Positions 1-64,000 of a stretch of 64,000 nucleotides of DNA are shown piece by piece (position 1 is the stretch's first letter; the number at the start of each line of letters is the position of its first letter). The DNA is taken from NCBI RefSeq assembly GCF_032681285.1, contig NZ_CP136338.1:78942-142941 (forward strand). Reading direction: 5' to 3'. Both the position numbers and the translations under genes were made by a program. Source of the stretch: Piscinibacter gummiphilus (GTDB lineage Bacteria; Pseudomonadota; Gammaproteobacteria; Burkholderiales; Burkholderiaceae_C). The notes under the pieces are model-generated. The model saw only the letters and a program-made list of their open reading frames with translations, had not been told where the DNA came from and ran no database searches.

Positions 1-1862
1 TGGCCGCCCGAGCCACCGCCGACGAGGTTGCCCTGGGCGCTCGGGCCGTGGTTGTGGCTGGCCTTGTAGGCGCTGGTGTCAGCTTCCGCGGCCGCCCCGC
101 CCGGTGTTGGCGGCAAGTCGGCTTCGCCGCGGCCGTTGTACAGGCTGCCGAGCACGACGGGCCGCTCGATGTCGCCCTCGATGAAGTCGAGCAGCACCTC
201 CTGGCCGATGCGCGGGATGTGCTGCCACCCCATGCCGGCGCCGGCCCAGCGCTGCGCCACGCGCACCCAGCAGCTGCTGCGGTTGTCAGGCCTCGCGTCC
301 GCGCCCGGGGCAGACTGCCAGTGGAACTGCACCCGGATGCGGCCGAGCGCATCGGTGTAGAGCTCGTCGGCGCCGTTCGGGCTGGTGATGCCGCCGGGCC
401 CGACCACGATGGCGGTCTGGGCGCCGAGCGCGGTGCGCGTGGTGGGCGGCAGGGGGCGCCACGGGATGAGGCGGCGCAGGGCTTCGAAGCGGTTGGCGTA
501 GCCAAGCTCGGCGGCCGTGAGACTCAGGGCGGGGTCGTGCTCCAGGGTCTCGAGCAATGCATGCGTTGCCGAGTTGGAGGGCTCGCCATCGAGTTCGGCA
601 AAAGGATCGGATGCCGGCTGCTGCATCAGCCGGTCGCTCAGTTCCTTGGGCAGGTTGTTGACGCCCAGGGCATGCACGCTGTGCACACAGAACTCGCGAT
701 CGGCGGTGCTTTGCAGCTCCGAGAGCGCATCCAGCGTGCTCTGCGTGAGGCCGAAGTGCTCGCCGGCGCGCAGGCTGCGCACGGTGCTGCGGCCGAGCCA
801 GGTCTTGTGGCGTGCTTCGTGGGCCTGCTGGCGGCAGGTGGCGCGGTGCTGCAGCTGGGCGCTGCTACAGGTGCCGGTGTCGGCGGTGGCGCCGATGGGC
901 TCGTACTGCTGCAGCCACGGCGCCATGTCGCGCATCGACTCGCTGGTGTAGTCGTAGGCGGTGGGGGACTCGGCGGCGATCGCGCGCTTGGCCTGGTAGT
1001 CCCACTGCAGCACAGCACTCGCGGCCGGCGTGAGCTGGCGCCAGCCGCCGAAGCTCTGGATGGCGTCTTGCTCTTCGGCGGCCGAGCCGCGATGGAAGCG
1101 GATGCCGGCACCACCGAGCGCGCTGCGGGAGGTGGTGTTCTCGGGCCAGCGGGCGCTGTCGGCGAAGAAGACGATGCGGTGGCCGCTTGGTGCGTCGTCG
1201 GCTTCTTCCACGCGCCAGCCGAGGCCTTCTTCGGCCAGCAAGCGCTGCAGGAAGGCGAGGTCGCTCTCGCGGTATTGGACGCAGTAGGAGCGCACGCCGG
1301 CGTTGGGGCCCTGTGCGATGAATGCGGCGAGGTCTTCGGTGTTGCCCTCGGCATCGGTCTCGCCCCACCGCCAGGCGGCGTGGGCCTTGTAGGCGTCGGC
1401 GCCCAGCACGTCGTCGAGGATCTGGATGATGGTCTTGTCTTGCCAGACGCGGCTGTTGCGTGTGTGGCCGAGCAGGGCGAGCCACGGCTGGATGAGCAAC
1501 TGGTGGCGCACGAGGCCGCCGTCGGCGCCGGCATCACGGGCCTCGAAGACGAGGCCGCTGCGGCGGTGGCGGCTGCCATCGGCCAGGGTGCTCAGCAGGG
1601 TGATGCGCTGTCCGAGCAGCGCTTGCAGCGGGGTGCGGTTGTGCACGCACAGGGTGTGCAGCTGCAGATGGAAGGGCTCGCTGATGGTGTCGACCACGCT
1701 GAAGCGCTCGACCATCAGGTCACTGACCGGGCCTGCACCTTCGAGGTTGTAGAGGCGTTGTGCGCTGGTCCAGCTTGCGAGCAGTGAGCTCAGTGCGCTG
1801 TCGAGCCCACTGAGCATGCGTCCTGCGGCGCCGCTCATGGCGTCGCTGAGTCGGTCCATCAT
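1..1862 (-). CDS. vgrG: T6SS spike protein VgrG, copy 1 (3' end outside window)
   Basis: VgrG trimers form the puncturing tip of the type VI secretion system and carry effectors. The frame reads from ATG 1862 (a second in-frame ATG at 1859) off the left edge with no stop, so about 620 N-terminal codons are visible. AAGGGA lies about 12 bases upstream of 1862. The protein has the gp27-like base (YCVQYRESDLAFLQ, EEGLGWRVEE) followed by the OB-fold/spike entry (QHIPRIGQEVL, FIEGDIERPVVLGSLYNGRGE). It closely resembles the interrupted vgrG at 42192-47899, so the window holds two paralogues. The start is divergent from the small HTH gene at 2027. Effector genes should follow beyond the left edge. 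The family call is secure. Confidence 0.93.
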   Translation of the reverse strand, partial: MMDRLSDAMSGAAGRMLSGLDSALSSLLASWTSAQRLYNLEGAGPVSDLMVERFSVVDTISEPFHLQLHTLCVHNRTPLQALLGQRITLLSTLADGSRHRRSGLVFEARDAGADGGLVRHQLLIQPWLALLGHTRNSRVWQDKTIIQILDDVLGADAYKAHAAWRWGETDAEGNTEDLAAFIAQGPNAGVRSYCVQYRESDLAFLQRLLAEEGLGWRVEEADDAPSGHRIVFFADSARWPENTTSRSALGGAGIRFHRGSAAEEQDAIQSFGGWRQLTPAASAVLQWDYQAKRAIAAESPTAYDYTSESMRDMAPWLQQYEPIGATADTGTCSSAQLQHRATCRQQAHEARHKTWLGRSTVRSLRAGEHFGLTQSTLDALSELQSTADREFCVHSVHALGVNNLPKELSDRLMQQPASDPFAELDGEPSNSATHALLETLEHDPALSLTAAELGYANRFEALRRLIPWRPLPPTTRTALGAQTAIVVGPGGITSPNGADELYTDALGRIRVQFHWQSAPGADARPDNRSSCWVRVAQRWAGAGMGWQHIPRIGQEVLLDFIEGDIERPVVLGSLYNGRGEADLPPTPGGAAAEADTSAYKASHNHGPSAQGNLVGGGSGG

Positions 1863-2026
1863 GTTTTTGTACGTCCCTTGCTAGCGGGGCGATTTTGGAG
1901 GTAGTTGCCCTTGGGACAAGCGGTTGCAACAGGCGCTTACATCGATCCACTCCTAAGGGGGTGCGGTTGCGGAGGGGATTTGCGGTCGACTAGCATCGCC
2001 CGCGATTCAGGCCAGACTCCTTACAA
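1863..2026. promoter_or_regulatory. Divergent promoter region vgrG1 / HTH gene, conserved copy A
   Basis: This 164-base gap separates vgrG1 (minus) from the HTH protein gene (plus). A block at about 1918-1963, containing AGCGGTTGC, ACAG, CGCTTACA and CCT-AGGGG, is repeated with few changes at about 47958-48003 in the equivalent gap of the second vgrG locus. Conservation of non-coding sequence between paralogous loci suggests promoter or operator elements shared by both. No -35/-10 pair could be fixed with confidence. Confidence 0.6.
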
Positions 2027-2404
2027 ATGGAACATCAGATTCCTCACCTGCCATCGAACTCGGCGGAAATCCTCGAGCGACAAAAGCGAGCCGAAGCGCT
2101 TCGGGCGTCAGGCCTGAAAGTATGGGAAGTCGCGCGGACACTCGGATGCTCGCCCTACGTGGCTCAGACGCTTCTCAACAGGGCGAACGACAAGCGGCTT
2201 GAAGCTCAAGACACGAGATGGCTCACGGGGCTGTCTCACCGCACCGCTCGTACCTTGCTTACGCAGGGCTACAAGAACGCGGCGGAGGTCGCTCGAGCAC
2301 TAACTGAAGGGGTTCTGAGCAGCGAAGCTCCAGGCGTCGGGCCGAAGATGCTCACGGAGCTAGGCCGCTGGATTGAAATCAACGTCAAAGACCAGCGGTG
2401 TTGA
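2027..2404 (+). CDS. Small HTH protein with RNA-polymerase alpha-CTD-like tail
   Basis: This 125-aa protein of unknown function is divergent from vgrG1. Residues about 15-50 look like a helix-turn-helix (VWEVARTLGCSPYVAQTLLN). Residues about 68-118 resemble the helix-hairpin-helix fold of the RNA polymerase alpha-subunit C-terminal domain (ARTLLTQGYKN..., PGVGPKMLTELGRW). A clear homologue sits in the same position next to the second vgrG (48071-48469). I infer a DNA-binding regulator of the vgrG locus. The family was not recognised by name, and regulation of vgrG is untested. The start at ATG 2027 matches the start of the paralogue. Confidence 0.7.
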   Translation: MEHQIPHLPSNSAEILERQKRAEALRASGLKVWEVARTLGCSPYVAQTLLNRANDKRLEAQDTRWLTGLSHRTARTLLTQGYKNAAEVARALTEGVLSSEAPGVGPKMLTELGRWIEINVKDQRC

Positions 2405-2571
2405 AGGAGCGATTCCTTCCGCTTGCAATACGGAGTGCGGCGCCGGGGGGATCAACTGCAGTCGATAAGTCGTACCGACGGTACCCAGGTACCACTTAAG
2501 CGAACTGCCGCGCAAATCTCGATTGAAGTGCTGACATCCGCCGCAACAGTGCGATGACAATGGCGGGCATC

Positions 2572-3564
2572 ATGGCGAACGGCGATCAACTCAAGGCACT
2601 TCTGCGCTCCCACGCAGAGGGCGACGATCGCCATTTCTATTCTGTCGCCATGCAGATGGCTGCGCACGAGGCCAAGCAGGGCCACGGCAAGCTCGCCGAA
2701 GAGCTGCGCGAGCTGATCGATGCCGCCAAGTCCCGCCGGCACGGTGCGCCGCTCGAAGGCGCCGCGATCCCCATCACCCGGCCCAAGGGCGAGCTCGCCT
2801 CCCTTCTAAGCGTCTCATACCCTTCGCGGCGGCTGTCGGACATGGTGCTGGCGCCGCCGGTGCTCGAGAGCCTGCAGCAGGTCCTGAAGGAACAGCGGCA
2901 CTTGAGCAAGCTGCGCAGCCACGGCCTGCACCCCCGCCGAAAGCTGCTGCTGGTCGGTCCTTCCGGCACCGGCAAGACGATGACAGCGGCGGCGCTCGCC
3001 GGCGAGCTGGGCATCCCGTTGTTCGTGGTGCGCCTGGACTCGTTCATCACCAAGTTCATGGGCGAGACCGCGGCCAAGCTGCGCCAGGTGTTTGATGCCG
3101 TCGCGTCGACGCGCGGTGTGTACCTGTTCGACGAGTTCGATGCCATCGGCAGCCAACGTGGCATGGCCAACGACGTGGGCGAGACCCGCCGTATCCTGAA
3201 CAGCTTCCTGCTGATGATCGAGCAGGACGAGTCCAGCAGCGTGATCGTGGCCGCCACCAACCACCCCGACATCCTGGACGAGGCGCTCTTCCGGCGCTTC
3301 GACGATGTGGTGCAGTACCACGTGCCGTCGGCGGACGAGGTCAAGGCCTTGCTGCGCATGCGCCTGGCCAACTACCTCAAGTCGCCCAAGGCGCTGGCTG
3401 AGCTCGCCGAGGTGGCCACAGGGCTCAGCCATGCGGAAGTCGCCAGGGCCGTCGGCGACGCGATCAAGGAAGCCGTGATGCACGACCAGGACGCCGTCGC
3501 GGTCGACGCCGTGCGCAGCCTTCTGCAGCAGCGCCAGGCTGTGATGCGTCGCATGGATAGGTGA
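2572..3564 (+). CDS. AAA+ ATPase, IetA-like
   Basis: This is a soluble AAA+ ATPase of about 330 aa. Counting from an upstream in-frame ATG at 2554, Walker A (GPSGTGKT) is at residues 135-142, Walker B (VYLFDEFD) at 189-196, sensor 1 lies in VAATNHPD, and the arginine-finger-like FRRFD is near 246-250. The C-terminal helical lid follows. The ATG at 2572 (MANGDQLKALL) is chosen because relatives usually begin there. AAA+ proteins of this type are typically followed by an S8 subtilase, as in the IetA/IetS pair known as a plasmid toxin-antitoxin-like system. Here no protease gene follows and the next gene is a pseudogene, so the ATPase appears orphaned. A fragment of a second copy of its 3' end lies at 6853-7030. 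Confidence 0.85.
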   Translation: MANGDQLKALLRSHAEGDDRHFYSVAMQMAAHEAKQGHGKLAEELRELIDAAKSRRHGAPLEGAAIPITRPKGELASLLSVSYPSRRLSDMVLAPPVLESLQQVLKEQRHLSKLRSHGLHPRRKLLLVGPSGTGKTMTAAALAGELGIPLFVVRLDSFITKFMGETAAKLRQVFDAVASTRGVYLFDEFDAIGSQRGMANDVGETRRILNSFLLMIEQDESSSVIVAATNHPDILDEALFRRFDDVVQYHVPSADEVKALLRMRLANYLKSPKALAELAEVATGLSHAEVARAVGDAIKEAVMHDQDAVAVDAVRSLLQQRQAVMRRMDR

Positions 3565-3597
3565 GGCATCGCGCCGTATTCTGAGATCCGGTCAACA

Positions 3598-3621
3598 AGC
3601 TCGTCTCTATGGAGACGAGCT
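3598..3621. terminator. Perfect hairpin downstream of AAA+ gene
   Basis: The arms AGCTCGTCTC and GAGACGAGCT form a perfect 10-bp stem with a TATG loop, about 34 bases after the AAA+ stop codon. There is no T-run, so it is either a weak terminator or an mRNA-stabilising hairpin. The rest of 3565-3973 shows no convincing gene. Confidence 0.45.
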
Positions 3622-3973
3622 CCAACGTCGGCTTCAGGCTGCGTGCTGTCGATCGAATATTGACTTCGAATGTCGGTGGCGACCGTAAGCTGACATTGAC
3701 AACTTCATGTCGCCTAAGTCGGGTCTGCGCTGGAACCATGAGCGCGCGCAGCACCGCCCGCGAGTGGTGCAGTTGGCTGTCGACCCACTAAGAAAAAGCC
3801 GGCGGGGATGTAGTTCAGATCCGTGACGATTTCGCGTCATACAAACTAGGGATAGTGCGATGGCGGTTCGCTTGTAGTCTCTACATCCTCACACTTGTGC
3901 CGTTGGCTTCGCACGCCATGCAGGCCCACGAGAGGTCCTGCGGGCGTGAATCGCAGCGTTCAGGGGGAAAGTC

Positions 3974-4224
3974 ATGCCACTCAAGCAATATGGCGTCCTG
4001 AAGGGCCGCGCCATTGATCGCCAGCTCGGTGCGGGCCAATCTCCTCGGCCCTCGAGGGCAGGCTCGCAGCGGGCATCACAACCCGGATGCGAGTAGTCGC
4101 TGCAATGACGCTGTCCAACAAAGGCGGGTTGATCACGCTTCTCAACGCAGAAGGCCTAAGAGTCGACGGCGTTTCCTATAGGAAGGAGGCTGCGTCGCTT
4201 CCAGGGTTCACGGGCAAATTCTAG
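3974..4224 (+). pseudogene. Remnant of DUF2278 / lamin-tail protein
   Basis: ATG 3974, preceded by a good AGGGGG ribosome site, starts MPLKQYGVLKGRAIDR, the characteristic N-terminus of DUF2278 proteins. The frame stops after about 40 codons. From about 4065 a different frame encodes MTLSNKGGLITLLNAEG, then VDGVSYRKE and a final PGF-x-F before the stop at 4224. This resembles the C-terminal strand of a lamin-tail domain, which often follows DUF2278. Both ends of one gene therefore survive with the middle deleted and the frame shifted. The stop abuts the GGAGGT ribosome site of the PLD gene, so the two were probably co-transcribed. Confidence 0.65.
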
Positions 4225-4234
4225 GGAGGTCAAC

Positions 4235-5932
4235 ATGCGCTCAAAAGTGGAAGGCGAATTCCTGGTGGCCAAGGCGATCGCCGGCACCGACGTGGTGGTG
4301 CTGGCATGGGATTTCGCACCAGACCGGTTCAACCTAATGGCTCAACGCGCAGAAGACCAGAACCTGCTGGGCTTTGCAGTCGAGCGCGCGTGCCTCGGCG
4401 AGAACGGCGAGCTCGAGGAGCGCGGCTGGCTGCGCGGCATCAAGCGCTTTGAAAAGAAGGACCCTGGTACAGCGCCGGGCACATTGATGCCTACGTCGGA
4501 GCACCCGATCCAGTCGTTCCAATGGGCTGACTACACCGTCGATGCCGGGCAGGGCTATACCTACCGAGTCGTACCGGTTTACGGCAAGCCGAAGCTTCTC
4601 ACCCTGGCTGAAGACGAAGGGGTCGAGGTGGAGGTCAAGACCGAGCCACGAGCCGCCTTAGGAGACGGCGTGCGCCACGATGTGTTCTTCAACCGTGGCG
4701 TCATCGGGTCGCAAGCCTACGCCCGCCGGTTTGACAACGCTGAGCCCGACAAGCTTGACCCGCATTCGGAAGAGATGAAGTGGCTGTCGCGCGGCCTCTT
4801 CGAAGCGCTCATCGAGTTCATCGAACAGGCTACTGGTCCTGAGTACAGCTTGCGAGCTGCCTTCTATGAGTTTCACTACCCGCATGTGGCGCGGGCATTC
4901 CGCGCAGCGGTGGAGCGGTCGGCAGACGTCAAAATCGTCTACGACGCTGAAAGCTCGTACAAGGCCACGAACAACGAGACCATCGACACGGCCGGGCTCC
5001 GCAAATACGTCGTTCCTCGTACGGTGTCCGAAGGCATCCGACACAATAAGTTCATCGTCTTGCTGAAGAACGACGAGCCCGTCGCTGTCTGGACCGGGTC
5101 GACCAACATTTCGCCGGGTGGCATCTTCGGCCACTCGAACGTCGGGCATGTCGTTCATGATCCCGACATCGCGAACGACTACCTGGCATATTGGGATCGC
5201 CTAGCCGAGAACCTGACCTCGACCAAGCTTCGCAAGCCTAACCGCGACGCGACGACGCTCCCTAAGGGGCCGCCTTGGAAGGCCGGGACTGTCGCTGTGT
5301 TCAGCCCTCGCGACGACAACGACTCGCCGTCGACGCTTGAGTGGTACGCCAACCGGATGGCCGAAGCTGAACGTATCGTCTGCTTCACCGTCGCCTTCAC
5401 CATCGATCCGCTCTTCCAGGCGGTGCTTCAGGAAAACAACGACGTGCTGCGGTACGTTGTGAAGGACGATGACCTGAGCACGAGCGAAAACATCGGCACC
5501 GACAAGGATGTCGTGTTCGCTGCCGGCGGGTTCCTGGATGACGGGGCGTTGGTCAACTTCCTAAAGGAGCGCGACAACCCGCTCAACAGCAACGACTACA
5601 TCCACACCAAGTACATGCTGGTGGACCCCCTGAGCGACAACCCGTTGGTCGTCACGGGGTCGGCCAACTTCAGCAATGCTTCGCAGCGCAACAACGACGA
5701 GAACATGCTGGTCATCCGTGGCGACACCCGCGTGGCTGACATTTACTTCGGGGAGTTCCTGCGGACCTTCGACCACCACTATGCGCGGTATGTGGTGAAG
5801 AAGATGCGGCGAGCCAAGAAGGGCCTGGATGGCGGGGGCGGCTATCTGAAGGTCAAGATGGAAGAGTGGCTGCCGCCGCACCTCGAGGAAGACGATCGCA
5901 AGAGCAAGAGGCGGCGCTACTTTGTCGAGTAG
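4235..5932 (+). CDS. Phospholipase D-fold protein with two HKD motifs
   Basis: This 565-aa protein belongs to the PLD superfamily, which includes phosphodiesterases, nucleases and lipases. Two catalytic repeats are visible. HNK begins at residue 270 and is followed by WTGSTNISPGG. HTKYMLVD begins at residue 457 and is followed by TGSANFS and NDEN. The first repeat lacks the usual Asp six residues after the Lys, which may matter for activity. The C-terminus is strongly basic (KSKRRR), fitting a nucleic-acid substrate. No signal peptide is seen, so it is probably cytoplasmic. It follows the decayed DUF2278 gene, and the GGAGGT ribosome site ends 5 bases before ATG. The substrate is unknown; a defence nuclease is one possibility. 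Confidence 0.8.
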   Translation: MRSKVEGEFLVAKAIAGTDVVVLAWDFAPDRFNLMAQRAEDQNLLGFAVERACLGENGELEERGWLRGIKRFEKKDPGTAPGTLMPTSEHPIQSFQWADYTVDAGQGYTYRVVPVYGKPKLLTLAEDEGVEVEVKTEPRAALGDGVRHDVFFNRGVIGSQAYARRFDNAEPDKLDPHSEEMKWLSRGLFEALIEFIEQATGPEYSLRAAFYEFHYPHVARAFRAAVERSADVKIVYDAESSYKATNNETIDTAGLRKYVVPRTVSEGIRHNKFIVLLKNDEPVAVWTGSTNISPGGIFGHSNVGHVVHDPDIANDYLAYWDRLAENLTSTKLRKPNRDATTLPKGPPWKAGTVAVFSPRDDNDSPSTLEWYANRMAEAERIVCFTVAFTIDPLFQAVLQENNDVLRYVVKDDDLSTSENIGTDKDVVFAAGGFLDDGALVNFLKERDNPLNSNDYIHTKYMLVDPLSDNPLVVTGSANFSNASQRNNDENMLVIRGDTRVADIYFGEFLRTFDHHYARYVVKKMRRAKKGLDGGGGYLKVKMEEWLPPHLEEDDRKSKRRRYFVE

Positions 5933-5965
5933 CCCTTCAGCCGCCAATTCCAAGCGGGAGGATCA

Positions 5966-6322
5966 ATGAAGCGACTTGTTCTTGCAGCATTGCTCGGTGT
6001 GCTTCCGCTAAGCGCGAGCGCTGCTGATCAGATATTGCAGTTCTGCAGGATGCCCTATGCGGAACAGATAACACTTCGAATTCCGAAGCTGGAGTTTGAC
6101 TACACATACTGGGAGCGTCGTCTCAAGAAAACCGACTCTGGAAAGTTCGAGCAGGATCGTCACGGCGCCCTGAAATTCCACGGAACGCCCCTGGCAAAGT
6201 TGGGACCAGGCGATCTTCGCAAGGACTTTCGCTCTATTGCGTTCAAGGTGAGACGGCCTTACTCGGGCATCACCGAAGAAGTGGTCTTCACATCAAAGAG
6301 CTGCGAATACCCCGTGAGGTAG
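5966..6322 (+). CDS. Small exported protein of unknown function
   Basis: This 118-aa protein has a clear Sec signal peptide (MKRLVLAALLGVLPLSASA, cleavage near residue 20). The mature part of about 98 aa carries two cysteines (C28 and one near the C-terminus, KSCEYP) that could form a periplasmic disulfide. GGAG lies a few bases before ATG. It sits 33 bases after the PLD gene and 3 bases before the next gene, so the three may form one transcript. The family was not recognised. Confidence 0.65.
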   Translation: MKRLVLAALLGVLPLSASAADQILQFCRMPYAEQITLRIPKLEFDYTYWERRLKKTDSGKFEQDRHGALKFHGTPLAKLGPGDLRKDFRSIAFKVRRPYSGITEEVVFTSKSCEYPVR

Positions 6323-6325
6323 CCA

Positions 6326-6691
6326 ATGCAGGAGCACACCAAGCAGAAGTTCGCCTTTACGCAGGAAGCGGTCAAGCAGCTCATCACTCTGTCCACCGCC
6401 ATCATCGGAGTAACAGTGACATTCAAGGACAAGATCCTGCCGAGCTCGGCTGCTGACGCCGCTTGGGTGCTCGTGCTTGCTTTATGCGCCTTCGTCTTCT
6501 CCGCCTTCAAAGGCATTCGGACCCTTTACGGAGTTGCGCGAGTCCTTGAGGACGTCAAGGCCGACGAGGAGCCTTCCATCGTTTGGACACCGATGATTCG
6601 AGACCCAGCGACCGAGCAGATCCGTGGATTCGTGACAGGACTGGGGCTGCTGGTGGCGTATTTCGCGGCAACGTTAATCTTGGCGCGTTAG
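6326..6691 (+). CDS. Small integral membrane protein
   Basis: This 121-aa protein has three hydrophobic segments: about residues 17-34, 45-64 (AAWVLVLALCAFVFSAFKG) and 102-120 (GLGLLVAYFAATLILA). A short soluble loop lies between the second and third. No enzyme motif is visible. It starts 3 bases after the preceding stop and is presumably co-translated with the exported protein. A membrane protein after a PLD-fold effector could serve as an anchor or immunity partner, but that is speculation. Confidence 0.6.
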   Translation: MQEHTKQKFAFTQEAVKQLITLSTAIIGVTVTFKDKILPSSAADAAWVLVLALCAFVFSAFKGIRTLYGVARVLEDVKADEEPSIVWTPMIRDPATEQIRGFVTGLGLLVAYFAATLILAR

Positions 6692-6852
6692 AACGTTTAG
6701 AGCGACATCGCCTTCGGTTGACCTAGAGGGCCGTCAAGCGACGCTTGTGCAGCAGGGCCCGATACCGCTGCGTTGACCAAGATCTCCACCAGAGAGCGGC
6801 CGTTTCTCTATCCCGTGGCTCAAGTCGCCACGGCACCGGCTGCCGCATCGGG

Positions 6853-7030
6853 CTACCTCAAGTCGCCCAAGGCGCTTGCTGAGCTCGCCGAGGTGGCCAC
6901 CGGGCTCAGCCATGCGGAAGTCGCCAGGGCCGTCAGCGACGCGATCGAGGAAGCAGTGATGCACGACCAGGACACCGTCGCGGTCGACGCGGTGGGAGAC
7001 AGATTGCTTGCGTGCCTTAAAGAGGGCTAA
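6853..7030 (+). pseudogene. 3' fragment of a second AAA+ ATPase gene
   Basis: Bases 6853-6994 align without gaps to 3372-3513 of the AAA+ gene and differ at only a few positions (YLKSPKALAELAEVATG is identical). Outside this block the similarity stops abruptly on both sides, and the frame ends at 7030. It is a remnant of a paralogue or of a local duplication. No gene is visible in the rest of 6692-7169. Confidence 0.8.
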
Positions 7031-7169
7031 CAAGCCATGTACGGAGCCAACGATTTGATCAACTAGTCTCTGAAGCATATTCTCAGGACACGGATGATTG
7101 TCCGCGCCGCTCAGCATGGCGTGTCCCGTTCAACGGTTGACCCTACCTGTCATGCACCCCGGTCGACTG

Positions 7170-7880
7170 TTATCTAAGTCTGACTGATAGGTGAGTGGCG
7201 CCTCCAGAGTCTTGCGACTCTTTGACTTCCAGGAAGCCTTGTTTACGCACAAGCTCGCTCAGCTTGGTGAATCCGTAGTTTCGCGCGTCGAACGATGTGA
7301 TGTTCTTACTGATGAATGAGCCGACCGCAGAAAGCGACGCCCATCCGTTGTCGCGCGAGGTCTCGATGACAGCGTGAACGAGGAGACCCTTCAGATCCGG
7401 CAAGTCCTCCACCTGCTGCCGCGCAGCATCTTCAAGCGAACGGCCCAGCACCTCGAAGAAGATGAACTTGTCGCACGCAGCCATGAAGGGCTCCGGTGTC
7501 TTGCGTTCGCCCATGCCGTAGACCACCTTCCCCGCCTCTCTCATTCGGGTCGCCAGGCGAGTGAAGTCGCTGTCGCTCGAAATGAGGCAGAAGCCATCCA
7601 AGTGGCCGGCGTATAGCAAGTCCATCGCATCGATGATGAATGCCGAGTCCGTCGAGTTCTTGCCCTTGGTGTAGGCAAACTGCTGGATCGGTTGGATGGC
7701 ATGGCGGTGCAGGTGTTCCTTCCACCCCGCCAGGTTCTGCGTGGTCCAGTCGCCGTAGGCCCGCTTGACAGTGGCGGTGCCGTACTTGGCCACCTCCTCG
7801 AGAATCTCTTTAACGCGGGTTGCAGAGGCGTTGTCGGCGTCAATCAGGACCGCGAGTCTCGTGATTTCAGTGGTCGCCAC
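7170..7880 (-). CDS. NYN-domain (LabA/DUF88) putative RNase with OST-HTH/LOTUS tail
   Basis: This 236-aa protein has an N-terminal NYN domain (about residues 7-150): LAVLIDADNAS is the acidic start, then KNSTDSAFIIDAMDLLY and FCLISSDSDFTRLA, the conserved Asp clusters of PIN-like nucleases. Residues about 162-235 (LLVHAVIETS, GWASLSAVGSFI, FTKLSELVRKQGF) match the OST-HTH/LOTUS fold, which binds RNA. This architecture is common in bacteria and predicted to act in RNA turnover. It stands alone, convergent with the AAA+ fragment. Confidence 0.85.
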   Translation of the reverse strand: MATTEITRLAVLIDADNASATRVKEILEEVAKYGTATVKRAYGDWTTQNLAGWKEHLHRHAIQPIQQFAYTKGKNSTDSAFIIDAMDLLYAGHLDGFCLISSDSDFTRLATRMREAGKVVYGMGERKTPEPFMAACDKFIFFEVLGRSLEDAARQQVEDLPDLKGLLVHAVIETSRDNGWASLSAVGSFISKNITSFDARNYGFTKLSELVRKQGFLEVKESQDSGGATHLSVRLR

Positions 7881-7948
7881 TCATTCCTCCCTGTTGTCGT
7901 CGGATCTAGCCTGCGCCTCACAACTTTAGAGTCACGCCGGAAGAGCGC

Positions 7949-8377
7949 CTAGCCCCAGTCTTGCGCGACCGCTCGCATTCGCTCCAACGCGCCCATTACA
8001 GCCTCCTTTCGACGTGGGGCGGGCAGCGAAAGAAGCCACGCCGCCTCTTCGTCGGGCTCGAACCCTTCGAACGGTCGTCCAGCTAGAACTTCCCGCACAT
8101 TCAAGCCGCCCAGGTCTCGGTCTCGCCAACTAAAGAATGTTTCGAGAAGCGGCCCGTCGGTACCTAGTACTTCCATCGCCGTCCGGAGCAGTTCAGGATA
8201 GATTTCGGGCGCGAGTTGATACGCTGGGTACATCCGTTCGCTGCTTCGACGAGGCTTGACGTAGGAGAACAGATCACCGGCTTGTTCCCGGCATGACAGC
8301 TCGTCCGCATCGATGCCCATTCGAGTAGCCATCTCTTGCGTCGATAGTTCTTCGAGCGACAAAAGGTCAGTGTTCAT
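7949..8377 (-). CDS. Antitoxin-like / HTH protein of unknown function
   Basis: From ATG 8377 the protein is about 142 aa. Residues 1-45 look like a small helical DNA-binding region (LSTQEMATRMGIDADELSC), and the C-terminus has LGGLNVREVLAGRPF, reminiscent of the C-terminal half of Xre/MbcA/ParS-type antitoxins. A longer TTG start at 8419 is possible, but GGAG upstream of 8377 and the composition favour the ATG. No RES-type or other toxin gene is adjacent, so a toxin-antitoxin role is only suggested. Confidence 0.55.
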   Translation of the reverse strand: MNTDLLSLEELSTQEMATRMGIDADELSCREQAGDLFSYVKPRRSSERMYPAYQLAPEIYPELLRTAMEVLGTDGPLLETFFSWRDRDLGGLNVREVLAGRPFEGFEPDEEAAWLLSLPAPRRKEAVMGALERMRAVAQDWG

Positions 8378-8815
8378 TCGGCCAATCACTCCGCGATCCA
8401 CGCGTTGACCGCCTGGCAATATAAACCTACAAATTCAATCCTATCCGTGGGTCTGCAATGCTCGGAGACCCAAAGAGCAAACGGATTTCACAGCCGTGAA
8501 ACCACTTGGAAAAGTTCAAACTTCAGCGCTTACTGTCGTGCAAAGTTCAGAGTTGAATGAATCATGGCGACCAAAATGGATGATTCAAAAACGCGTAAGT
8601 CGTTGATTCCCCTTGCCAGCGAGTTCAACGTTGAACGGTTTTCGACAGCTGGAGCAGGGCGTACGTGCCAACGATGACCGATCGTGCGCGGCGCGGCCAG
8701 CACGAAGGTCTGCGCCGCGGATGGCGGAGCCGATCGCTGGCTTGGAGCGCGTGAGTTTGGCGACAGCGGCGACCTGCCTAAGCTCGCTTGGTGCTAATTC
8801 GATGAGGAAGCGTCC
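8378..8815. other. Intergenic region between divergent genes
   Basis: About 440 bases lie between the antitoxin-like gene and the plus-strand operon. The stretch 8450-8600 is distinctly AT-richer than its surroundings and probably holds the promoters. The reading frames inside do not look coding. No attachment-site repeat for the nearby recombinase was recognised. Confidence 0.4.
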
Positions 8816-9490
8816 ATGACCGATCACCACAGCAAGAACTCGCGCGCGGCGCTCGAGGAGGCCGGCTTTGAAGCACTCCAGCGCCTCTACGCGGAAGCGG
8901 TCGGTGATGAGCAGGAGAAGGGCAGCGTCTGCGCCCGACTGCTCCTGGCCCTGTACAACGGAAGCCGCTTCCCGTTCGATCTCACCGACCTGCGCCTGCT
9001 GCCCACAGAGCTGTTCGAGGACGCCATGCAGCTCATCCGCATGGACGCTCGCCTGACACGGCAGGAGGTTCACCAGTACTTCTCGCAGGGGTCCAAAAAG
9101 TTCGAGGACCTGGTCAGCGACTACCGTGTCGTCGACGTGCAGCGACTGCGTGAGGGCCACGACGGCGAGCCTCGGCCGCCAGCGCAGAAAGGGACGCTGT
9201 GCGATGGCGACACCGTGGCTGCAACGCTTGTCACCTATGGCGACGCGCCAGGGTACCGCGACGTTTCGCTGACCTTGGATTGCGAGGTGGTGGGCGAGCA
9301 GCGTCAGGCCGTGGGCACCGTACGGCTGGACGTGAGGCTTGGCGCCGAGGACGGCGTGGCGGTCATGCAGCACGTCCAGCGCGTCAACGTCTTCGCGTGG
9401 CGCGACGCCGAACGCGGGCCCTTGGACAGGCGCGAGGGCGAGCGCCGTCCTTCGTGGCTGGACCATGCGCCGTCCTACCGGGCGCCTTGA
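8816..9490 (+). CDS. DUF7673-like protein, first gene of recombinase operon
   Basis: This is a 224-aa cytoplasmic protein. The N-terminal half (about residues 12-105), with ALQRLYAEAVGDEQ, ARLLLALYNGSRFPFDLTDLR and LRMDAR-like acidic and aromatic patches, resembles the small DUF7673 family found on plasmids and integrative elements. The C-terminal half is unrecognised and predicted to be beta-rich (RDVSLTLDCEVVGEQ). The stop is 5 bases before the next ATG, so the genes are coupled. Function is unknown; position links it to the HEPN-like protein and recombinase. Confidence 0.6.
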   Translation: MTDHHSKNSRAALEEAGFEALQRLYAEAVGDEQEKGSVCARLLLALYNGSRFPFDLTDLRLLPTELFEDAMQLIRMDARLTRQEVHQYFSQGSKKFEDLVSDYRVVDVQRLREGHDGEPRPPAQKGTLCDGDTVAATLVTYGDAPGYRDVSLTLDCEVVGEQRQAVGTVRLDVRLGAEDGVAVMQHVQRVNVFAWRDAERGPLDRREGERRPSWLDHAPSYRAP

Positions 9491-9495
9491 CCGCC

Positions 9496-9972
9496 ATGCC
9501 CCTCATCGACCCCTACGCCACGCTGGCGGTGCCCAAGGACCTCGTCGCCGACTTCTTTGGGGTGTTCGCGCGCTGCGAGTTTGCGATGAAGGACACCCGT
9601 CTCTATGAGCGTGCCGACGGAGGCCGGGCAGCACCAGCCTGGCGAGCGCTGGCGAATGACGCTGCCGGCTGGCTGCCCGTGGCCCCCGGATCCGACCTGG
9701 ACCACGCGATCGACGCACTGACGCTGAACCCGCCGCGTGTGCAACTGCTCGGCGGGGCGTGGGTCGCCGAACCGCTCCCGGGCGCAGGACGTGTTGCGCA
9801 GGCGGTGAACGCCGCGACAAGGGTGCGCAACAACCTCTTCCATGGCGGCAAGCACACCGCGGAGGCGGCCCCAGGGCGCGACGAGCAGCTGGTGCGGTCC
9901 GCCCTGACCCTGCTGCTGGCCGTCATGGACCATGCACCTCCTGCGTTGCGGGGAGCCTACGGGCATGTCTAA
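9496..9972 (+). CDS. HEPN-like protein
   Basis: This is a 158-aa, largely helical protein. The motif RNNLFHGGK near residues 111-119 contains the R-x4-H signature (R111, H116) of HEPN RNases and HEPN-fold proteins common in toxin-antitoxin and defence systems. ATG 9496 follows the previous gene by 5 bases. The stop overlaps the start of the recombinase (ATGTCTAA), so translation is coupled. RNase activity is inferred only from the motif; non-catalytic HEPN proteins also exist. Confidence 0.65.
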   Translation: MPLIDPYATLAVPKDLVADFFGVFARCEFAMKDTRLYERADGGRAAPAWRALANDAAGWLPVAPGSDLDHAIDALTLNPPRVQLLGGAWVAEPLPGAGRVAQAVNAATRVRNNLFHGGKHTAEAAPGRDEQLVRSALTLLLAVMDHAPPALRGAYGHV

Positions 9973-11980
9973 CAGGCCCAGTCGAGAACGCAAGCTCAGC
10001 GCGGCTCACTTCGCCTTCATGCGAGGGCTGGTGCAGGGCCTGCCGCTGCGCAACATGTGGGAGCGGTACCTGCAGGTCGAAGGCAGCTCGTCGGACTTGC
10101 GGGTGGTCCGGTCGACGATCGCGTGGATACGCGATGCCTTCGCGGCAGCTGCGCGCCGAGAGGATCGCTTCGGCACGGCACGCCTGGTGCTGATCGACGT
10201 CAGCAAGCTGCCGGAGGATCAGCCGGCGCTGCCGTCGCTGGAGGAGTTCGCCGAGAGCCGCGGGCTGGAGGACTTCTCGCAGGCCGAGCAGATCGCCGCC
10301 TACGAGGATGAGTACGGCAAGGCCAGCCAACGGCAGTCCAGGCGCGCTCGGCTCGTTCAGAAGCAGCTTGAGGCGCTCCGCTGGCTGGAAGGCCTTGTCT
10401 CGCAACCGCCCGGCGCCGGCGATGCGGTGGCATCTTGGCTGAACCCGTCGATCGCCACGAAGTTGGAAGCCGCTGGCGTCTTCACCTTGGCGCAACTGAT
10501 GGAGCGCGTGAACGGCCTGGGTCAGGGCTGGGCCGCCTCGATTGCAGGCATTGGCAAGGCCAAGGGCGACCGCGTACTGGCGTGGCTACGAGACAACCAA
10601 GCGACGATCGGGATGGTTGTCGGCCGGCACGTCGAGCACCGGCGAGCGGCGTTGTTCCGCCACGAGCTGGCCCAAGTGGTGGCGCCGGCCACCGACGTCC
10701 GCCCGCTGGAGAAGCTGGTGGTCCCCGCTGAACTGAGCGGCACGCACGGGCTGTTCCGCCGACCGCAGCAGCACTGCCTGATGTCCGCGAACAACGACTA
10801 CGCGGCGCTGCTCGCATGGCTGCAGTCCAAAACTGGCCTGAGCATCGAGCAGCGAAATGCCGCAAAGGCCCGACGGCGCGGCCGTGACACCGGCATCGAA
10901 GGTCCCAACGACTGGCTGAACTACCTGTCGCACACCCAACGCGCGTACCGCAAGGAGGCGGAGCGCTTCCTGTTGTGGGCCATCGTCGAGCGCCGCAAAC
11001 CGCTGTCGTCGATGACGACGGAAGACTGCGTTGCTTACCGCGACTTCATTGCCGACCCGCAGCCTCACAGCCGCTGGTGCGCGCCGCGCAACCGCGAGCG
11101 CTGGTCGCCGCTGTGGCGACCGTTCGAGAAGCCGTTGGATGCGCCTTCTCAGCGGTTCGCCGTGACCGTACTCAAGAACCTCTACGCCTTCTGGGTCGAC
11201 AAGAACTATGTGATGGGCAACCCCTGGACGGGCGTCACGGTGCCGCGCTCTTCCAAGCCGCGCATCAACACCGGGCGAAGCCTCACGATGGCGCAGTGGC
11301 GCTTCGCGCTCGATCAGGCCGCCCAGCTGCCCGACACCTCGACCGGAAAGCGCCTGCGGTTCGCCATGTCGCTGCTGTACGCGACCGGCTTGCGGCTTTC
11401 AGAAGCGGTCGCCTCGAAAGTCGACGAGCTCGAGTGGGTGGAGTACCCACCGGACGAGGACGACCAGGACCATGTCGAAGGATGGCTGCTGAACGTGGTC
11501 GGCAAGGGTGGTCGGCTTCGGCAAGTTCCCGTTCCGCTCGAGGTGGTGTCCGAACTCTCCGAGTACCTGCAGTCGCGAGGACTCGACCCGGACCCTGAGG
11601 ACGCGTCGAACGCCGGCACCTTTCTGCTGGGCAAGGCGACCGACATCTCCGAACTCGCTCCGAGCTTGCAGCCGGCCGCGGGGGTGGACCCGAAGGCCGG
11701 CATCGCGACGAACACGCTCTACGACCAGCTCAAGCGGTTCTTCGAAGACTGTGCGGGCGTGCTCAGCGTGCAAGGAGACACCAAGGGTGCGGCCCGCTTC
11801 GCCAAGGCGAGCACGCACTGGCTGCGGCACACCCATGCCTCGCATTCGATAGCGCGTGGTACGCGCGTCGAGATCGAACAGCAGATCCTCGGGCACGCGT
11901 CGCTGGCCACCACCACGGTGTACGTCACGACGGAGGGGAAGCGTCGAATGAAGGCAATCGCCTCGTTCTATCAGCGCTGA
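9965..11980 (+). CDS. Large tyrosine recombinase / integrase
   Basis: This is a 671-aa site-specific recombinase. The C-terminal catalytic domain (about residues 430-665) holds the tyrosine recombinase set: Arg477 in YATGLRLSE, HxxR at 618-621 (HWLRHTHASH), the LGHAS box, and nucleophile Tyr653 in TTVYVTT. A SAM-like core-binding domain covers about 300-410. The N-terminal 290 residues are an extra region with an HhH-like segment (AASIAGIGKAKGDRVLAWL). ATG 9965 overlaps the previous stop; an upstream in-frame ATG at 9932 would overlap it further. It lies inside an operon rather than alone at an att site, which is unusual. Confidence 0.88.
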   Translation: MSNRPSRERKLSAAHFAFMRGLVQGLPLRNMWERYLQVEGSSSDLRVVRSTIAWIRDAFAAAARREDRFGTARLVLIDVSKLPEDQPALPSLEEFAESRGLEDFSQAEQIAAYEDEYGKASQRQSRRARLVQKQLEALRWLEGLVSQPPGAGDAVASWLNPSIATKLEAAGVFTLAQLMERVNGLGQGWAASIAGIGKAKGDRVLAWLRDNQATIGMVVGRHVEHRRAALFRHELAQVVAPATDVRPLEKLVVPAELSGTHGLFRRPQQHCLMSANNDYAALLAWLQSKTGLSIEQRNAAKARRRGRDTGIEGPNDWLNYLSHTQRAYRKEAERFLLWAIVERRKPLSSMTTEDCVAYRDFIADPQPHSRWCAPRNRERWSPLWRPFEKPLDAPSQRFAVTVLKNLYAFWVDKNYVMGNPWTGVTVPRSSKPRINTGRSLTMAQWRFALDQAAQLPDTSTGKRLRFAMSLLYATGLRLSEAVASKVDELEWVEYPPDEDDQDHVEGWLLNVVGKGGRLRQVPVPLEVVSELSEYLQSRGLDPDPEDASNAGTFLLGKATDISELAPSLQPAAGVDPKAGIATNTLYDQLKRFFEDCAGVLSVQGDTKGAARFAKASTHWLRHTHASHSIARGTRVEIEQQILGHASLATTTVYVTTEGKRRMKAIASFYQR

Positions 11981-12023
11981 GGCCAGGCGACGCAATACGA
12001 TGGCGATGCAGAGGGAGACGACC

Positions 12024-12248
12024 ATGAGCGAGCAGCAGCACCGTCCAAGGCGCAGGCATCGTCTGACCTGCGCCTTCGGTTACCTCACTGTGGCTCCCAT
12101 AGACGGTCACCTTGGCCCGCGCCAGGCGCGCTACGAGCCTGCTGTGCCATCAGGTCGTATCGACGGAGCTGACGAAGGACAAGAGCCGGCTCGCGCAGTG
12201 CCGGTCGTGCAGCGAGTCACGCGACGGGTCGTTGAGGCGGTTGAATGA
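12024..12248 (+). CDS. Possible small Arg-rich protein
   Basis: A 74-codon frame starts at ATG 12024 behind a good GGGAG ribosome site and ends in an ATGA overlap with the next gene. The translation is low-complexity and Arg/Pro-rich with no recognisable domain, so it could be a spurious frame in GC-rich DNA. It is kept because both its start signal and its coupled stop fit an operon gene. Confidence 0.3.
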   Translation: MSEQQHRPRRRHRLTCAFGYLTVAPIDGHLGPRQARYEPAVPSGRIDGADEGQEPARAVPVVQRVTRRVVEAVE

Positions 12249-12601
12249 AAGTGGCGGCCGTGGTGATCCGCAGCGGAGAAGGGGGGACGGTGGGCTTCGA
12301 GGTCCGAGATCCCGATGGGCGGACGCTGGCCACCAGCGCCCCCTTCGCAACGATTTGCCGGCTGGAAGCGGCGCTCGCGACACTGGCTGGCGCGGCGGCT
12401 GAGGAGTGGAAGGTGGCCACATCGCCGACAGGCTCGGTGGTCAGTGTCGGACGTCGGAAGGTGCAGCTGCGCGAGCCGTTGGCACAGGCGGAGGTGGCGT
12501 CCGTCATCCGCGCCGCGGCCGTCGCGCGCATCGAGGACCTGCGACCGGCAAACCGCAGGCGGCAGGACATGAGCGGCCTGCGGTGCGACCTTTCGCACTG
12601 A
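12245..12601 (+). CDS. Hypothetical protein in recombinase/methyltransferase operon
   Basis: This is a 118-aa protein of unknown family. It begins with a beta-strand pattern (KVAAVVIRSGEGGTVGFEVRDPDGR) and continues with helices (ICRLEAALATLAG). It starts 265 bases after the recombinase and 17 bases before the methyltransferase, consistent with one transcript. No catalytic motif is visible. Confidence 0.55.
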   Translation: MKVAAVVIRSGEGGTVGFEVRDPDGRTLATSAPFATICRLEAALATLAGAAAEEWKVATSPTGSVVSVGRRKVQLREPLAQAEVASVIRAAAVARIEDLRPANRRRQDMSGLRCDLSH

Positions 12602-12618
12602 GCTGCGAGGACTGACGC

Positions 12619-15171
12619 ATGGGAGTGGGAAAGCGGGTCGGTGACGAGATCTATGTGCACAGGTCCTCGGTCCGGGATCTCGCCGATGCGTCGCTGCATC
12701 CAGCGATCGAACAGGCTCTGGAACGCCTCGATGAACGCGCTCGCGAGGCGGTGAACGTCGTCAAGATCAACACCCGCTCGCAGCGGGTTGGCTTGCTCTC
12801 GTATCCAGACTTCGAAGAGGACCCGTTTCCAGCCCTCGCTTTCAGCTGGTCGCCGCCGAAGAATGGCAGCGGCGAACTGGTGATGCGGTCCTACATCGAC
12901 TCGCTGAACCCTCCAATCCTGCACCGCAAGGAACTGCTGGTTTCGGAGCATCCCGACCGAGACAGCTGGGGCGCACTGACGGCACAAGCCGAGGCCCTGG
13001 GGCTTTTCGACGACCCGCTCTCCATCGGGTTCCGCATGAACTGGCTGCGGCTCATAGCCGCCAAAGGCTTTCAACTCGTTGGCGGGCGTTTTGCGCCGCT
13101 GGGCAATGCCGACGGAGAAATCGAAGGCGAGCAGCAGCTGGCAGGGCGGTCTGTCCGGAGGCACCTGACCGCCCTTGGACGCTCAGTCCTCTCGGCACCG
13201 GTTCAGATGCTGCTGCGGCTCGGTGTGCTCAACCGCGAGACTTCCTTCTTCGACTACGGATGCGGGCGAGGCGACGACCTGGCCACGCTCAGCGCCGATG
13301 GCTTTTCAGCCAACGGCTGGGATCCGCACTACGCGCCGGAAAGGCCGCTCTCGGCTGCCGACGTCGTGAATGTCGGCTTCGTGATCAACGTGATCGAAGA
13401 TCCCGCAGAGCGAGTCGACGTACTGCACCGCGCGTTCTCCCTGGCGCAGCGCGTGATGTCCGTGGCCGTGATGCTGTACGGACCGGGGAACGCTGGGAAG
13501 CCGTTCGGCGATGGCTTCATGACGTCGAGGGGCACCTTTCAGAAGTACTTCCAGCAGGCGGAGCTGAAGGACTACCTCGAGCAGGCACTGCACCAAGAGG
13601 CAATCCTGGTCGGGCCCGGCATGGCCTTGGTCTTCAAGGACAAGGATTGGGAGCAGCGATACCTCGCCGGCCGATACAGGCGACGCGACGTGACCGAGCG
13701 AATGCTCGCCGTCAGGCCAAGGCTGCCCAAGCCGGCCAGCGAGAAACCTGTTCGCGAGATCGCCTCTCCACGGGCACCCGAGCCCCCACATCCACTGCTC
13801 GCGCAGCTATGGCATGTCACTCTGGACTTGGGGCGATACCCTGAAGAGGCCGAGGTCGACCGGCTGGCCGAGGTTATCGACGTCTTTGGCAGCCTGGGCA
13901 GAGCCATCAGGAAGATGGTGCGCAGCTTCGACGCGGCGGTGCTGGACAAGGCTCAGACTGCGCGCGCCGACGACCTGCGGCTCTACTTCGCAATCCAGCA
14001 GTTCAGCAAGCGTCCGCGGTACCGTCAGCTCGAGGTTCGCCTACAGCGTGATGTCAAGGCGTTCTTCGGTGACTATTCGAGCGCCCAGGCGGCCGGCATG
14101 GAGCTGCTCACGCGAGCGGCCGACGGCGACGCGCTGCTGGCGGCATGCCGAGAAGCGGTGACCAGCGGCCTCGGCTGGCTGGAAGGAGATCACCTGCAGC
14201 TCCATGTCTCGCTGGTCGAGCGGCTACCGATCGTCCTGCGAGCTTTCGTGTCCTGCGGCCTCCTGGTCTATGGAGACCTGAGCGATGTCGACCTCGTTAA
14301 GGTGCATTGCGGCTCCGGGAAGTTGACGCTCATGCAGTTCGAGAACTTCGACGAGGAGCCGCTTCCGCTGATGACCAAGCGCATCAAGGTCAACGTGCGC
14401 CGCGCCGACTACGACCTCTTCGAGTACGGGACTGAGTACCCAAAGCCGCCGCTCTATCTCAAGAGCCGCTACATGCACGAGGAAATGGCGCACTATCAAG
14501 AGCAGGAAGCTTTCGACAGGGCGCTGGAGGAAACGGGCGTCCTGGGCAGCTCCGAGCATGGACCCAGCTACGAGCAGCTGGAAACGGGGTTGGCAAGGCG
14601 AAGGCTGGAGGTCAGCGGCTTCACCCTACGTCGCAGCACGAACATCCCAGCGCTCGACGAACCGTGCGGCGCGACGTTCACGTATCGCAGCTTCATCGAG
14701 TGCGGCGAGACCCAGGCGCGGCTTCGGCTGCCCAACACGCCGTTGAACCCTGAGAGCTACAACGCCATGTACGACTTGGCGGTGAAGCTTCTCGACCCGA
14801 TCGTGGAGTACTTCGGAGCGATCCGCTTGACCTATGGCTTCTGCTCTCCAAAGCTCGGCGCGCAGATCAAGGGCCGGGTGGCGCCCGAGTTGGATCAGCA
14901 TGCAGCACATGAGTTAAACCGGCGCGGCCAGCCCATTTGTGCGCGGGGCGGCGCTGCCTGCGACTTCGTCGTCGACGACGAAGACATGGAGGAGGTCGCC
15001 GAGTGGATCATCACGAATCTCCCCTTCGATCGGCTCTACTTCTACGGGAAGGACAAGCCGATCCACCTCAGCTATTCGCCTAGTGAGTTGAGAGAGGCGA
15101 CGGAGATGCGGGCGGGTCCTTCCGGGCGCCTGGTGCCGCGCCGATACAAGCCGAGGGGAAGTGCAGCGTAA
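12619..15171 (+). CDS. DNA phosphorothioation-associated methyltransferase homologue with M15-like tail
   Basis: This 850-aa protein matches the family named DNA phosphorothioation-associated putative methyltransferase. Near residues 95-105 it has NPPILHRKE. At about 211-219 is the SAM motif FDYGCGRGDD, then NGWDPHYAPE and VVNVGFVINVIEDPAER. The central 380-650 region is family-specific. The C-terminal 150 residues (SPKLGAQIKGRV, ACDFVVDDEDMEE, IHLSYSP) resemble the DD-peptidase/M15 fold with candidate zinc ligands. No dnd or ssp genes are in the window. It closes the operon that begins at 8816. The methylation target is unknown. Confidence 0.82.
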   Translation: MGVGKRVGDEIYVHRSSVRDLADASLHPAIEQALERLDERAREAVNVVKINTRSQRVGLLSYPDFEEDPFPALAFSWSPPKNGSGELVMRSYIDSLNPPILHRKELLVSEHPDRDSWGALTAQAEALGLFDDPLSIGFRMNWLRLIAAKGFQLVGGRFAPLGNADGEIEGEQQLAGRSVRRHLTALGRSVLSAPVQMLLRLGVLNRETSFFDYGCGRGDDLATLSADGFSANGWDPHYAPERPLSAADVVNVGFVINVIEDPAERVDVLHRAFSLAQRVMSVAVMLYGPGNAGKPFGDGFMTSRGTFQKYFQQAELKDYLEQALHQEAILVGPGMALVFKDKDWEQRYLAGRYRRRDVTERMLAVRPRLPKPASEKPVREIASPRAPEPPHPLLAQLWHVTLDLGRYPEEAEVDRLAEVIDVFGSLGRAIRKMVRSFDAAVLDKAQTARADDLRLYFAIQQFSKRPRYRQLEVRLQRDVKAFFGDYSSAQAAGMELLTRAADGDALLAACREAVTSGLGWLEGDHLQLHVSLVERLPIVLRAFVSCGLLVYGDLSDVDLVKVHCGSGKLTLMQFENFDEEPLPLMTKRIKVNVRRADYDLFEYGTEYPKPPLYLKSRYMHEEMAHYQEQEAFDRALEETGVLGSSEHGPSYEQLETGLARRRLEVSGFTLRRSTNIPALDEPCGATFTYRSFIECGETQARLRLPNTPLNPESYNAMYDLAVKLLDPIVEYFGAIRLTYGFCSPKLGAQIKGRVAPELDQHAAHELNRRGQPICARGGAACDFVVDDEDMEEVAEWIITNLPFDRLYFYGKDKPIHLSYSPSELREATEMRAGPSGRLVPRRYKPRGSAA

Positions 15172-15304
15172 CCGTCAGAGAGCAAACTGGCGCTGGACGA
15201 TGCTACGGGCCGGCGAGCCTCGGGCCGCCACTGGCTCGTCACGGTCTCGACGCGAAGGCCTCGTCGAAAGCTGCTCGCAGAGGTCCGGGCGTCGAAGGAA
15301 GACC

Positions 15305-15328
15305 GTAACCGTCCGGCCAACTCACCTT
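15305..15328. repeat. Orphan terminal repeat of an IS66 element cut by IS1071
   Basis: These 24 bases, beginning GTAACCGTCCGG, are identical to the left terminus of the IS66-family element at 38801. Base 15329 begins IS1071. They are the stump of a second copy of that IS66 element whose body has been lost. The surrounding 15172-15304 contains no other feature. Confidence 0.8.
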
Positions 15329-18300
15329 GGGGTCTCCTCGTTTTCAGTGCAATAAGTGACGGTACGCAAAGCTAGCACTGGCGCGGGGGTGGTCTGGGTA
15401 GACCGTTGATTTCATTGACTTTCCTGTTCGCTTTGTAAACGGGTATGGTGGCCTCCCACTTTTGAGGTTCACGATGCAGGGTTGGCACACAACGTTTTTG
15501 GGGATGCGTGGGCTCCCCCGCGATATCAGCGACTTCGAGATGAAGGCATTTTTCACCTTCGATGGTGCCGAGCGCGACGCAATCAATGCACGCCGAGGTG
15601 ATTCCCACAAGCTTGGTCTGGCGCTCCATATTGGTTTCCTGCGCATGAGTGGGCGTTTGCTCGGTGCCTTTCGGGTAATTCCAGTAGCCTTGTGGCGCCA
15701 CCTTGGCAACGAGCTTGGCATTGCAGCACCAGAAGTCGCCTCGCTGAGAGCCATGTATGAACGCGGGCGCACGCTATTCGATCACCAACAAGTAGCCTGC
15801 ACGGTCCTTGGATTCCAGTGGATGAGCGAGCACCAGCGCCGCTCACTGGTACGTGAACTGCGCGACGAAGTGGCGCGCTGCGCCGACCGCGATCAGCTAC
15901 TCGTGCGGGCGCGTCAATGGCTGTACAAGAACAAGCTGGTGATCGTGCACGAGCGGGCAATTCGGACACTGATTGCGGCGGCACTTGCCCAGCTTGAAGT
16001 TGAAACAGGCACCGCCATCGCCGCCAGCGTTGATCCAGCAACACTTGATCGCTGGCGAGCCTCAGTTTCAGAGCTGCGCCCAGATGGACAAACCCAGCAG
16101 AGTTGGCTATGGGCTGCACCGGCGAAACACTCAACCCGCCAAATCAGCGAGGTACTGGAGCGCATCGACCTGCTTTACACGCTGGACGTTCATAAGCACC
16201 TGGCAGACATCCCCGATCTCATCTTGCGCCGCTACGCGCGCCGACTTGTCTCCAGGCCGCCCTCAGCCGGAGCCAAGATCAAAGAGCCAGCGCGCACCGT
16301 GGAGGTCGCATGCTTTCTTCGGTATTGCCTGTTCACCACCACAGACCAGTTGATCCTTATGGTGCAGCGCCGGATCGCCGATCTGTGGCGTCAGGCTGCC
16401 GCCGATGTCCCCGCTACCGTCAATTGGGCCGCAATGTACAAAACGCTGCTCGGCGAACTTGTTGCCTTGAGCGCGCAAGGTGCGGTGCCAGATGCTGAGT
16501 TGCGTGCCCGTCTTGAAGCCTTGATCACCGAAACCCAGAAACGCAAACCACCGAGCAGGGCCTCCCTGGTCCGCGAGGGATTGATTGATGGAATTCGCCC
16601 CGTGCGGTCGTTGCTCGTCGCCATTGCAAAGCTGCCCTGGCAGGCCACCGGCGAGCATCCTGCCATCGAGTACCTTGCCAAGCTGCAAGCTTTATATCTC
16701 AAAGGATCCAGAAAGCTGCCAGTTGAAGTGGTGGCACCAAGTCTGGGAATGATCTGGCAGGTTTCGATCTCCAGCCCAGACCGGGAACGGGCGTTTCAGG
16801 CGTTGGAGGTGGCCACCCTGTTTGCCCTGCGCCGCGCGGTGCGCAATGGCTCGGTCTGGATTGAGCACAGCCTGAGCTTTCGGGGTCGTGCGCGCTTGTT
16901 CTTCACGGACGAGCGTTGGCAGGCAGAGTCCAAGAAACACTATGCCCGTCTATCGTTACCCAGCAAGGCTGCCACTTTCTTGAAGCCTTTGCTGGCCAGA
17001 GTAACTGCCGGTGTCGATGCGGTGGCCGCTGCAGCCCGCAGTGGCGTACTGCGCGTGGATGATGAACTCCATTTGTCGCCATTGCCCGCAGAGGACGAAG
17101 ACCCAGAAGTGACCAAGCTGCGCGCGGCTTTGGATCACCGCATCGGTGAGGTTCAATTGCCGGAAGTGATTCTGGCCGTTGACGCCCAGGTGCGCTTTAG
17201 CTGGATCATGCTCGGACGTGAGCCGCGCTCTACCGACGAGCTGCTGATGGTCTATGCCGGCATCATGGCCCACGGCACCAGTCTGACTGCGGTCGAATGC
17301 GCGCGCATGATTCCGCAATTGTCTGCCACCAGCATTCGCCAGGCCATGCGCTGGGCGCGGGACGAACGGCGTCTGAGCCAGGCCTGCCAGGCTGTGCTGG
17401 AATTCATGCAGCGACACCCGATTGCCGCCACCTGGGGGCGGTCCGATTTGGCATCTTCTGACATGATGAGCATGGAGACCACCAAACGGGTGTGGCAAGC
17501 CCGGCTTGATCCTCGGCGCAACACACCTTCCATTGGAATCTACTCCCATGTAAAAGACCGGTGGGGCATCTTCCATGCGCAGCCCTTTGTGCTCAATGAG
17601 CGCCAGGCGGGCGTGGCCATTGAAGGTGTCATCCGCCAAGAAAAGCTGGAGACCAGCCAGCTTGCTGTGGATACCCATGGCTACACCGACTTTGCCATGT
17701 CACATGCCCGTTTGCTTGGTTTTGATCTTTGCCCGCGGTTGAAGGAACTCAAACAGCGCCACCTCTTTGTGCCACGCGGCACCAAAGTGCCCGCAGAAAT
17801 CGCTGCGGTGTGCGAAGCCAATGTCGACGTCGCTTTGATCGAAAAGCATTGGGATAGTCTGGTGCACCTGGCAGCCTCGGTCATGAGCGGACATGCCAGT
17901 GCGGTGGCAGCTCTTGCGCGGTTCGGTTCTGCCGCCCAGGGCGATCCAATCTATGAGGCTGGCGTGCAATTGGGGCGGTTGCTGCGTACGGCGTTTTTGG
18001 CTGACTACTTTGTCAAGGACGCTTTCAGGAACGAGTTGCGCCGGGTGCTCAATCGGGGCGAGGCTGTTAACGCCCTCAAGCGCGCCATTTATACCGGCCG
18101 GATCAGCCCGGCGCAGGCCAAACGTGTCGATGAAATGCAGGCTGTGGCCGATGCGTTGAGCCTGATGGCCAACATCGTGATGGCGTGGAATACCTCACAG
18201 ATGCAGGCGGTCCTGGATCGCTGGTCGAACCGCCGCCAGGTCATTCCACCGGAACTGATCGGGAAGATTGCGCCCACCAGGCTGGAGAGCATCAACTTGC

Positions 18301-18532
18301 GGGGTGTGTTTCGCTTCCCGGTTGACCGCTATGCTGACCAAATCCTGCCTTCGCGGCCAAATGCATCGATAACTGGCACCAATGGATGAAACCGACCACG
18401 GTTTGACGCCACGAATCGCAGATTTGAAAGTGAACAGGAAAGTCAATGAAATCAACGATCTACCAACACCACCTCCGCGCCAGTGCTAGCTTTTCGTACC
18501 GTCACTTATTGCACTGAAAACGAGGAGACCCC
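15329..18532 (+). mobile_element. IS1071, left copy, apparently complete (3204 bp)
   Basis: This is a Tn3-family element lacking a resolvase. It is bounded by long inverted repeats beginning GGGGTCTCCTCG and ending CGAGGAGACCCC; similarity between the ends extends about 110 bases, as known for IS1071. The 3204-bp length equals the type element as I recall it. The immediate 5-base flanks (ACCTT and TACTT) differ, so no target duplication marks this copy. Confidence 0.93.
15474..18389 (+). CDS. tnpA: IS1071 transposase TnpA
   Basis: This is a 971-aa Tn3-family DDE transposase acting on the IS1071 ends. The start is ATG 15474 (MQGWHTTFLG), the known N-terminus; an upstream in-frame TTG at 15462 is less likely. 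The N-terminal DNA-binding region covers about 1-300. The catalytic region lies between about 660 and 930 (SMETTKRVWQARLDPRR, VDTHGYTDFAMSHARLLGFDLCPRLK, SAAQGDPIYEAGVQLGRLLRTAFLADYF). The copy is full-length and probably active in transposition. Cointegrates would need host recombination because no resolvase is encoded. Confidence 0.95.
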   Translation: MQGWHTTFLGMRGLPRDISDFEMKAFFTFDGAERDAINARRGDSHKLGLALHIGFLRMSGRLLGAFRVIPVALWRHLGNELGIAAPEVASLRAMYERGRTLFDHQQVACTVLGFQWMSEHQRRSLVRELRDEVARCADRDQLLVRARQWLYKNKLVIVHERAIRTLIAAALAQLEVETGTAIAASVDPATLDRWRASVSELRPDGQTQQSWLWAAPAKHSTRQISEVLERIDLLYTLDVHKHLADIPDLILRRYARRLVSRPPSAGAKIKEPARTVEVACFLRYCLFTTTDQLILMVQRRIADLWRQAAADVPATVNWAAMYKTLLGELVALSAQGAVPDAELRARLEALITETQKRKPPSRASLVREGLIDGIRPVRSLLVAIAKLPWQATGEHPAIEYLAKLQALYLKGSRKLPVEVVAPSLGMIWQVSISSPDRERAFQALEVATLFALRRAVRNGSVWIEHSLSFRGRARLFFTDERWQAESKKHYARLSLPSKAATFLKPLLARVTAGVDAVAAAARSGVLRVDDELHLSPLPAEDEDPEVTKLRAALDHRIGEVQLPEVILAVDAQVRFSWIMLGREPRSTDELLMVYAGIMAHGTSLTAVECARMIPQLSATSIRQAMRWARDERRLSQACQAVLEFMQRHPIAATWGRSDLASSDMMSMETTKRVWQARLDPRRNTPSIGIYSHVKDRWGIFHAQPFVLNERQAGVAIEGVIRQEKLETSQLAVDTHGYTDFAMSHARLLGFDLCPRLKELKQRHLFVPRGTKVPAEIAAVCEANVDVALIEKHWDSLVHLAASVMSGHASAVAALARFGSAAQGDPIYEAGVQLGRLLRTAFLADYFVKDAFRNELRRVLNRGEAVNALKRAIYTGRISPAQAKRVDEMQAVADALSLMANIVMAWNTSQMQAVLDRWSNRRQVIPPELIGKIAPTRLESINLRGVFRFPVDRYADQILPSRPNASITGTNG

Positions 18533-19687
18533 TACTTCATGCAACGCGACGGAGCGGTGCTGAGCATGGTGCTGCGCATCTTTCTGCGGGTGATCGCACA
18601 AACTCTGCAGACCCACAGCCCCGGTGCGGCCCATATGGACAAGGCAGGCCTGCACATCGGTGCCATCGCCTTCATTCACCGATTCGGCTCCAGCCTCAAT
18701 GAACACGTCCACTTCCACGTTTGTGTGGTGGACGGGGTGTTTGAGGAAGTGGAGGGCGAGGGCGATGCTGATGCGACCCCTCGAATCTCATCGCCGGGTG
18801 TCATCTTTCACGCGGCCACCGGCATCGATGCGGCTACCGTGGCCCCAGTGCAGACCACACTGCAAAAACGCATCCTGCGCGCCTTCGTTGCTCGGGGCCT
18901 GCTGGAGAACTGTGACGCCAAAGACATGCTGGGCTACAAACACAGCGGCTTCTCGGTGGACGCCGGTGTCTGCATCGAAGCCCACGACCGCGCTGCGCTG
19001 GAGCGGCTGCTGCGCTATTGCGCGCGTCCACCGTTTTCCATGGAGCGCCTACGCAAAGAGGGAAGCAAACTGGTGTACCGCTGTGCCAAACAGCGCAGCG
19101 AGCCCACCAGTGACAAGCGTGGTGCCAAGGCAGATGAGCTGCACCTCACACCGCTGGAACTGATCGACCGCATCGCCGCGCTGGTGCCACCGCCACGCAC
19201 CCACCGGCACCGCTACTTTGGTGTGCTGGCACCAAACTCGCCGCTGAGAGCGGCGGTAACGGCGCTGGCTCAGCCTGCTGCGTCGCAACCAGCCACGGTG
19301 GAGACTGCACAACCTGGCGCGGGCGTACCTGGGGTGGCGGCGCCGGGCAACGCGGCCACACCCACACCCGAACCTGAAGCACGCCCGAAGCGAGCGGCGC
19401 ATTACTTGTGGGCGGTGCTGATTGCCCGCATCTACGAGGCATTTCCGCTGCTGTGCCCCATGTGCGGTGGGCAGATGCGCATCATTGCCTTCATCACCCA
19501 CAGCGCCGAAATCCGCCACATCCTGAACCACATCGGGGTGGAGTCTGCCCCCCCGCACATCACCCCGGCACGCGGGCCACCGCTGTGGGAGGGCTGCGAC
19601 GCGCCGGTGGATGATGGTGCGCAAGGCGAGCCGGATTGGGATCTGGCAGCTCAACCCGACGAGGTAGACCAGCGCGTCAATTGGTGA
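18533..19687 (+). pseudogene. IS91-family transposase, C-terminal fragment
   Basis: The frame is open from the IS1071 border (TAC TTC ATG...) to the stop at 19687. It encodes about 384 aa of an IS91-type HUH transposase: the HUH motif in NEHVHFHVCVVDG, a candidate catalytic Tyr in MLGYKHSGF, and a C-terminal zinc-type CPMCGG. The N-terminal zinc-binding part is missing here but found 5.4 kb away at 25111-25359, abutting the other IS1071. The two parts together lack a central piece, so neither is functional. Confidence 0.85.
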
Positions 19688-19956
19688 CCCAGTGAAGCGG
19701 CGGTATCCATCGCTGCGGGGAAGCAGCTGCGCGCGCGCCAGGCCCAAATGCATACTGCCTCCCAAGCTCTTGCCATTGAGCGGCAAGCGAGCGCTCAACC
19801 TTCCTTGGCCGAACGTGTTTCGAGGCCCAAAACTCGTGCCATACTTGGCCTCATGCGGTTGAATTTCCTATCCGTGGTAGCATCGTTCGCGCGGAAATAA
19901 ATAAAACAACATTTCGCAGGGTAAAACACATACCAAGATCCTTCAGGAGACATTGA
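19688..19956. other. Gap between IS91 fragment and esterase gene
   Basis: These 269 bases hold no gene. The part just after 19687 probably contains the IS91 right terminus, though its exact end could not be placed. The AT-rich stretch 19860-19945 probably holds the esterase promoter, and AGGAG at about 19944 is its ribosome site. Confidence 0.4.
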
Positions 19957-21606
19957 ATGAATAGCCGTTCCCTAACTAAAGCGATCCGATTTCCCACAAT
20001 TCTTGCACTCGCCGGCCTCAGCGTACTTGCTGCATACGGTGGCAGCGACAACGACAGCAGTAGTAACAACCAGGGCGCACCCGCCGTTGCCACTACGGTC
20101 GCAGGCCAGGTCCAGGCTGTGGACCGCCTCGGCATGCGCAGCTATTTCGGGATACCTTTTGCCGCGCCTCCGGTGGGCAACCTGCGCTGGATGCCGCCGG
20201 CGCCGCCTCAATCCTGGGCCGCCCCGCTGGCGAAGACCCAGTCTAATGCGCCCTGCCTGCAAACCGGCGGCGCCACCGATCCCCTCCGCCTGCCCAACGG
20301 CACCGAGGACTGCCTCTACCTCGACGTCCATGCCCCTGCCACCGGCGAAGGCCCCTTCCCTGTCATGGTGTGGATCCACGGCGGCGCCTTCAGCATCGGC
20401 GGCACCATCACCTATGCCGACCCGTCGCCCCTGGTCAGCAAGGGCGTCATCGTTGTCAACATCGCCTACCGCATGGGCGCCATGGGTTTCCTGGGCCATC
20501 CGTCGCTGCGCGCCGCGGACGGCACGGTCGGCAACTACGGCATCATGGACCAGCAGGCAGCACTGCGCTGGGTGCAGGACAATATCGCCGCGTTCGGCGG
20601 CGACAAGTCCAATGTCACCATCTTCGGCGAATCCGCCGGCGGCTTCAGCGTGATGACACACCTGGCGTCACCGCTATCCAAGGGTCTGTTCGCCAAGGCC
20701 ATCGTCCAAAGCGGCGGCTACGGATTCGATCGCCAGCTGACACAGGCGCAGCTTGAAGCGCAGAGCACGTCGATCGTCAACAGCGCGCTGGCCGCAGCCG
20801 GCGTTAGCTGCCCCACCGTCGACGCGGCATGTTTGCGCGGCTTGTCCGCCGAGCTTGTCAACAACCAGCTCGCGACCGCCTTCACCACGGCCAACTGGAG
20901 CCCCGTGCCTTCGGTGGATGGCAAGGTTTTGCCCAAGTCCATCAAGGCGACTTTCGTCGCCGGGGAGAACAACAAGGTGCCGCTGGTCAATGGCTCCAAC
21001 CAAGACGAGTGGTCGTACTTCGTTGCATCGCGCGAACTGGTGGCGGGGCCGCTGACCGCTGCCCAGTACCCTTCCTATCTGCAGACCTCGCTCGGTCTGC
21101 CACCATCGCTCGCCACGGTATATCCACTGACGGATTACGGCACCAATACCGCGCAGCAACCCAGCCTCGCGGCGACGGCGGCCGGCACCGACGTGCGCTT
21201 TTCCTGTCCGGCGTTGAACCTGTCGAAGCGGGTACTGAGCCAGGCAACGCCAATCTTCATGTACGAGTTCCGGGACCGGACTGCGATCCCGTCGATCGGC
21301 CGCAACACCATCAGTTTCAACCAGGGGGCAGGTCACACGTATGAGCTCCAGTACCTGTTCAACCTGCGTGACCTGGAGACCGCGGAACACCGCGACCTGC
21401 AGGCCAGCATGGCACGCTACTGGACCAACTTTGCCCGCACCAGCAATCCGAATAATGGCGACCCGGTGGCGACGTCATGGCCTGCATTTACGGGACCGAC
21501 CAAGGTGCTCGGACTGGACGTCGCCTCCGCTGGCGGCATCAGGGAACTGGCCACGTTCGAGACCGACCACAAGTGCAACACGGCCTGGACATCACTGACT
21601 TTTTGA
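19957..21606 (+). CDS. Exported type-B carboxylesterase
   Basis: This 549-aa alpha/beta-hydrolase of the carboxylesterase type B family hydrolyses carboxylic or carbamate esters. The triad is visible: Ser226 in FGESAGG, Glu351 in NQDEWS and His460 in GAGHTYEL. The oxyanion motif is WIHGGAF, and EDCLYLDV is the family box. The N-terminus is a signal sequence ending LSVLAAYGGSDND. It looks exactly like a lipoprotein signal except that the lipobox Cys is Tyr27. Location in an IS1071 unit suggests a xenobiotic ester as substrate. The Bug protein downstream could belong to uptake of the product. Substrate identity cannot be read from sequence. Confidence 0.9.
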   Translation: MNSRSLTKAIRFPTILALAGLSVLAAYGGSDNDSSSNNQGAPAVATTVAGQVQAVDRLGMRSYFGIPFAAPPVGNLRWMPPAPPQSWAAPLAKTQSNAPCLQTGGATDPLRLPNGTEDCLYLDVHAPATGEGPFPVMVWIHGGAFSIGGTITYADPSPLVSKGVIVVNIAYRMGAMGFLGHPSLRAADGTVGNYGIMDQQAALRWVQDNIAAFGGDKSNVTIFGESAGGFSVMTHLASPLSKGLFAKAIVQSGGYGFDRQLTQAQLEAQSTSIVNSALAAAGVSCPTVDAACLRGLSAELVNNQLATAFTTANWSPVPSVDGKVLPKSIKATFVAGENNKVPLVNGSNQDEWSYFVASRELVAGPLTAAQYPSYLQTSLGLPPSLATVYPLTDYGTNTAQQPSLAATAAGTDVRFSCPALNLSKRVLSQATPIFMYEFRDRTAIPSIGRNTISFNQGAGHTYELQYLFNLRDLETAEHRDLQASMARYWTNFARTSNPNNGDPVATSWPAFTGPTKVLGLDVASAGGIRELATFETDHKCNTAWTSLTF

Positions 21607-21725
21607 TCAAGCCCTGGCGCAGTTCCTGCGCGGCTGAGACCGCGGGCGGCGATGCAGTGCGGCTTGCTGCGCTGCCCACGCCGCTTCCTTCCATTCATCC
21701 AATCCTAGAGAAAGAGGAAACAAGC

Positions 21726-22718
21726 ATGACCAACCTTCATCACACCACCCGCCGCACGCTGCTGGCCTCCCTGGCCGTGGCCGCCGCCGGCGCGCTGCCC
21801 CTGGGCGCCCTGGCGCAGAACTTCCCCACCAAGCCCATCACCATCATCGTGCCGTTCTCGGCCGGCGGCACCACCGACATCCTGGCGCGCATCGTGGGCC
21901 AGGGCCTCACCACCGAGCTGGGCCAGTCCGTCGTGGTGGACAACAAGCCCGGAGCGGGCGGCAACATTGGCGGATCGCTGGCCGCCAAGGCCGCGGCCGA
22001 CGGCTACACCCTGTTCATGGGCACGGTGGGCACGCACGCCATCAACCAGTCGCTGTACAAGAAGATGCCCTTCGACCCGGTGAAGGACTTTGCGCCGCTG
22101 TCGCGCGTGGCCACGGTGCCCAACCTGTTGGTCGCACACCCCAGCCAGCCGTTCAAGACCGTGAAGGAAATGATCGCCTATGCCAAGGCCAACCCCGGCA
22201 AGATCACGTATGGCTCGCCCGGCAGCGGCGCGTCGCCCCACGTGTCGGGCGAGCTCTTCAAGAGCATGACCGGCACCGATCTGCTGCACATCCCCTACAA
22301 GGGCAGCGCCCCCGCCATGACCGACCTGCTGGGCGGCCAGACCTCCGTCATGTTCGACAACATGCCCTCGGCCATCCAGCACGTGCGCTCGGGCAAGCTG
22401 CGCCCCATCGCCGTGACCACCGCCAAGCGCTCGCCCGAGCTGCCTGACGTGCCGACCATCGCCGAAGCCGGCGTGCCCGGCTACGAGGCAACCTCCTGGT
22501 TCGGCATGTTTGCGCCGGCCGGCACGCCCAAGCCGGTGCTGGACAAGCTGCACGCCGCGCTGATCAAGGTGCTGAACCAGGCCGACGTGAAGAAGAAGAT
22601 CGCCGAGCAGGGCGGTGACGTAGTGGCCGAGACACCCGAGCAGTTCGCCGCCTTCATCAAGGCCGAAAGCGTGAAGTGGGGCAAGGTGGTGAAGGAGTCC
22701 GGCGCGACGGCCGACTGA
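21726..22718 (+). CDS. Bug-family (TctC) periplasmic solute-binding protein
   Basis: This 330-aa tripartite tricarboxylate transporter receptor-type protein binds carboxylates in the periplasm. The signal peptide is MTNLHHTTRRTLLASLAV...ALAQ with a twin-arginine-like RR. Family signatures are PTKPITIIVPFSAGGTTD, VVVDNKPGAGGNIG, ADGYTLFMG, YGSPGSG and PDVPTIAEAGVPGYE. ATG 21726 is chosen for the AAAGAGGAAA ribosome site and the signal peptide. No TctA/TctB membrane partners are present, as is usual for Bug proteins. It is probably co-transcribed with the esterase 119 bases upstream. Confidence 0.93.
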   Translation: MTNLHHTTRRTLLASLAVAAAGALPLGALAQNFPTKPITIIVPFSAGGTTDILARIVGQGLTTELGQSVVVDNKPGAGGNIGGSLAAKAAADGYTLFMGTVGTHAINQSLYKKMPFDPVKDFAPLSRVATVPNLLVAHPSQPFKTVKEMIAYAKANPGKITYGSPGSGASPHVSGELFKSMTGTDLLHIPYKGSAPAMTDLLGGQTSVMFDNMPSAIQHVRSGKLRPIAVTTAKRSPELPDVPTIAEAGVPGYEATSWFGMFAPAGTPKPVLDKLHAALIKVLNQADVKKKIAEQGGDVVAETPEQFAAFIKAESVKWGKVVKESGATAD

Positions 22719-22839
22719 CCCTTCGCTGAGCGGTTCAGCCCCTTACCCTCCCTCACACGGCGTGTGGAGGGGTAGCGGTAATCTGCTATTGATACGAGAG
22801 CTTGTAGCGCTTGATAGGTGGGCGCTACAGGCTCTTTTG
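22719..22839. terminator. Hairpin between Bug gene and kefC fragment
   Basis: Around 22743-22776 an imperfect inverted repeat (TACCC...TCACAC / GTGTGG...GGGTA) could terminate transcription from both convergent genes. No strong T-run follows. Nothing else is seen in this gap. Confidence 0.45.
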
Positions 22840-23850
22840 TTATGGAGCCTTGGGTGCCTGGGGCACATCGGGCGGCAGGCCGGCGCCAGCCTCCGCCGCG
22901 GCCATGCGTTCCTGGCGCTCCTTGGCCATCTGCTCCACCAGCTGGGCGCGGCCCTGCTTGGCGACGGCGATCATGGCCTCGCGGTCGTTGTGGTGCTCGT
23001 ACATGCGGTTGGACAGCGCCATGTTGTGCGCGCGGAAGCGCTCGGCCAAGGTGTCGGCCTCTTGCGGCGACAGGCCGTTGAGCTCCAGCACCGTGCGTGC
23101 GGTGCGCAGGCTGGACTCGAACACCTCGCGTTCCACATGCTCCACGCCCAGATCGCGCAGCGCGTGCCAGTGCGTCACGTCGCGCGCGCGCGCCACGATC
23201 TGCAACTGGGGAAAGTGCTTCTTCGCCAGTTGCACGATCTTGAGCGACTGCTCCGGCGCGTCCACCGCCACCACCAGGATGCGCGCATGCTCGGCGCCGG
23301 CCATGCGCAGCAGGTTCACGCGCGTGGCGTCGCCATAGAACACGCGGTAGCCAAAGGTGTGGGCCACCTCCAGCATCTCCACGCTGTGGTCCAGCACCGT
23401 GGCGGGCACGCCCTGCGCCAGCATCATGCGCGCCACGATCTGCCCATAGCGCCCGAAGCCGGCAATGATCACCGGCGCCGACTGCGGCTCGGAGATCTCC
23501 TGCGCCTGCGGGGCGGTCTTCAGCGTGGCAAAGCGCTTGAGCAGCACCCGGTCCAGCAGCACCAGCAGCAGCGGGCTGATCAGCATGGACAAGGCTACCG
23601 CGCCGATCAGCAGCGACGCCATCTCGGCCGGAATCGCGCGAAAGCCCGCGCCGGCCTGGAACACCACGAAGGCGAACTCGCCGCCCTGCGCCAGCAGCAG
23701 CGTGAACACCGGCCGCTCCTGGTAGGGCATGGCGGTCACGCGCGCCAGCGTCCAGATCACCAGTGCCTTGATGCCCAGGAAGCCCAGCAGCAGCGCCAGC
23801 ATGCCCCAGGGCGTGCGCAGGATCACGCTGTCGGCCACCGCAGCCTCCGC
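22840..23850 (-). pseudogene. 5'-truncated KefB/KefC-type K+/H+ antiporter
   Basis: The minus-strand frame encodes the last transmembrane helices (WGMLALLLGFLGIKALVIW, LLLAQGGEFAFVVFQAG) and the RCK/TrkA-N domain (VIIAGFGRYGQIVARMML, DATRVNLLRMAG) of a monovalent cation:proton antiporter-2. About half of the membrane domain and the start are missing. Upstream the same frame runs into sequence antisense to lpdA. The gene is joined back-to-back with the truncated lpdA, so one deletion removed both starts and the shared promoter. Exact borders are approximate. Confidence 0.8.
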
Positions 23851-23904
23851 TGCCGCCCTGCTCACCAACAGCGCCGATCCCGCGAAACCACCGGCACCGG
23901 CCAG

Positions 23905-25002
23905 GACAAGACCGGCAGCAAAAAGGTGGTGGCGTTCAAGAAGGCCATCATCGCCGCTGGCAGCCAGGCCGTGCGCCTGCCCTTCATGCCCGACGATCCG
24001 CGCGTGGTGGACTCCACCGGCGCACTGGCGCTGCAGGGCGTGCCCCAAAAGATGCTCATCGTCGGCGGCGGCATCATCGGCCTGGAAATGGGCACGGTGT
24101 ACAGCACGCTGGGCGCCCGCCTGGACGTGGTCGAGATGATGGACGGCCTGATGCAGGGCGCGGACCGCGACCTCGTCAAGGTCTGGGAGAAGATGAACAA
24201 GCACCGCTTCGACAACATCCTGCTCAAGACCAAGACCGTGGGCGCCCAGGCCACGCCCGAAGGCATCCAGGTGCAGTTCGAGGGCCTGGACGGCACGAAG
24301 AGCGAAGGCACCTACGACCTGGTGCTGCAGGCCGTGGGCCGCACCCCCAACGGCAAGAAGATCGCTGCCGACAAGGCCGGCGTGTCTGTGACGGACCGCG
24401 GTTTCATCAACGTGGACATCCAGATGCGCACCAATGTGCCGCACATCTTCGCCATCGGCGACATCGTGGGCCAGCCCATGCTGGCGCACAAGGCGGTGCA
24501 CGAGGCGCATGTGGCGGCGGAAGTGATCGCCGGCGAATTGCAGGGCAACAAGGAACTGGCCAGCGCCGCCTTCAACGCCCGCGTGATCCCCAGCGTGGCC
24601 TACACCGACCCCGAAGTGGCCTGGGTGGGCCTGACCGAAGACCAGGCCAAGCAGCAGGGCATCAAGGTCAAGAAGGGCCTGTTCCCCTGGGCGGCCTCGG
24701 GCCGCGCCATTGCCAACGGCCGCGACGAAGGCGTCACCAAGCTGCTGTTCGACGACAGCCCCGAAGCAGGATCAGGAGACGGCCATGCTGGCCGGGGCCA
24801 CGGCAAGATCCTGGGCGGCGGCATCGTCGGCACGCACGCCGGCGACATGATCGGCGAGATCGCCCTGGCCATCGAGATGGGCGCCGACGCGGTGGACATC
24901 GGCAAGACCATCCACCCGCACCCCACGCTGGGCGAGAGCATCGGCATGGCGGCGGAAGTGGCGCATGGCAGCTGCACGGATGTGCCGCCTGCGCGCAAGT
25001 AA
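23905..25002 (+). pseudogene. lpdA: 5'-truncated dihydrolipoamide dehydrogenase (E3)
   Basis: The plus-strand frame encodes the C-terminal two thirds of E3: AIIAAGSQAVRLPFMP, the NAD-binding GGGIIGLEMG, AIGDIVGQPMLAHKA (FAD), and the dimerisation domain with HPHPTLGE, the His-Glu pair. The N-terminal FAD domain with the redox disulfide is absent. A second defect is an in-frame insertion of about ten codons (GSGDGHAGRG) where relatives read SPEA-HGHGKIL. No valid start is present. The gene is inactive for both reasons. Confidence 0.82.
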
Positions 25003-25023
25003 GTCCGCAGCCAAGCTACCCTG

Positions 25024-25057
25024 ACAAGGCCCGAACTGGCGACGGTTCGGGCCTTGT
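25024..25057 (+). terminator. Intrinsic-type terminator after lpdA
   Basis: A perfect 13-bp stem (ACAAGGCCCGAAC / GTTCGGGCCTTGT) with an 8-base loop begins 22 bases after the lpdA stop, followed by a short T-containing tail (GCTTTG). Position and stem strength fit a terminator inherited with the gene. Confidence 0.75.
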
Positions 25058-25087
25058 GCTTTGCGTACCCAAACAATCGCCGCAGAA

Positions 25088-25107
25088 TACTGTGCATTTG
25101 TACAGTA
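25088..25107 (+). promoter_or_regulatory. LexA (SOS) box before IS91-family transposase
   Basis: TACTGT, an 8-base spacer (GCATTTGT), then ACAGTA forms a near-perfect dyad that fits the LexA consensus CTGT-N8-ACAG. It ends 3 bases before the ATG at 25111, leaving no room for a usual ribosome site. Bound LexA would block expression directly, placing this transposase under SOS control. Confidence 0.75.
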
Positions 25108-25110
25108 TTC

Positions 25111-25359
25111 ATGTCAGCCACTTCCAAGCCCAAGCTCTACAACCCACGCCACCCCGAACGCACGCTGCTCTACCAAATGGTAGCCGAGCACTACGAGACC
25201 TGGCTAGAGTTGGCCAGCGCGGGTCAGTTCGACGGCCAGGGCGACCACCACACCCCCAAGCCCTTCGTGCGCAAAGCGTTTGCCAAGTATCTTGAGTGCG
25301 GCATCTTTGCCCATGGCTTTGCCCGCGCTCGCTGCGGCGACTGTGGGCACGACTACTTT
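25111..25359 (+). pseudogene. IS91-family transposase, N-terminal fragment
   Basis: ATG 25111 starts MSATSKPKLYNPRHPERT, followed by FVRKAFAKYLECGIFAHGFARARC and CGDCGH, the start of the zinc-binding domain of IS91-type transposases. IS1071 begins at 25360 and cuts the frame after about 83 codons. The matching C-terminal part lies at 18533-19687 in the same orientation at the other end of the cargo. About 70 residues of the family are missing between the two parts. Confidence 0.82.
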
Positions 25360-28350
25360 GGGGTCTCCTCGTTTTCAGTGCAATAAGTGACGGTACGCAA
25401 AGCTAGCACTGGCGCGGGGGTGGTCTGGGTAGACCGTTGATTTCATTGACTTTCCTGTTCGCTTTGTAAACGGGTATGGTGGCCTCCCACTTTTGAGGTT
25501 CACGATGCAGGGTTGGCACACAACGTTTTTGGGGATGCGTGGGCTCCCCCGCGATATCAGCGACTTCGAGATGAAGGCATTTTTCACCTTCGATGGTGCC
25601 GAGCGCGACGCAATCAATGCACGCCGAGGTGATTCCCACAAGCTTGGTCTGGCGCTCCATATTGGTTTCCTGCGCATGAGTGGGCGTTTGCTCGGTGCCT
25701 TTCGGGTAATTCCAGTACTCGTGCGGGCGCGTCAATGGCTGTACAAGAACAAGCTGGTGATCGTGCACGAGCGGGCAATTCGGACACTGATTGCGGCGGC
25801 ACTTGCCCAGCTTGAAGTTGAAACAGGCACCGCCATCGCCGCCAGCGTTGATCCAGCAACACTTGATCGCTGGCGAGCCTCAGTTTCAGAGCTGCGCCCA
25901 GATGGACAAACCCAGCAGAGTTGGCTATGGGCTGCACCGGCGAAACACTCAACCCGCCAAATCAGCGAGGTACTGGAGCGCATCGACCTGCTTTACACGC
26001 TGGACGTTCATAAGCACCTGGCAGACATCCCCGATCTCATCTTGCGCCGCTACGCGCGCCGACTTGTCTCCAGGCCGCCCTCAGCCGGAGCCAAGATCAA
26101 AGAGCCAGCGCGCACCGTGGAGGTCGCATGCTTTCTTCGGTATTGCCTGTTCACCACCACAGACCAGTTGATCCTTATGGTGCAGCGCCGGATCGCCGAT
26201 CTGTGGCGTCAGGCTGCCGCCGATGTCCCCGCTACCGTCAATTGGGCCGCAATGTACAAAACGCTGCTCGGCGAACTTGTTGCCTTGAGCGCGCAAGGTG
26301 CGGTGCCAGATGCTGAGTTGCGTGCCCGTCTTGAAGCCTTGATCACCGAAACCCAGAAACGCAAACCACCGAGCAGGGCCTCCCTGGTCCGCGAGGGATT
26401 GATTGATGGAATTCGCCCCGTGCGGTCGTTGCTCGTCGCCATTGCAAAGCTGCCCTGGCAGGCCACCGGCGAGCATCCTGCCATCGAGTACCTTGCCAAG
26501 CTGCAAGCTTTATATCTCAAAGGATCCAGAAAGCTGCCAGTTGAAGTGGTGGCACCAAGTCTGGGAATGATCTGGCAGGTTTCGATCTCCAGCCCAGACC
26601 GGGAACGGGCGTTTCAGGCGTTGGAGGTGGCCACCCTGTTTGCCCTGCGCCGCGCGGTGCGCAATGGCTCGGTCTGGATTGAGCACAGCCTGAGCTTTCG
26701 GGGTCGTGCGCGCTTGTTCTTCACGGACGAGCGTTGGCAGGCAGAGTCCAAGAAACACTATGCCCGTCTATCGTTACCCAGCAAGGCTGCCACTTTCTTG
26801 AAGCCTTTGCTGGCCAGAGTAACTGCCGGTGTCGATGCGGTGGCCGCTGCAGCCCGCAGTGGCGTACTGCGCGTGGATGATGAACTCCATTTGTCGCCAT
26901 TGCCCGCAGAGGACGAAGACCCAGAAGTGACCAAGCTGCGCGCGGCTTTGGATCACCGCATCGGTGAGGTTCAATTGCCGGAAGTGATTCTGGCCGTTGA
27001 CGCCCAGGTGCGCTTTAGCTGGATCATGCTCGGACGTGAGCCGCGCTCTACCGACGAGCTGCTGATGGTCTATGCCGGCATCATGGCCCACGGCACCAGT
27101 CTGACTGCGGTCGAATGCGCGCGCATGATTCCGCAATTGTCTGCCACCAGCATTCGCCAGGCCATGCGCTGGGCGCGGGACGAACGGCGTCTGAGCCAGG
27201 CCTGCCAGGCTGTGCTGGAATTCATGCAGCGACACCCGATTGCCGCCACCTGGGGGCGGTCCGATTTGGCATCTTCTGACATGATGAGCATGGAGACCAC
27301 CAAACGGGTGTGGCAAGCCCGGCTTGATCCTCGGCGCAACACACCTTCCATTGGAATCTACTCCCATGTAAAAGACCGGTGGGGCATCTTCCATGCGCAG
27401 CCCTTTGTGCTCAATGAGCGCCAGGCGGGCGTGGCCATTGAAGGTGTCATCCGCCAAGAAAAGCTGGAGACCAGCCAGCTTGCTGTGGATACCCATGGCT
27501 ACACCGACTTTGCCATGTCACATGCCCGTTTGCTTGGTTTTGATCTTTGCCCGCGGTTGAAGGAACTCAAACAGCGCCACCTCTTTGTGCCACGCGGCAC
27601 CAAAGTGCCCGCAGAAATCGCTGCGGTGTGCGAAGCCAATGTCGACGTCGCTTTGATCGAAAAGCATTGGGATAGTCTGGTGCACCTGGCAGCCTCGGTC
27701 ATGAGCGGACATGCCAGTGCGGTGGCAGCTCTTGCGCGGTTCGGTTCTGCCGCCCAGGGCGATCCAATCTATGAGGCTGGCGTGCAATTGGGGCGGTTGC
27801 TGCGTACGGCGTTTTTGGCTGACTACTTTGTCAAGGACGCTTTCAGGAACGAGTTGCGCCGGGTGCTCAATCGGGGCGAGGCTGTTAACGCCCTCAAGCG
27901 CGCCATTTATACCGGCCGGATCAGCCCGGCGCAGGCCAAACGTGTCGATGAAATGCAGGCTGTGGCCGATGCGTTGAGCCTGATGGCCAACATCGTGATG
28001 GCGTGGAATACCTCACAGATGCAGGCGGTCCTGGATCGCTGGTCGAACCGCCGCCAGGTCATTCCACCGGAACTGATCGGGAAGATTGCGCCCACCAGGC
28101 TGGAGAGCATCAACTTGCGGGGTGTGTTTCGCTTCCCGGTTGACCGCTATGCTGACCAAATCCTGCCTTCGCGGCCAAATGCATCGATAACTGGCACCAA
28201 TGGATGAAACCGACCACGGTTTGACGCCACGAATCGCAGATTTGAAAGTGAACAGGAAAGTCAATGAAATCAACGATCTACCAACACCACCTCCGCGCCA
28301 GTGCTAGCTTTTCGTACCGTCACTTATTGCACTGAAAACGAGGAGACCCC
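25360..28350 (+). mobile_element. IS1071, right copy, internally deleted (2991 bp)
   Basis: Both terminal repeats are intact and the sequence appears identical to the left copy except for a 213-bp deletion in tnpA. Flanking 5-mers (ACTTT left, GACTA right) are not duplicated. The copy could still be mobilised in trans by the intact left copy because its ends are present. Confidence 0.93.
25505..28207 (+). CDS. tnpA: IS1071 TnpA with in-frame 71-codon deletion
   Basis: This is a 900-aa version of the transposase. After residue 73 (GAFRVIPV) the frame jumps to LVRARQWLYKNK, omitting the 71 residues that follow in the left copy. The deletion removes part of the N-terminal DNA-binding region while keeping the frame and the catalytic domain. 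The junction has a 2-bp microhomology (TA). Activity is doubtful. The perfect match elsewhere suggests a recent duplication or gene conversion between the two copies. Confidence 0.9.
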   Translation: MQGWHTTFLGMRGLPRDISDFEMKAFFTFDGAERDAINARRGDSHKLGLALHIGFLRMSGRLLGAFRVIPVLVRARQWLYKNKLVIVHERAIRTLIAAALAQLEVETGTAIAASVDPATLDRWRASVSELRPDGQTQQSWLWAAPAKHSTRQISEVLERIDLLYTLDVHKHLADIPDLILRRYARRLVSRPPSAGAKIKEPARTVEVACFLRYCLFTTTDQLILMVQRRIADLWRQAAADVPATVNWAAMYKTLLGELVALSAQGAVPDAELRARLEALITETQKRKPPSRASLVREGLIDGIRPVRSLLVAIAKLPWQATGEHPAIEYLAKLQALYLKGSRKLPVEVVAPSLGMIWQVSISSPDRERAFQALEVATLFALRRAVRNGSVWIEHSLSFRGRARLFFTDERWQAESKKHYARLSLPSKAATFLKPLLARVTAGVDAVAAAARSGVLRVDDELHLSPLPAEDEDPEVTKLRAALDHRIGEVQLPEVILAVDAQVRFSWIMLGREPRSTDELLMVYAGIMAHGTSLTAVECARMIPQLSATSIRQAMRWARDERRLSQACQAVLEFMQRHPIAATWGRSDLASSDMMSMETTKRVWQARLDPRRNTPSIGIYSHVKDRWGIFHAQPFVLNERQAGVAIEGVIRQEKLETSQLAVDTHGYTDFAMSHARLLGFDLCPRLKELKQRHLFVPRGTKVPAEIAAVCEANVDVALIEKHWDSLVHLAASVMSGHASAVAALARFGSAAQGDPIYEAGVQLGRLLRTAFLADYFVKDAFRNELRRVLNRGEAVNALKRAIYTGRISPAQAKRVDEMQAVADALSLMANIVMAWNTSQMQAVLDRWSNRRQVIPPELIGKIAPTRLESINLRGVFRFPVDRYADQILPSRPNASITGTNG

Positions 28351-28899
28351 GACTATTCCGAGGCTGTTAAGCAGGAGGCTCTTGATGCAGCCGCTGGGCG
28401 GGATGGCTGGCCGCAGGAGTTCGAGCGATGGTTCTTGCAGATCGCGGCCGAACACTCTTCCATGTATGACCAAGAGGACGCCCTTGTGGCGTTTCCTGCG
28501 GACACTCCCAAACACTGGGGAGATTGGGGCATGCTTGTGGACACCCCCCTGCGCTTCTATGGCGAAGAGTTTCGCCTTCCGGTCGCCATCCTCAACGCAA
28601 TGTATTCGGCGAAGCTGGGTAAGCCAATCGGCCTCAATCGCAAGCACTTTATCGAAGTCGCGCACTACGTTGCGGCTTCGCACCCTCGATACCTTTTGTG
28701 GTTCCGTAGGGCGTTGCAGGTGTATGGCCGCGCAGGCCTGCTAAAGGAACAAGATCGAAGTGGCAACTGGGCAAAACGGGTACGGTCGTACTTGTTTGAG
28801 ATGAAAGAGGACCCGGAGAAGTTCGCGTCAGATCAGTCGCATCAACTTCTGGTTGAGTTTCTATTCCCCGAACTTGTGCCGCTGCCTGTGTGGCCGTAA
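28351..28899 (+). pseudogene. Unknown gene truncated at 5' end by IS1071
   Basis: The frame is open from the IS1071 border (DYSEAVKQEAL...) for 182 codons to a stop at 28899. It contains HWGDWGMLVDTPLRFYGE and SHPRYLLWFRRALQVYGRAG. It is hydrophilic and no known domain was recognised. The start and an unknown amount of N-terminal sequence are lost. An internal TTG could restart translation but lacks a ribosome site. Confidence 0.6.
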
Positions 28900-28964
28900 A
28901 TGATTGCCGCCTAAGTACCTAACAAGACGTCCGAGTCCAGGTTTCAAGGGCAAGAAAGGATCCG

Positions 28965-29651
28965 ATGGAACAACTGAGCTTCGCAGAGTTATTGATACAG
29001 GCACCTTATGCCGACAAGATCAACGCCATCGCGTCCGACGAATACGCTCAAGCTGCGTCTTATGCCTACAACCGCCTGCTCACCTATAAGGCGGCCGCCG
29101 CAAAGCAACTTGAGCGTATGCAAGAAGCAAAGGCCGTTTCTGCGCGATACATCGTGGCGAACGAGCCAAGGGCCGCTGATGGCTGGCTGGCAATGAAGAA
29201 TTTCGTTGAGGGATATCGCGACGCCGCAGCCTCACTCATCTACGAGACTCATTTCTACTTTATTGCGTGGCACAACTGCTCGGAGATGCTTGAGACACTC
29301 ACCAAAGACCCCGCATTCCGGGAGGCTCGAAAGGCATACACGAAGAATGCCAAGATGTGGCATCACTACAAAGCTGCGAGACACAGTTTCGAGCACTTCG
29401 CAGATCGCCTTCCTGGCGGCAGCGAGCACGAAAGGAAGATGGTGGAAGTCACGCCACCTGGGGGATCGCCTCTGAAGATCTTTTTCGGGTTCGTGGGGGA
29501 CAACTATGAGCATTCAGATCAAGTCTGGGATATCGGCCAAGCCAGCCTAGACAACCTCTATGGCGCAATCGATGCTGTGCTCAGTGCCCTGTACCCGATC
29601 GTCGACAAGCTCGTGGCCGAGAAGTTTCCACGCGGCGCCAAAGAGCTTTAG
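28965..29651 (+). CDS. Hypothetical helical protein
   Basis: This is a 228-aa, helix-rich cytoplasmic protein, possibly HEPN-like. YKAARHSFEHFADRLPGG near residues 135-152 resembles the Arg/His helix seen in some HEPN-fold and abortive-infection proteins, but the match is weak. AGGAT lies upstream of ATG 28965. It is 65 bases after the truncated gene and may have been its partner. It is not otherwise recognised. Confidence 0.55.
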   Translation: MEQLSFAELLIQAPYADKINAIASDEYAQAASYAYNRLLTYKAAAAKQLERMQEAKAVSARYIVANEPRAADGWLAMKNFVEGYRDAAASLIYETHFYFIAWHNCSEMLETLTKDPAFREARKAYTKNAKMWHHYKAARHSFEHFADRLPGGSEHERKMVEVTPPGGSPLKIFFGFVGDNYEHSDQVWDIGQASLDNLYGAIDAVLSALYPIVDKLVAEKFPRGAKEL

Positions 29652-29822
29652 GCTGAAACGCAACGGTCACCAACTCCGCGCTCTGCGCCTGCACGCGCAA
29701 GACAGTTGCGGAGCGTGCCAGAGCGGCAATACGAAGGCTAGTCGTTTACGCAAAGCCTCACCATCCGCACTCCTCAAATCGACCAACGACTTAGCGCTAG
29801 GCGCAATCTATAGGAGACGTTC

Positions 29823-31256
29823 ATGATCCTCGAGGCTCGTGCAGTTGCTCAACCCCGCATAGGGGCAGAGGAGGCTGAGTTCTCTGAGTATCTCCGTGGC
29901 GTCGCGCTGGGGAGCTACGCTCGAAACCACTCTCTTATTCGACTTGGTCGCGATGCGTCGTTCTGGCATCCAGAAAACGAGCCTACGCTGCATAGGTTCG
30001 CGGTGTTTGTGCACGAATATTTGCACTTTATCCACAACTATTCGACCGTTGTAGGGCTCTATGACTTCTTCGTGCAGCTGCGCTTAGTGCGCCTCTATTG
30101 CAGCACGGTCGACAGTGAAGGCAAGTCACACGGAGAACGGGTTCTGTCGTCGGGGGAACAGGAGGAGTCGCGAAGCGTGCTGGCATGGCGGCGGCACCTC
30201 CGCGGTAGTGCCGGAGGCAACGCGTTGAACGCGCTTCGCCGAGCGAAGGCACATCCACCGCTTATGCGAATAGAGAGTAGCGACTTTCAGCTAGTGATCG
30301 GGCCCCAGAAGATTGATGCTCATCACGTCAGTGCCATCTTTGATGCAAGCGAACTTGGAGTCGGACTCGCGAGCATCGAGATCCAGCTTGGCGGCGACGT
30401 TTTAATGGAAGGTTGCGCGATTGAGGCCGAGTGTCTTCTGTACGAGAAGTTCGGAGCATCGGCAGGTGAGGTAAGAAAGCAGCTACCTGCCTACCCATAC
30501 CTAACTGCTAGAGCGGTATTCGAGGGCATTGCCGGCTTCAGTCCTACCAGCGGATTTCTCTGCCGTGTGTGTGTTCTTGCGCTTCAAAGCACAGATCCTG
30601 GTGCTGCATTCGTGCAGCTCGCTGAAGCCTGCAAGATAGCCGACTTGAGTGTCCGTGAGTCCGACCTCATCCGCATCTTCTTGGCAAACAGCAAGGACTT
30701 CTTCCGCTCGGCCGTCCAACTCATTCTCGAGGAGAGCTTACAGCGAGAAGTTGCACCCTTTGCAACGCGCGGCCTTGCCGGACGGGGCCTTCAACGGATG
30801 GCCGGTTGGGCAAACGACTTGTTCAACAGGAGACTGGAGGACGAGTTCTTTGAATTGGGCCCTGTCGAAACCATGCCGGACTTAGTACCCATGGTTGCGA
30901 TGCTCCGTTCGCTGCCTACTTGCCCCGTCGTTCAGGAGATTGATACCAGCACGGACTCGCAGGAGCTGTTGTACTTTTCAGAGATTGAGGTTCCGGTCGA
31001 GCTGACCCGAGAAATCGGAGCAGCACAAGCACTATTCCATCTAACGGATGCCCATACCTTCAACGGAGTGTTCTCAGAGACGCCTCCGGCTGTCAGCCGT
31101 GCCTGCCCGTTTTTCAAAGCTTGTCGAGCACCTCTCGCCACAGCGAGCCCCGAAATCTGTGGACGCCGCCCATGGGAGTCCTTCAGTCCTGCGGCAACCG
31201 AGGGCTGCTTCTACAGCGCAGGCGTGATTTGCTCTCGTGGCCGCTCTGACCTCTAG
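29823..31256 (+). CDS. Putative zinc metallopeptidase with HEYLH motif
   Basis: This 477-aa protein has no recognised family. Residues 62-72 read FVHEYLHFIHN, a proper HExxH zinc-protease motif (H64, E65, H68). E196 or E201 in MEGCAIEAE could be the third ligand of a gluzincin. The C-terminus is Cys-rich (RACPFFKACR, CFYSAGVICS). There is no signal peptide. AGGAGA lies close before ATG 29823. The gene stands alone before the convergent helicase gene. Protease function rests on the motif only. Confidence 0.6.
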   Translation: MILEARAVAQPRIGAEEAEFSEYLRGVALGSYARNHSLIRLGRDASFWHPENEPTLHRFAVFVHEYLHFIHNYSTVVGLYDFFVQLRLVRLYCSTVDSEGKSHGERVLSSGEQEESRSVLAWRRHLRGSAGGNALNALRRAKAHPPLMRIESSDFQLVIGPQKIDAHHVSAIFDASELGVGLASIEIQLGGDVLMEGCAIEAECLLYEKFGASAGEVRKQLPAYPYLTARAVFEGIAGFSPTSGFLCRVCVLALQSTDPGAAFVQLAEACKIADLSVRESDLIRIFLANSKDFFRSAVQLILEESLQREVAPFATRGLAGRGLQRMAGWANDLFNRRLEDEFFELGPVETMPDLVPMVAMLRSLPTCPVVQEIDTSTDSQELLYFSEIEVPVELTREIGAAQALFHLTDAHTFNGVFSETPPAVSRACPFFKACRAPLATASPEICGRRPWESFSPAATEGCFYSAGVICSRGRSDL

Positions 31257-33861
31257 CGACATCGACCGTATGAGGACCGGCCTCTTGCAAAACCGGTCTA
31301 CCGACCACTAAACCGCGTGGTCCTCTCGGCTCCATCTGGAAGTCGACCGCTATTCGTTTCGGCATTCCGGGAGTACTTGCATCTGGGATGGTTTGAGCAA
31401 CCAAAGAAACGTCCATAGCGTCCTGTCTTTGGAATGACAAAGCCGATACCGCACGTTGGGCACAAGTCAGAGTCACTCTCCATTCCATCGACGTCTTGCA
31501 CTCTGATGCGGTGGTCTCGAATCAACTCGGTTATGAAAGCCGACTCTTTGCGCGCGATCGTCACCAGCGTCACCGTTTGCCGAGCGCGGGTCAACGCAAC
31601 GTAGAAGAGACGCCTCTCTTCGGCAAACACATACGAATCACCACCGGGCATGGCCAGCTGCAGCACAGGGTCGTCAACCACTTGGCTGGGGAAGCCGAGG
31701 GTCTCCGAGCTCATTCGAGGCACGATCACATGATCCCTCTCTAGGCCTTTCGATGAGTGCACCGTGTGGAACTTCACCTCCACCCTGTCAGCATCAAAGC
31801 GCGATGGAAGATTGGCCGCATCGCGCCCATAGCGCCCGAGCACCAACACAGAGGCTTTCGTGCCGTCGGACTGCTCGCATGCGATCTTGTCGACCACCGC
31901 CTCGATCGCCGAGCGCATTTCAGATTCATCACGGGCGCGGACGATGCGCACCGGGTCAACCACGTTCGGCTTTGGCGACTTCACGTTCTTGCGTAGTTGC
32001 CGAGGATTCTTCTGAACGAAGTGGCTGCTGATGTCGCAAAGCGCCTGCGGGCATCGGAAGGTCGTCGCCAAAGTCATCGTGACGGCCTTGCCAAACATGG
32101 ACTCGAACCCCGTCATCACCGAGAGATCCGCACCCGCAAACCGGTTGATGCTCTGCCAATCGTCTCCAACCGCGAAGAGATGCGTGTACGGCTTGCTAGT
32201 CAAAGCAGAGAGGATGCGAGCCCGGGCATGACTGACATCCTGAAACTCGTCGACCATCACCAGCTTGTACGGGCTGTCCCATCGACCTTGTTCGATGAAC
32301 TCCGATGCAAGATTCAGCATGTCCTCGAAGTCAATCGCCTTGTGCGCACGCAGCCGCTCCTCCCAGCGTGCCCAAAGCTTCTCAAAGATGCTGAGGAAAA
32401 GCGCGTGGCGGTACTTGAAGTGCCCGGCCGTGCCTGCATTGAGGCGCTGGTGAAGCTCTCTGATCGACAGTCTGTTGCTCTTCGCATGGGTCAGGAATGA
32501 CCGAATCGTCCCAACAAGTCGAGGGCTCTCTACGGGCTGCCGCCCGGGTATCGGCCGATCTGGGTTGGCGTCAAGGGTGACGCCCAGCCGCCTGAGTTCG
32601 TGCTCCAGGTAGATGAAGGCCCGGCCGGACCAAAGATCAGCCATCGTCGTTTCGAGAAGGCGGGTGCCATGCAGCGCATGCAGCTGCTTCTTCCAGGTCA
32701 TGCCCTCCTTGTAGCCGACGAACTCCGACGGAGGTTCACCATTGGCATCGAGCGCCCAATGCTCGAGATAGGCATCGGCATCTGGCAGGTAGAAATCTGG
32801 CTGATACTGACGATGCGATGCATCTGCGGTGTCCACCCTGTAGGGCGCCTCGTACAAGTAGCGGACGCCGTTGTAGAACAGCCAGTTCGCAATCACGAGT
32901 TCACCGCGACTGCGAACGACCTCGTTGTTCAAGGTTCGAAACCCATCTCTGCTCGCCTGCTTGTCCCAAGCATCTGGGTTCGAGGCCTCGCTTCCAAAGC
33001 GGGGCAGGTCTTGGCCGAAGATGAGACGGAACAAATCCCATTGCGTCCGGAAAACAGGGTCAACGCTTTTAAGTTCATCCACCATTTCCAAGAGTGCTTC
33101 CTGCTCTTGGCCGGTCTGCACCCATGTAGCAACAGACGGACGTCTTCCGGTGGAGTTGCCGATGACTTCCAGACCGAAGGCATGAAACGTCTTTGCTGCG
33201 ACGCGCTCTGCCGGCAAGCCCAAAGGCTTCAAACGCGCTTTGATTCGCTCCCGCATCTCCACCGCAGCATCGTTGTTGAATGCCAGGAGCAGCATCTCAT
33301 CGGGAGAAAAGTAGTTCCGTTTTAGTGCGTAGCCCGCCTTGGCCACCATCGTCGATGTCTTGCCTGAACCGGCCGACGCGACCAGCAACACTCGACTATC
33401 AAAGCAGATCACGGCTTCGGCCTGCTCCTGCGTCAAGGGCGACTTCTCAACAGAGTCGAAGAAGGCTCTCGACTCGACGAGCTCTTGCCTCATCTGACGT
33501 TGGTTGATCGCATCGGCCACTGTAGAGAATGGCTTCTGCCAAAAGGCAACACTCTCCTGGGCACCACTCGACTCTGCCTTGAGAAACCCGGCTACCTCAG
33601 GCTCTATGAGGAGATGTGTAAGCGCAGAAGGCTGCCCTGCTGAGACGCGGCTCTTGAACTCTTCACTGAGCCAGCCACGCTGCCGCAGTTGCTCAAGGCA
33701 TGCTGCCTTGGTGTCAGCAGCCCATCGAACGACCTCGTTGAGCGCGGGCGCAAACTGGCTCGCCAGCTCGGCTGTCCGAATTCGGCGCCGTATCGCAGCG
33801 ACGACCAGTCCGACCGCTTGCCTGAGCTTACGGGCCTGCGCATTTGGAAGGCCGTCAAGAA

Positions 33862-33869
33862 GGTGTTGA
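33862..33869. repeat. IS66 target-site duplication GGTGTTGA (left; right copy 36251-36258)
   Basis: The same 8 bases flank both ends of the IS66 element inside helD. Eight base pairs is the usual IS66 duplication length. Confidence 0.95.
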
Positions 33870-33949
33870 GTAAGCGTCCGCCGAACCCGTCTTGAATTGC
33901 GGTGAGCCGGCGATAACGATCCTGTCCAGTTAACGAATAGCTGGACACG

Positions 33950-34294
33950 ATGGGAACGGAGAACAGTCGCAAGCGCCGACGCTACGGGCAGGAATTGAAG
34001 GCGCAGATCCTGGCCGAGTGCGATCAGCCAGGTGCGTCAGTGGCCAAGGTGGCGATGGCGCATGGGATCAACGCCAACATCGTGCACGGTTGGCGCAAGC
34101 TGGCACGCGAGGCTGGGGCGATCTCGGTGACCGGGTCGTTCGTTCCCGTAGCCGTGCCACCGGTGGCGCCCCGGCCAACGGAAGAACGCGCCATCGAGGT
34201 CGAGTTGCGCCGCGGCGGCATCACGGTCAAGCTGCGCTGGCCGATGAGCGCGGCGATGGACCTGTCGGCCTGGATGCGCGAGCTGCTCCAGTGA
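33950..34294 (+). CDS. tnpA: IS66 accessory protein TnpA
   Basis: This 114-aa IS66 TnpA has an IS3-like HTH (ELKAQILAECDQPGASVAKVAMAHGINANIVHGWRKLA, in pieces). It is needed with TnpB for efficient IS66 transposition. Its TGA overlaps the GTG start of tnpB (GTGA), so translation is coupled. Confidence 0.92.
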   Translation: MGTENSRKRRRYGQELKAQILAECDQPGASVAKVAMAHGINANIVHGWRKLAREAGAISVTGSFVPVAVPPVAPRPTEERAIEVELRRGGITVKLRWPMSAAMDLSAWMRELLQ

Positions 34295-34623
34295 TCCGCA
34301 TCGATGCGATGTGGCTGGCGATCGAACCGCTGGACATGCGAGCCGGCACCGAGGCCGCATTGGCCCGTGTGATCTCGGTGTTCGGTGCCGCGCGCCCCCA
34401 TCACGCCTACCTCTTCGCCAACCGCCGTGCCAACCGCATGAAGGTGCTCGTGCACGATGGCATCGGCGTGTGGCTGGCAGCCAGACGGCTCAACAGCGGC
34501 AAGTTCGCCTGGCCCCGGGATATCACCGGCACGCTGACGCTGAACCAGGCCCAGTTCGATGCGCTCGTGCTGGGCCTGCCCTGGCAACGCATCGGCGAGG
34601 CCGGTGTGATCACGCTGCTGTAG
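34291..34623 (+). CDS. tnpB: IS66 accessory protein TnpB
   Basis: This 110-aa IS66 Orf2/TnpB starts at GTG 34291 (IRIDAMWLAIEPLDMRAG), overlapping the tnpA stop. Family hallmarks are HHAYLFANRRANRMKVLVHDG and the end GEAGVITLL. Confidence 0.92.
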   Translation: MIRIDAMWLAIEPLDMRAGTEAALARVISVFGAARPHHAYLFANRRANRMKVLVHDGIGVWLAARRLNSGKFAWPRDITGTLTLNQAQFDALVLGLPWQRIGEAGVITLL

Positions 34624-34685
34624 CGCGTCCATTGCGGCATCTGCCGATGTGCTGGCGAATGTGGACCCAGGCACGATCACGCTCC

Positions 34686-36209
34686 GTGATCGCCGACGAC
34701 CTCGACACGCTGGATCCTGAGCAACTGCGCGAGCGGCTGCGCGCCTCGCGCGCCGAGGTGGCATTCAAGCAGGCGGTCATCGACAAGCTCACGCACGAGA
34801 ACGCGATCCTCAAGCGCTTGAAGTTCGCGGCGCAGAGCGAGCGCTACAGCGCCGAACAGAAGAGCCTGCTCGAAGAGACGCTGGACAGCGATCTGGCGGC
34901 GGTGGCGGCCGAGATCGAGGCGCTGAACCCCTCGACCAAGCCCGCAGGCAACAAGCAGGTGCCCAGGCGCGAAAAGCTGCCGGCGAACCTGCCGCGCCGC
35001 GAGATTCACCACGAGCCCGAGAGCACCACCTGCGGCTGCGGCAAGCCGATGCAGCGCATCGGCGAGGACGTGGCCGAGAAGCTGGACTACCAGCCCGGCG
35101 TGTTCTCGGTGGAGCGCCACATCCGCGGCAAGTGGGCGTGCAAGTGTTGCGAGAAGCTGATCCAGGCGCCGGTGGCGCCACACGTCATCGACAAGGGGTT
35201 GCCAACGGCTGGCCTGCTCGCCCAGGTGTTGGTGGCCAAGTACCTGGATCACCTGCCGCTGTACCGCCAGGAGGCGATCTTCGAGCGCGCCGGGCACGTG
35301 ATCGCCCGCTCGACACTGGCGCAATGGGTGGGCGAGTGCGGCGTGCAGTTGCAGCCGCTGGTGGACGCCTTGGCCGCTGAGCTGCTGCGCCAGCCGGTGC
35401 TGCATGCTGACGAGACGCCGGTGGCCATGCTCAAGCCTGGCCATGGCAAGACGCACCGGGCGTACCTGTGGAGCTACTGCTCCACGCAGTTCAATCCGCT
35501 GAAGGCGGTCGTCTTCGACTTCGCTGAAAGCCGCGGCGGCCAACATGCAAGAGCCTTCCTCGGCCTGCCGGGCGAACAAGGCTGGCGCGGCCAACTCGTG
35601 TGCGACGACTTCAGCGGCTACAAGGCTTGCTTCGATCTGGGCGTGACCGAGGTCGGCTGCATGGCGCACGCACGGCGCAAGTTCCACGAGCTGTGGGCCA
35701 ACCATGGCAGCCAGGTGGGCGAGCAGGCGCTGAAGTTCTTCGGCCAGCTGTACGAGGTGGAGCGCGAGGCAGCGACCGGCGACAGCAAGGCCAGGCTCGA
35801 AGCGCGACGACGGTCACGACCGGTGGCCGACGCGCTACACCAGTGGCTGCGGCAGCAGCGACAGAAGATCCCCGATGGATCGGCTACCGCGCGTGCGATC
35901 GACTACAGCCTGAACCGCTGGGAGGCGCTGACGCGCTTCCTCGATGACGGTGATCTGCCGATCGACAACAACTGGGTGGAAAACCGCATCCGGCCGATTG
36001 CACTGGGGCGGCAGAACTGGCTGTTCGCTGGGTCACTGCGCGCGGGTAAGCGTGCCGCCGCCGCTATGAGTCTGATCCACTCGGCCAAGCTCAACAAGAT
36101 CGACCCGTACGCCTACATCCGAGACGTGCTCGATCGGCTACCCGCGCAGCCGGCCAGCCGGATCGGCGAACTCTTGCCGCATCACTGGCGACCGACTGCT
36201 TCGGCCTGA
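34686..36209 (+). CDS. tnpC: IS66 transposase TnpC
   Basis: This is a 507-aa DDE transposase of IS66. A leucine-zipper-like helix (VIDKLTHENAILKRLKF) leads into a zinc-binding CGCG/CKCC segment. The catalytic DDE core follows: HADETPV, VCDDFSGYKA, and NNWVENRIRPIALGRQNW. GTG 34686 is chosen by analogy with element B (start of IADDLDTLD). It appears intact. Confidence 0.92.
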   Translation: MIADDLDTLDPEQLRERLRASRAEVAFKQAVIDKLTHENAILKRLKFAAQSERYSAEQKSLLEETLDSDLAAVAAEIEALNPSTKPAGNKQVPRREKLPANLPRREIHHEPESTTCGCGKPMQRIGEDVAEKLDYQPGVFSVERHIRGKWACKCCEKLIQAPVAPHVIDKGLPTAGLLAQVLVAKYLDHLPLYRQEAIFERAGHVIARSTLAQWVGECGVQLQPLVDALAAELLRQPVLHADETPVAMLKPGHGKTHRAYLWSYCSTQFNPLKAVVFDFAESRGGQHARAFLGLPGEQGWRGQLVCDDFSGYKACFDLGVTEVGCMAHARRKFHELWANHGSQVGEQALKFFGQLYEVEREAATGDSKARLEARRRSRPVADALHQWLRQQRQKIPDGSATARAIDYSLNRWEALTRFLDDGDLPIDNNWVENRIRPIALGRQNWLFAGSLRAGKRAAAAMSLIHSAKLNKIDPYAYIRDVLDRLPAQPASRIGELLPHHWRPTASA

Positions 36210-36534
36210 TCACCGCGCCTGTCGTCAAGACGGGTTCGCCGGACGCTTACGGTGTTGATGACGATTGGCTTCGGTGAAAGTAACCGTTGCCCACAAAACT
36301 CCTAAGCGGACCGTCAGCGTTTCCGGAGCGATCTCCAATCGATTGCCGTGAGACTCGCTCGCTTCGAAGGTCAACACCTCCCCTTCCAGATAGAGCGACC
36401 AAGGCTCGCTGGAAGTGAAGATCATTCCCAACTTCGACGGAGCCCAGTGCTGACGCAAACGCCTCTCCTATCGGCATCACCGATTCTGCGTCAGCCGATC
36501 GCTCCAAGCCGATCAACCGCGATCGTTTGGAAAG

Positions 36535-37140
36535 TCAGTACTCTGAGAGTTTTACGAACTTCACCCCGGAGAGGTTGCCGCCGCGGAACACCTTGAGCAG
36601 GCTCTCATGAGCGACTACATGATCAGGCATGCACTCGCCCATCTTGAAGAGCAGCCGATCTTTCAGCGGAATCTCGTTCAAGACCTTGTCGTTAAGTTCG
36701 AACTTGAGAACTTCATGCAAACGCTCGCCTCCCAATTCGACTGGTTCGCCCAGGAACTGAGACGCCTGCCGATCCCAACAATCGAGCTTTGATGTGAAGG
36801 TGACATACCAATAATCCTCATGCCACTTTTCGTCGCCATCGATGTAGATGGCCGGGTACAGGCTCACATTCTTGAGATCAAACTCAAGCAATTTTTCCCT
36901 GATCGAAGCCTTGACGACGATGTCAGCACCTTCGAAGAGAATGTTCGCGACGACGTCTTTGACTCCTTCCTTTTTGTTGCGCTCCCGATTTCCGTTCGTG
37001 AAGACGAGTGGGGCGCCAAGTGGAAGTACCTCAGTCTGATAGTCGCGCATCGAAGTGGTGTCATCGGCGCGGAGAAACGGCACGCTCTCGTTCATCCAAT
37101 CTGCTTGGATGATGAAGTACTGCTCAGTGAAGTGACTCAT
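36535..37140 (-). CDS. Imm11 (DUF1629)-type immunity protein
   Basis: This 201-aa cytoplasmic protein probably neutralises the adjacent nuclease toxin. The C-terminal half follows the imm11/DUF1629 pattern: YWYVTFTSKLDCWDRQAS, a lysine/glutamate linker, LLFKMGE, then HVVAHESLLKVF and SGVKFVKLSEY. The ATG at 37140 overlaps the stop of the toxin gene by 4 bases, the usual coupling of effector and immunity genes. Confidence 0.78.
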   Translation of the reverse strand: MSHFTEQYFIIQADWMNESVPFLRADDTTSMRDYQTEVLPLGAPLVFTNGNRERNKKEGVKDVVANILFEGADIVVKASIREKLLEFDLKNVSLYPAIYIDGDEKWHEDYWYVTFTSKLDCWDRQASQFLGEPVELGGERLHEVLKFELNDKVLNEIPLKDRLLFKMGECMPDHVVAHESLLKVFRGGNLSGVKFVKLSEY

Positions 37141-37943
37141 TTGCCAACCTCCAGAAGGTAGGGCGCGACCTTCTTGTATTTGATGTTTTCCACATTTTGG
37201 CCATCGCGCTGGCGCTGGAGGTGATCTCGACCCACGGCACAGTGTTGCTTCGCATGCATGGCGCTGTCAGCAGGGATGTTGTCGACACCACCGCAACCCA
37301 CGCCATGGCCTGGTTGGAAGAATGCGTACAGCTTTGTAAGAGGCATTTGAGATGGAGCATTCTGAATGAGCAGAAGGACGGTCCCACTGACCTTGTTGAG
37401 TTCTCCGCAAATCTCTGCTGACAGCTTGTGCAACTCCGCCTTTTCAAGCTCGCCGACGCAATGCTTCTTCATAAGAGGAGCGATGGCCTTCAAGCGCACA
37501 GCGACCGAATTGTGATATGGCAGAAACACTGCCGAATCGTTCTCCGTCGCGTCCTGTTCATCTGGCTTTCCGATGGCCGTGTGATTCCCTCGATGTAACT
37601 GAACCCCAAGGTGGCATGCACCTTGAAGAGTACAGGGCAGGAATACCAGGTTCTCCAGGCAGTTGATGTTGTAGTTGAAGTACTCGATGTTCTTGCGCAC
37701 CTGCGTTGGCAACAGATCGTTGACGGCGTAGGACGAAATCAAATGATGCGCCTGCATGCCGACGTTGTGATGTCGCGGGTGGCTTCGAATCGTTCGGATG
37801 CGGGCAGTAATGGCTCCGAGGTAGTCGGAGTTCTTCTTGAGCGACGACCCGTGGCCAAACTCGCTTTCCTTGTCTGCTGGCTTCTTTGCTGGCTCAGTAG
37901 GCTTCTTTTTAGCCGCCACTGACGTGGGCTTCCTCTTCCCCAT
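37137..37943 (-). CDS. AHH-family nuclease toxin (T6SS effector)
   Basis: This 268-aa protein has a Lys/Pro/Ala-rich N-terminus (SVAAKKKPTEPAKKPADK), then the AHH signature QAHHLIS (A65, H66, H67) of the HNH/Endo VII nuclease superfamily. GVQLHRGNHTAIG supplies further His/Asn residues, as in related toxins. It has no signal peptide, as expected for a T6SS cargo. It lies 30 bases after the interrupted linker gene and overlaps the Imm11 gene. The DNase role is inferred from the family. Confidence 0.8.
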   Translation of the reverse strand: MGKRKPTSVAAKKKPTEPAKKPADKESEFGHGSSLKKNSDYLGAITARIRTIRSHPRHHNVGMQAHHLISSYAVNDLLPTQVRKNIEYFNYNINCLENLVFLPCTLQGACHLGVQLHRGNHTAIGKPDEQDATENDSAVFLPYHNSVAVRLKAIAPLMKKHCVGELEKAELHKLSAEICGELNKVSGTVLLLIQNAPSQMPLTKLYAFFQPGHGVGCGGVDNIPADSAMHAKQHCAVGRDHLQRQRDGQNVENIKYKKVAPYLLEVGK

Positions 37944-38881
37944 GTTGCCTCTTGTTGGTTGCTTAGTCCGCTTTACCGATAGACGAGCACGCTATTGCCT
38001 TGACTGCGGGGGCTACCATGAGCCGTGCTGCCGCAGCATTTGCATCGTTTGTCCCGCTTTGTGTTTTCTTTCTTTGCGTGAAGCGTCTGCTTGGTGCGAC
38101 CGTTGACCACCAGCCCTTTGGGGCGCGCGAAGTTAAGCTTCCGCCCCAGATCCATCATCTCCCGCTTGCTCTCGACAAACTCGTTCATCGCGCGTTTGAA
38201 CGACTTGATGGCCGCGTCCGCCTTCTTGAGCTTGCGAGCCGTGCCAGCGGCTCGAGCGCCTGATGTCGCAAAGCGCGCCAGCAGCGTTGCGACGCGTGCG
38301 GCGACGAAGGCACCTTCAGTCAGGATGCCTAGGACAATGGTCAGCACCAGCTCCAAGACAACATATGTCGCCCCTTTTCCGACGGCGTACACATAGAAGT
38401 TAGGAGGGATCGCTTCCAACGTCAGCGAAACGTAGGACAGGTACGTCAAAAGGCTATCGTGATCCTGGACCAGCGCGATGGCGTACGGAAGCTCTGGATT
38501 GGCCAGAATGTTGGCAGACATCTCCGGGTCGATATCTTTAAGCGGACCACGGATGAACGCCATGATCGCCGCGCCGTCTCCGTGTGCAATGAGCTCGGGG
38601 ATCGCGGCAATCTGTTGTCGATGTTTGTAGATCTTCTTGGCTTTTTCGGTACCGGCGACCACGTCGTCGGCAAGTTGCTCGGCGCGCCGCAGGTGCACCT
38701 CAAGTTCACGCCGCCTCTCTTCGACAGTCTTCTCTATCGAACGGCTGACGGTGCTCTTCCACCATGCCCAGTTCAGAATCGTGCCGTCGGGGTTCTCAGT
38801 GTAACCGTCCGGCCAACTCACCTTGAACAGCCCGTGGCCGGCAGCCAGGATGGTGCCCACCAAACAAGTTAGGTGGACACC

Positions 38882-39226
38882 ATGTCAGACGCCAAGCCGG
38901 CCCGCCGCCGGCGTCACGATGCAAAGCTGAAGCGGCAAGTCATTGCCGCATGCGCGGCCCCAGGCGCGTCGGTGGCCCAGGTCGCGGTGAGCTACGGCCT
39001 CAACGCCAATCTCGTTCACAAGTGGCGCCGCCTGGCTGCCGACGACGGCGAGATTCGCAACTCACCCGCCTTCGTCCCCGTGTCGGTGGTCTCTGAGGTC
39101 CCGCCATCTGATCCGCCGCAGCCCATCGAATTGGAGCTGCAACGCGGCGCGGTCCACGTGCGCGTGCGCTGGCCGTTGAATGGCGCTACGGCCTGCGCCG
39201 CCTGGCTGCGCGAGATGCTGCGTTGA
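38882..39226 (+). CDS. tnpA: IS66 accessory protein TnpA (element B)
   Basis: This is a 114-aa HTH protein (RRRRHDAKLKRQVIAACAAP, SVAQVAVSYGLNANLVHKWRR). ATG 38882 (MSDAKPARR) is preferred over upstream codons. The stop overlaps the tnpB GTG start... read here as an overlap of 4 bases at 39223-39226. Confidence 0.9.
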   Translation: MSDAKPARRRRHDAKLKRQVIAACAAPGASVAQVAVSYGLNANLVHKWRRLAADDGEIRNSPAFVPVSVVSEVPPSDPPQPIELELQRGAVHVRVRWPLNGATACAAWLREMLR

Positions 39227-39555
39227 TCCGGGTCGACGCGCTGTGGCTGGCAGTCGAGCCACTGGACATGCGAGCCGGCACCGAGGCCGCACTGCGGCGT
39301 GTGGTCGCTGTCTTCGGTGCTGCCCGGCCCCACCACGCCTACCTCTTCGCCAACCGCCGCGCCAACCGGATGAAGGTGCTTGTGCATGACGGCATCGGCG
39401 TGTGGCTGGCGGCTCGTCGCTTGAACACCGGCCGCTTCGTGTGGCCACGCGACGTGACCGGCACGTTGAACCTGAACCGCGCCCAGTTCGACGCCCTGGT
39501 GCTGGGCCTGCCCTGGCAGCACGTCGGCGAGGCCGGCGTCATCACGCTGCTGTAG
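39223..39555 (+). CDS. tnpB: IS66 accessory protein TnpB (element B)
   Basis: This is a 110-aa homologue of the element A TnpB (RVDALWLAVEPLDMRAG, HHAYLFANRRANRMKVLVHDG). The start overlaps the tnpA stop. It appears intact. Confidence 0.92.
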   Translation: MIRVDALWLAVEPLDMRAGTEAALRRVVAVFGAARPHHAYLFANRRANRMKVLVHDGIGVWLAARRLNTGRFVWPRDVTGTLNLNRAQFDALVLGLPWQHVGEAGVITLL

Positions 39556-39619
39556 CTCCGCGTCCATTGCGGCATCTGCCGATGGGCAGCTCGGTCTGCG
39601 CCGGGCAGCATCACGTCTC

Positions 39620-41167
39620 GTGATTGCCGATGACCTCGACACGCTCGATGCCCAGCAACTGCGCGACGCCCTGCGGGCCTCACGCGCCGAAGCCGCGTTC
39701 AAGCAGGCCGTCATCGACAAGCTCACGCACGAGAACGCCATCCTCAAGCGGTTGAAGTTCGCCGCCCAGAGCGAGCGCTTCAGCGCCGAGCAGAAGAGCT
39801 TGCTGGACGAGACGCTGGACAGCGACCTGGCGGCAGTGGCTGCCGAGATTGAAGGGCTGCAGCCCAGCCGGGCTGCCGGCGAGCGACAACAGCCCCGGCG
39901 CGAGAAGCTGCCGGCGCACCTGCCCCGCCGCGATGTGCGCCACGAGCCCGAGAACACCACCTGCGGTTGCGGCCAGGCCATGCAGCGCATCGGCGAGGAC
40001 GTGGCCGAGAAGCTGGACTACCAGCCCGGCGTCTTCACCGTCGAACGCCACATCCGCGGCAAATGGGTGTGCAAGTGCTGCGAGCGGATCGTGCAGGCGC
40101 CGGTCGCGCCACACATCATCGACAAGGGCCTGCCGACGACCGGCCTGCTGGCCCAGGTGCTGGTCGCCAAGTACCTGGACCACCTGCCGCTGTACCGGCA
40201 GGAGGCCATCTTCGAGCGCGCCGGCCACGCCATCTCGCGCTCCACGCTGGCGCAGTGGGTTGGCGAGTGCGGCGTGCAATTGCAGCCGCTCGTTGACGCG
40301 CTGACCGCCGAGCTGCTGCGCCAGCCGGTGCTGCATGCCGACGAGACGCCGGTGGCGATGCTCAAGCCCGCCGGTCAGCGCGACGGCAAGACTCATCGGG
40401 CCTACCTGTGGAGCTACTGCAGCACGCAGTTCAGCCCGCTGCAGGCCGTCGTCTTCGACTTCGCCGACAGCCGCGGCGGCCAGCACGCTCGTGACTTTCT
40501 TGGCTTGCCGGGAACGCCGGGCAAGCCAGCTTGGCAGGGCAAGCTCGTGTGCGACGACTTCGCCGGCTACAAGGCCTGCTTCGAGCTGGGCGTGACCGAG
40601 GCAGGCTGCATGGCGCACGCGCGGCGCAAGTTCCACGAGCTCTGGGCCAACCATGGCAGCCAGGTCGGCGAGCAGGCGCTGAAGTTCTTCGGCCAGCTCT
40701 ACGAAGTGGAGCGGACCGTGGCCAACACCGATAGCCGAGCCAGGCTTGAAGCCCGCCGAGCAGCCCGGCCGTTGGCCGATGCACTGAACCAGTGGCTGCG
40801 GCAGCAGCGCCAGCGAGTGCCGGATGGCTCAGCCACCGCTCGGGCCATCGACTACAGCCTCAAGCGTTGGGTGGCGCTGACGCGCTACCTCGATGACGGG
40901 GACCTGCCCATCGACAACAACTGGGTGGAGAACCGCATCCGTCCCATCGCACTGGGACGGCAGAACTGGCTGTTCGCCGGCAGCTTGCGCGCGGGTAAGC
41001 GGGCTGCGGCGGTGATGAGCCTGATCCACTCGGCCAAGCTCAACGGGCTTGACCCGTATGCCTACCTGCGTGACGTGTTCGAGCGGCTGCCAACACAGCC
41101 GGCCAGCCAGATCGCGCAACTGCTTCCCCACCGCTGGGCGGGCGGTGCGGCGACACTGGTCGCATGA
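39620..41167 (+). CDS. tnpC: IS66 transposase TnpC (element B)
   Basis: This is a 515-aa IS66 DDE transposase, close to TnpC of element A. The zinc-type CGCGQ and CKCCERI segment precedes the catalytic core (HADETPV, VCDDFAGYKA, NNWVENRIRP). Relative to element A it has small insertions (PAGQRDG; PGTPGKPAWQG). It starts at GTG 39620 and overlaps the passenger gene by 4 bases. It appears intact. Confidence 0.92.
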   Translation: MIADDLDTLDAQQLRDALRASRAEAAFKQAVIDKLTHENAILKRLKFAAQSERFSAEQKSLLDETLDSDLAAVAAEIEGLQPSRAAGERQQPRREKLPAHLPRRDVRHEPENTTCGCGQAMQRIGEDVAEKLDYQPGVFTVERHIRGKWVCKCCERIVQAPVAPHIIDKGLPTTGLLAQVLVAKYLDHLPLYRQEAIFERAGHAISRSTLAQWVGECGVQLQPLVDALTAELLRQPVLHADETPVAMLKPAGQRDGKTHRAYLWSYCSTQFSPLQAVVFDFADSRGGQHARDFLGLPGTPGKPAWQGKLVCDDFAGYKACFELGVTEAGCMAHARRKFHELWANHGSQVGEQALKFFGQLYEVERTVANTDSRARLEARRAARPLADALNQWLRQQRQRVPDGSATARAIDYSLKRWVALTRYLDDGDLPIDNNWVENRIRPIALGRQNWLFAGSLRAGKRAAAVMSLIHSAKLNGLDPYAYLRDVFERLPTQPASQIAQLLPHRWAGGAATLVA

Positions 41168-41745
41168 GCACCAAGTTCCAGCGCAGCCAGCCGCGGCACG
41201 TCTACCAACTGCGCATTGAACTGCAGCACATCCAGCCACTGATCTGGCGGCGCATCCTGGTGCCCGACACCACCAAGCTCGCCAAACTGGACCGCATCGT
41301 CCAGGCCGCGATGGGCTGGACCAACAGCCATCTGCACGACTGGCATATCGAGCAGCAGCGCTATGGCATTCCTGATGAGCAATGGGGCGGCAGCGCAGAC
41401 TTGCAGGATGACCGCAAGTTCACCGTGGGCGCCGTGCTGAGAGAACACGTCCAGGTCTTCAACTACAGCTACGACTTCGGTGACGGCTGGGACCATCGCA
41501 TCACGGTCGAACAGCGGTTGCCCGTGCAGCCAGGGCAAAACGATTGGCCGATGTGCGTGGCCGGCGAGAACGCTTGCCCGCCGGAAGACGTCGGCGGCCC
41601 GCCGGGCTACATGGACTTCCTGGAGGCCATGCACAACCCGGCACATGAACAGCATGCCGACTACTGGCGCTGGTGGGGCGGCCCCTTCGATGCCAAAGCC
41701 TTCAGCATGAACACCGCCAATATGGCGATCCGCAAGCTGCGCTGA
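41164..41745 (+). CDS. Plasmid pRiA4b ORF-3 family protein (IS passenger)
   Basis: This is a 193-aa protein of the pRiA4b ORF-3 family: YQLRIELQHIQPLIWRRI, VQAAMGWTNSHLHDWHI, FNYSYDFGDGWDHRI, GPPGYMDFLEAM. The biochemical role is unknown. Its ATG overlaps the tnpC stop (ATGA) and it ends before the right IS terminus at 41782, so it is a passenger of element B and not a host gene. Confidence 0.9.
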   Translation: MSTKFQRSQPRHVYQLRIELQHIQPLIWRRILVPDTTKLAKLDRIVQAAMGWTNSHLHDWHIEQQRYGIPDEQWGGSADLQDDRKFTVGAVLREHVQVFNYSYDFGDGWDHRITVEQRLPVQPGQNDWPMCVAGENACPPEDVGGPPGYMDFLEAMHNPAHEQHADYWRWWGGPFDAKAFSMNTANMAIRKLR

Positions 41746-44700
41746 TCTTCATCGCGTCAAGGCGGGTTGGCCGGACGAATACTTCTCAGTGAGCACCGAG
41801 TAGTTGTCAACGAACTCCTTGGCGCGATTGGCACCGTAGGTGTAGAGCCGGTCATAGGCGCTGCTGGCCCAGCCTTGCATTTGGTCGCCAAGAGCAATCC
41901 ACGTTTCCGCTTTGAAGAGATCGCCTTGGTCACCAGCCCACTCCTTTAGCCCGGCCAGGCGTCCCTCTTCCCAAGCGTTGTAGAGAGCGAGCATGGGTCC
42001 GGCAGACCATTGCGCCTGAAACTCCTCCATCTCATCGACGACATGGAGGTATGCCGCATCCAGGCGGCGCACGATCGCCTCCCGGCTTTCGAATATGTCC
42101 TTCTCTAGGATGGAGGTTTCGCTCGTGAACTGGACCGCCCCATCCTGAGGCACCAGCACTCTGCGGGATTCGGAGGTGAAGTGATCCGCCATCAGGATGC
42201 CTCTCTAGCTGCTTGGACCCCAACCGCCCTGGCGATGGTCTTACCGTCTGACTTCAAGCGCATTTCTTCGAGAGGCCACACGACATCCCAGCCTTCGTAG
42301 TACGAGTCCAACTCGACCCATGAGATGTCGGCCTTGGGTAGAACGGGCATCGTGTATTCATCCTTTGCGCCGCCAATGAAGCTCTTGCTGGCAGCCTTGA
42401 CCGTGATCTGCCCAGGGCACTGCACCGTGATGCCGTCGGCGCTGAGAACAATCTGTGCGCCACCCGCGGTGGTCAACGTGATCTTCTTCGCTGCCGCCCA
42501 GTCGATATGCGCGTTGGCGCTCTGCACATTGACGAGGTTCTTTGCAGCAACTTCCGCTTGATCGGCTTGTGCCTGCATCTGCACCGGACCCTTGCCTGCA
42601 ATCATCGTGAGACCAGTGCCCTTGGCGCCTTGGCCAACCTGCACGGCGCCTGCGAGGATGCCGATGCTCTGCCCTGTGTGCAGCCGCGCTTGCTGACCAC
42701 TCGCCACCTGCAGGTCCTGGCCAGCCTGCCAGCTGATCGTCTCTCCACTGGCGACTTGGATGTCCTGTCCAGCCACCGTCGCAAGTCCTGCTTTCGCAGT
42801 GATCGCCACGATCGGATCCGTGCTGTGCGGCAGCTTGCCGTCGGTGGCTTGCGTGCTCTTCGTGTTGGCATCGTTGGTTGCGGCACTGAGCGATACATTG
42901 CTGACCATCCCACTCGCTGCTTGGTGCAACGCTTTCATGGGTGCCAGCTTGTCGCTGAGACTGCTCTGATTAGCTTTCAGCGAACCGATAGCACTTGCCA
43001 GAGCTGTCGTCTGGTGCGTCTTCGCCGCTTTGCTGAAACTATCCGCCAAAGTCGCGGCTTGCTTGAGCAAAGCCATGCCAGCCGCGTTATCGCCCGCAGG
43101 GTCACTTTCGCGCGCGCCGAAGCTAGTAATCAGGAGGCCCTGCGAGGCGCGCACAGCACCGTAAGCGTCGGTACGCAGCTCGAAGCCAAGACCTCGGTAA
43201 TGGCCTCGGTGGTTGTCGGCTTGATGGATGAGGTGGCCGAGGTTCAGCTGTGTAGCGTGTTGCGTGGTGGCGAGCTGTACGCGCAGCTCGCCGGGCGTGT
43301 CGTCAAACACGAGTTGGTTAAAGCCTTCGCCGCCGAACTCCTTGCTCTTGATGCCACTGAGCGCGGCAGCGTTGTTATGTGCTGCGGCGTCCTTCGCTGC
43401 CATGCCAGGGGCGCCGCCGTGCCAGGCGGGGCTGTTGCCTCCTGATCCACTCTGCACAAGGTTGCCTTGTGCGCTCGGACCGTGGTTGTGGCTGGTCTTG
43501 TAGGCGCTAGGGTCGACTTCAGCCGCTGCGCCCCCTGGCGTGGGTGGCAGGCCGGCCTCGCCGCGGCCGTTATAGAGGCAGCCGAGCACGACGGGGCGCT
43601 CAATGTCGCCCTCGATGAAGTCAATCAGCACTTCCTGTCCAATGCGCGGGATGTGCTGCAGGCCCATGCCTGCACCAGCCCAGCGCTGCGCTACCCGGAC
43701 CCAGCATGTGCTCCGGTTGTCGGGACGCGCGTCGGCACCTGGTGCAGATTGCCAATGGAACTGCACACGTATCCGCCCGAGTGCATCGGTATAGAGTTCG
43801 TCCGCTCCGTTGGGGCGGGTGTTGCCTTCCGGGCCGACCACGATTGCCGTTTGAGCACCAAGTGCCGTGGGTGCTCCGGTCGGCAACGGGCGCCAGAGGA
43901 TGAGGCGCCGTAAGGCCTCAAAGCGGTTGGCATAGCCGAGTTGCGCCGCCTGTTGACTCAGCTCAGGGTCATGCTCCAGGCTCTCCGCCAAGTCATCTGC
44001 CGGCGTGCCATCCAGTTCCGCAAATGGGTCGGCGGCGGGGGCTCGCATGAGCCGGTCGCTCAGCTCCTTGGGCAGGTTGTTGACGCCGAGGGCATGCACG
44101 GTATGAACACTGAATTGCCGATCCGATTCGCCTTGCAGTTCGGACAAGGCATCGAGCGTGCTCTGAGTGAGTGCGAAGTATTCGCCGGCGCGCAACGAGC
44201 GCACGGTGCTGCGTGCCAGCCAGATCTTTTGACGCGCCTCATGTGCTTGCTGTCGGCAGGTGGCGCGATGCTCCAACTCAGCCGTCGTACAGGCGCTAGC
44301 GCCGTGCGCGATGTTGGCGGTGGCACCGGCGGGCTCATACTGCTGTAGCCACGGAGCGACGTCGCGAAGTGACGCGCTGGTGAACTCATACGCTGACGGC
44401 ACTTCTGCGGAAACGGCACGTTTGGCTTGATAGTCCCATTGCAGGATCGCAGTCGCTGCGGGGCTCAACTGACGCCAGCCACCGAAGCTCTGAATCGCAT
44501 CCTGCTGCTCGGCGGCCGACGCACGATGGAAGCGGATGCCTGCACCGCCCAGTGACGAACTCGACGTGATGTTCTCCGGCCAGCGTGCGCTATCGGCGAA
44601 GAAGACGATGCGGTGCCCACTCGGTGCATCCGCAGTCTCCTCGACGCGCCAGCCCAGACCTTCTTCAGCGAGAAGACGTTGCAAGAAGGCGAGATCACTC

Positions 44701-45147
44701 TCGCGGTACTGCACACAGTAGGGCCGGACGCCGCCGTTCGGGCCGCGCGAGAGAAAGTCACTGAGGTCTTCGCTGCTTCCGTCGGCATCTTTTTCTCCCC
44801 AGCGCCAGGCGGCATGAGCACGATACGCATCAGCGCCCAAGACGTCGTCAAGAATCTGGATGATCGTCTTGTCTTGCCACACTCGGCTCGAGCGACCGTG
44901 ACCCAGCAAGGCGATCCACGGTTGCACCGTGAGTTGGTGTCGAACTAGGCCGCCATCGGCGCCACCATCTCGGGCTTCGAACACCAGACTGCGTATTCCA
45001 CGCGATGGCGGACACGATTCCAGGCTGATGGCGGACAGCATTCCAAACTGATGGCGGACACCTGCGGGGTGTTCTGAGTGACCCGAACGCGGCATACGCT
45101 GACCGGTTTTTTGACCGGAACCAGCGATGCCCACACCCAGGGTCACC

Positions 45148-46680
45148 ATGAGCAAATTACGACATACACTGCAACTGCTGCACGGCGGGGCCTTGAGCAC
45201 CCGTCAAATCGGTGCCGCTCTCGGCATCTCCAAATCCACCGTCAGCGAGATAGCCAGCTACGCGCGCGTGGCCGCCGTGGACTGGGCGCTGGCCCAGACC
45301 TTGAGCGACGAAGAACTGCAGGCCCGGCTGTACAAGCCAGCGGTGGCCCGCCAGTCCCGCCACCTCGAGCCCGACTATGCCCACCTGCACCGGGAACTGC
45401 GTCGCCCCGGCGTGACGCTGCAACTGCTGTGGGAGGAGTACCAGCACCAGCACGCCGGGCAGGCTTACAAGTACAGCGCCTTCTGCGAGAAGTACAAGGC
45501 CTGGGCCCGGCGCCTGCAGCGCTCCATGCGCCAGAACCACGAGGCCGGCGACAAGCTGTTTGTGGACTACGCCGGCCAGAGCCTGCCTGTCGTGGATGCA
45601 GGCACTGGCGAGATTCGCCAGGCCCAGGTGTTTGTGGCGGTGTTGGGGGCATCGAACTACACCTATGCCTGCGCCACCGCCAGCCAGAAGGCCGCCGACT
45701 GGGCGGCCAGCATCATCGCCACGCTGGAGTTCATCGGCGGCGTGCCCCGCCTGCTGGTGCCTGACCAGCCGCGCGCACTCATGGCCCGTCCCGACCGCTA
45801 CGAGCCCACCGCGCACCGCCTGCTCGAAGAACTCTCGGCCCACTACAGCCTGGCCGTGATGCCGGCGCGCCCGGCCAAGCCACGCGACAAACCCAAGGTG
45901 GAGGTCGCCGTGCAGGTGGTCGAGCGCTGGATTCTGGCGCGGCTGCGCCACCAGACCTTCTTCAGTCTGGCCGAGCTCAACCGGGCGATTGCCGCCTTGC
46001 TGGTGGACTTGAACCAGCGCGCGTTCAAGAAGCTGCCGGGTAACCGCGCCAGCGCCTTTGCCGAGCTCGACAGGCCGGCCCTGCGCCCCCTGCCGGCGGT
46101 GCGCATGCCCATCGCCCGCTTCAAGCCCGCCCGCGTCAACATCGACTACCACGTCGAGCTCGATGGCCACTACTACTCGGTGCCCCACGCGCTGGTGGGC
46201 GAGAAGGTCGAGTTGCGCATCACGGCCACCACGCTCGAGGTTCTGCACGGCAACAGGCGGGTGGCCGCCCACATCCTCAATCCTCGCCGGGGCGCGCACA
46301 CCACCGTGCCCGAGCACATGCCGGCCTCACATCGCGAGCATCTTCAGTGGACCCCTGCCAAGCTCATCGCCTGGGGTGAGCGCGTGGGCGCGGCCACCGC
46401 CGCCGTGGTGCGCTGGCAGATGGAGCACCGCCAGCATCCCGAGCAGGGTTACCGCTCCTGTCTGGGTCTCATGCGCCTGGGCCGCGAGTACGGTGTCCAG
46501 CGCCTGGAAGCAGCCTGCGCGCGGGCACAGTCGATTCGCTCACCGTCCTACAAGAGCATTGCGTCCATCCTCAGTTGCGGCCTGGACCAGCGCCCGCTGG
46601 ACGCCCCCATCACCGCGCAGGCCACACAGGCCAGCCTGCCACTGCACGAGAACGTGCGCGGGCCGGGCTACTACCACTGA
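45148..46680 (+). CDS. istA: IS21 transposase IstA
   Basis: This is a DDE transposase of about 510 aa. An N-terminal HTH (LSTRQIGAALGISKSTVSEI) is followed by the rve-type core: LFVDYAGQSLPV (first Asp), LVPDQPRAL (second Asp), then the Glu-containing KPKVEVAVQVVERW. The C-terminal beta region YHVELDGHYYSVPH is typical. ATG 45148 has AGGG upstream; an in-frame ATG at 45127 would add seven residues. Confidence 0.93.
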   Translation: MSKLRHTLQLLHGGALSTRQIGAALGISKSTVSEIASYARVAAVDWALAQTLSDEELQARLYKPAVARQSRHLEPDYAHLHRELRRPGVTLQLLWEEYQHQHAGQAYKYSAFCEKYKAWARRLQRSMRQNHEAGDKLFVDYAGQSLPVVDAGTGEIRQAQVFVAVLGASNYTYACATASQKAADWAASIIATLEFIGGVPRLLVPDQPRALMARPDRYEPTAHRLLEELSAHYSLAVMPARPAKPRDKPKVEVAVQVVERWILARLRHQTFFSLAELNRAIAALLVDLNQRAFKKLPGNRASAFAELDRPALRPLPAVRMPIARFKPARVNIDYHVELDGHYYSVPHALVGEKVELRITATTLEVLHGNRRVAAHILNPRRGAHTTVPEHMPASHREHLQWTPAKLIAWGERVGAATAAVVRWQMEHRQHPEQGYRSCLGLMRLGREYGVQRLEAACARAQSIRSPSYKSIASILSCGLDQRPLDAPITAQATQASLPLHENVRGPGYYH

Positions 46681-46719
46681 GAAGCCCAGACACCGAAGCG
46701 AAACAAACAAGGAACAACC

Positions 46720-47457
46720 ATGCTCAACGAACAGACCCTCAACCAACTGCGCACCCTGCGCCTGGACGGCATGGTGGCCGCCCTCAGCGACGTGGCCACC
46801 CACCTCATGGCCAGCGAGCTGCCCTTTGAACAACGCCTGGCGCTGCTGGTGCAGCGCGAGGTGGACTGGCGTGACGGCAAACGCCTGGAGCGGCTGCTCA
46901 AGGCCGCCCGTTTGAAGGTCTGTAGTGCCTGCCTGGAGGACATCGACTGGCGCGCCAGCCGGGGCCTGAGCCGGGAGGTCATCACCAGTCTGGCCGGCGG
47001 GGACTGGCTGCGCCATGGTCACAACGTGCTGCTCACCGGTGCCACCGGTTGCGGCAAGACGTGGCTGGCCTGCGCACTGGGGCAGCAGGCCGCGCGCCTG
47101 GGGTTCTCTGTCCTCTACACCCGCGCGCCACGGCTGCTGCAGGAGCTGCACGTGGCCCACGGCGACGGTAGCTTTGGCAAACGGCTGGGGCAACTGGCCC
47201 GGCTGGACCTGCTCATCCTGGACGACTTCGGTATCGCACCGATTGCCGCGCACGAGCGAAACGACCTGCTGGAGTTGCTGGACGACCGGGTGGGCACGCG
47301 CTCGACGCTCATCACCAGCCAGTTGCCGGTGACGGCCTGGCACGCCTGGCTGGACGAGCCCACGCTGGCCGACGCCATCCTGGACCGCATCGTGCACGGT
47401 TCACACAAGATAGCCCTCAAGGGCGAGTCGATGAGAAAGCTCACCAAGACCGCCTGA
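46720..47457 (+). CDS. istB: IS21 helper ATPase IstB
   Basis: This is a 245-aa AAA+ ATPase, DnaC/IstB-like, that assembles on DNA and directs IstA to targets. Walker A is GATGCGKTW, Walker B is LLILDDFGI, and sensor 1 lies near LITSQLPV. It begins 39 bases after istA and is intact. Confidence 0.95.
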   Translation: MLNEQTLNQLRTLRLDGMVAALSDVATHLMASELPFEQRLALLVQREVDWRDGKRLERLLKAARLKVCSACLEDIDWRASRGLSREVITSLAGGDWLRHGHNVLLTGATGCGKTWLACALGQQAARLGFSVLYTRAPRLLQELHVAHGDGSFGKRLGQLARLDLLILDDFGIAPIAAHERNDLLELLDDRVGTRSTLITSQLPVTAWHAWLDEPTLADAILDRIVHGSHKIALKGESMRKLTKTA

Positions 47458-47899
47458 GCCGCCCGTGCCGAGCACCGTTCCACGCTGATGGCGGACAGTT
47501 CGGCTACGATTGCAGCGTCACTCAGGACACCCGCGCAGCGTGTCCGCCATCGCCTGGAACGCTGTCCGCGATGGGAATGGAATCACTGTCCGCCATCAGT
47601 GGAATGCGCACCAGACCGCTGCGGCGATGTTTGCTGCCATCGGCAAGGACGGTGCACAGCGTCACACGTTGGCCCAGCAACCCCTGCAAACGAACACGGT
47701 TGTGCAGACACAGCGTGTGCAGTTGCAAGCGGTATGGGTTGCTGATCGCCTCTATAAGGCTGAAGCGCTCGACCATCAGGTCGCGCAGTTCGCCATCGCC
47801 CTCTAGTGTGTAGAGGCGCTCCGCGCTCGTCCATGTCGCCAGCAGGCTCGTCAGCGATGAAGTGAAGGCGTGAGCGACGTCGCTCAGGCGATCGGTCAT

Positions 47900-48070
47900 T
47901 TTTTATTCGTCCCTATGCTCAAAGGCGCAGCGATTTTGATGGCACCTGAGCGGGTGACGAGCGGTTGCTACAGCCGCTTACACCGATTCACCCCTATGGG
48001 GGTTCATCAGAACTTGCGCTCGCTGCTCTACGATCGTGAAGCACGCTCACGTCAAGACCGCCTATTCCAG
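47900..48070. promoter_or_regulatory. Divergent promoter region vgrG2 / HTH gene, conserved copy B
   Basis: This is the counterpart of 1863-2026. The block at about 47958-48003 (AGCGGTTGC, ACAGCCGCTTACACCGAT, CCCCTATGGGGG) matches copy A closely. The CCCCTATGGGG element is itself a small dyad and could be an operator. Confidence 0.6.
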
Positions 48071-48469
48071 ATGGAACCGAGTCGCCAGCACCTTCACTCC
48101 AACTCCGCCGACATTTTGGGACGACAGGAGCGCGCGGCGGAGCTGCGCGCCTCGGGGCTGACCGTCCGCGAAGTCGCTCAGAGGCTCAACTGCTCCCCCT
48201 ATGTGGCACAGACGCTGTTGAACCGCGCCTATGACCAGCGTCTGGGCAACTGCGAAACCGGCTGGCTCCAGGGGCTTCCCCACCGTGCAGCTCGCACCCT
48301 GCTCACGCAAGGGTTTAGGTCGAAGGAAGATGTCGCTGACGCCCTTGCCAGCGGTCGCCTGACCAGCGATCAGCCGGGAGTGGGGCAGAAGACGTTGGGT
48401 GTCTTGGCAGCGTGGTTGGCGGAAGAAGTGCTCGCGCAAGCGACGCACGCTGCGGGATCGAGCGATTGA
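48071..48469 (+). CDS. Small HTH protein with alpha-CTD-like tail (paralogue)
   Basis: This 132-aa protein is homologous along its whole length to the product of 2027-2404 (SNSADILGRQERAAELRASGL, CSPYVAQTLLNRAYD, HRAARTLLTQGF, PGVGQKTLGVLAAWL). The HTH lies at about 20-52 and the helix-hairpin-helix like RNA polymerase alpha-CTD at about 75-120. It is divergent from vgrG2 as its paralogue is from vgrG1. It is intact although its neighbour is interrupted. The function is inferred to be regulatory. Confidence 0.7.
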   Translation: MEPSRQHLHSNSADILGRQERAAELRASGLTVREVAQRLNCSPYVAQTLLNRAYDQRLGNCETGWLQGLPHRAARTLLTQGFRSKEDVADALASGRLTSDQPGVGQKTLGVLAAWLAEEVLAQATHAAGSSD

Positions 48470-48514
48470 GGATGCGCCGACTAACCCGGCAATAGCAACA
48501 AGTTGGGACGTGAC

Positions 48515-48554
48515 ACCCCACGTGCAGACGGGAGAGGTACCTCTCCAGTGGGGT
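48515..48554. terminator. Nested inverted repeats between convergent genes
   Basis: A perfect 16-base palindrome GGAGAGGTACCTCTCC (48531-48546) sits inside an outer repeat ACCCCAC (48515-48521) / GTGGGGT (48548-48554). It lies between the HTH gene (plus) and the acetyltransferase gene (minus), so a bidirectional terminator is likely. It also marks the boundary between the T6SS locus and the RiPP-like cluster. Confidence 0.55.
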
Positions 48555-48568
48555 TTACTGCCGGACGC

Positions 48569-49153
48569 TTAGCGTTCTTGCTCGATCAGGGAAGTAAGCA
48601 CGTGGTCCTTCCACTCACCATTCAAGAAAAGGTAATCGCGGGCGTAGCCTTCCACAGAAAAACCGAGTCGGCGCAATAGCGCTCCACTCCGTTCGTTTGT
48701 GGGAATGTAGTTCGCCATCACTCGATGCATCTTCAACTCGTCGAAGGCATACCGCAATACACACGAAAGCGCCTCACGCATGTACCCCTTGCCTTCATAT
48801 GCACCGTCGATTCCGTATCCCAGATGGCAAGCGCGAAAGACTCCACGAACAATGTTGGTCAGTGAGATGTCGCCAATGATTGCGTCGTTGCCTTCCAAGA
48901 ACACGAAGAAGCGGACGCTTTTGCCTTCTTCGTAGTCGCGAGACGAATTTTCGATGGACCGCTTTGCTTCCTCCATGGAAAGCGGTTCGTTTCGTTTTGG
49001 TCCTATGGGAGCAAACCGCTCGTCATTTGCGGTGAGGTAAGCAAACAGTTGCGGTGCCATGGACAGGCGCGGCGTACGCAGCAAAACTCGTGTAGCCACC
49101 AGACTGACTCCCGTGTCGTGGTCAGCCATAGACTGCACCGTCGTTTTCGCCAT
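48569..49153 (-). CDS. GNAT acetyltransferase (RimJ/RimL type), last gene of RiPP operon
   Basis: This 194-aa GNAT N-acetyltransferase transfers acetyl from acetyl-CoA to an amine. The start TRVLLRTPRLSM, the central GDISLTNIVRGVFRACHLGYGID and the CoA-loop GKGYMREALSCVLRYAF fit the RimJ/RimL group, as do MANYIPTNERSGALLRRLGF and its C-terminal tail. It overlaps the upstream oxygenase-like gene by up to 32 bases; an internal ATG at 49129 gives a tighter overlap. In the cluster it could acetylate the peptide (N-terminus or lysine) or give self-protection. That is inference. Confidence 0.85.
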   Translation of the reverse strand: MAKTTVQSMADHDTGVSLVATRVLLRTPRLSMAPQLFAYLTANDERFAPIGPKRNEPLSMEEAKRSIENSSRDYEEGKSVRFFVFLEGNDAIIGDISLTNIVRGVFRACHLGYGIDGAYEGKGYMREALSCVLRYAFDELKMHRVMANYIPTNERSGALLRRLGFSVEGYARDYLFLNGEWKDHVLTSLIEQER

Positions 49154-49772
49154 AGAACTCGAAGTGCTGCGTCAATCGGCCATTCTCTTTTCGATCTCCG
49201 AAGACGCCGACAGACATGTGAAAACACTGACCCATTAGAAGCACCGCTCGGTTGTAGCGCATTGCGACCCGCTGAATCTCTTCCCAATTGCGAAGGTCGG
49301 CAAGGTAAGCAATCACAGCTTGGTTGATCTCCTCTGTGGGGCGATCGGCCAAGTGGCCGAACAACGCGCATTCGAACTCTCTCGTCGAAGCGACCAATCC
49401 TGTTTCACGATGCCTAAAGAAGGCGACACCCCCCTGGCAATCCTCCGGGCGGGCCAAGTAAATTACACCTGACCAACGCTGCGCGTCTTGATGGATTCCG
49501 TCAATGCGTGTTTGCTCATCGGGAGCAAGGGCCAAGCGAAACATTCCTTGAGGAAACGGTTGCGGCTTGGGACAAGGATAGTCAACAGCTTCGTCAATCT
49601 CAGCACGAAGGCGTTTCCACACCGGGGACCAGTCATAGTTCGGAACCTCTGCCTGCCCACCCGGGTATGTTGGGTTCCCGTGTCGCTCAAAGGTTTGGGC
49701 AAGGGCGAGACGTCGAATCTCCTCTGGGTTGTCGTAGAAATCGTCAATTACAACGATCGATCGGTGAGCCAT
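49122..49772 (-). CDS. DUF6445 / 2OG-Fe(II) oxygenase-like protein
   Basis: This 216-aa protein starts IVVIDDFYDNPEEIRRLAL, the usual opening of DUF6445 proteins. A 2-oxoglutarate oxygenase iron triad is visible: H94-x-D96 in GIHQDAQRWSGVIYL and H185 in GQCFHMSVGVFGD. R199 in GRLTQHFEFY is the likely 2OG-binding arginine. It overlaps tfuA by 25 bases. Predicted chemistry is hydroxylation or oxidation of a peptide side chain. A hydroxyl group made here could be the acceptor for the carbamoyltransferase in the same operon, which is my inference. Confidence 0.75.
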   Translation of the reverse strand: MAHRSIVVIDDFYDNPEEIRRLALAQTFERHGNPTYPGGQAEVPNYDWSPVWKRLRAEIDEAVDYPCPKPQPFPQGMFRLALAPDEQTRIDGIHQDAQRWSGVIYLARPEDCQGGVAFFRHRETGLVASTREFECALFGHLADRPTEEINQAVIAYLADLRNWEEIQRVAMRYNRAVLLMGQCFHMSVGVFGDRKENGRLTQHFEFYGENDGAVYG

Positions 49773-50470
49773 GAAACTTCCTCATCAAGGAATTTGATCC
49801 AACGCGTCGCCGTCACTAGCCGTATCGCCTCGACTGCGTCGCGTTTTTTGGGGTGAATACGATCATCTGAAGCCAGGAACTTGGCGCGATTGAGCGTGTC
49901 GCTCGTCATGCCGATGCGTGCCCACGCTTGCCACACATGTGACCAGCTTCTTTCAAGCCAGTAGATCGACCTTGCGCTCTCCAACAGTTCATCGATGGGT
50001 GGAGACGCAAGACCGTGAGGAAGCGCCCCAAGAAGTGCTCGAAGTTGCACGATAGAAACGCTGATTTCACTCCACGTATCTGGATCGTAAGACACTGCCA
50101 CGTCAGTGTCTGCGTCGATCTCTCCCAGGCGCATCAGCTGGTAAATGGTGCCCACACCGATCATGCCGGTCTGCCACAACTCACTCGCCCTGAGCGCCCC
50201 AATGGATCCAGCTCCGACAACAGTCCAACCGCGAGAGATCAATTGGGCACACTCAAGTGGAGTTACCGCCATTGATCCGCCGAAAAGACCGTCAACAAGA
50301 ACGACCGTTGCAGCTGGCCTGTCCAGGAGGGCAAAGAGATCGTCTCGGCGGGCAGGCGGACGTACTTCGCACCGTGAAAGCCAGCTTTGAGGCACACGGG
50401 AAAGCGACGGCCCGCCGAAAACCAGGGGTCGGCCCTCTTCAGATCCGACATCACGAAGCGACCGCATCAC
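49748..50470 (-). CDS. TfuA-like YcaO partner
   Basis: This is a 240-aa TfuA protein. Family motifs appear in order: FGGPSL (about 18-23), PPARRDD (38-44), VLVDGLF (57-63), GSIGALRASEL (88-98) and GMIGVG (102-107). TfuA proteins assist YcaO enzymes in replacing a backbone amide oxygen by sulfur, known for thioviridamide-type RiPPs and methyl-coenzyme M reductase. The start overlaps the YcaO fusion gene by 4 bases, matching a physical partnership. The C-terminal 100 residues are less conserved. Confidence 0.93.
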   Translation of the reverse strand: MMRSLRDVGSEEGRPLVFGGPSLSRVPQSWLSRCEVRPPARRDDLFALLDRPAATVVLVDGLFGGSMAVTPLECAQLISRGWTVVGAGSIGALRASELWQTGMIGVGTIYQLMRLGEIDADTDVAVSYDPDTWSEISVSIVQLRALLGALPHGLASPPIDELLESARSIYWLERSWSHVWQAWARIGMTSDTLNRAKFLASDDRIHPKKRDAVEAIRLVTATRWIKFLDEEVSWLTDRSL

Positions 50471-53400
50471 GCAAACTCCCGATAGTTTGACGAGCGCGAT
50501 TCGGGGATCGTGTCAATGTCGTACATCCCAGGAATGATCACGCACGCGACGGGAATTCCGACTCGGGGATTGGTCAGATCCACGTAAAGAACCTCTTCGA
50601 ATCCTTGAAGTCGGAGCGGCGTCACGACCTGCGCGATGAGCTCGCCGACGGTACGAGGCGATATAGGCTCCTTAGGGAGCTGCACCGTTCCATTTCGTGA
50701 GGCCGCCTCTCGCGCTCGCTGCCAATGGGCAGATCGTGCTGCTTGGTCGGCAATCCAGTCACTGCCATGCCGTACGAGATCCTCCCTTGATCCCTGAATT
50801 GCAACTACTCTCGACTGAGCAGCTTCAAGCGCTGCACGTTGCAGCGCAATTCGCGGAGAAGGGTTGCACCCTTGACCCGAGACAGGAATCCGCGGCTCCG
50901 GCCCCTCCGGCTCATAGAGAGACACGCTAAAAGCCGGTAAGGCGCTGATCTCATCGAAGGCAACCACGAAAAACTCAATCCCTGCCTGACTGAATCGCGC
51001 AAACAAATCGCGTTCTGGACCTTCGGGCAAGCTTGACACATCCAACAGACGCCCTGGATGTCCAACTTGGTAGCGGCTGAGCGCGTTTCGCTCTACTACC
51101 TCGAGTAGCCCATGAGCGATGGCCTCGTGCAAAGTGTTCCCTGCGGACAATCCCGTGGTACACCAAGACAAAGGTGCCGTCACCCCAGAAGGGGGCTCAT
51201 AAGGACTGAAAACAGCGGCCGCGGGAACCCACCTCGGCCGGGTTCCGTTTAGACCTTGCGCCCACACCCACTCAAACGCGCCTGTTTCAACATCGCGCCC
51301 ACCCAACCTCGATATTGGAAGGAATGGCTCCGACGAACGACTTAGCTCGGCCGGCGTCGCGATTCGAGTCCGCAGGTGCCGATGGTGCCAAGCGGAGTAG
51401 CGTTCGACCGTCTCCATCAGGGCGGACGCCAAAGCGTGATCTAAATCGACACCCTTTCCTTGAGTGCAGGTGATGTCCTCCTCTGAGACGAAGGGACGAA
51501 TGCAGCTGATGACTGGGATGCGCAGATGATCATAGTCAGAGACATCTGCAACTCTTCCCACTTGCATCACGGCTAGCTTTGACTTCACTCGCGAGATCGT
51601 TTGCGCCAGGTACTCGGTTCGTTGGGTACCGGCGACAAGGGGTGTCGGATCGTCAACTGCTGTACCTGTCAAAGGATGAATCGCCGGAGGTAATGGCAAT
51701 GTGCTCAGGCCATTTGCCGAGCCTTGCGGGACGCCGCCCTTGATTGCCAGTAGACGAAGCGCCACCAGCGACTCCAGTAATCGATGCGCGGCCGGCCGTA
51801 GATCGGCGCTCAGCGCATCAATGAAAGTCGACACGCTTCGTTCACCGTCCAACTGAGAGATCAACTGATATGCCCATTCCGGCAATTCAACAGCAGCGTC
51901 GCTACCTCGAGCCTCCGGGACGAGCAGATAGCGGCGCTCGCTATGGGTTATCCGAACATCAAGCCGGCATTTGGGCGGAAGCTGAAGCACCAGCTCAGGG
52001 GTGAGAGCCTTGGTCGGCATGCTGTAGGGTTGCACCAACGTATCACCGTTGAATACAACCGCGTCGAGATGCGTCGCCATCAACATCTCTATCGCTTGGC
52101 CGGGCGTTTCCACCAAAGGTTCACCTCGCACGTTAAATGAGGTGTTGACTAGCACAGGAACACCGAGCCGAGCGCCGACGCGGTGGAGCAATTCGTGGAG
52201 TTTTGGAAGCACGTCACGGCGCACTGTTTGCACTCGCGCCGTACCGTCCACGTGTGTAATCGCGCCAAGCATCTGACGATATCGATCACGTACGCGAACA
52301 ACTCGCAACATAAACGGACTGGGCTCGTCGATCTCGAAATACTCAGACGCCACTTCTTCGGGAACCATCGGCGCGAACGGCCGGAAGTCCTCACGAAATT
52401 TGATGCGGCGGTTGATGTAGGTCCACATGTCGCGGTCGGTCGGTGCGGCAAGCAATGAGCGCTGACCCAGAGATCGAGGACCAAACTCTGACCCACCATC
52501 AAACCAACCAACAATTTTTCGCGCAGCTAGTAGATCGACAATATCCTCGAGTCCGACAACCTGCTTTTGAACAAGCCCATCTGACTGCGCTATCGCGGCT
52601 GCGATGTCACGCCGGCTGTAAGGATGGCCAAATGCATCCGTAGCTATCGAGTTGGGGCTCAGTTCTCCTGTAGCAAACTTGTGCGCGCCCACGGCCGCAC
52701 CTATCGAGATTCCGGCATCGTGACAACTCGGCATTACATATAGCCCGGTAGCTCCCGTTTCGGTGCGCAAACGTTGATTGGCGACGCTGTTGAGTGCGAT
52801 TCCGCCGGCATACGCAACATCTCCGCACTTCGTCTTAGCAATTGCGGAGCGGAACCTGTCGATCAGCGCCGTTTCTAGGTCGCGCTGAACTCGAGCAGCG
52901 AGATCCCGGTATTCCATCGGCGCGCCGCGCTTGAGCACACGGCGGTGTTGGTTTCTCCAATGGTTGCCAAACTGCAACCGCCCATGCTCATCTCTAATCA
53001 GCAGCGTTCCGCCAAAGCGCTCAGGATCTCCATAGGGGGCAAGCCCCATGACTTTGCCGCTGGCCTGCCAATCACCGAAAACATATCCACTGATGGTTGC
53101 ATAGGCCTCCCCGAGGCGGCTGACACCAGAAATGGGGTTGAATACATCGGAATACTCACGATCAACAAGGGTCCAGCCATTGCCTCCAAAGCGGTAAACC
53201 GATTGGACGTGCAGTGGCTCTAAATGATGCGAGGGGGTAGAGAGGTAATCGAGAAGTTCCGGCCCCGATAGCAGCAGATCCGGCTTGCCAACTGTTGTCC
53301 CACCCGAGCCATCCGCGACGATCACCGTCGCTGTCTCGAAAGGAGAGCCATGGAAGGCGCCGAGGGCATGACTGAGATGGTGTGAGACGAAAACTGCCCT

Positions 53401-54783
53401 ATCTCCAAACGGATCGAAAAGTCGAAACCCGTCGTCATGTGAAGGCAGGCCCAAACCAGTCACTCCTGGTGAAAGCGGCATGCAGTTGAATGCGAAGAAG
53501 TCGACGTCCCGCTCTCTCAATCCGAGACTTGACAGACAGTAGTCCACGGCAAGAGATGAGTGCAAGAAGACCTGCCCGTCGTGCTTCACTCGTGTCAGCC
53601 GCTCCAACTGTATGGCGCGCACGAGCTTCCCATCGCGCAGCACACAAGCCGATGCATCGTGACTCGCAGAGATTCCAACGATGGTCAACGGCTTCTTGAT
53701 GCTCGTTCTTCGTGCGGCAGCTTCCTTGTGCGCATGAACTTGCGCACCGAACGCCACAACAACCACTTCCCCGTTGAAACCACCGTGCTTGAGCGTGCCG
53801 TTCACGGTCGTGTCTATCGACCTAGTCTCGAGGCAAGCCCATCCATCCCCATGCGGCATACAGCTCTGCGCCGCGTCTCCTTCGAGTTGAAACGCCAATA
53901 GCACGCTTGGAGAAAACCACATTGGTGAGCGCGGGAGGCTTTCTACGGCAGCCGCCATCGCCACCGGATTTCGTGGGCTATTGGCGCGCACCTGAAACGA
54001 GATAGGCTGCCCATCCAATCTGACTTGCAAGATGCATGGGAGATCTGCGAGGTCACAGGGAATTCGGTTCGAAGTGCCACCCAGCCCTGCAAGCGCAAGC
54101 GCACGCAATATCGAGGGTGAGACCAGTGCATTTGCAGCACGCAAGCGGCCACACCACACAGCCGCCCAGCCAACAACTAACGGCACGACGGCCTGCGCCA
54201 ACTCAAGGTGTCCAAGAGACCCGTCGGGCGCTCGCGCGCTGATCGCCACCGCTTCAGATAACTGTACAAACGGCCCACCCTGTTCCTGTGAGGGAGCGGT
54301 GGTGCGCACAGCGAGGACGTCAGGGCCTAGATCGAGGTCTGTCAAAGTCGCTGTGGCGACGACGAGGGCGCCCTCAGCCAGCTTTCCCAGCTGGGCCAAC
54401 AATTGCGACGAGGGTTCTCTGTCGAAAGGCTCACACAGACCAATCACATGAAAGGGTCCATGTTCCTCCACGCAGCGAAGAACCGAGTCAAGGCCGCAAC
54501 GCATCTCAGGCACACTAAGGTGCACAACCTCGGCGTTTCGCACAACGCCGAGTGAGCCGCCGGGCGCGCCATTCCGCTTCCCCTCGTCCACCAGAAGACT
54601 GAGGCGACGGCAAGGGACACCGTCGGAGACGTCAGATGAAGCGTGATTCGCCTCAGAGACGATCTGTACGCTTCGAGCAAAGCCCGAATCTACAGTCGCT
54701 GCATCAACGATGAGTAGTCGGACGCCCGCGCCGTCGAAGTGGTCGAGCGACAACGAGAGAAACTCACGAGCGCTGACAATCAT
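50467..54783 (-). CDS. Carbamoyltransferase-RRE-YcaO fusion enzyme
   Basis: This is a 1438-aa multidomain protein. Residues 1-360 are unassigned, with faint resemblance to CaiB/BaiF CoA-transferases (SLGHLELAQAVVPLVVGWAAV). Residues 366-918 form a complete NodU/CmcH-type carbamoyltransferase: ISASHDASACVLRDGKLV, VSHHLSHALGAFHG (HHLSHA 468-473), YAGGIALNS, SEFGPRSLGQRS and NTSFNVRGEP. Residues 945-1016 look like a winged-helix PqqD/RRE leader-binding domain (PEWAYQLISQLDGERSVSTFI). Residues 1060-1438 are a YcaO domain (QGKGVDLDHALASALMETVERYS; GNTLHEAIAHGLLEVVERNA). It ends NYREFA, without the PxPxP tail of azoline-forming YcaOs, consistent with TfuA-type thioamidation. The gene overlaps both neighbours by 4 bases. 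Confidence 0.93.
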   Translation of the reverse strand: MIVSAREFLSLSLDHFDGAGVRLLIVDAATVDSGFARSVQIVSEANHASSDVSDGVPCRRLSLLVDEGKRNGAPGGSLGVVRNAEVVHLSVPEMRCGLDSVLRCVEEHGPFHVIGLCEPFDREPSSQLLAQLGKLAEGALVVATATLTDLDLGPDVLAVRTTAPSQEQGGPFVQLSEAVAISARAPDGSLGHLELAQAVVPLVVGWAAVWCGRLRAANALVSPSILRALALAGLGGTSNRIPCDLADLPCILQVRLDGQPISFQVRANSPRNPVAMAAAVESLPRSPMWFSPSVLLAFQLEGDAAQSCMPHGDGWACLETRSIDTTVNGTLKHGGFNGEVVVVAFGAQVHAHKEAAARRTSIKKPLTIVGISASHDASACVLRDGKLVRAIQLERLTRVKHDGQVFLHSSLAVDYCLSSLGLRERDVDFFAFNCMPLSPGVTGLGLPSHDDGFRLFDPFGDRAVFVSHHLSHALGAFHGSPFETATVIVADGSGGTTVGKPDLLLSGPELLDYLSTPSHHLEPLHVQSVYRFGGNGWTLVDREYSDVFNPISGVSRLGEAYATISGYVFGDWQASGKVMGLAPYGDPERFGGTLLIRDEHGRLQFGNHWRNQHRRVLKRGAPMEYRDLAARVQRDLETALIDRFRSAIAKTKCGDVAYAGGIALNSVANQRLRTETGATGLYVMPSCHDAGISIGAAVGAHKFATGELSPNSIATDAFGHPYSRRDIAAAIAQSDGLVQKQVVGLEDIVDLLAARKIVGWFDGGSEFGPRSLGQRSLLAAPTDRDMWTYINRRIKFREDFRPFAPMVPEEVASEYFEIDEPSPFMLRVVRVRDRYRQMLGAITHVDGTARVQTVRRDVLPKLHELLHRVGARLGVPVLVNTSFNVRGEPLVETPGQAIEMLMATHLDAVVFNGDTLVQPYSMPTKALTPELVLQLPPKCRLDVRITHSERRYLLVPEARGSDAAVELPEWAYQLISQLDGERSVSTFIDALSADLRPAAHRLLESLVALRLLAIKGGVPQGSANGLSTLPLPPAIHPLTGTAVDDPTPLVAGTQRTEYLAQTISRVKSKLAVMQVGRVADVSDYDHLRIPVISCIRPFVSEEDITCTQGKGVDLDHALASALMETVERYSAWHHRHLRTRIATPAELSRSSEPFLPISRLGGRDVETGAFEWVWAQGLNGTRPRWVPAAAVFSPYEPPSGVTAPLSWCTTGLSAGNTLHEAIAHGLLEVVERNALSRYQVGHPGRLLDVSSLPEGPERDLFARFSQAGIEFFVVAFDEISALPAFSVSLYEPEGPEPRIPVSGQGCNPSPRIALQRAALEAAQSRVVAIQGSREDLVRHGSDWIADQAARSAHWQRAREAASRNGTVQLPKEPISPRTVGELIAQVVTPLRLQGFEEVLYVDLTNPRVGIPVACVIIPGMYDIDTIPESRSSNYREFA

Positions 54784-55655
54784 TGTTGCTTGGAAGGTTC
54801 AGCGATGCTTGGCACGAACGAAAGATCTGCCAACAAGCGCTCCAGCCGGGTCAGCTCTTCGTCAACTTGGTCGTCAGGCGTAGCCTCTGAAAACTCGTAC
54901 GTCACAGCGCGCAGCGATGGAGCGCTTGCTACCAGTTGCGCCAAGAGGTCAGCAACTTCCGGAAGGATGAGGTCTGTGTGGTTGTCGACGTAGTAATAGG
55001 GCTCGGACGGTTTGGCGCCTCCGCCGGCAATATGAGCCTCCCATACGTGCCCCAGAGGCAAGCTTTGCAAGACGTCTCGGGGCTCTTGTCCTGTGTAGAG
55101 TGCATAGGAGAAGACATGGCTGACATCGATTACGAGCTTGCATCCGCTTCTCTCGACGATTTCGTGGAAGAACTCACCGAGTGAAATGCGTCCCGCGACA
55201 AAACTGCAAGAAGGGATCTCAGCCAAGAAGGGTACTGAAGAGCGACGTTCGACGGTCGCCACGCGCTCCCCAATGAGTTGCGCGACATCTCGTTCGAAAA
55301 GAGGTGGTGCGAAATAAGGAATGTCGTAGGGCCCAATGGACCAGGCTCCGATGTCCTCTCCGCACCAAACAGCACCCATCTGCTGAGATAGCGAATCAAG
55401 GTGATCCAGCCGATCAAGATGCGGGCCGTCTGCATCGCCAGGGGCCACATTCGAAAGATGGTGAACGAGGGGCAATCCAGCAAAGATCTGCTTGAATTGT
55501 TTGGCATCCTGCTCATTGATCATCGCGACCACCGATACATGGGATAAGCGCCCCTTGAATCGGTCCGCAAGTCGCCGCATGACCGACGGCGGTTGTAGCT
55601 GAAAATCAAGGCCGAAGCCGACGCGTGGGATGCCGCGGAGGTCTAATGAATTCAC
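54780..55655 (-). CDS. DUF692 / multinuclear iron oxygenase (MNIO, MbnB/TglH type)
   Basis: This is a 291-aa TIM-barrel enzyme. Candidate metal ligands are H65 or H66 (LVHHLSN), E146 (LAEIPSC), D177 and H180 (IDVSHVF), H208 (EAHIAGG), D224 and H226 (VDNH) and E254 (TYEFS). Where most members read SEHLAW, this one reads GEDIGAW, so one usual His ligand is apparently Asp101. MNIOs oxidise residues of RiPP precursors, often Cys, sometimes Asp or Asn. The candidate precursor here has no Cys, so an unusual reaction is expected. It overlaps both neighbours by 4 bases. Confidence 0.9.
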   Translation of the reverse strand: MNSLDLRGIPRVGFGLDFQLQPPSVMRRLADRFKGRLSHVSVVAMINEQDAKQFKQIFAGLPLVHHLSNVAPGDADGPHLDRLDHLDSLSQQMGAVWCGEDIGAWSIGPYDIPYFAPPLFERDVAQLIGERVATVERRSSVPFLAEIPSCSFVAGRISLGEFFHEIVERSGCKLVIDVSHVFSYALYTGQEPRDVLQSLPLGHVWEAHIAGGGAKPSEPYYYVDNHTDLILPEVADLLAQLVASAPSLRAVTYEFSEATPDDQVDEELTRLERLLADLSFVPSIAEPSKQQ

Positions 55656-56329
55656 GCCAAGTCCTCCGAACCCACGATCATTGATCGATCCTCAAAGCAA
55701 AGTACGAATGCCAGCACGGGGTGGTTCCGCCGACGTCCCAAACTGACCTTCGAATCTGAGTCGAGCAAGTCAAAGCTGCTGACGAAGGCTTCAGTGGCGA
55801 CAACGCGAGGGGTTCGCAAATGTGCTGGTGCGGGCTTCGCAGAGGGCCATGGAGACTGCTGATCAGGGGCAGCCGAAAGGCCACAAACAACGCCAACGAG
55901 TCTTGCCAGGTCCGCCAACCCCTCCTCGCCCGAGGCAGTGAAACGAGCCGTGGCGAACAGGCAGAAGTTCTCGCTGAGACTTCTGCCTCGTGGCTCCCAA
56001 AAGCTTTCATCGCCTGCGAAGGCCGACATGAAGTTTGCCAACCTTTCGTCTCCTGCGGCACGCCACAAGGCTTCACACTGACGCCGGCAGTGGCCTATAA
56101 GGTCTGCGATTCGTTGACGACGCTCGACGATTAACCGCTCGCAGTCGAAGGTCTCCATGAATTGACGATATGACGCCGTTGATAGCGACTCGATGGAAGG
56201 AGCTTCCTTGGTCAAGTCCGCGCTGTAAAGCACCCGAAGATGCATCCGCATCTTGTCCGCGGCACTAAGGCTAAGGCCGCCAAGTTCGCTTGGCTCTGAC
56301 AAGCGTGGTGATGTGGAGCTACTGCCCAT
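55652..56329 (-). CDS. Unrecognised protein in MNIO-partner position
   Basis: This 225-aa soluble protein is helical in the first 150 residues (LIVERRQRIADLIGHCRRQCEALW) and has a beta-rich end (HPVLAFVLCFEDRSMIVG). It lies between the precursor and the DUF692 gene, overlapping the latter by 4 bases. In methanobactin, TglHI and related pathways the MNIO has an obligate partner protein encoded next to it that binds the leader. This protein occupies that place, but I see no sequence proof. The spacer 56330-56471 carries a terminator and no gene. Confidence 0.6.
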   Translation of the reverse strand: MGSSSTSPRLSEPSELGGLSLSAADKMRMHLRVLYSADLTKEAPSIESLSTASYRQFMETFDCERLIVERRQRIADLIGHCRRQCEALWRAAGDERLANFMSAFAGDESFWEPRGRSLSENFCLFATARFTASGEEGLADLARLVGVVCGLSAAPDQQSPWPSAKPAPAHLRTPRVVATEAFVSSFDLLDSDSKVSLGRRRNHPVLAFVLCFEDRSMIVGSEDLA

Positions 56330-56423
56330 CGCAAATCCCGTGACCTCTCACATGTACAACCAAGTGCTCCGTCGCATTGATGGAGTGCGCATTTGCCTTG
56401 GGACATTGAGGGGCGAAACAAGT

Positions 56424-56450
56424 AAAAAACACGGACGCCAGAGGCGCCCG
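56424..56450 (-). terminator. Intrinsic terminator after precursor gene
   Basis: On the minus strand GGGCGCC-TCT-GGCGTCC (one G-T pair) is followed by GTGTTTTTT, about 20 bases after the precursor stop. Partial termination here would make precursor mRNA exceed enzyme mRNA, a common RiPP arrangement. Confidence 0.8.
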
Positions 56451-56471
56451 CTCAGCCTTTAAGGCCGATCC

Positions 56472-56645
56472 TTACCAGGGCTTCTGACGAGCCTTATTGG
56501 ACAGGCCAGCAATGAACGGGATGGGACCCAGTTTCACGTTGACCTTCGCCTTCAGGTCGCTAAGGCTCGCCTCAGCCGCCGTCAACTCCGCCTCTTTCTT
56601 GGCAGGCGTCTCGACGTTCTTCTCCACGTCTTTTCCGATTTCCAT
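56472..56645 (-). CDS. Candidate RiPP precursor peptide (57 aa, Cys-free)
   Basis: ATG 56645 follows GAAAGGAA at good spacing. The peptide starts MEIGKDVEKNVETPAKK, has an amphipathic Lys/Glu/Ala-rich leader (to about residue 39) and ends GPIPFIAGLSNKARQKPW. There is no Cys, no His, and only three Ser (27, 29, 49). The C-terminal part differs sharply in composition (Pro, Phe, Gly, Trp), as expected of a core. A C39-type cleavage site is not clear; after G40 (KLG) or G47 (IAG) are options. It is the first gene of the minus operon and is set between two intrinsic terminators. Alternative precursors could lie beyond the right edge. Confidence 0.72.
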   Translation of the reverse strand: MEIGKDVEKNVETPAKKEAELTAAEASLSDLKAKVNVKLGPIPFIAGLSNKARQKPW

Positions 56646-56659
56646 CGATATTTCCTTTC

Positions 56660-56689
56660 AAAAAAATAACCCTCCGGGATCATGGAGGG
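56660..56689 (-). terminator. Attenuator-like terminator in precursor leader RNA
   Basis: On the minus strand CCCTCC-ATGATCCC-GGAGGG is followed at once by TTATTTTTTT, a textbook intrinsic terminator. It ends about 15 bases before the precursor ATG. No minus-strand gene lies upstream that it could terminate, so it may work as an attenuator in the precursor's 5' leader. Confidence 0.7.
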
Positions 56690-56893
56690 CGCGCGCATGC
56701 TGCAAAAAACGAATGTTGCTGTCAAGGAGTGTCAGAGGGAACACAAACGCTTACAGTAAGAATGAGTGGAGCCGACGTCTGCTCTCTCGACTGAGACAAA
56801 CACTTTGAACTCGCGGTCATCAGTGCCCCCCCAATTTGGGGTCACTCTTCAGAACGAAATCGATGTTGAAAGTGGAGTCCAACCTCCGCCTCA
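56690..56893. promoter_or_regulatory. Divergent control region with operator-like dyad
   Basis: This gap between the precursor leader and the rhodanese-E1 gene must contain both promoters. At 56829-56841 CCCCAA-T-TTGGGG is a perfect dyad, extended by AGTG and CACT to 56822-56845. It lies about 50 bases before the E1 start and 180 before the precursor ATG, well placed for a shared regulator. No regulator gene is seen in the visible part of the cluster. Confidence 0.6.
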
Positions 56894-58165
56894 ATGCGGT
56901 TGTGCGCCACCCCCAAAGAGGCGAGGCTCTTTCTCACTGCTCTCACATTCAGCGGACCTAACATCAGAGTTGTGTCGCATCTAGCGGAGTCAGAATTGCG
57001 AGGACATGAGCAACTGCTTGCGGATATCCGCAAGCGCATTCCAGAGGTGGCGCCGCAGGAGGCGTTTGCGCTACAGGCATGCGGCGCTGCGCTGATCGAC
57101 GTGCGGGAACAAGATGAGATTTCAGACGGCACCGCGGCTGGCGCCATGACTTTGAGTCGAGCCTTCCTTGAACTCCGGATCGAAGCACTGGTTCCGGATC
57201 TCGATCGCCCAATCTTGGTGATGTGCGCTAGCGGCCTCCGATCTCTTCTTGCCGCCGACAATTTGGCGCGCTTGGGATACACATCAGTGCGGTCGGTGTC
57301 CGGCGGCTTCGTGCGTTGGAAGGCCGAGCGCCTCCCTATTGAGTCCCGCGAGGTATTAGACGCCACTGCACGAGACCGCTATTCACGGCATTTGCGCGTG
57401 CCGGAGATCGGTGAGTCCGGGCAGCTGAAACTTGCGCGATCGAAAGTGTTGATTGTTGGCGCGGGAGGACTCGGTTCTCCAGCAGCCTTTTACCTTGCTG
57501 CAGCTGGTGTTGGCACGATCGGACTCGTCGACGACGATCTTGTTGAGCGTAGCAATCTGCAGAGGCAAATCCTCCACACGGACGCTCGCGTAGGTACGCC
57601 GAAGATCGTTTCCGGTCGTCTCACTCTAGAGGCGCTCAACCCAGATGTACACGTCATAGGCCATCAGACGAGGCTAACAAAGGACAATGTCGAAGAGATC
57701 TTCGAAGGCTACGACGTGGTCGTCGATGGCTCAGACAACTTTCCAACGAGATACCTGATCAACGACGCTTGCGTGAAGACTGGCATCCCGAACGTATACG
57801 GGGCGGTGATGCGGTTTGAGGGGCAGGCTAGCGTTTTCTGGCCTTCGCGACCGAATCATCGGGGGCCTTGCTATCGATGCCTATTCCCTGAGCCACCCTC
57901 GGCCTCGAACTCTCCATCATGCGCAGAGGCTGGCGTTGTCGGTGTGCTGCCTGGAATCGTGGGCCTATTGCAAGCAAATGAAGCCATCAAGGTTCTGCTT
58001 AACATCGGCGAGCCTCTTACGGGACGAGTTCTTAGCTTCGATGCGTTGCAAGGGAGCTTCTCTGAGTTTCGATTTGCACCGGACCCAGCCTGCCCACACT
58101 GCAGCAAAGGTCGGCAGTTTCCCGGGTACACGGACTACGAACAATTTTGCGCCGTGCAGGCGTGA
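56894..58165 (+). CDS. Rhodanese-E1 (MoeZ/ThiF-like) adenylyl- and sulfurtransferase
   Basis: This is a 423-aa protein. Residues 45-150 form a rhodanese domain with the persulfide Cys111 in MCASGLRS. Residues 160-423 form an E1-like domain: GAGGLGS at 189-195, LVDDDLVERSNLQRQ, zinc pairs CYRC (326/329) and CPHC (400/403), and Cys343 in CAEAGVVGVLPG. Known relatives adenylate and thiocarboxylate a sulfur carrier ending Gly-Gly. No carrier gene is visible here. In this cluster it is the likely sulfur donor for the TfuA/YcaO step (inference). The rhodanese precedes the E1 domain, the reverse of MOCS3. The start is uncertain; GTG 56972 is an alternative. Confidence 0.87.
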   Translation: MRLCATPKEARLFLTALTFSGPNIRVVSHLAESELRGHEQLLADIRKRIPEVAPQEAFALQACGAALIDVREQDEISDGTAAGAMTLSRAFLELRIEALVPDLDRPILVMCASGLRSLLAADNLARLGYTSVRSVSGGFVRWKAERLPIESREVLDATARDRYSRHLRVPEIGESGQLKLARSKVLIVGAGGLGSPAAFYLAAAGVGTIGLVDDDLVERSNLQRQILHTDARVGTPKIVSGRLTLEALNPDVHVIGHQTRLTKDNVEEIFEGYDVVVDGSDNFPTRYLINDACVKTGIPNVYGAVMRFEGQASVFWPSRPNHRGPCYRCLFPEPPSASNSPSCAEAGVVGVLPGIVGLLQANEAIKVLLNIGEPLTGRVLSFDALQGSFSEFRFAPDPACPHCSKGRQFPGYTDYEQFCAVQA

Positions 58166-58192
58166 GCCATCGTTTCGCACTGCGTCGGTGTG

Positions 58193-60307
58193 CTACCGGT
58201 GTGCAACCATGACGACCGCTCGTGAAGTCTCGTTGATGAAGCGTAAGCAAATCAGAAAAGTAGCCGGATCCAAAGTACCAAGGCTTTCATCGACCAGCAA
58301 CACATCAGGCTCTTGAAGTATTGCTCTAGCCAAAAACAGCCTCGAGCGCTCGCCGTGAGAAAGGCGCCAACCAGTTTCTCCAAGCGTTTGTTGCATACCG
58401 GAAGGCATCGCGTCGAGTAACGGGCCAAGAGCTAAGGCGCGAAGAACACGCTCAGCCTCTGCGACATCTTCAGTCGTTGCCGGCCACCCCCTGCCCATGA
58501 GACAGTTGAATGCTACGGTGCCCGTGAAAACGTGGTTGGAGTTGAACTGGGGCACTGCTACGACCCGTTGCCCCCAGTCGGCGACGCTGAGCAAACGTCG
58601 GTCAATCCCGCGCGACTTGAGTTCGCCTGCAGTGGCTTCACGAAGGCCAGCCAATATTGCGATCAAGGTACTCTTGCCTTCGCCGGATGGAGCCTCGACA
58701 AGGAGGCGATGGCCCTCGCCAATCCGTAGCGAAACTGATTCCAGAAGATCAGCTCTCGCACGTGGATAGCGGTACCTCAATGCTCGCACTTCGAGCAGAG
58801 GAACGGATGCAGGAACGCCAACGCGAGGATGTGGAGGCTGTCGATCCGCACGGTGCGCCGCAGCGGCGTCTAATAGCGGAGCAACGCGGTCGAAGGCTCC
58901 CCGCGCAGCATTGATCTGAGTCAGCGCCGTCGCGACCCTACTTAATGCACCGTGACCGAGGAGCACGGCACCGACCATGACTGCAAGTTCGATGCTTGCC
59001 GCCTCGCGAATGAAACTCGGAAGCAACGCTAGCAGGCCTATCGCAATGCTTGCTCGGCCAAGCAGTGCAAGCAACCAAAAGTGAGCGCGGTCAACTCTCT
59101 CCGATTCAGCACGGTACTGCTCTAGCAGTACTTCTTCGCGCTTGAACCACGCCGCTGGGGGGCACTGAGCAAGCCTAGTACGGTGACCGACGACGCCCTC
59201 GACGAGTTCCCCCGTGAGCCGCGCCTTTGCATTGGACCAGCTTATCCATGCTCGATAGTGAAGCCGCCCGGCTATCGCTACGGCTATGAAGAGAATGACG
59301 TAGCAAAGTCCGGCTAGCCGCCCGAGGGGGGACCAAAGAAGTATGCCCAGCACCGTCGCAGCCTCTACTACTGCCAGCATACCCAACAGCACACCATCGA
59401 GCGCTACGCTCTCAATATAGTTCGACTCAAGGACGAGCCCAATCAAGTTGCCCGTTCCGCGGCGACGAGCGCTGTCGACATCGATCCGTAGAGCCCCTCG
59501 GAAGAGCCACCGCTTCATCACCGTTGAAAGTGATATTACTGTGTCAATGCCGAGCCGACTTGAAAGAGTGCGGCACAGGCCTGCGCATGCAAACAGCAGC
59601 AGCGCCCCCCAAAGCAGGTCAGGATCGAGCCGTCCAGTCAGCGTAATACTCCCGATCAGCGCCCAGGCTGATAGGAACAACACATACTGAAGCGCATAGA
59701 GCGCGAATATCCAGGTGCTACGCCAAACAATGCCCGCTGCTCGGAGTTGACCTAGGAGACCTGGCGCCGGCGCTGCGCGAAAGGTCCACGCCAGTGCGAC
59801 CGGTTTAGTGCCAACAATCGATGAAGCAAGTTCATCGCGCACGCGTCTGCGGACCTGCGGATCTTCGACGCTGGAAACGACAGACTCGAGTTCACCCGAA
59901 AATGAAGACGTCGCCTGGCTCAACAGCCACGCAACCAAGTCCGCCATCGACACGCGCGCTGGCTTGTCATATCGGTGCGGGGTAAACAGCTCAACCAAAT
60001 CTCGCTGACGCCGCGCGAACAACACACGAGAAGCTTCCAGATCGCCTTCCATGATCAAGAGCGTGAATTGTCCGGTCGCAAGCAGCGGCGCGACATCGCC
60101 CGATGACAGGGACACACAAGCGCAATCTAGTCCCGCCCTTTCGGCAAGTGCCCGAATCCATCGCTGGCGCGTTTCGCCGTCAAGCTCGGCGTCAGTCGGA
60201 CCGGCTAGCTGCTGATCGTGATCACGAACACCCGGAACCAGCTGGAGAAGATGCCGCAACTCACTCAGCGAAAAGGCTCGGTCGTTCAGAGGTGCGTCAC
60301 GGTTCAA
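58193..60307 (-). CDS. ABC exporter subunit with long N-terminal region
   Basis: This is a 704-aa permease-ATPase. About 165 soluble residues precede the membrane domain (TWIFALYALQYVLFLSAWALI, AICYVILFIAVAIAG-like helices). The ATPase has Walker A EAPSGEGKST, Q-loop VPQFN, signature LSHGERSR and Walker B LLVDESLGTLD. The protein ends immediately after the switch His (MVAHR), about 25 residues earlier than usual. It overlaps the C39 ABC gene by 11 bases. The pair plus HlyD recalls the NHLM/NHLP bacteriocin export set, in which one ABC protein lacks the peptidase domain. It is convergent with the rhodanese-E1 gene 27 bases away. Confidence 0.88.
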   Translation of the reverse strand: MNRDAPLNDRAFSLSELRHLLQLVPGVRDHDQQLAGPTDAELDGETRQRWIRALAERAGLDCACVSLSSGDVAPLLATGQFTLLIMEGDLEASRVLFARRQRDLVELFTPHRYDKPARVSMADLVAWLLSQATSSFSGELESVVSSVEDPQVRRRVRDELASSIVGTKPVALAWTFRAAPAPGLLGQLRAAGIVWRSTWIFALYALQYVLFLSAWALIGSITLTGRLDPDLLWGALLLFACAGLCRTLSSRLGIDTVISLSTVMKRWLFRGALRIDVDSARRRGTGNLIGLVLESNYIESVALDGVLLGMLAVVEAATVLGILLWSPLGRLAGLCYVILFIAVAIAGRLHYRAWISWSNAKARLTGELVEGVVGHRTRLAQCPPAAWFKREEVLLEQYRAESERVDRAHFWLLALLGRASIAIGLLALLPSFIREAASIELAVMVGAVLLGHGALSRVATALTQINAARGAFDRVAPLLDAAAAHRADRQPPHPRVGVPASVPLLEVRALRYRYPRARADLLESVSLRIGEGHRLLVEAPSGEGKSTLIAILAGLREATAGELKSRGIDRRLLSVADWGQRVVAVPQFNSNHVFTGTVAFNCLMGRGWPATTEDVAEAERVLRALALGPLLDAMPSGMQQTLGETGWRLSHGERSRLFLARAILQEPDVLLVDESLGTLDPATFLICLRFINETSRAVVMVAHR

Positions 60308-62969
60308 CTAACTGTCCTCGCCGTAACACGACTCGCCTCCAATCGGCGTTTTGCCACAAGGCATCATCCGTCTCCTCGTCTTTCGCGAGCAGATTTCGGT
60401 ATTGGTGCCCGCGATGAGCCAGTTCCTGCGGGGCGCCGCTCTCTGCGATTTGGCCATTGTCGACAACCAAGACGCGATCAAAATCGAGCGTCTCCGCAAT
60501 GTTGTGAGTGACACAAATCAACGTGGCGTGGTGCCAATGTTTTCGTGCGAGAAGAAGAAGACGCTTCCGCTGAACTGAATCCAGGCCGCGGAACGGTTCA
60601 TCAAGAATTACGAGATTCGCATCGCGGCGGTACAGAGCGCGTGCAAGCCGAATACGCTGACCTTCGCCACCCGACACGAGCGTACCGCCCTCACCCAACT
60701 CTGTATGAATTCCCGACTCCATTCGCTCTAGGACGGCTGCAAGATCGGTGGCATCGAGGACCTCTGCGAGTTCGGGCCCCACTCTCGAAAGACATCCGTA
60801 TCGCACGTTGTCAATGAGGGACCGATTCCAAATCTGAGCGCCGGGATCAACCCAGGCTGTGCGCGCGCGCAACGCCTCCAGACGATCCGGTGTCAGAGGT
60901 ATCCCATCTATCAGGATCTGACCTCTGCTCGCCCGCTGCCATCCCAAGAGTAGGCCGACAAGGGAAGACTTCCCCGCTCCAGAAGCCCCAACTACGGCGA
61001 CGTGCTCGCCGGTCTCGATCGAGAGAGACACATTCTGAAGAATAGAGCGATGTGCCGACGTGTTGACTGTGACCGAGTCGAATTGAATTCGCACCCCACC
61101 AGAAGCGGCGGGGGGTTGACTGTCGCCGACAACTGACTCACTTTCGAGAGCAACAGTCAGAGGCTCAATCAGGCGCAAAACCTCATTCTTCAACGTTGCT
61201 GTACGTCGCCAAAGCAATGCCAAATCATTGGCGAGAATCGGCAACAACAAGGCCCAGTAGGCCAATAGAAGCATGGTGACCGAAGAGACCGCTCCGCTCG
61301 CAAGTGGCAACACCAACACACCCACAAGCAAGACGCCCATTCCGACAAGCGCCAGCTCTGTCTTTATCGCCAGGCGACCAAAGGAACCTTGTGCGCGTCC
61401 CCAACTACGAACAAGGCGCTCTTGCTCCGTTTCCATCGCCTCAGCAGCATTGTGAGCGCGTATAGGCAACACGCCGATCAACGCGTCTAGATAGAAGCTC
61501 ACTAGGCCGCCGGCATGGGTCTGGGCGCGCAAATCGTAGTCTGCCAAGCGCGCCTGAAACAGGAACGGCACTACCAGAACCGCCGCAGACAACCCGACAA
61601 CGGGAAGCGAGCTACCGGGTATGAGCCACACAAGGCCCGCCGTGATGGTGATGAACGCGGTAAGCGCGCGCAGCCAGCGAAAGAGGACGTCTGGCAACGA
61701 CCTTAGGACCGCGATGCCGTGAAATCGGTCAGCGAGATCGGTGCCGGAGCGGGTTCGAAAATATGTGTCTGGCAGCCGTGGAAGGCGCTGCAACAGAGAT
61801 ACCCGGAATCGGAGGTCGACGTGCCTTCCAATCTGAAGACCCATCCGAACGCATAGCGCATCTATCACCCAAATCGTGACAAAGACAAGGAGCAGCAAAA
61901 GACAAGCTGACAGGCGCTGATGGTCTGCGTGGAGATAAGACTGCGTGGAAAGCAGCGTCCGCGTCGAGAGCGCTGCCACGAGTTCAATCAAGGAGGCTGC
62001 TACTGACAACGGCAGCATACTTGCGCAAAGCCACCGTAGATGTGTTGGCATGAGCCCCCACAGAACGAGTGCGGGATGCGGCGTTCGTCCATATATCGAC
62101 TTGAGATCAGGTTCGTCTTTCGCGGCTTCCGGCGCCACCCCAGCAACCTGTGCCTCTTTTGCCAGCTCTTTGAGTCGACTGGTTCCCGTGATGCGGAGTG
62201 TGGGCACGCCGCGCAACATGACCGTTGCCTCATCGTCGACGATTGGAACTGCCGACCAGTACATTGCTGGGATGTAGCGCTCGTCGTGAAGCGGAGCCGG
62301 GGTTGCCAGTTCGAACAGCCGTCGAACCAATTGGTCTGCACTTGAGCCTCGGCTCAGCGCACCACGGCTTACCATGGCATCGACGCTTCGCAAGCTGGCA
62401 TCGAGCGCCGCGATCTGCCGGGTCGGCTTATCTGGGTCGGCCTCCGCAAGCAGCCCCTTTGCGTCAACGACACCAAGGCGGTCGAGGCGGTCTCGCATCA
62501 CGTCACGGAACTCAGTGCGGGCAGTAGTCCAGGAGCGCCAATGCTCAGCATCTAGCGGCATCATATGCACGAGGACCTCTGCGAGGATTTCCCGCACGTG
62601 AAGCCACCGGCGTCCGTGAGCTGGATCCATCACGAGAATGCGATCACCGAATCGTTCCCAGAGCACGATAAAGTGCGCTAACCCCGTGGGCAGTCTGGTG
62701 ATGACCACAGCGGGCAGGTGCTCGTGCCCCTTTAGAAGCAGGTCCTCTGGCGGAACCAACGCCTTGTCGGTGTCGAACCCAAAGCGTTCCAAAAGCGATT
62801 CGAGTACGTCAAAAGAAGTCCCGTCGACATCCGTCGCGCAAGCTTCGCGAATGCGGTCGTACCTCACCGGCACGCCGTACCCCTCCATCAGACTCTTTAT
62901 CACCGCAGGGCCGCAGTCGTTGCCCGAAGTCTGAACGACTTCTGGAATGATGTACCGCTTGCGGATCAT
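60297..62969 (-). CDS. Peptidase C39-ABC bacteriocin-type exporter
   Basis: This is an 890-aa PCAT transporter that cleaves leaders and exports the peptide. The N-terminal C39 protease (1-135) has its full triad: Cys19 in NDCGPA, His99 in LAHFIVLW and Asp115 in VMDPAHG. A linker of about 200 residues and a six-helix domain follow. The ATPase carries Walker A GASGAGKSS (661-669), signature LVSGGEGQR (764-772) and Walker B LVILDEPF with THN as switch. The start overlaps the HlyD stop by 4 bases. It is the probable leader protease for the 57-aa precursor, though that peptide lacks a standard double-glycine site. Confidence 0.94.
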   Translation of the reverse strand: MIRKRYIIPEVVQTSGNDCGPAVIKSLMEGYGVPVRYDRIREACATDVDGTSFDVLESLLERFGFDTDKALVPPEDLLLKGHEHLPAVVITRLPTGLAHFIVLWERFGDRILVMDPAHGRRWLHVREILAEVLVHMMPLDAEHWRSWTTARTEFRDVMRDRLDRLGVVDAKGLLAEADPDKPTRQIAALDASLRSVDAMVSRGALSRGSSADQLVRRLFELATPAPLHDERYIPAMYWSAVPIVDDEATVMLRGVPTLRITGTSRLKELAKEAQVAGVAPEAAKDEPDLKSIYGRTPHPALVLWGLMPTHLRWLCASMLPLSVAASLIELVAALSTRTLLSTQSYLHADHQRLSACLLLLLVFVTIWVIDALCVRMGLQIGRHVDLRFRVSLLQRLPRLPDTYFRTRSGTDLADRFHGIAVLRSLPDVLFRWLRALTAFITITAGLVWLIPGSSLPVVGLSAAVLVVPFLFQARLADYDLRAQTHAGGLVSFYLDALIGVLPIRAHNAAEAMETEQERLVRSWGRAQGSFGRLAIKTELALVGMGVLLVGVLVLPLASGAVSSVTMLLLAYWALLLPILANDLALLWRRTATLKNEVLRLIEPLTVALESESVVGDSQPPAASGGVRIQFDSVTVNTSAHRSILQNVSLSIETGEHVAVVGASGAGKSSLVGLLLGWQRASRGQILIDGIPLTPDRLEALRARTAWVDPGAQIWNRSLIDNVRYGCLSRVGPELAEVLDATDLAAVLERMESGIHTELGEGGTLVSGGEGQRIRLARALYRRDANLVILDEPFRGLDSVQRKRLLLLARKHWHHATLICVTHNIAETLDFDRVLVVDNGQIAESGAPQELAHRGHQYRNLLAKDEETDDALWQNADWRRVVLRRGQLVEP

Positions 62970-64000
62970 CTTGTCGGCTTTTCATTTGGGCGCACCAAAT
63001 CACCCAACATTGCCCTGAACAAACTTATCGGGGTCATTTGGGCAACGACGATCTCAACACTACCGCTCAATCCGTGCTGGAGAGGAATCCGCGACGCTTT
63101 CTGGTCGTCCAGCGCAAGCTCGACACGAATAAGACCGTTGTGCGGCTCAGCTGCCGCTCGAGTAACGCGGCCTTCGAGCATCCCGAATTCTGCCCATGGG
63201 AACCCGCCAACACGCATCGTGCCTAGCTGACCCTCGCTGACCCGGCCGACCGCTTCTTGCGGCGCGTAGTCAGCCACAATAGTTAGCGTGCCATTGGGGA
63301 GGATCGTCGCCAACCGCTCCCCCTCGGCAACGGCAGATCCAACTTGGTTTGCGCCGATACCAATTATTTTTCCGGCGCGACTGGCATAGATCTTCCGGAG
63401 CTCGACACGTCGACGTGCAACCTCCACCGCCGCACCTGCGGTACTCTGCGCACCCTCCAGTTCAACAAGCGTCTGCTTGATCCGATCGATGCGAACGCGG
63501 ACAGTGTTCTGCCGCACAACCACCTCATCTGTCGCTCGACGGGCCTCGGCTTCCGCGACGGCTAGAAGTGCCTTCTGCTGCTCAGCAAGTGAACGGCGCC
63601 GGACTCTGTCCATTTCAGCAACCATCTCTCCCAATCTGTTGCTCTGTGCGAGTTCTGCTTCGGCCAAACCCACCGCGCTCTTCGTCTGAGCGACTCGCGA
63701 ATGGACTGCCTCCACCTGGCTTTTGGCGACATTGGTTTCGCGCTCAAGGAGAAGCATTTCATTTGCGAGTTCCGCACGAACGGCCACCAACCTTGATCCC
63801 AACGCTGCCAAGCGCAGCTCTTCTTCCTCTAGTTGACGGGTCTCAACTGCGTGTTCCAACTCGGCAATGAGTTCGCCCGAAGTGACCTGCCGGCCAAGTT
63901 CCAGTTTCGAGAAAGCCAAGACGCCTGCAGCGGGTGCGACTACCGGTTGGATTTCCTTGCGTTCGATCCGAGCGGCATTGCTGATTGCGTAGAGATTGAT
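62966..64000 (-). CDS. HlyD-type membrane fusion protein (start outside window)
   Basis: The frame is open to the right edge (reading INLYAISNAARIERKEIQP), so the N-terminal membrane anchor is outside. A TTG at 63919 is not the real start. The visible part has the first lipoyl half (VVAPAAGVLAFSKLELG), a long coiled-coil hairpin (about 63820-63420), the second lipoyl half (IYASRAGKIIGIGANQVGS) and the beta-barrel. It bridges the inner-membrane ABC exporter to an outer-membrane channel. No TolC gene is in the window. Confidence 0.92.
   Translation of the reverse strand: MNLYAISNAARIERKEIQPVVAPAAGVLAFSKLELGRQVTSGELIAELEHAVETRQLEEEELRLAALGSRLVAVRAELANEMLLLERETNVAKSQVEAVHSRVAQTKSAVGLAEAELAQSNRLGEMVAEMDRVRRRSLAEQQKALLAVAEAEARRATDEVVVRQNTVRVRIDRIKQTLVELEGAQSTAGAAVEVARRRVELRKIYASRAGKIIGIGANQVGSAVAEGERLATILPNGTLTIVADYAPQEAVGRVSEGQLGTMRVGGFPWAEFGMLEGRVTRAAAEPHNGLIRVELALDDQKASRIPLQHGLSGSVEIVVAQMTPISLFRAMLGDLVRPNEKPTR

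Follow-up and report, generated by a model that had tools for sequence, protein, structure and literature searches.

This locus raises the question of what a compact row of genes joining an MNIO, a YcaO-TfuA pair and a carbamoyltransferase around one small peptide might produce, and whether such a pathway is new. It lies at the right end of the 64,000-nucleotide stretch of Piscinibacter gummiphilus DNA analysed here (the window), which is also the end of contig C3 (142,941 bp). Seven minus-strand genes encode a 57-aa peptide, a 225-aa protein, the MNIO, a 1438-aa fusion, TfuA, a DUF6445 protein and a GNAT. The precursor gene lies 142 nt upstream of the other six, which overlap by 4 nt (partner/MNIO), 4 nt (MNIO/fusion), 4 nt (fusion/TfuA), 25 nt (TfuA/DUF6445) and 32 nt (DUF6445/GNAT), in agreement with the linkage by overlaps of 4-32 bases that the first-pass annotation had proposed for all genes but the peptide. 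A rhodanese-MoeB gene is divergent to this row, and beyond it stand two ABC proteins, one of them with a C39 domain, and an HlyD. Profile searches assign the families GNAT, DUF6445, TfuA, NodU and YcaO in one protein, MNIO (PF05114), rhodanese-MoeB, C39-ABC, second ABC and HlyD, and every gene named in that annotation is found in its place with the family given there. Two points can be refined: carbamoyltransferase and YcaO form one ORF, and the gene set extends beyond the window end, because HlyD reads through from the contig end to the contig start. The proposed C39 export set (C39-ABC, second ABC and HlyD) is likewise present, with HlyD completed across the contig end. Since HlyD forms a full 390-aa ORF when the end is joined to the start, C3 is most likely a circle and probably a plasmid. 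The features are listed below in window coordinates unless stated otherwise; L003 and L010 are the sister locus and the std locus described afterwards.

56472..56645, minus strand: precursor peptide, 57 aa, SNK core, tail ARQKPW (homologous ORF in L003; SNK also in StdA of L010)
55652..56329, minus strand: 225-aa MNIO partner, StdD-like (tblastn to L003 and to the StdD place of L010)
54780..55655, minus strand: MNIO, StdE-like (PF05114; 47% to the MNIO of L010)
50467..54783, minus strand: 1438-aa fusion of decayed S8 peptidase, NodU carbamoyltransferase, RRE-like part and YcaO (profiles, AF2 model, Foldseek)
53764..54783, minus strand: S8 subtilisin-like domain, residues 1-340, catalytic His and Ser lost (alignment, AF2, Foldseek)
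51994..53673, minus strand: NodU carbamoyltransferase domain, residues 371-930 (Pfam; PDB relatives TobZ and GdmN; 55% to the NodU part of L010)
53116..53145, minus strand: loop 547-556 of the NodU domain, family Arg551 replaced by Ile (family alignment)
51709..51951, minus strand: possible RRE-like (PqqD-type) linker, a weak match (ApyI model 15.5 bits, PaaA-like_N 13.7 bits, both below cut-off)
50470..51618, minus strand: YcaO domain, residues 1056-1438 (Pfam; best NCBIfam model the McrA-glycine thioamidation YcaO, below cut-off)
49748..50470, minus strand: TfuA (Pfam)
49122..49772, minus strand: DUF6445, putative 2OG-Fe(II) oxygenase with HxD...H...R (Pfam)
48569..49153, minus strand: GNAT (nearest NCBIfam model the ribosomal-protein-S5-alanine N-acetyltransferase, below cut-off)
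56894..58165, plus strand: rhodanese-MoeB (E1) (PRK08762, 592 bits, cut-off 449)
58193..60307, minus strand: ABC transporter, second subunit (Pfam)
60297..62969, minus strand: C39 peptidase-ABC transporter (Pfam; 43% over 916 aa to L003)
62966..64000, minus strand: HlyD adaptor, continuing past the contig end, 390 aa in all (HlyD_3 5.8e-9)
Contig 275-556, outside the window, next gene after HlyD: ThiS-family protein, 93 aa, ending GG (Pfam 1.1e-9)
48272..48566, plus strand: direct repeat flanking the cluster on the left (its right-hand counterpart, at contig 875-1167, is 78% alike over 298 columns)

The 64-kb window holds no tRNA, and no Rfam match at gathering scores.

To our knowledge, the std pathway, to which these genes bear the closest comparison, is known from one experimental preprint. 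The latter, dated May 2026, concerns a cluster of Streptomyces thermodiastaticus composed of StdA (SNKEWQE), the partner StdD, the MNIO StdE, the S8/S53-NodU protein StdF, the YcaO StdG, the TfuA StdH and an MFS permease (PMC13174530). According to its available text, the in vitro work showed StdGH forming a thioamide at Asn, StdF both converting Lys into homocitrulline by carbamoylation and cutting EWQE off, and StdDE hydroxylating this homocitrulline twice; the YcaO-TfuA reaction was run with ATP and sulfide, and MNIO activity was seen only in mixtures containing StdF, on product already cut. The same source counts 97 StdA orthologue hits, in which Ser, Lys and Trp of the motif are 100% conserved, and leaves open the StdF active sites, the order of its two reactions and the leader protease. 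In its main text, the terms 'rhodanese', 'acetyltransferase', '2OG', 'MoeB', 'ThiF', 'sulfur carrier', 'GNAT', 'C39' and 'ABC transporter' have no occurrence (PMC13174530).

A contig scan with the MNIO alignment returned 8 loci, including that of S. thermodiastaticus JCM 4840 itself (L010), in which homologues of the MNIO, partner, NodU, YcaO and TfuA lie beside a peptide ending SNKEWQE; this supports membership of the window cluster in the std family. The pathway, which the first-pass annotation had called undescribed, has the core genes and SNK core of this published cluster (PMC13174530), and a novel RiPP class is ruled out by the same literature. What stands, on the homologous std genes and the SNK core, is a well-supported RiPP pathway joining MNIO and YcaO-TfuA chemistry with carbamoylation, although the O-carbamoylation first envisaged gives way, by analogy with std, to a carbamoyl group on the Lys nitrogen (PMC13174530). 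The window shares with L010 the SNK core, an RRE-type partner with its MNIO (31% and 47% identical to those of L010), S8-NodU, YcaO and TfuA. The partner has no Pfam match and is related by tblastn to L003 (38%, 1e-35) and, at the position of StdD, to L010 (31% over 201 aa, 1e-18). Unlike std, the window fuses YcaO to S8-NodU, leaving TfuA separate, has a decayed peptidase and carries the tail ARQKPW, not EWQE; it adds DUF6445, rhodanese-MoeB and ThiS, and has a C39-ABC/HlyD set for export where the std preprint names an MFS permease (PMC13174530).

Two further loci frame the comparison. L003, on a 12.9-kb contig of the Deltaproteobacteria MAG P_S1_bin.18 (Myxococcota according to the tree tool), has the same gene order as the window, i.e., precursor, partner, MNIO, a 1476-aa fusion with a dead S8 domain, TfuA, DUF6445, HlyD and C39-ABC; it differs by its core (SGK) and tail (VDPNG), and no GNAT, MoeB or ThiS is seen on that contig. 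L009, from Pseudomonas fluorescens PfR 37 (6631-15758), has counterparts of the window's modification, GNAT and sulfur genes side by side in a compact row (GNAT, rhodanese-MoeB, DUF6445, ThiS-like, partner, MNIO, S8-NodU, YcaO, TfuA), but with a separate YcaO, an S8 domain that keeps Ser and His, and an SNKEWQE precursor; an MFS-like gene comes next (33.1 bits, cut-off 33.4), and no C39 set is present in 20.8 kb.

The window precursor ends in VKLGPIPFIAGLSNKARQKPW, the SNK core being followed by the ARQKPW tail. Two observations support the reading of the 57-aa ORF as a gene: an ORF in the corresponding place of L003 (1141-1299) is homologous to it (17/37 identical, E 2e-9 in a single comparison), and AAAGGAAA is found ahead of its ATG. 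The L003 peptide has 52 aa and ends in VKLGSIPFVAAMSGKVDPNG; SxK is common to both precursors, their tails differ, and since the L003 core is SGK and not SNK, the Asn of the core is not fixed. The SNK core typical of the std family is present in the window precursor, its sister carrying SGK, and the EWQE follower with its conserved Trp is replaced by ARQKPW. Elsewhere, precursors end in EWQE in L004-L007, L009 and L010 and in DWSE in L008, an ORF of less than 140 aa ending in an SNK-type tail being found in 7 of the 8 loci (L004-L010; six SNKEWQE, one SNKDWSE). EWQE is encoded in none of the six reading frames across the window and contig positions 1-20000 and 60000-79000, and a protein profile search with the window and L003 peptides matched these two only. 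Scanning 56300-57000 around the precursor revealed no sigma-70-type promoter; terminator-like sites in the scanned region numbered 3, against 0.9 expected. A terminator-like stem at 56431-56451, just past the precursor stop and ahead of the modification genes, could set the precursor:enzyme ratio.

The decay of the peptidase is directly visible in the sequence. An AF2 model of the N-terminal 365 residues of the fusion (pLDDT 77.9, pTM 0.84, 25 sequences) has subtilisins as its best Foldseek matches in the PDB, including 3afg (E 5.6e-11, TM 0.55 by query length); TM values range from 0.34 to 0.57 among the 50 matches listed, and the RiPP protease PagA (4h6w) is included. Fusion of NodU to an S8 domain is thus common to the window and std; the catalytic His and Ser of that domain are replaced in the window by Pro and Gln, respectively, and in L003 by Val and Asp. 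In a Longimicrobium protein (P0078), whose N-terminus is short, Gly takes the place of Ser. The family alignment comprised 65 rows, some of them near-duplicates (the window; P0070-P0126; L003-L006, L008-L010), leaving out P0068 and P0127-P0129, with P0069 replaced by L003 and L007 having no NodU match in 12.1 kb. Ser is kept in 62/65 rows and His in 63/65; the S8 Asp, present in 49/65, varies in the family and is therefore little informative.

As a control for divergence, deviations were counted per domain at the columns where the other rows are conserved to 95% or more. Deviations in the S8 domain reach 9/9 columns in the window and 8/9 in L003, values that could be too high if a domain this divergent is misaligned, against 0/9 in L010; in NodU, they amount to 11/128 and 5/128 for the window and L003. 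L010 and P0083 have no deviation in either domain, and P0070 has 0/9 in S8 and 3/129 in NodU. Compared with 16 other YcaO rows, the window and L003 each deviate at 3/35 YcaO columns, and the window MNIO at 1/47 (46/47 kept). The S8 counts set against those of NodU indicate that the peptidase has lost constraint and that the window NodU is somewhat loosened. The GTS motif is absent from the aligned S8 stretches of the window and L003, and no peptidase family besides C39 matched among the cluster proteins scanned. In the Streptomyces S8 domains of L010 (10841-14007), L004 and L005, the Asp position is occupied by Ser with an adjacent Asp (SDG); the acid residue may have shifted in these domains, StdF being reported to cleave despite the Ser at this position in L010 (PMC13174530).

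In the NodU domain, 4 of the 11 window deviations fall within the ten-residue loop 547-556 (family SFNVRxGSSS), which is nearly invariant in the family and altered in the window and L003. Arg551, kept in 62/65 rows, is missing from the window, L003 and P0078, the same three proteins that lack the peptidase Ser. The SHHLSHA motif is present in the window, and the aligned TobZ segment starts two residues after the Arg551 position; we infer that Arg551 may bind the carboxylate of a cut or acidic tail. A tree of the 65 NodU domains groups the window with L003 (100/99) and gives P0078 an intact protein as its neighbour (98/94), a topology that would imply that Ser and Arg551 were lost twice in parallel. 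Two independent losses were not retained as an explanation: one clade of the three dead proteins is compatible with the data (p-AU 0.368), so the loss of both residues may be a single event. The correlation between tail and peptidase may also represent one event, as both peptidase-dead precursors come from one clade.

TobZ and GdmN carbamoylate small molecules; they are sequence homologues of the window NodU domain and, unlike the window fusion, are without an S8 or YcaO part. The best NCBIfam models for the window YcaO and TfuA, both below cut-off, are those of the McrA-glycine thioamidation pair of methanogens, which targets a large enzyme subunit and not a RiPP precursor. Searching for the fusion returned 62 proteins (from 7,988 best candidates), 12 of which carry both NodU and YcaO Pfam domains, including the window's own shorter gene model and the L003 fusion. 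The literature search yielded no description of a carbamoyltransferase-YcaO fusion in the text it covered; RREs fused to carbamoyltransferases are reported (PMC12710340), and 'NodU' and 'carbam' have no occurrence in the available text of an MNIO survey (PMC12452194).

One way to read the decayed peptidase is that the pathway is nonetheless an ordinary std one, in which C39 or a different protease acting in trans still cuts behind Lys to release the tail, giving the std product. The SNK core, MNIO and partner are conserved and, since the std MNIO worked only in the presence of StdF and after cleavage, the window pathway may require a cut too (PMC13174530). Yet the tails of the two members (ARQKPW and VDPNG) differ, so no shared cut motif is visible; C39 is the only peptidase family among the cluster proteins scanned, and Arg551 has been lost in parallel, which together make this ordinary route rather unlikely. 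It is still less probable that the chemistry itself has changed, with NodU either carbamoylating another acceptor (Lys55 or a tail residue) or being non-catalytic, and the core modified by YcaO-TfuA, MNIO and DUF6445 only. The acceptor may indeed differ, given the altered loop around Arg551, nearly invariant elsewhere and changed in the window and L003 alike; against this, 117 of the 128 near-invariant NodU columns and the SHHLSHA motif are kept, as is the Lys of SxK in both precursors.

The sulfurtransferase of the first-pass annotation is present and divergent, as described there, and is, more precisely, a rhodanese-E1; the ThiS-like carrier that pairs with it is encoded past the contig end. 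Its sequence includes CASGLRS (from residue 111) and GAGGLGSP, and the locus thus has the rhodanese Cys, the E1 nucleotide motif and the carrier ending GG of an E1/ubiquitin-like sulfur relay. Among the 8 std-type loci, rhodanese-MoeB occurs in 2, with an E1-only match in L005. In L007 and L009 it stands just before DUF6445, and an 88-aa protein ending GG lies between DUF6445 and the partner, its ThiS match being weak in both (E 0.009 and 0.095, below the Pfam cut-off). Of five proteins submitted to PADLOC, only MoeB matched, the best 25 of 29 matches being E1-E2 models. The rhodanese-MoeB/ThiS pair might instead serve another sulfur step or molybdopterin synthesis, and not the thioamide, since std YcaO-TfuA worked with ATP and sulfide (PMC13174530) and the 20.8 kb of L010 contain no MoeB homologue. 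Such a role appears improbable: the genome has a further MoeB-like match on its largest (5.6-Mb) contig (47% over the E1 part, across one stop codon), the MoeB/ThiS-like pair lies inside the cluster in L007 and L009, and the available text of two reports places similar genes near ycaO-tfuA in methanogens (PMC5589413) and ubiquitin-like and E1 proteins in a P. fluorescens 'YcaO cluster' (PMC8719888).

The remaining tailoring genes can be read from their motifs. An HxD...H...R triad with its 2OG-binding Arg is the signature of 2OG-Fe(II) oxygenases. In the DUF6445 family, H94, D96, H185 and R199 are invariant in 5/5 sequences, all of which hold the motif; the structure model (pLDDT 45.5) is too low for fold reading, and DUF6445 is not named in the literature searched. 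DUF6445 occurs in 4 of the 8 std-type loci and GNAT in 6 (four of them Streptomycetaceae), a recurrence that says little alone because GNATs are common.

For the pathway, we infer every chemical step, its site and its order. YcaO-TfuA would receive sulfur from rhodanese-MoeB by way of the ThiS-like carrier and use it to thioamidate the SNK core at the Asn50 amide. Lys51 would become homocitrulline through carbamoylation by the NodU domain, which shares its polypeptide with YcaO; the MNIO and its partner would then hydroxylate this residue, and DUF6445 probably adds an oxidation. The S8 domain would no longer cut after Lys and would survive as a non-catalytic fold, the tail (ARQKPW in the window, VDPNG in L003) either staying on the peptide or being cleaved off by an unlinked protease. 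Leader removal and export would fall to the C39-ABC/HlyD set, and the GNAT may acetylate an amine, which would serve tailoring or self-protection. Inspection of the precursor by eye showed no GG site of the usual kind for C39. It is, in our judgement, probable that the cluster sits on a plasmid, belongs to the std (SNK) RiPP family as a divergent member and works in this way. By analogy, its steps should match those of std as far as the tail, although a kept tail fits badly with an std MNIO acting only on the cut product. As judged from its genes, it appears to fail two defining std features, the EWQE follower and the active peptidase, and to add others; the three-domain fusion, the decayed peptidase, the changed tail and the C39 export are new in this variant.

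A more specific proposal, to which we give somewhat less than an even chance, is that this SNK lineage gave up tail removal: an internal Asn-Lys would be modified with the tail retained, the dead subtilisin would act as a binding scaffold, the Arg551-less pocket would not read a C-terminal carboxylate, a dedicated rhodanese-E1/ThiS relay would supply sulfur and the leader would be removed by C39 export. If this is true, the product would be a new, longer RiPP. The variant constitutes a natural experiment in which one domain has decayed and others are conserved, with a different tail and one differing carbamoyltransferase residue, and it names Arg551 as a residue of interest in that enzyme. It also adds to the few cases tying a sulfur-carrier relay to YcaO-TfuA thioamides, and makes the C39 exporter a candidate leader protease for a std-type pathway.

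Further members were sought by sampling genomes for MNIO matches at E<=1e-30, the own or centre genome being counted in each n. Matches were found in 1/369 genomes of the own class and 1/399 of the own family (itself in both cases), 2/377 in the phylum of L003 (L003 and L006), 1/396 in the phylum of L010 (itself) and 1/348 in the genus of L009 (itself); the SNK/std family is rare in these samples. With the MNIO as marker, the cluster was found in no other genome sampled from its own genus and family. Matches at E<=1e-3, in 28/60 genomes (own included), were discarded as other MNIO families, the best elsewhere having 2.1e-13. A plasmid tblastn with the fusion gave 576 records, none covering 80%, the 20 matches listed hitting the NodU part; with the MNIO at E<=1e-20 it gave none, and 20 pattern matches in viral contigs included no relative. 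The exact precursor protein (P0130) is found on 53 contigs and the exact MNIO (P0001) on 45, so the replicon or strain may recur in public assemblies.

Imperfect direct repeats lie on both sides of the cluster, since a 711-bp stretch on its left has a single further match within the 5.9-Mb genome, and this second copy, immediately to the right of the ThiS gene, has the same orientation (78% over 298 columns plus 93% over 44). The left repeat ends beside the GNAT stop codon, and the pair looks like a module boundary. Farther left, an IS21-type pair (istA, istB) at window 45127-47457 is ~92% identical to plasmid copies, its left end being overlapped by a VgrG-like ORF (42192-45200), and window 15327-19888 is >99% identical to IS1071 and ISPps1 copies on several plasmids among the matches listed.
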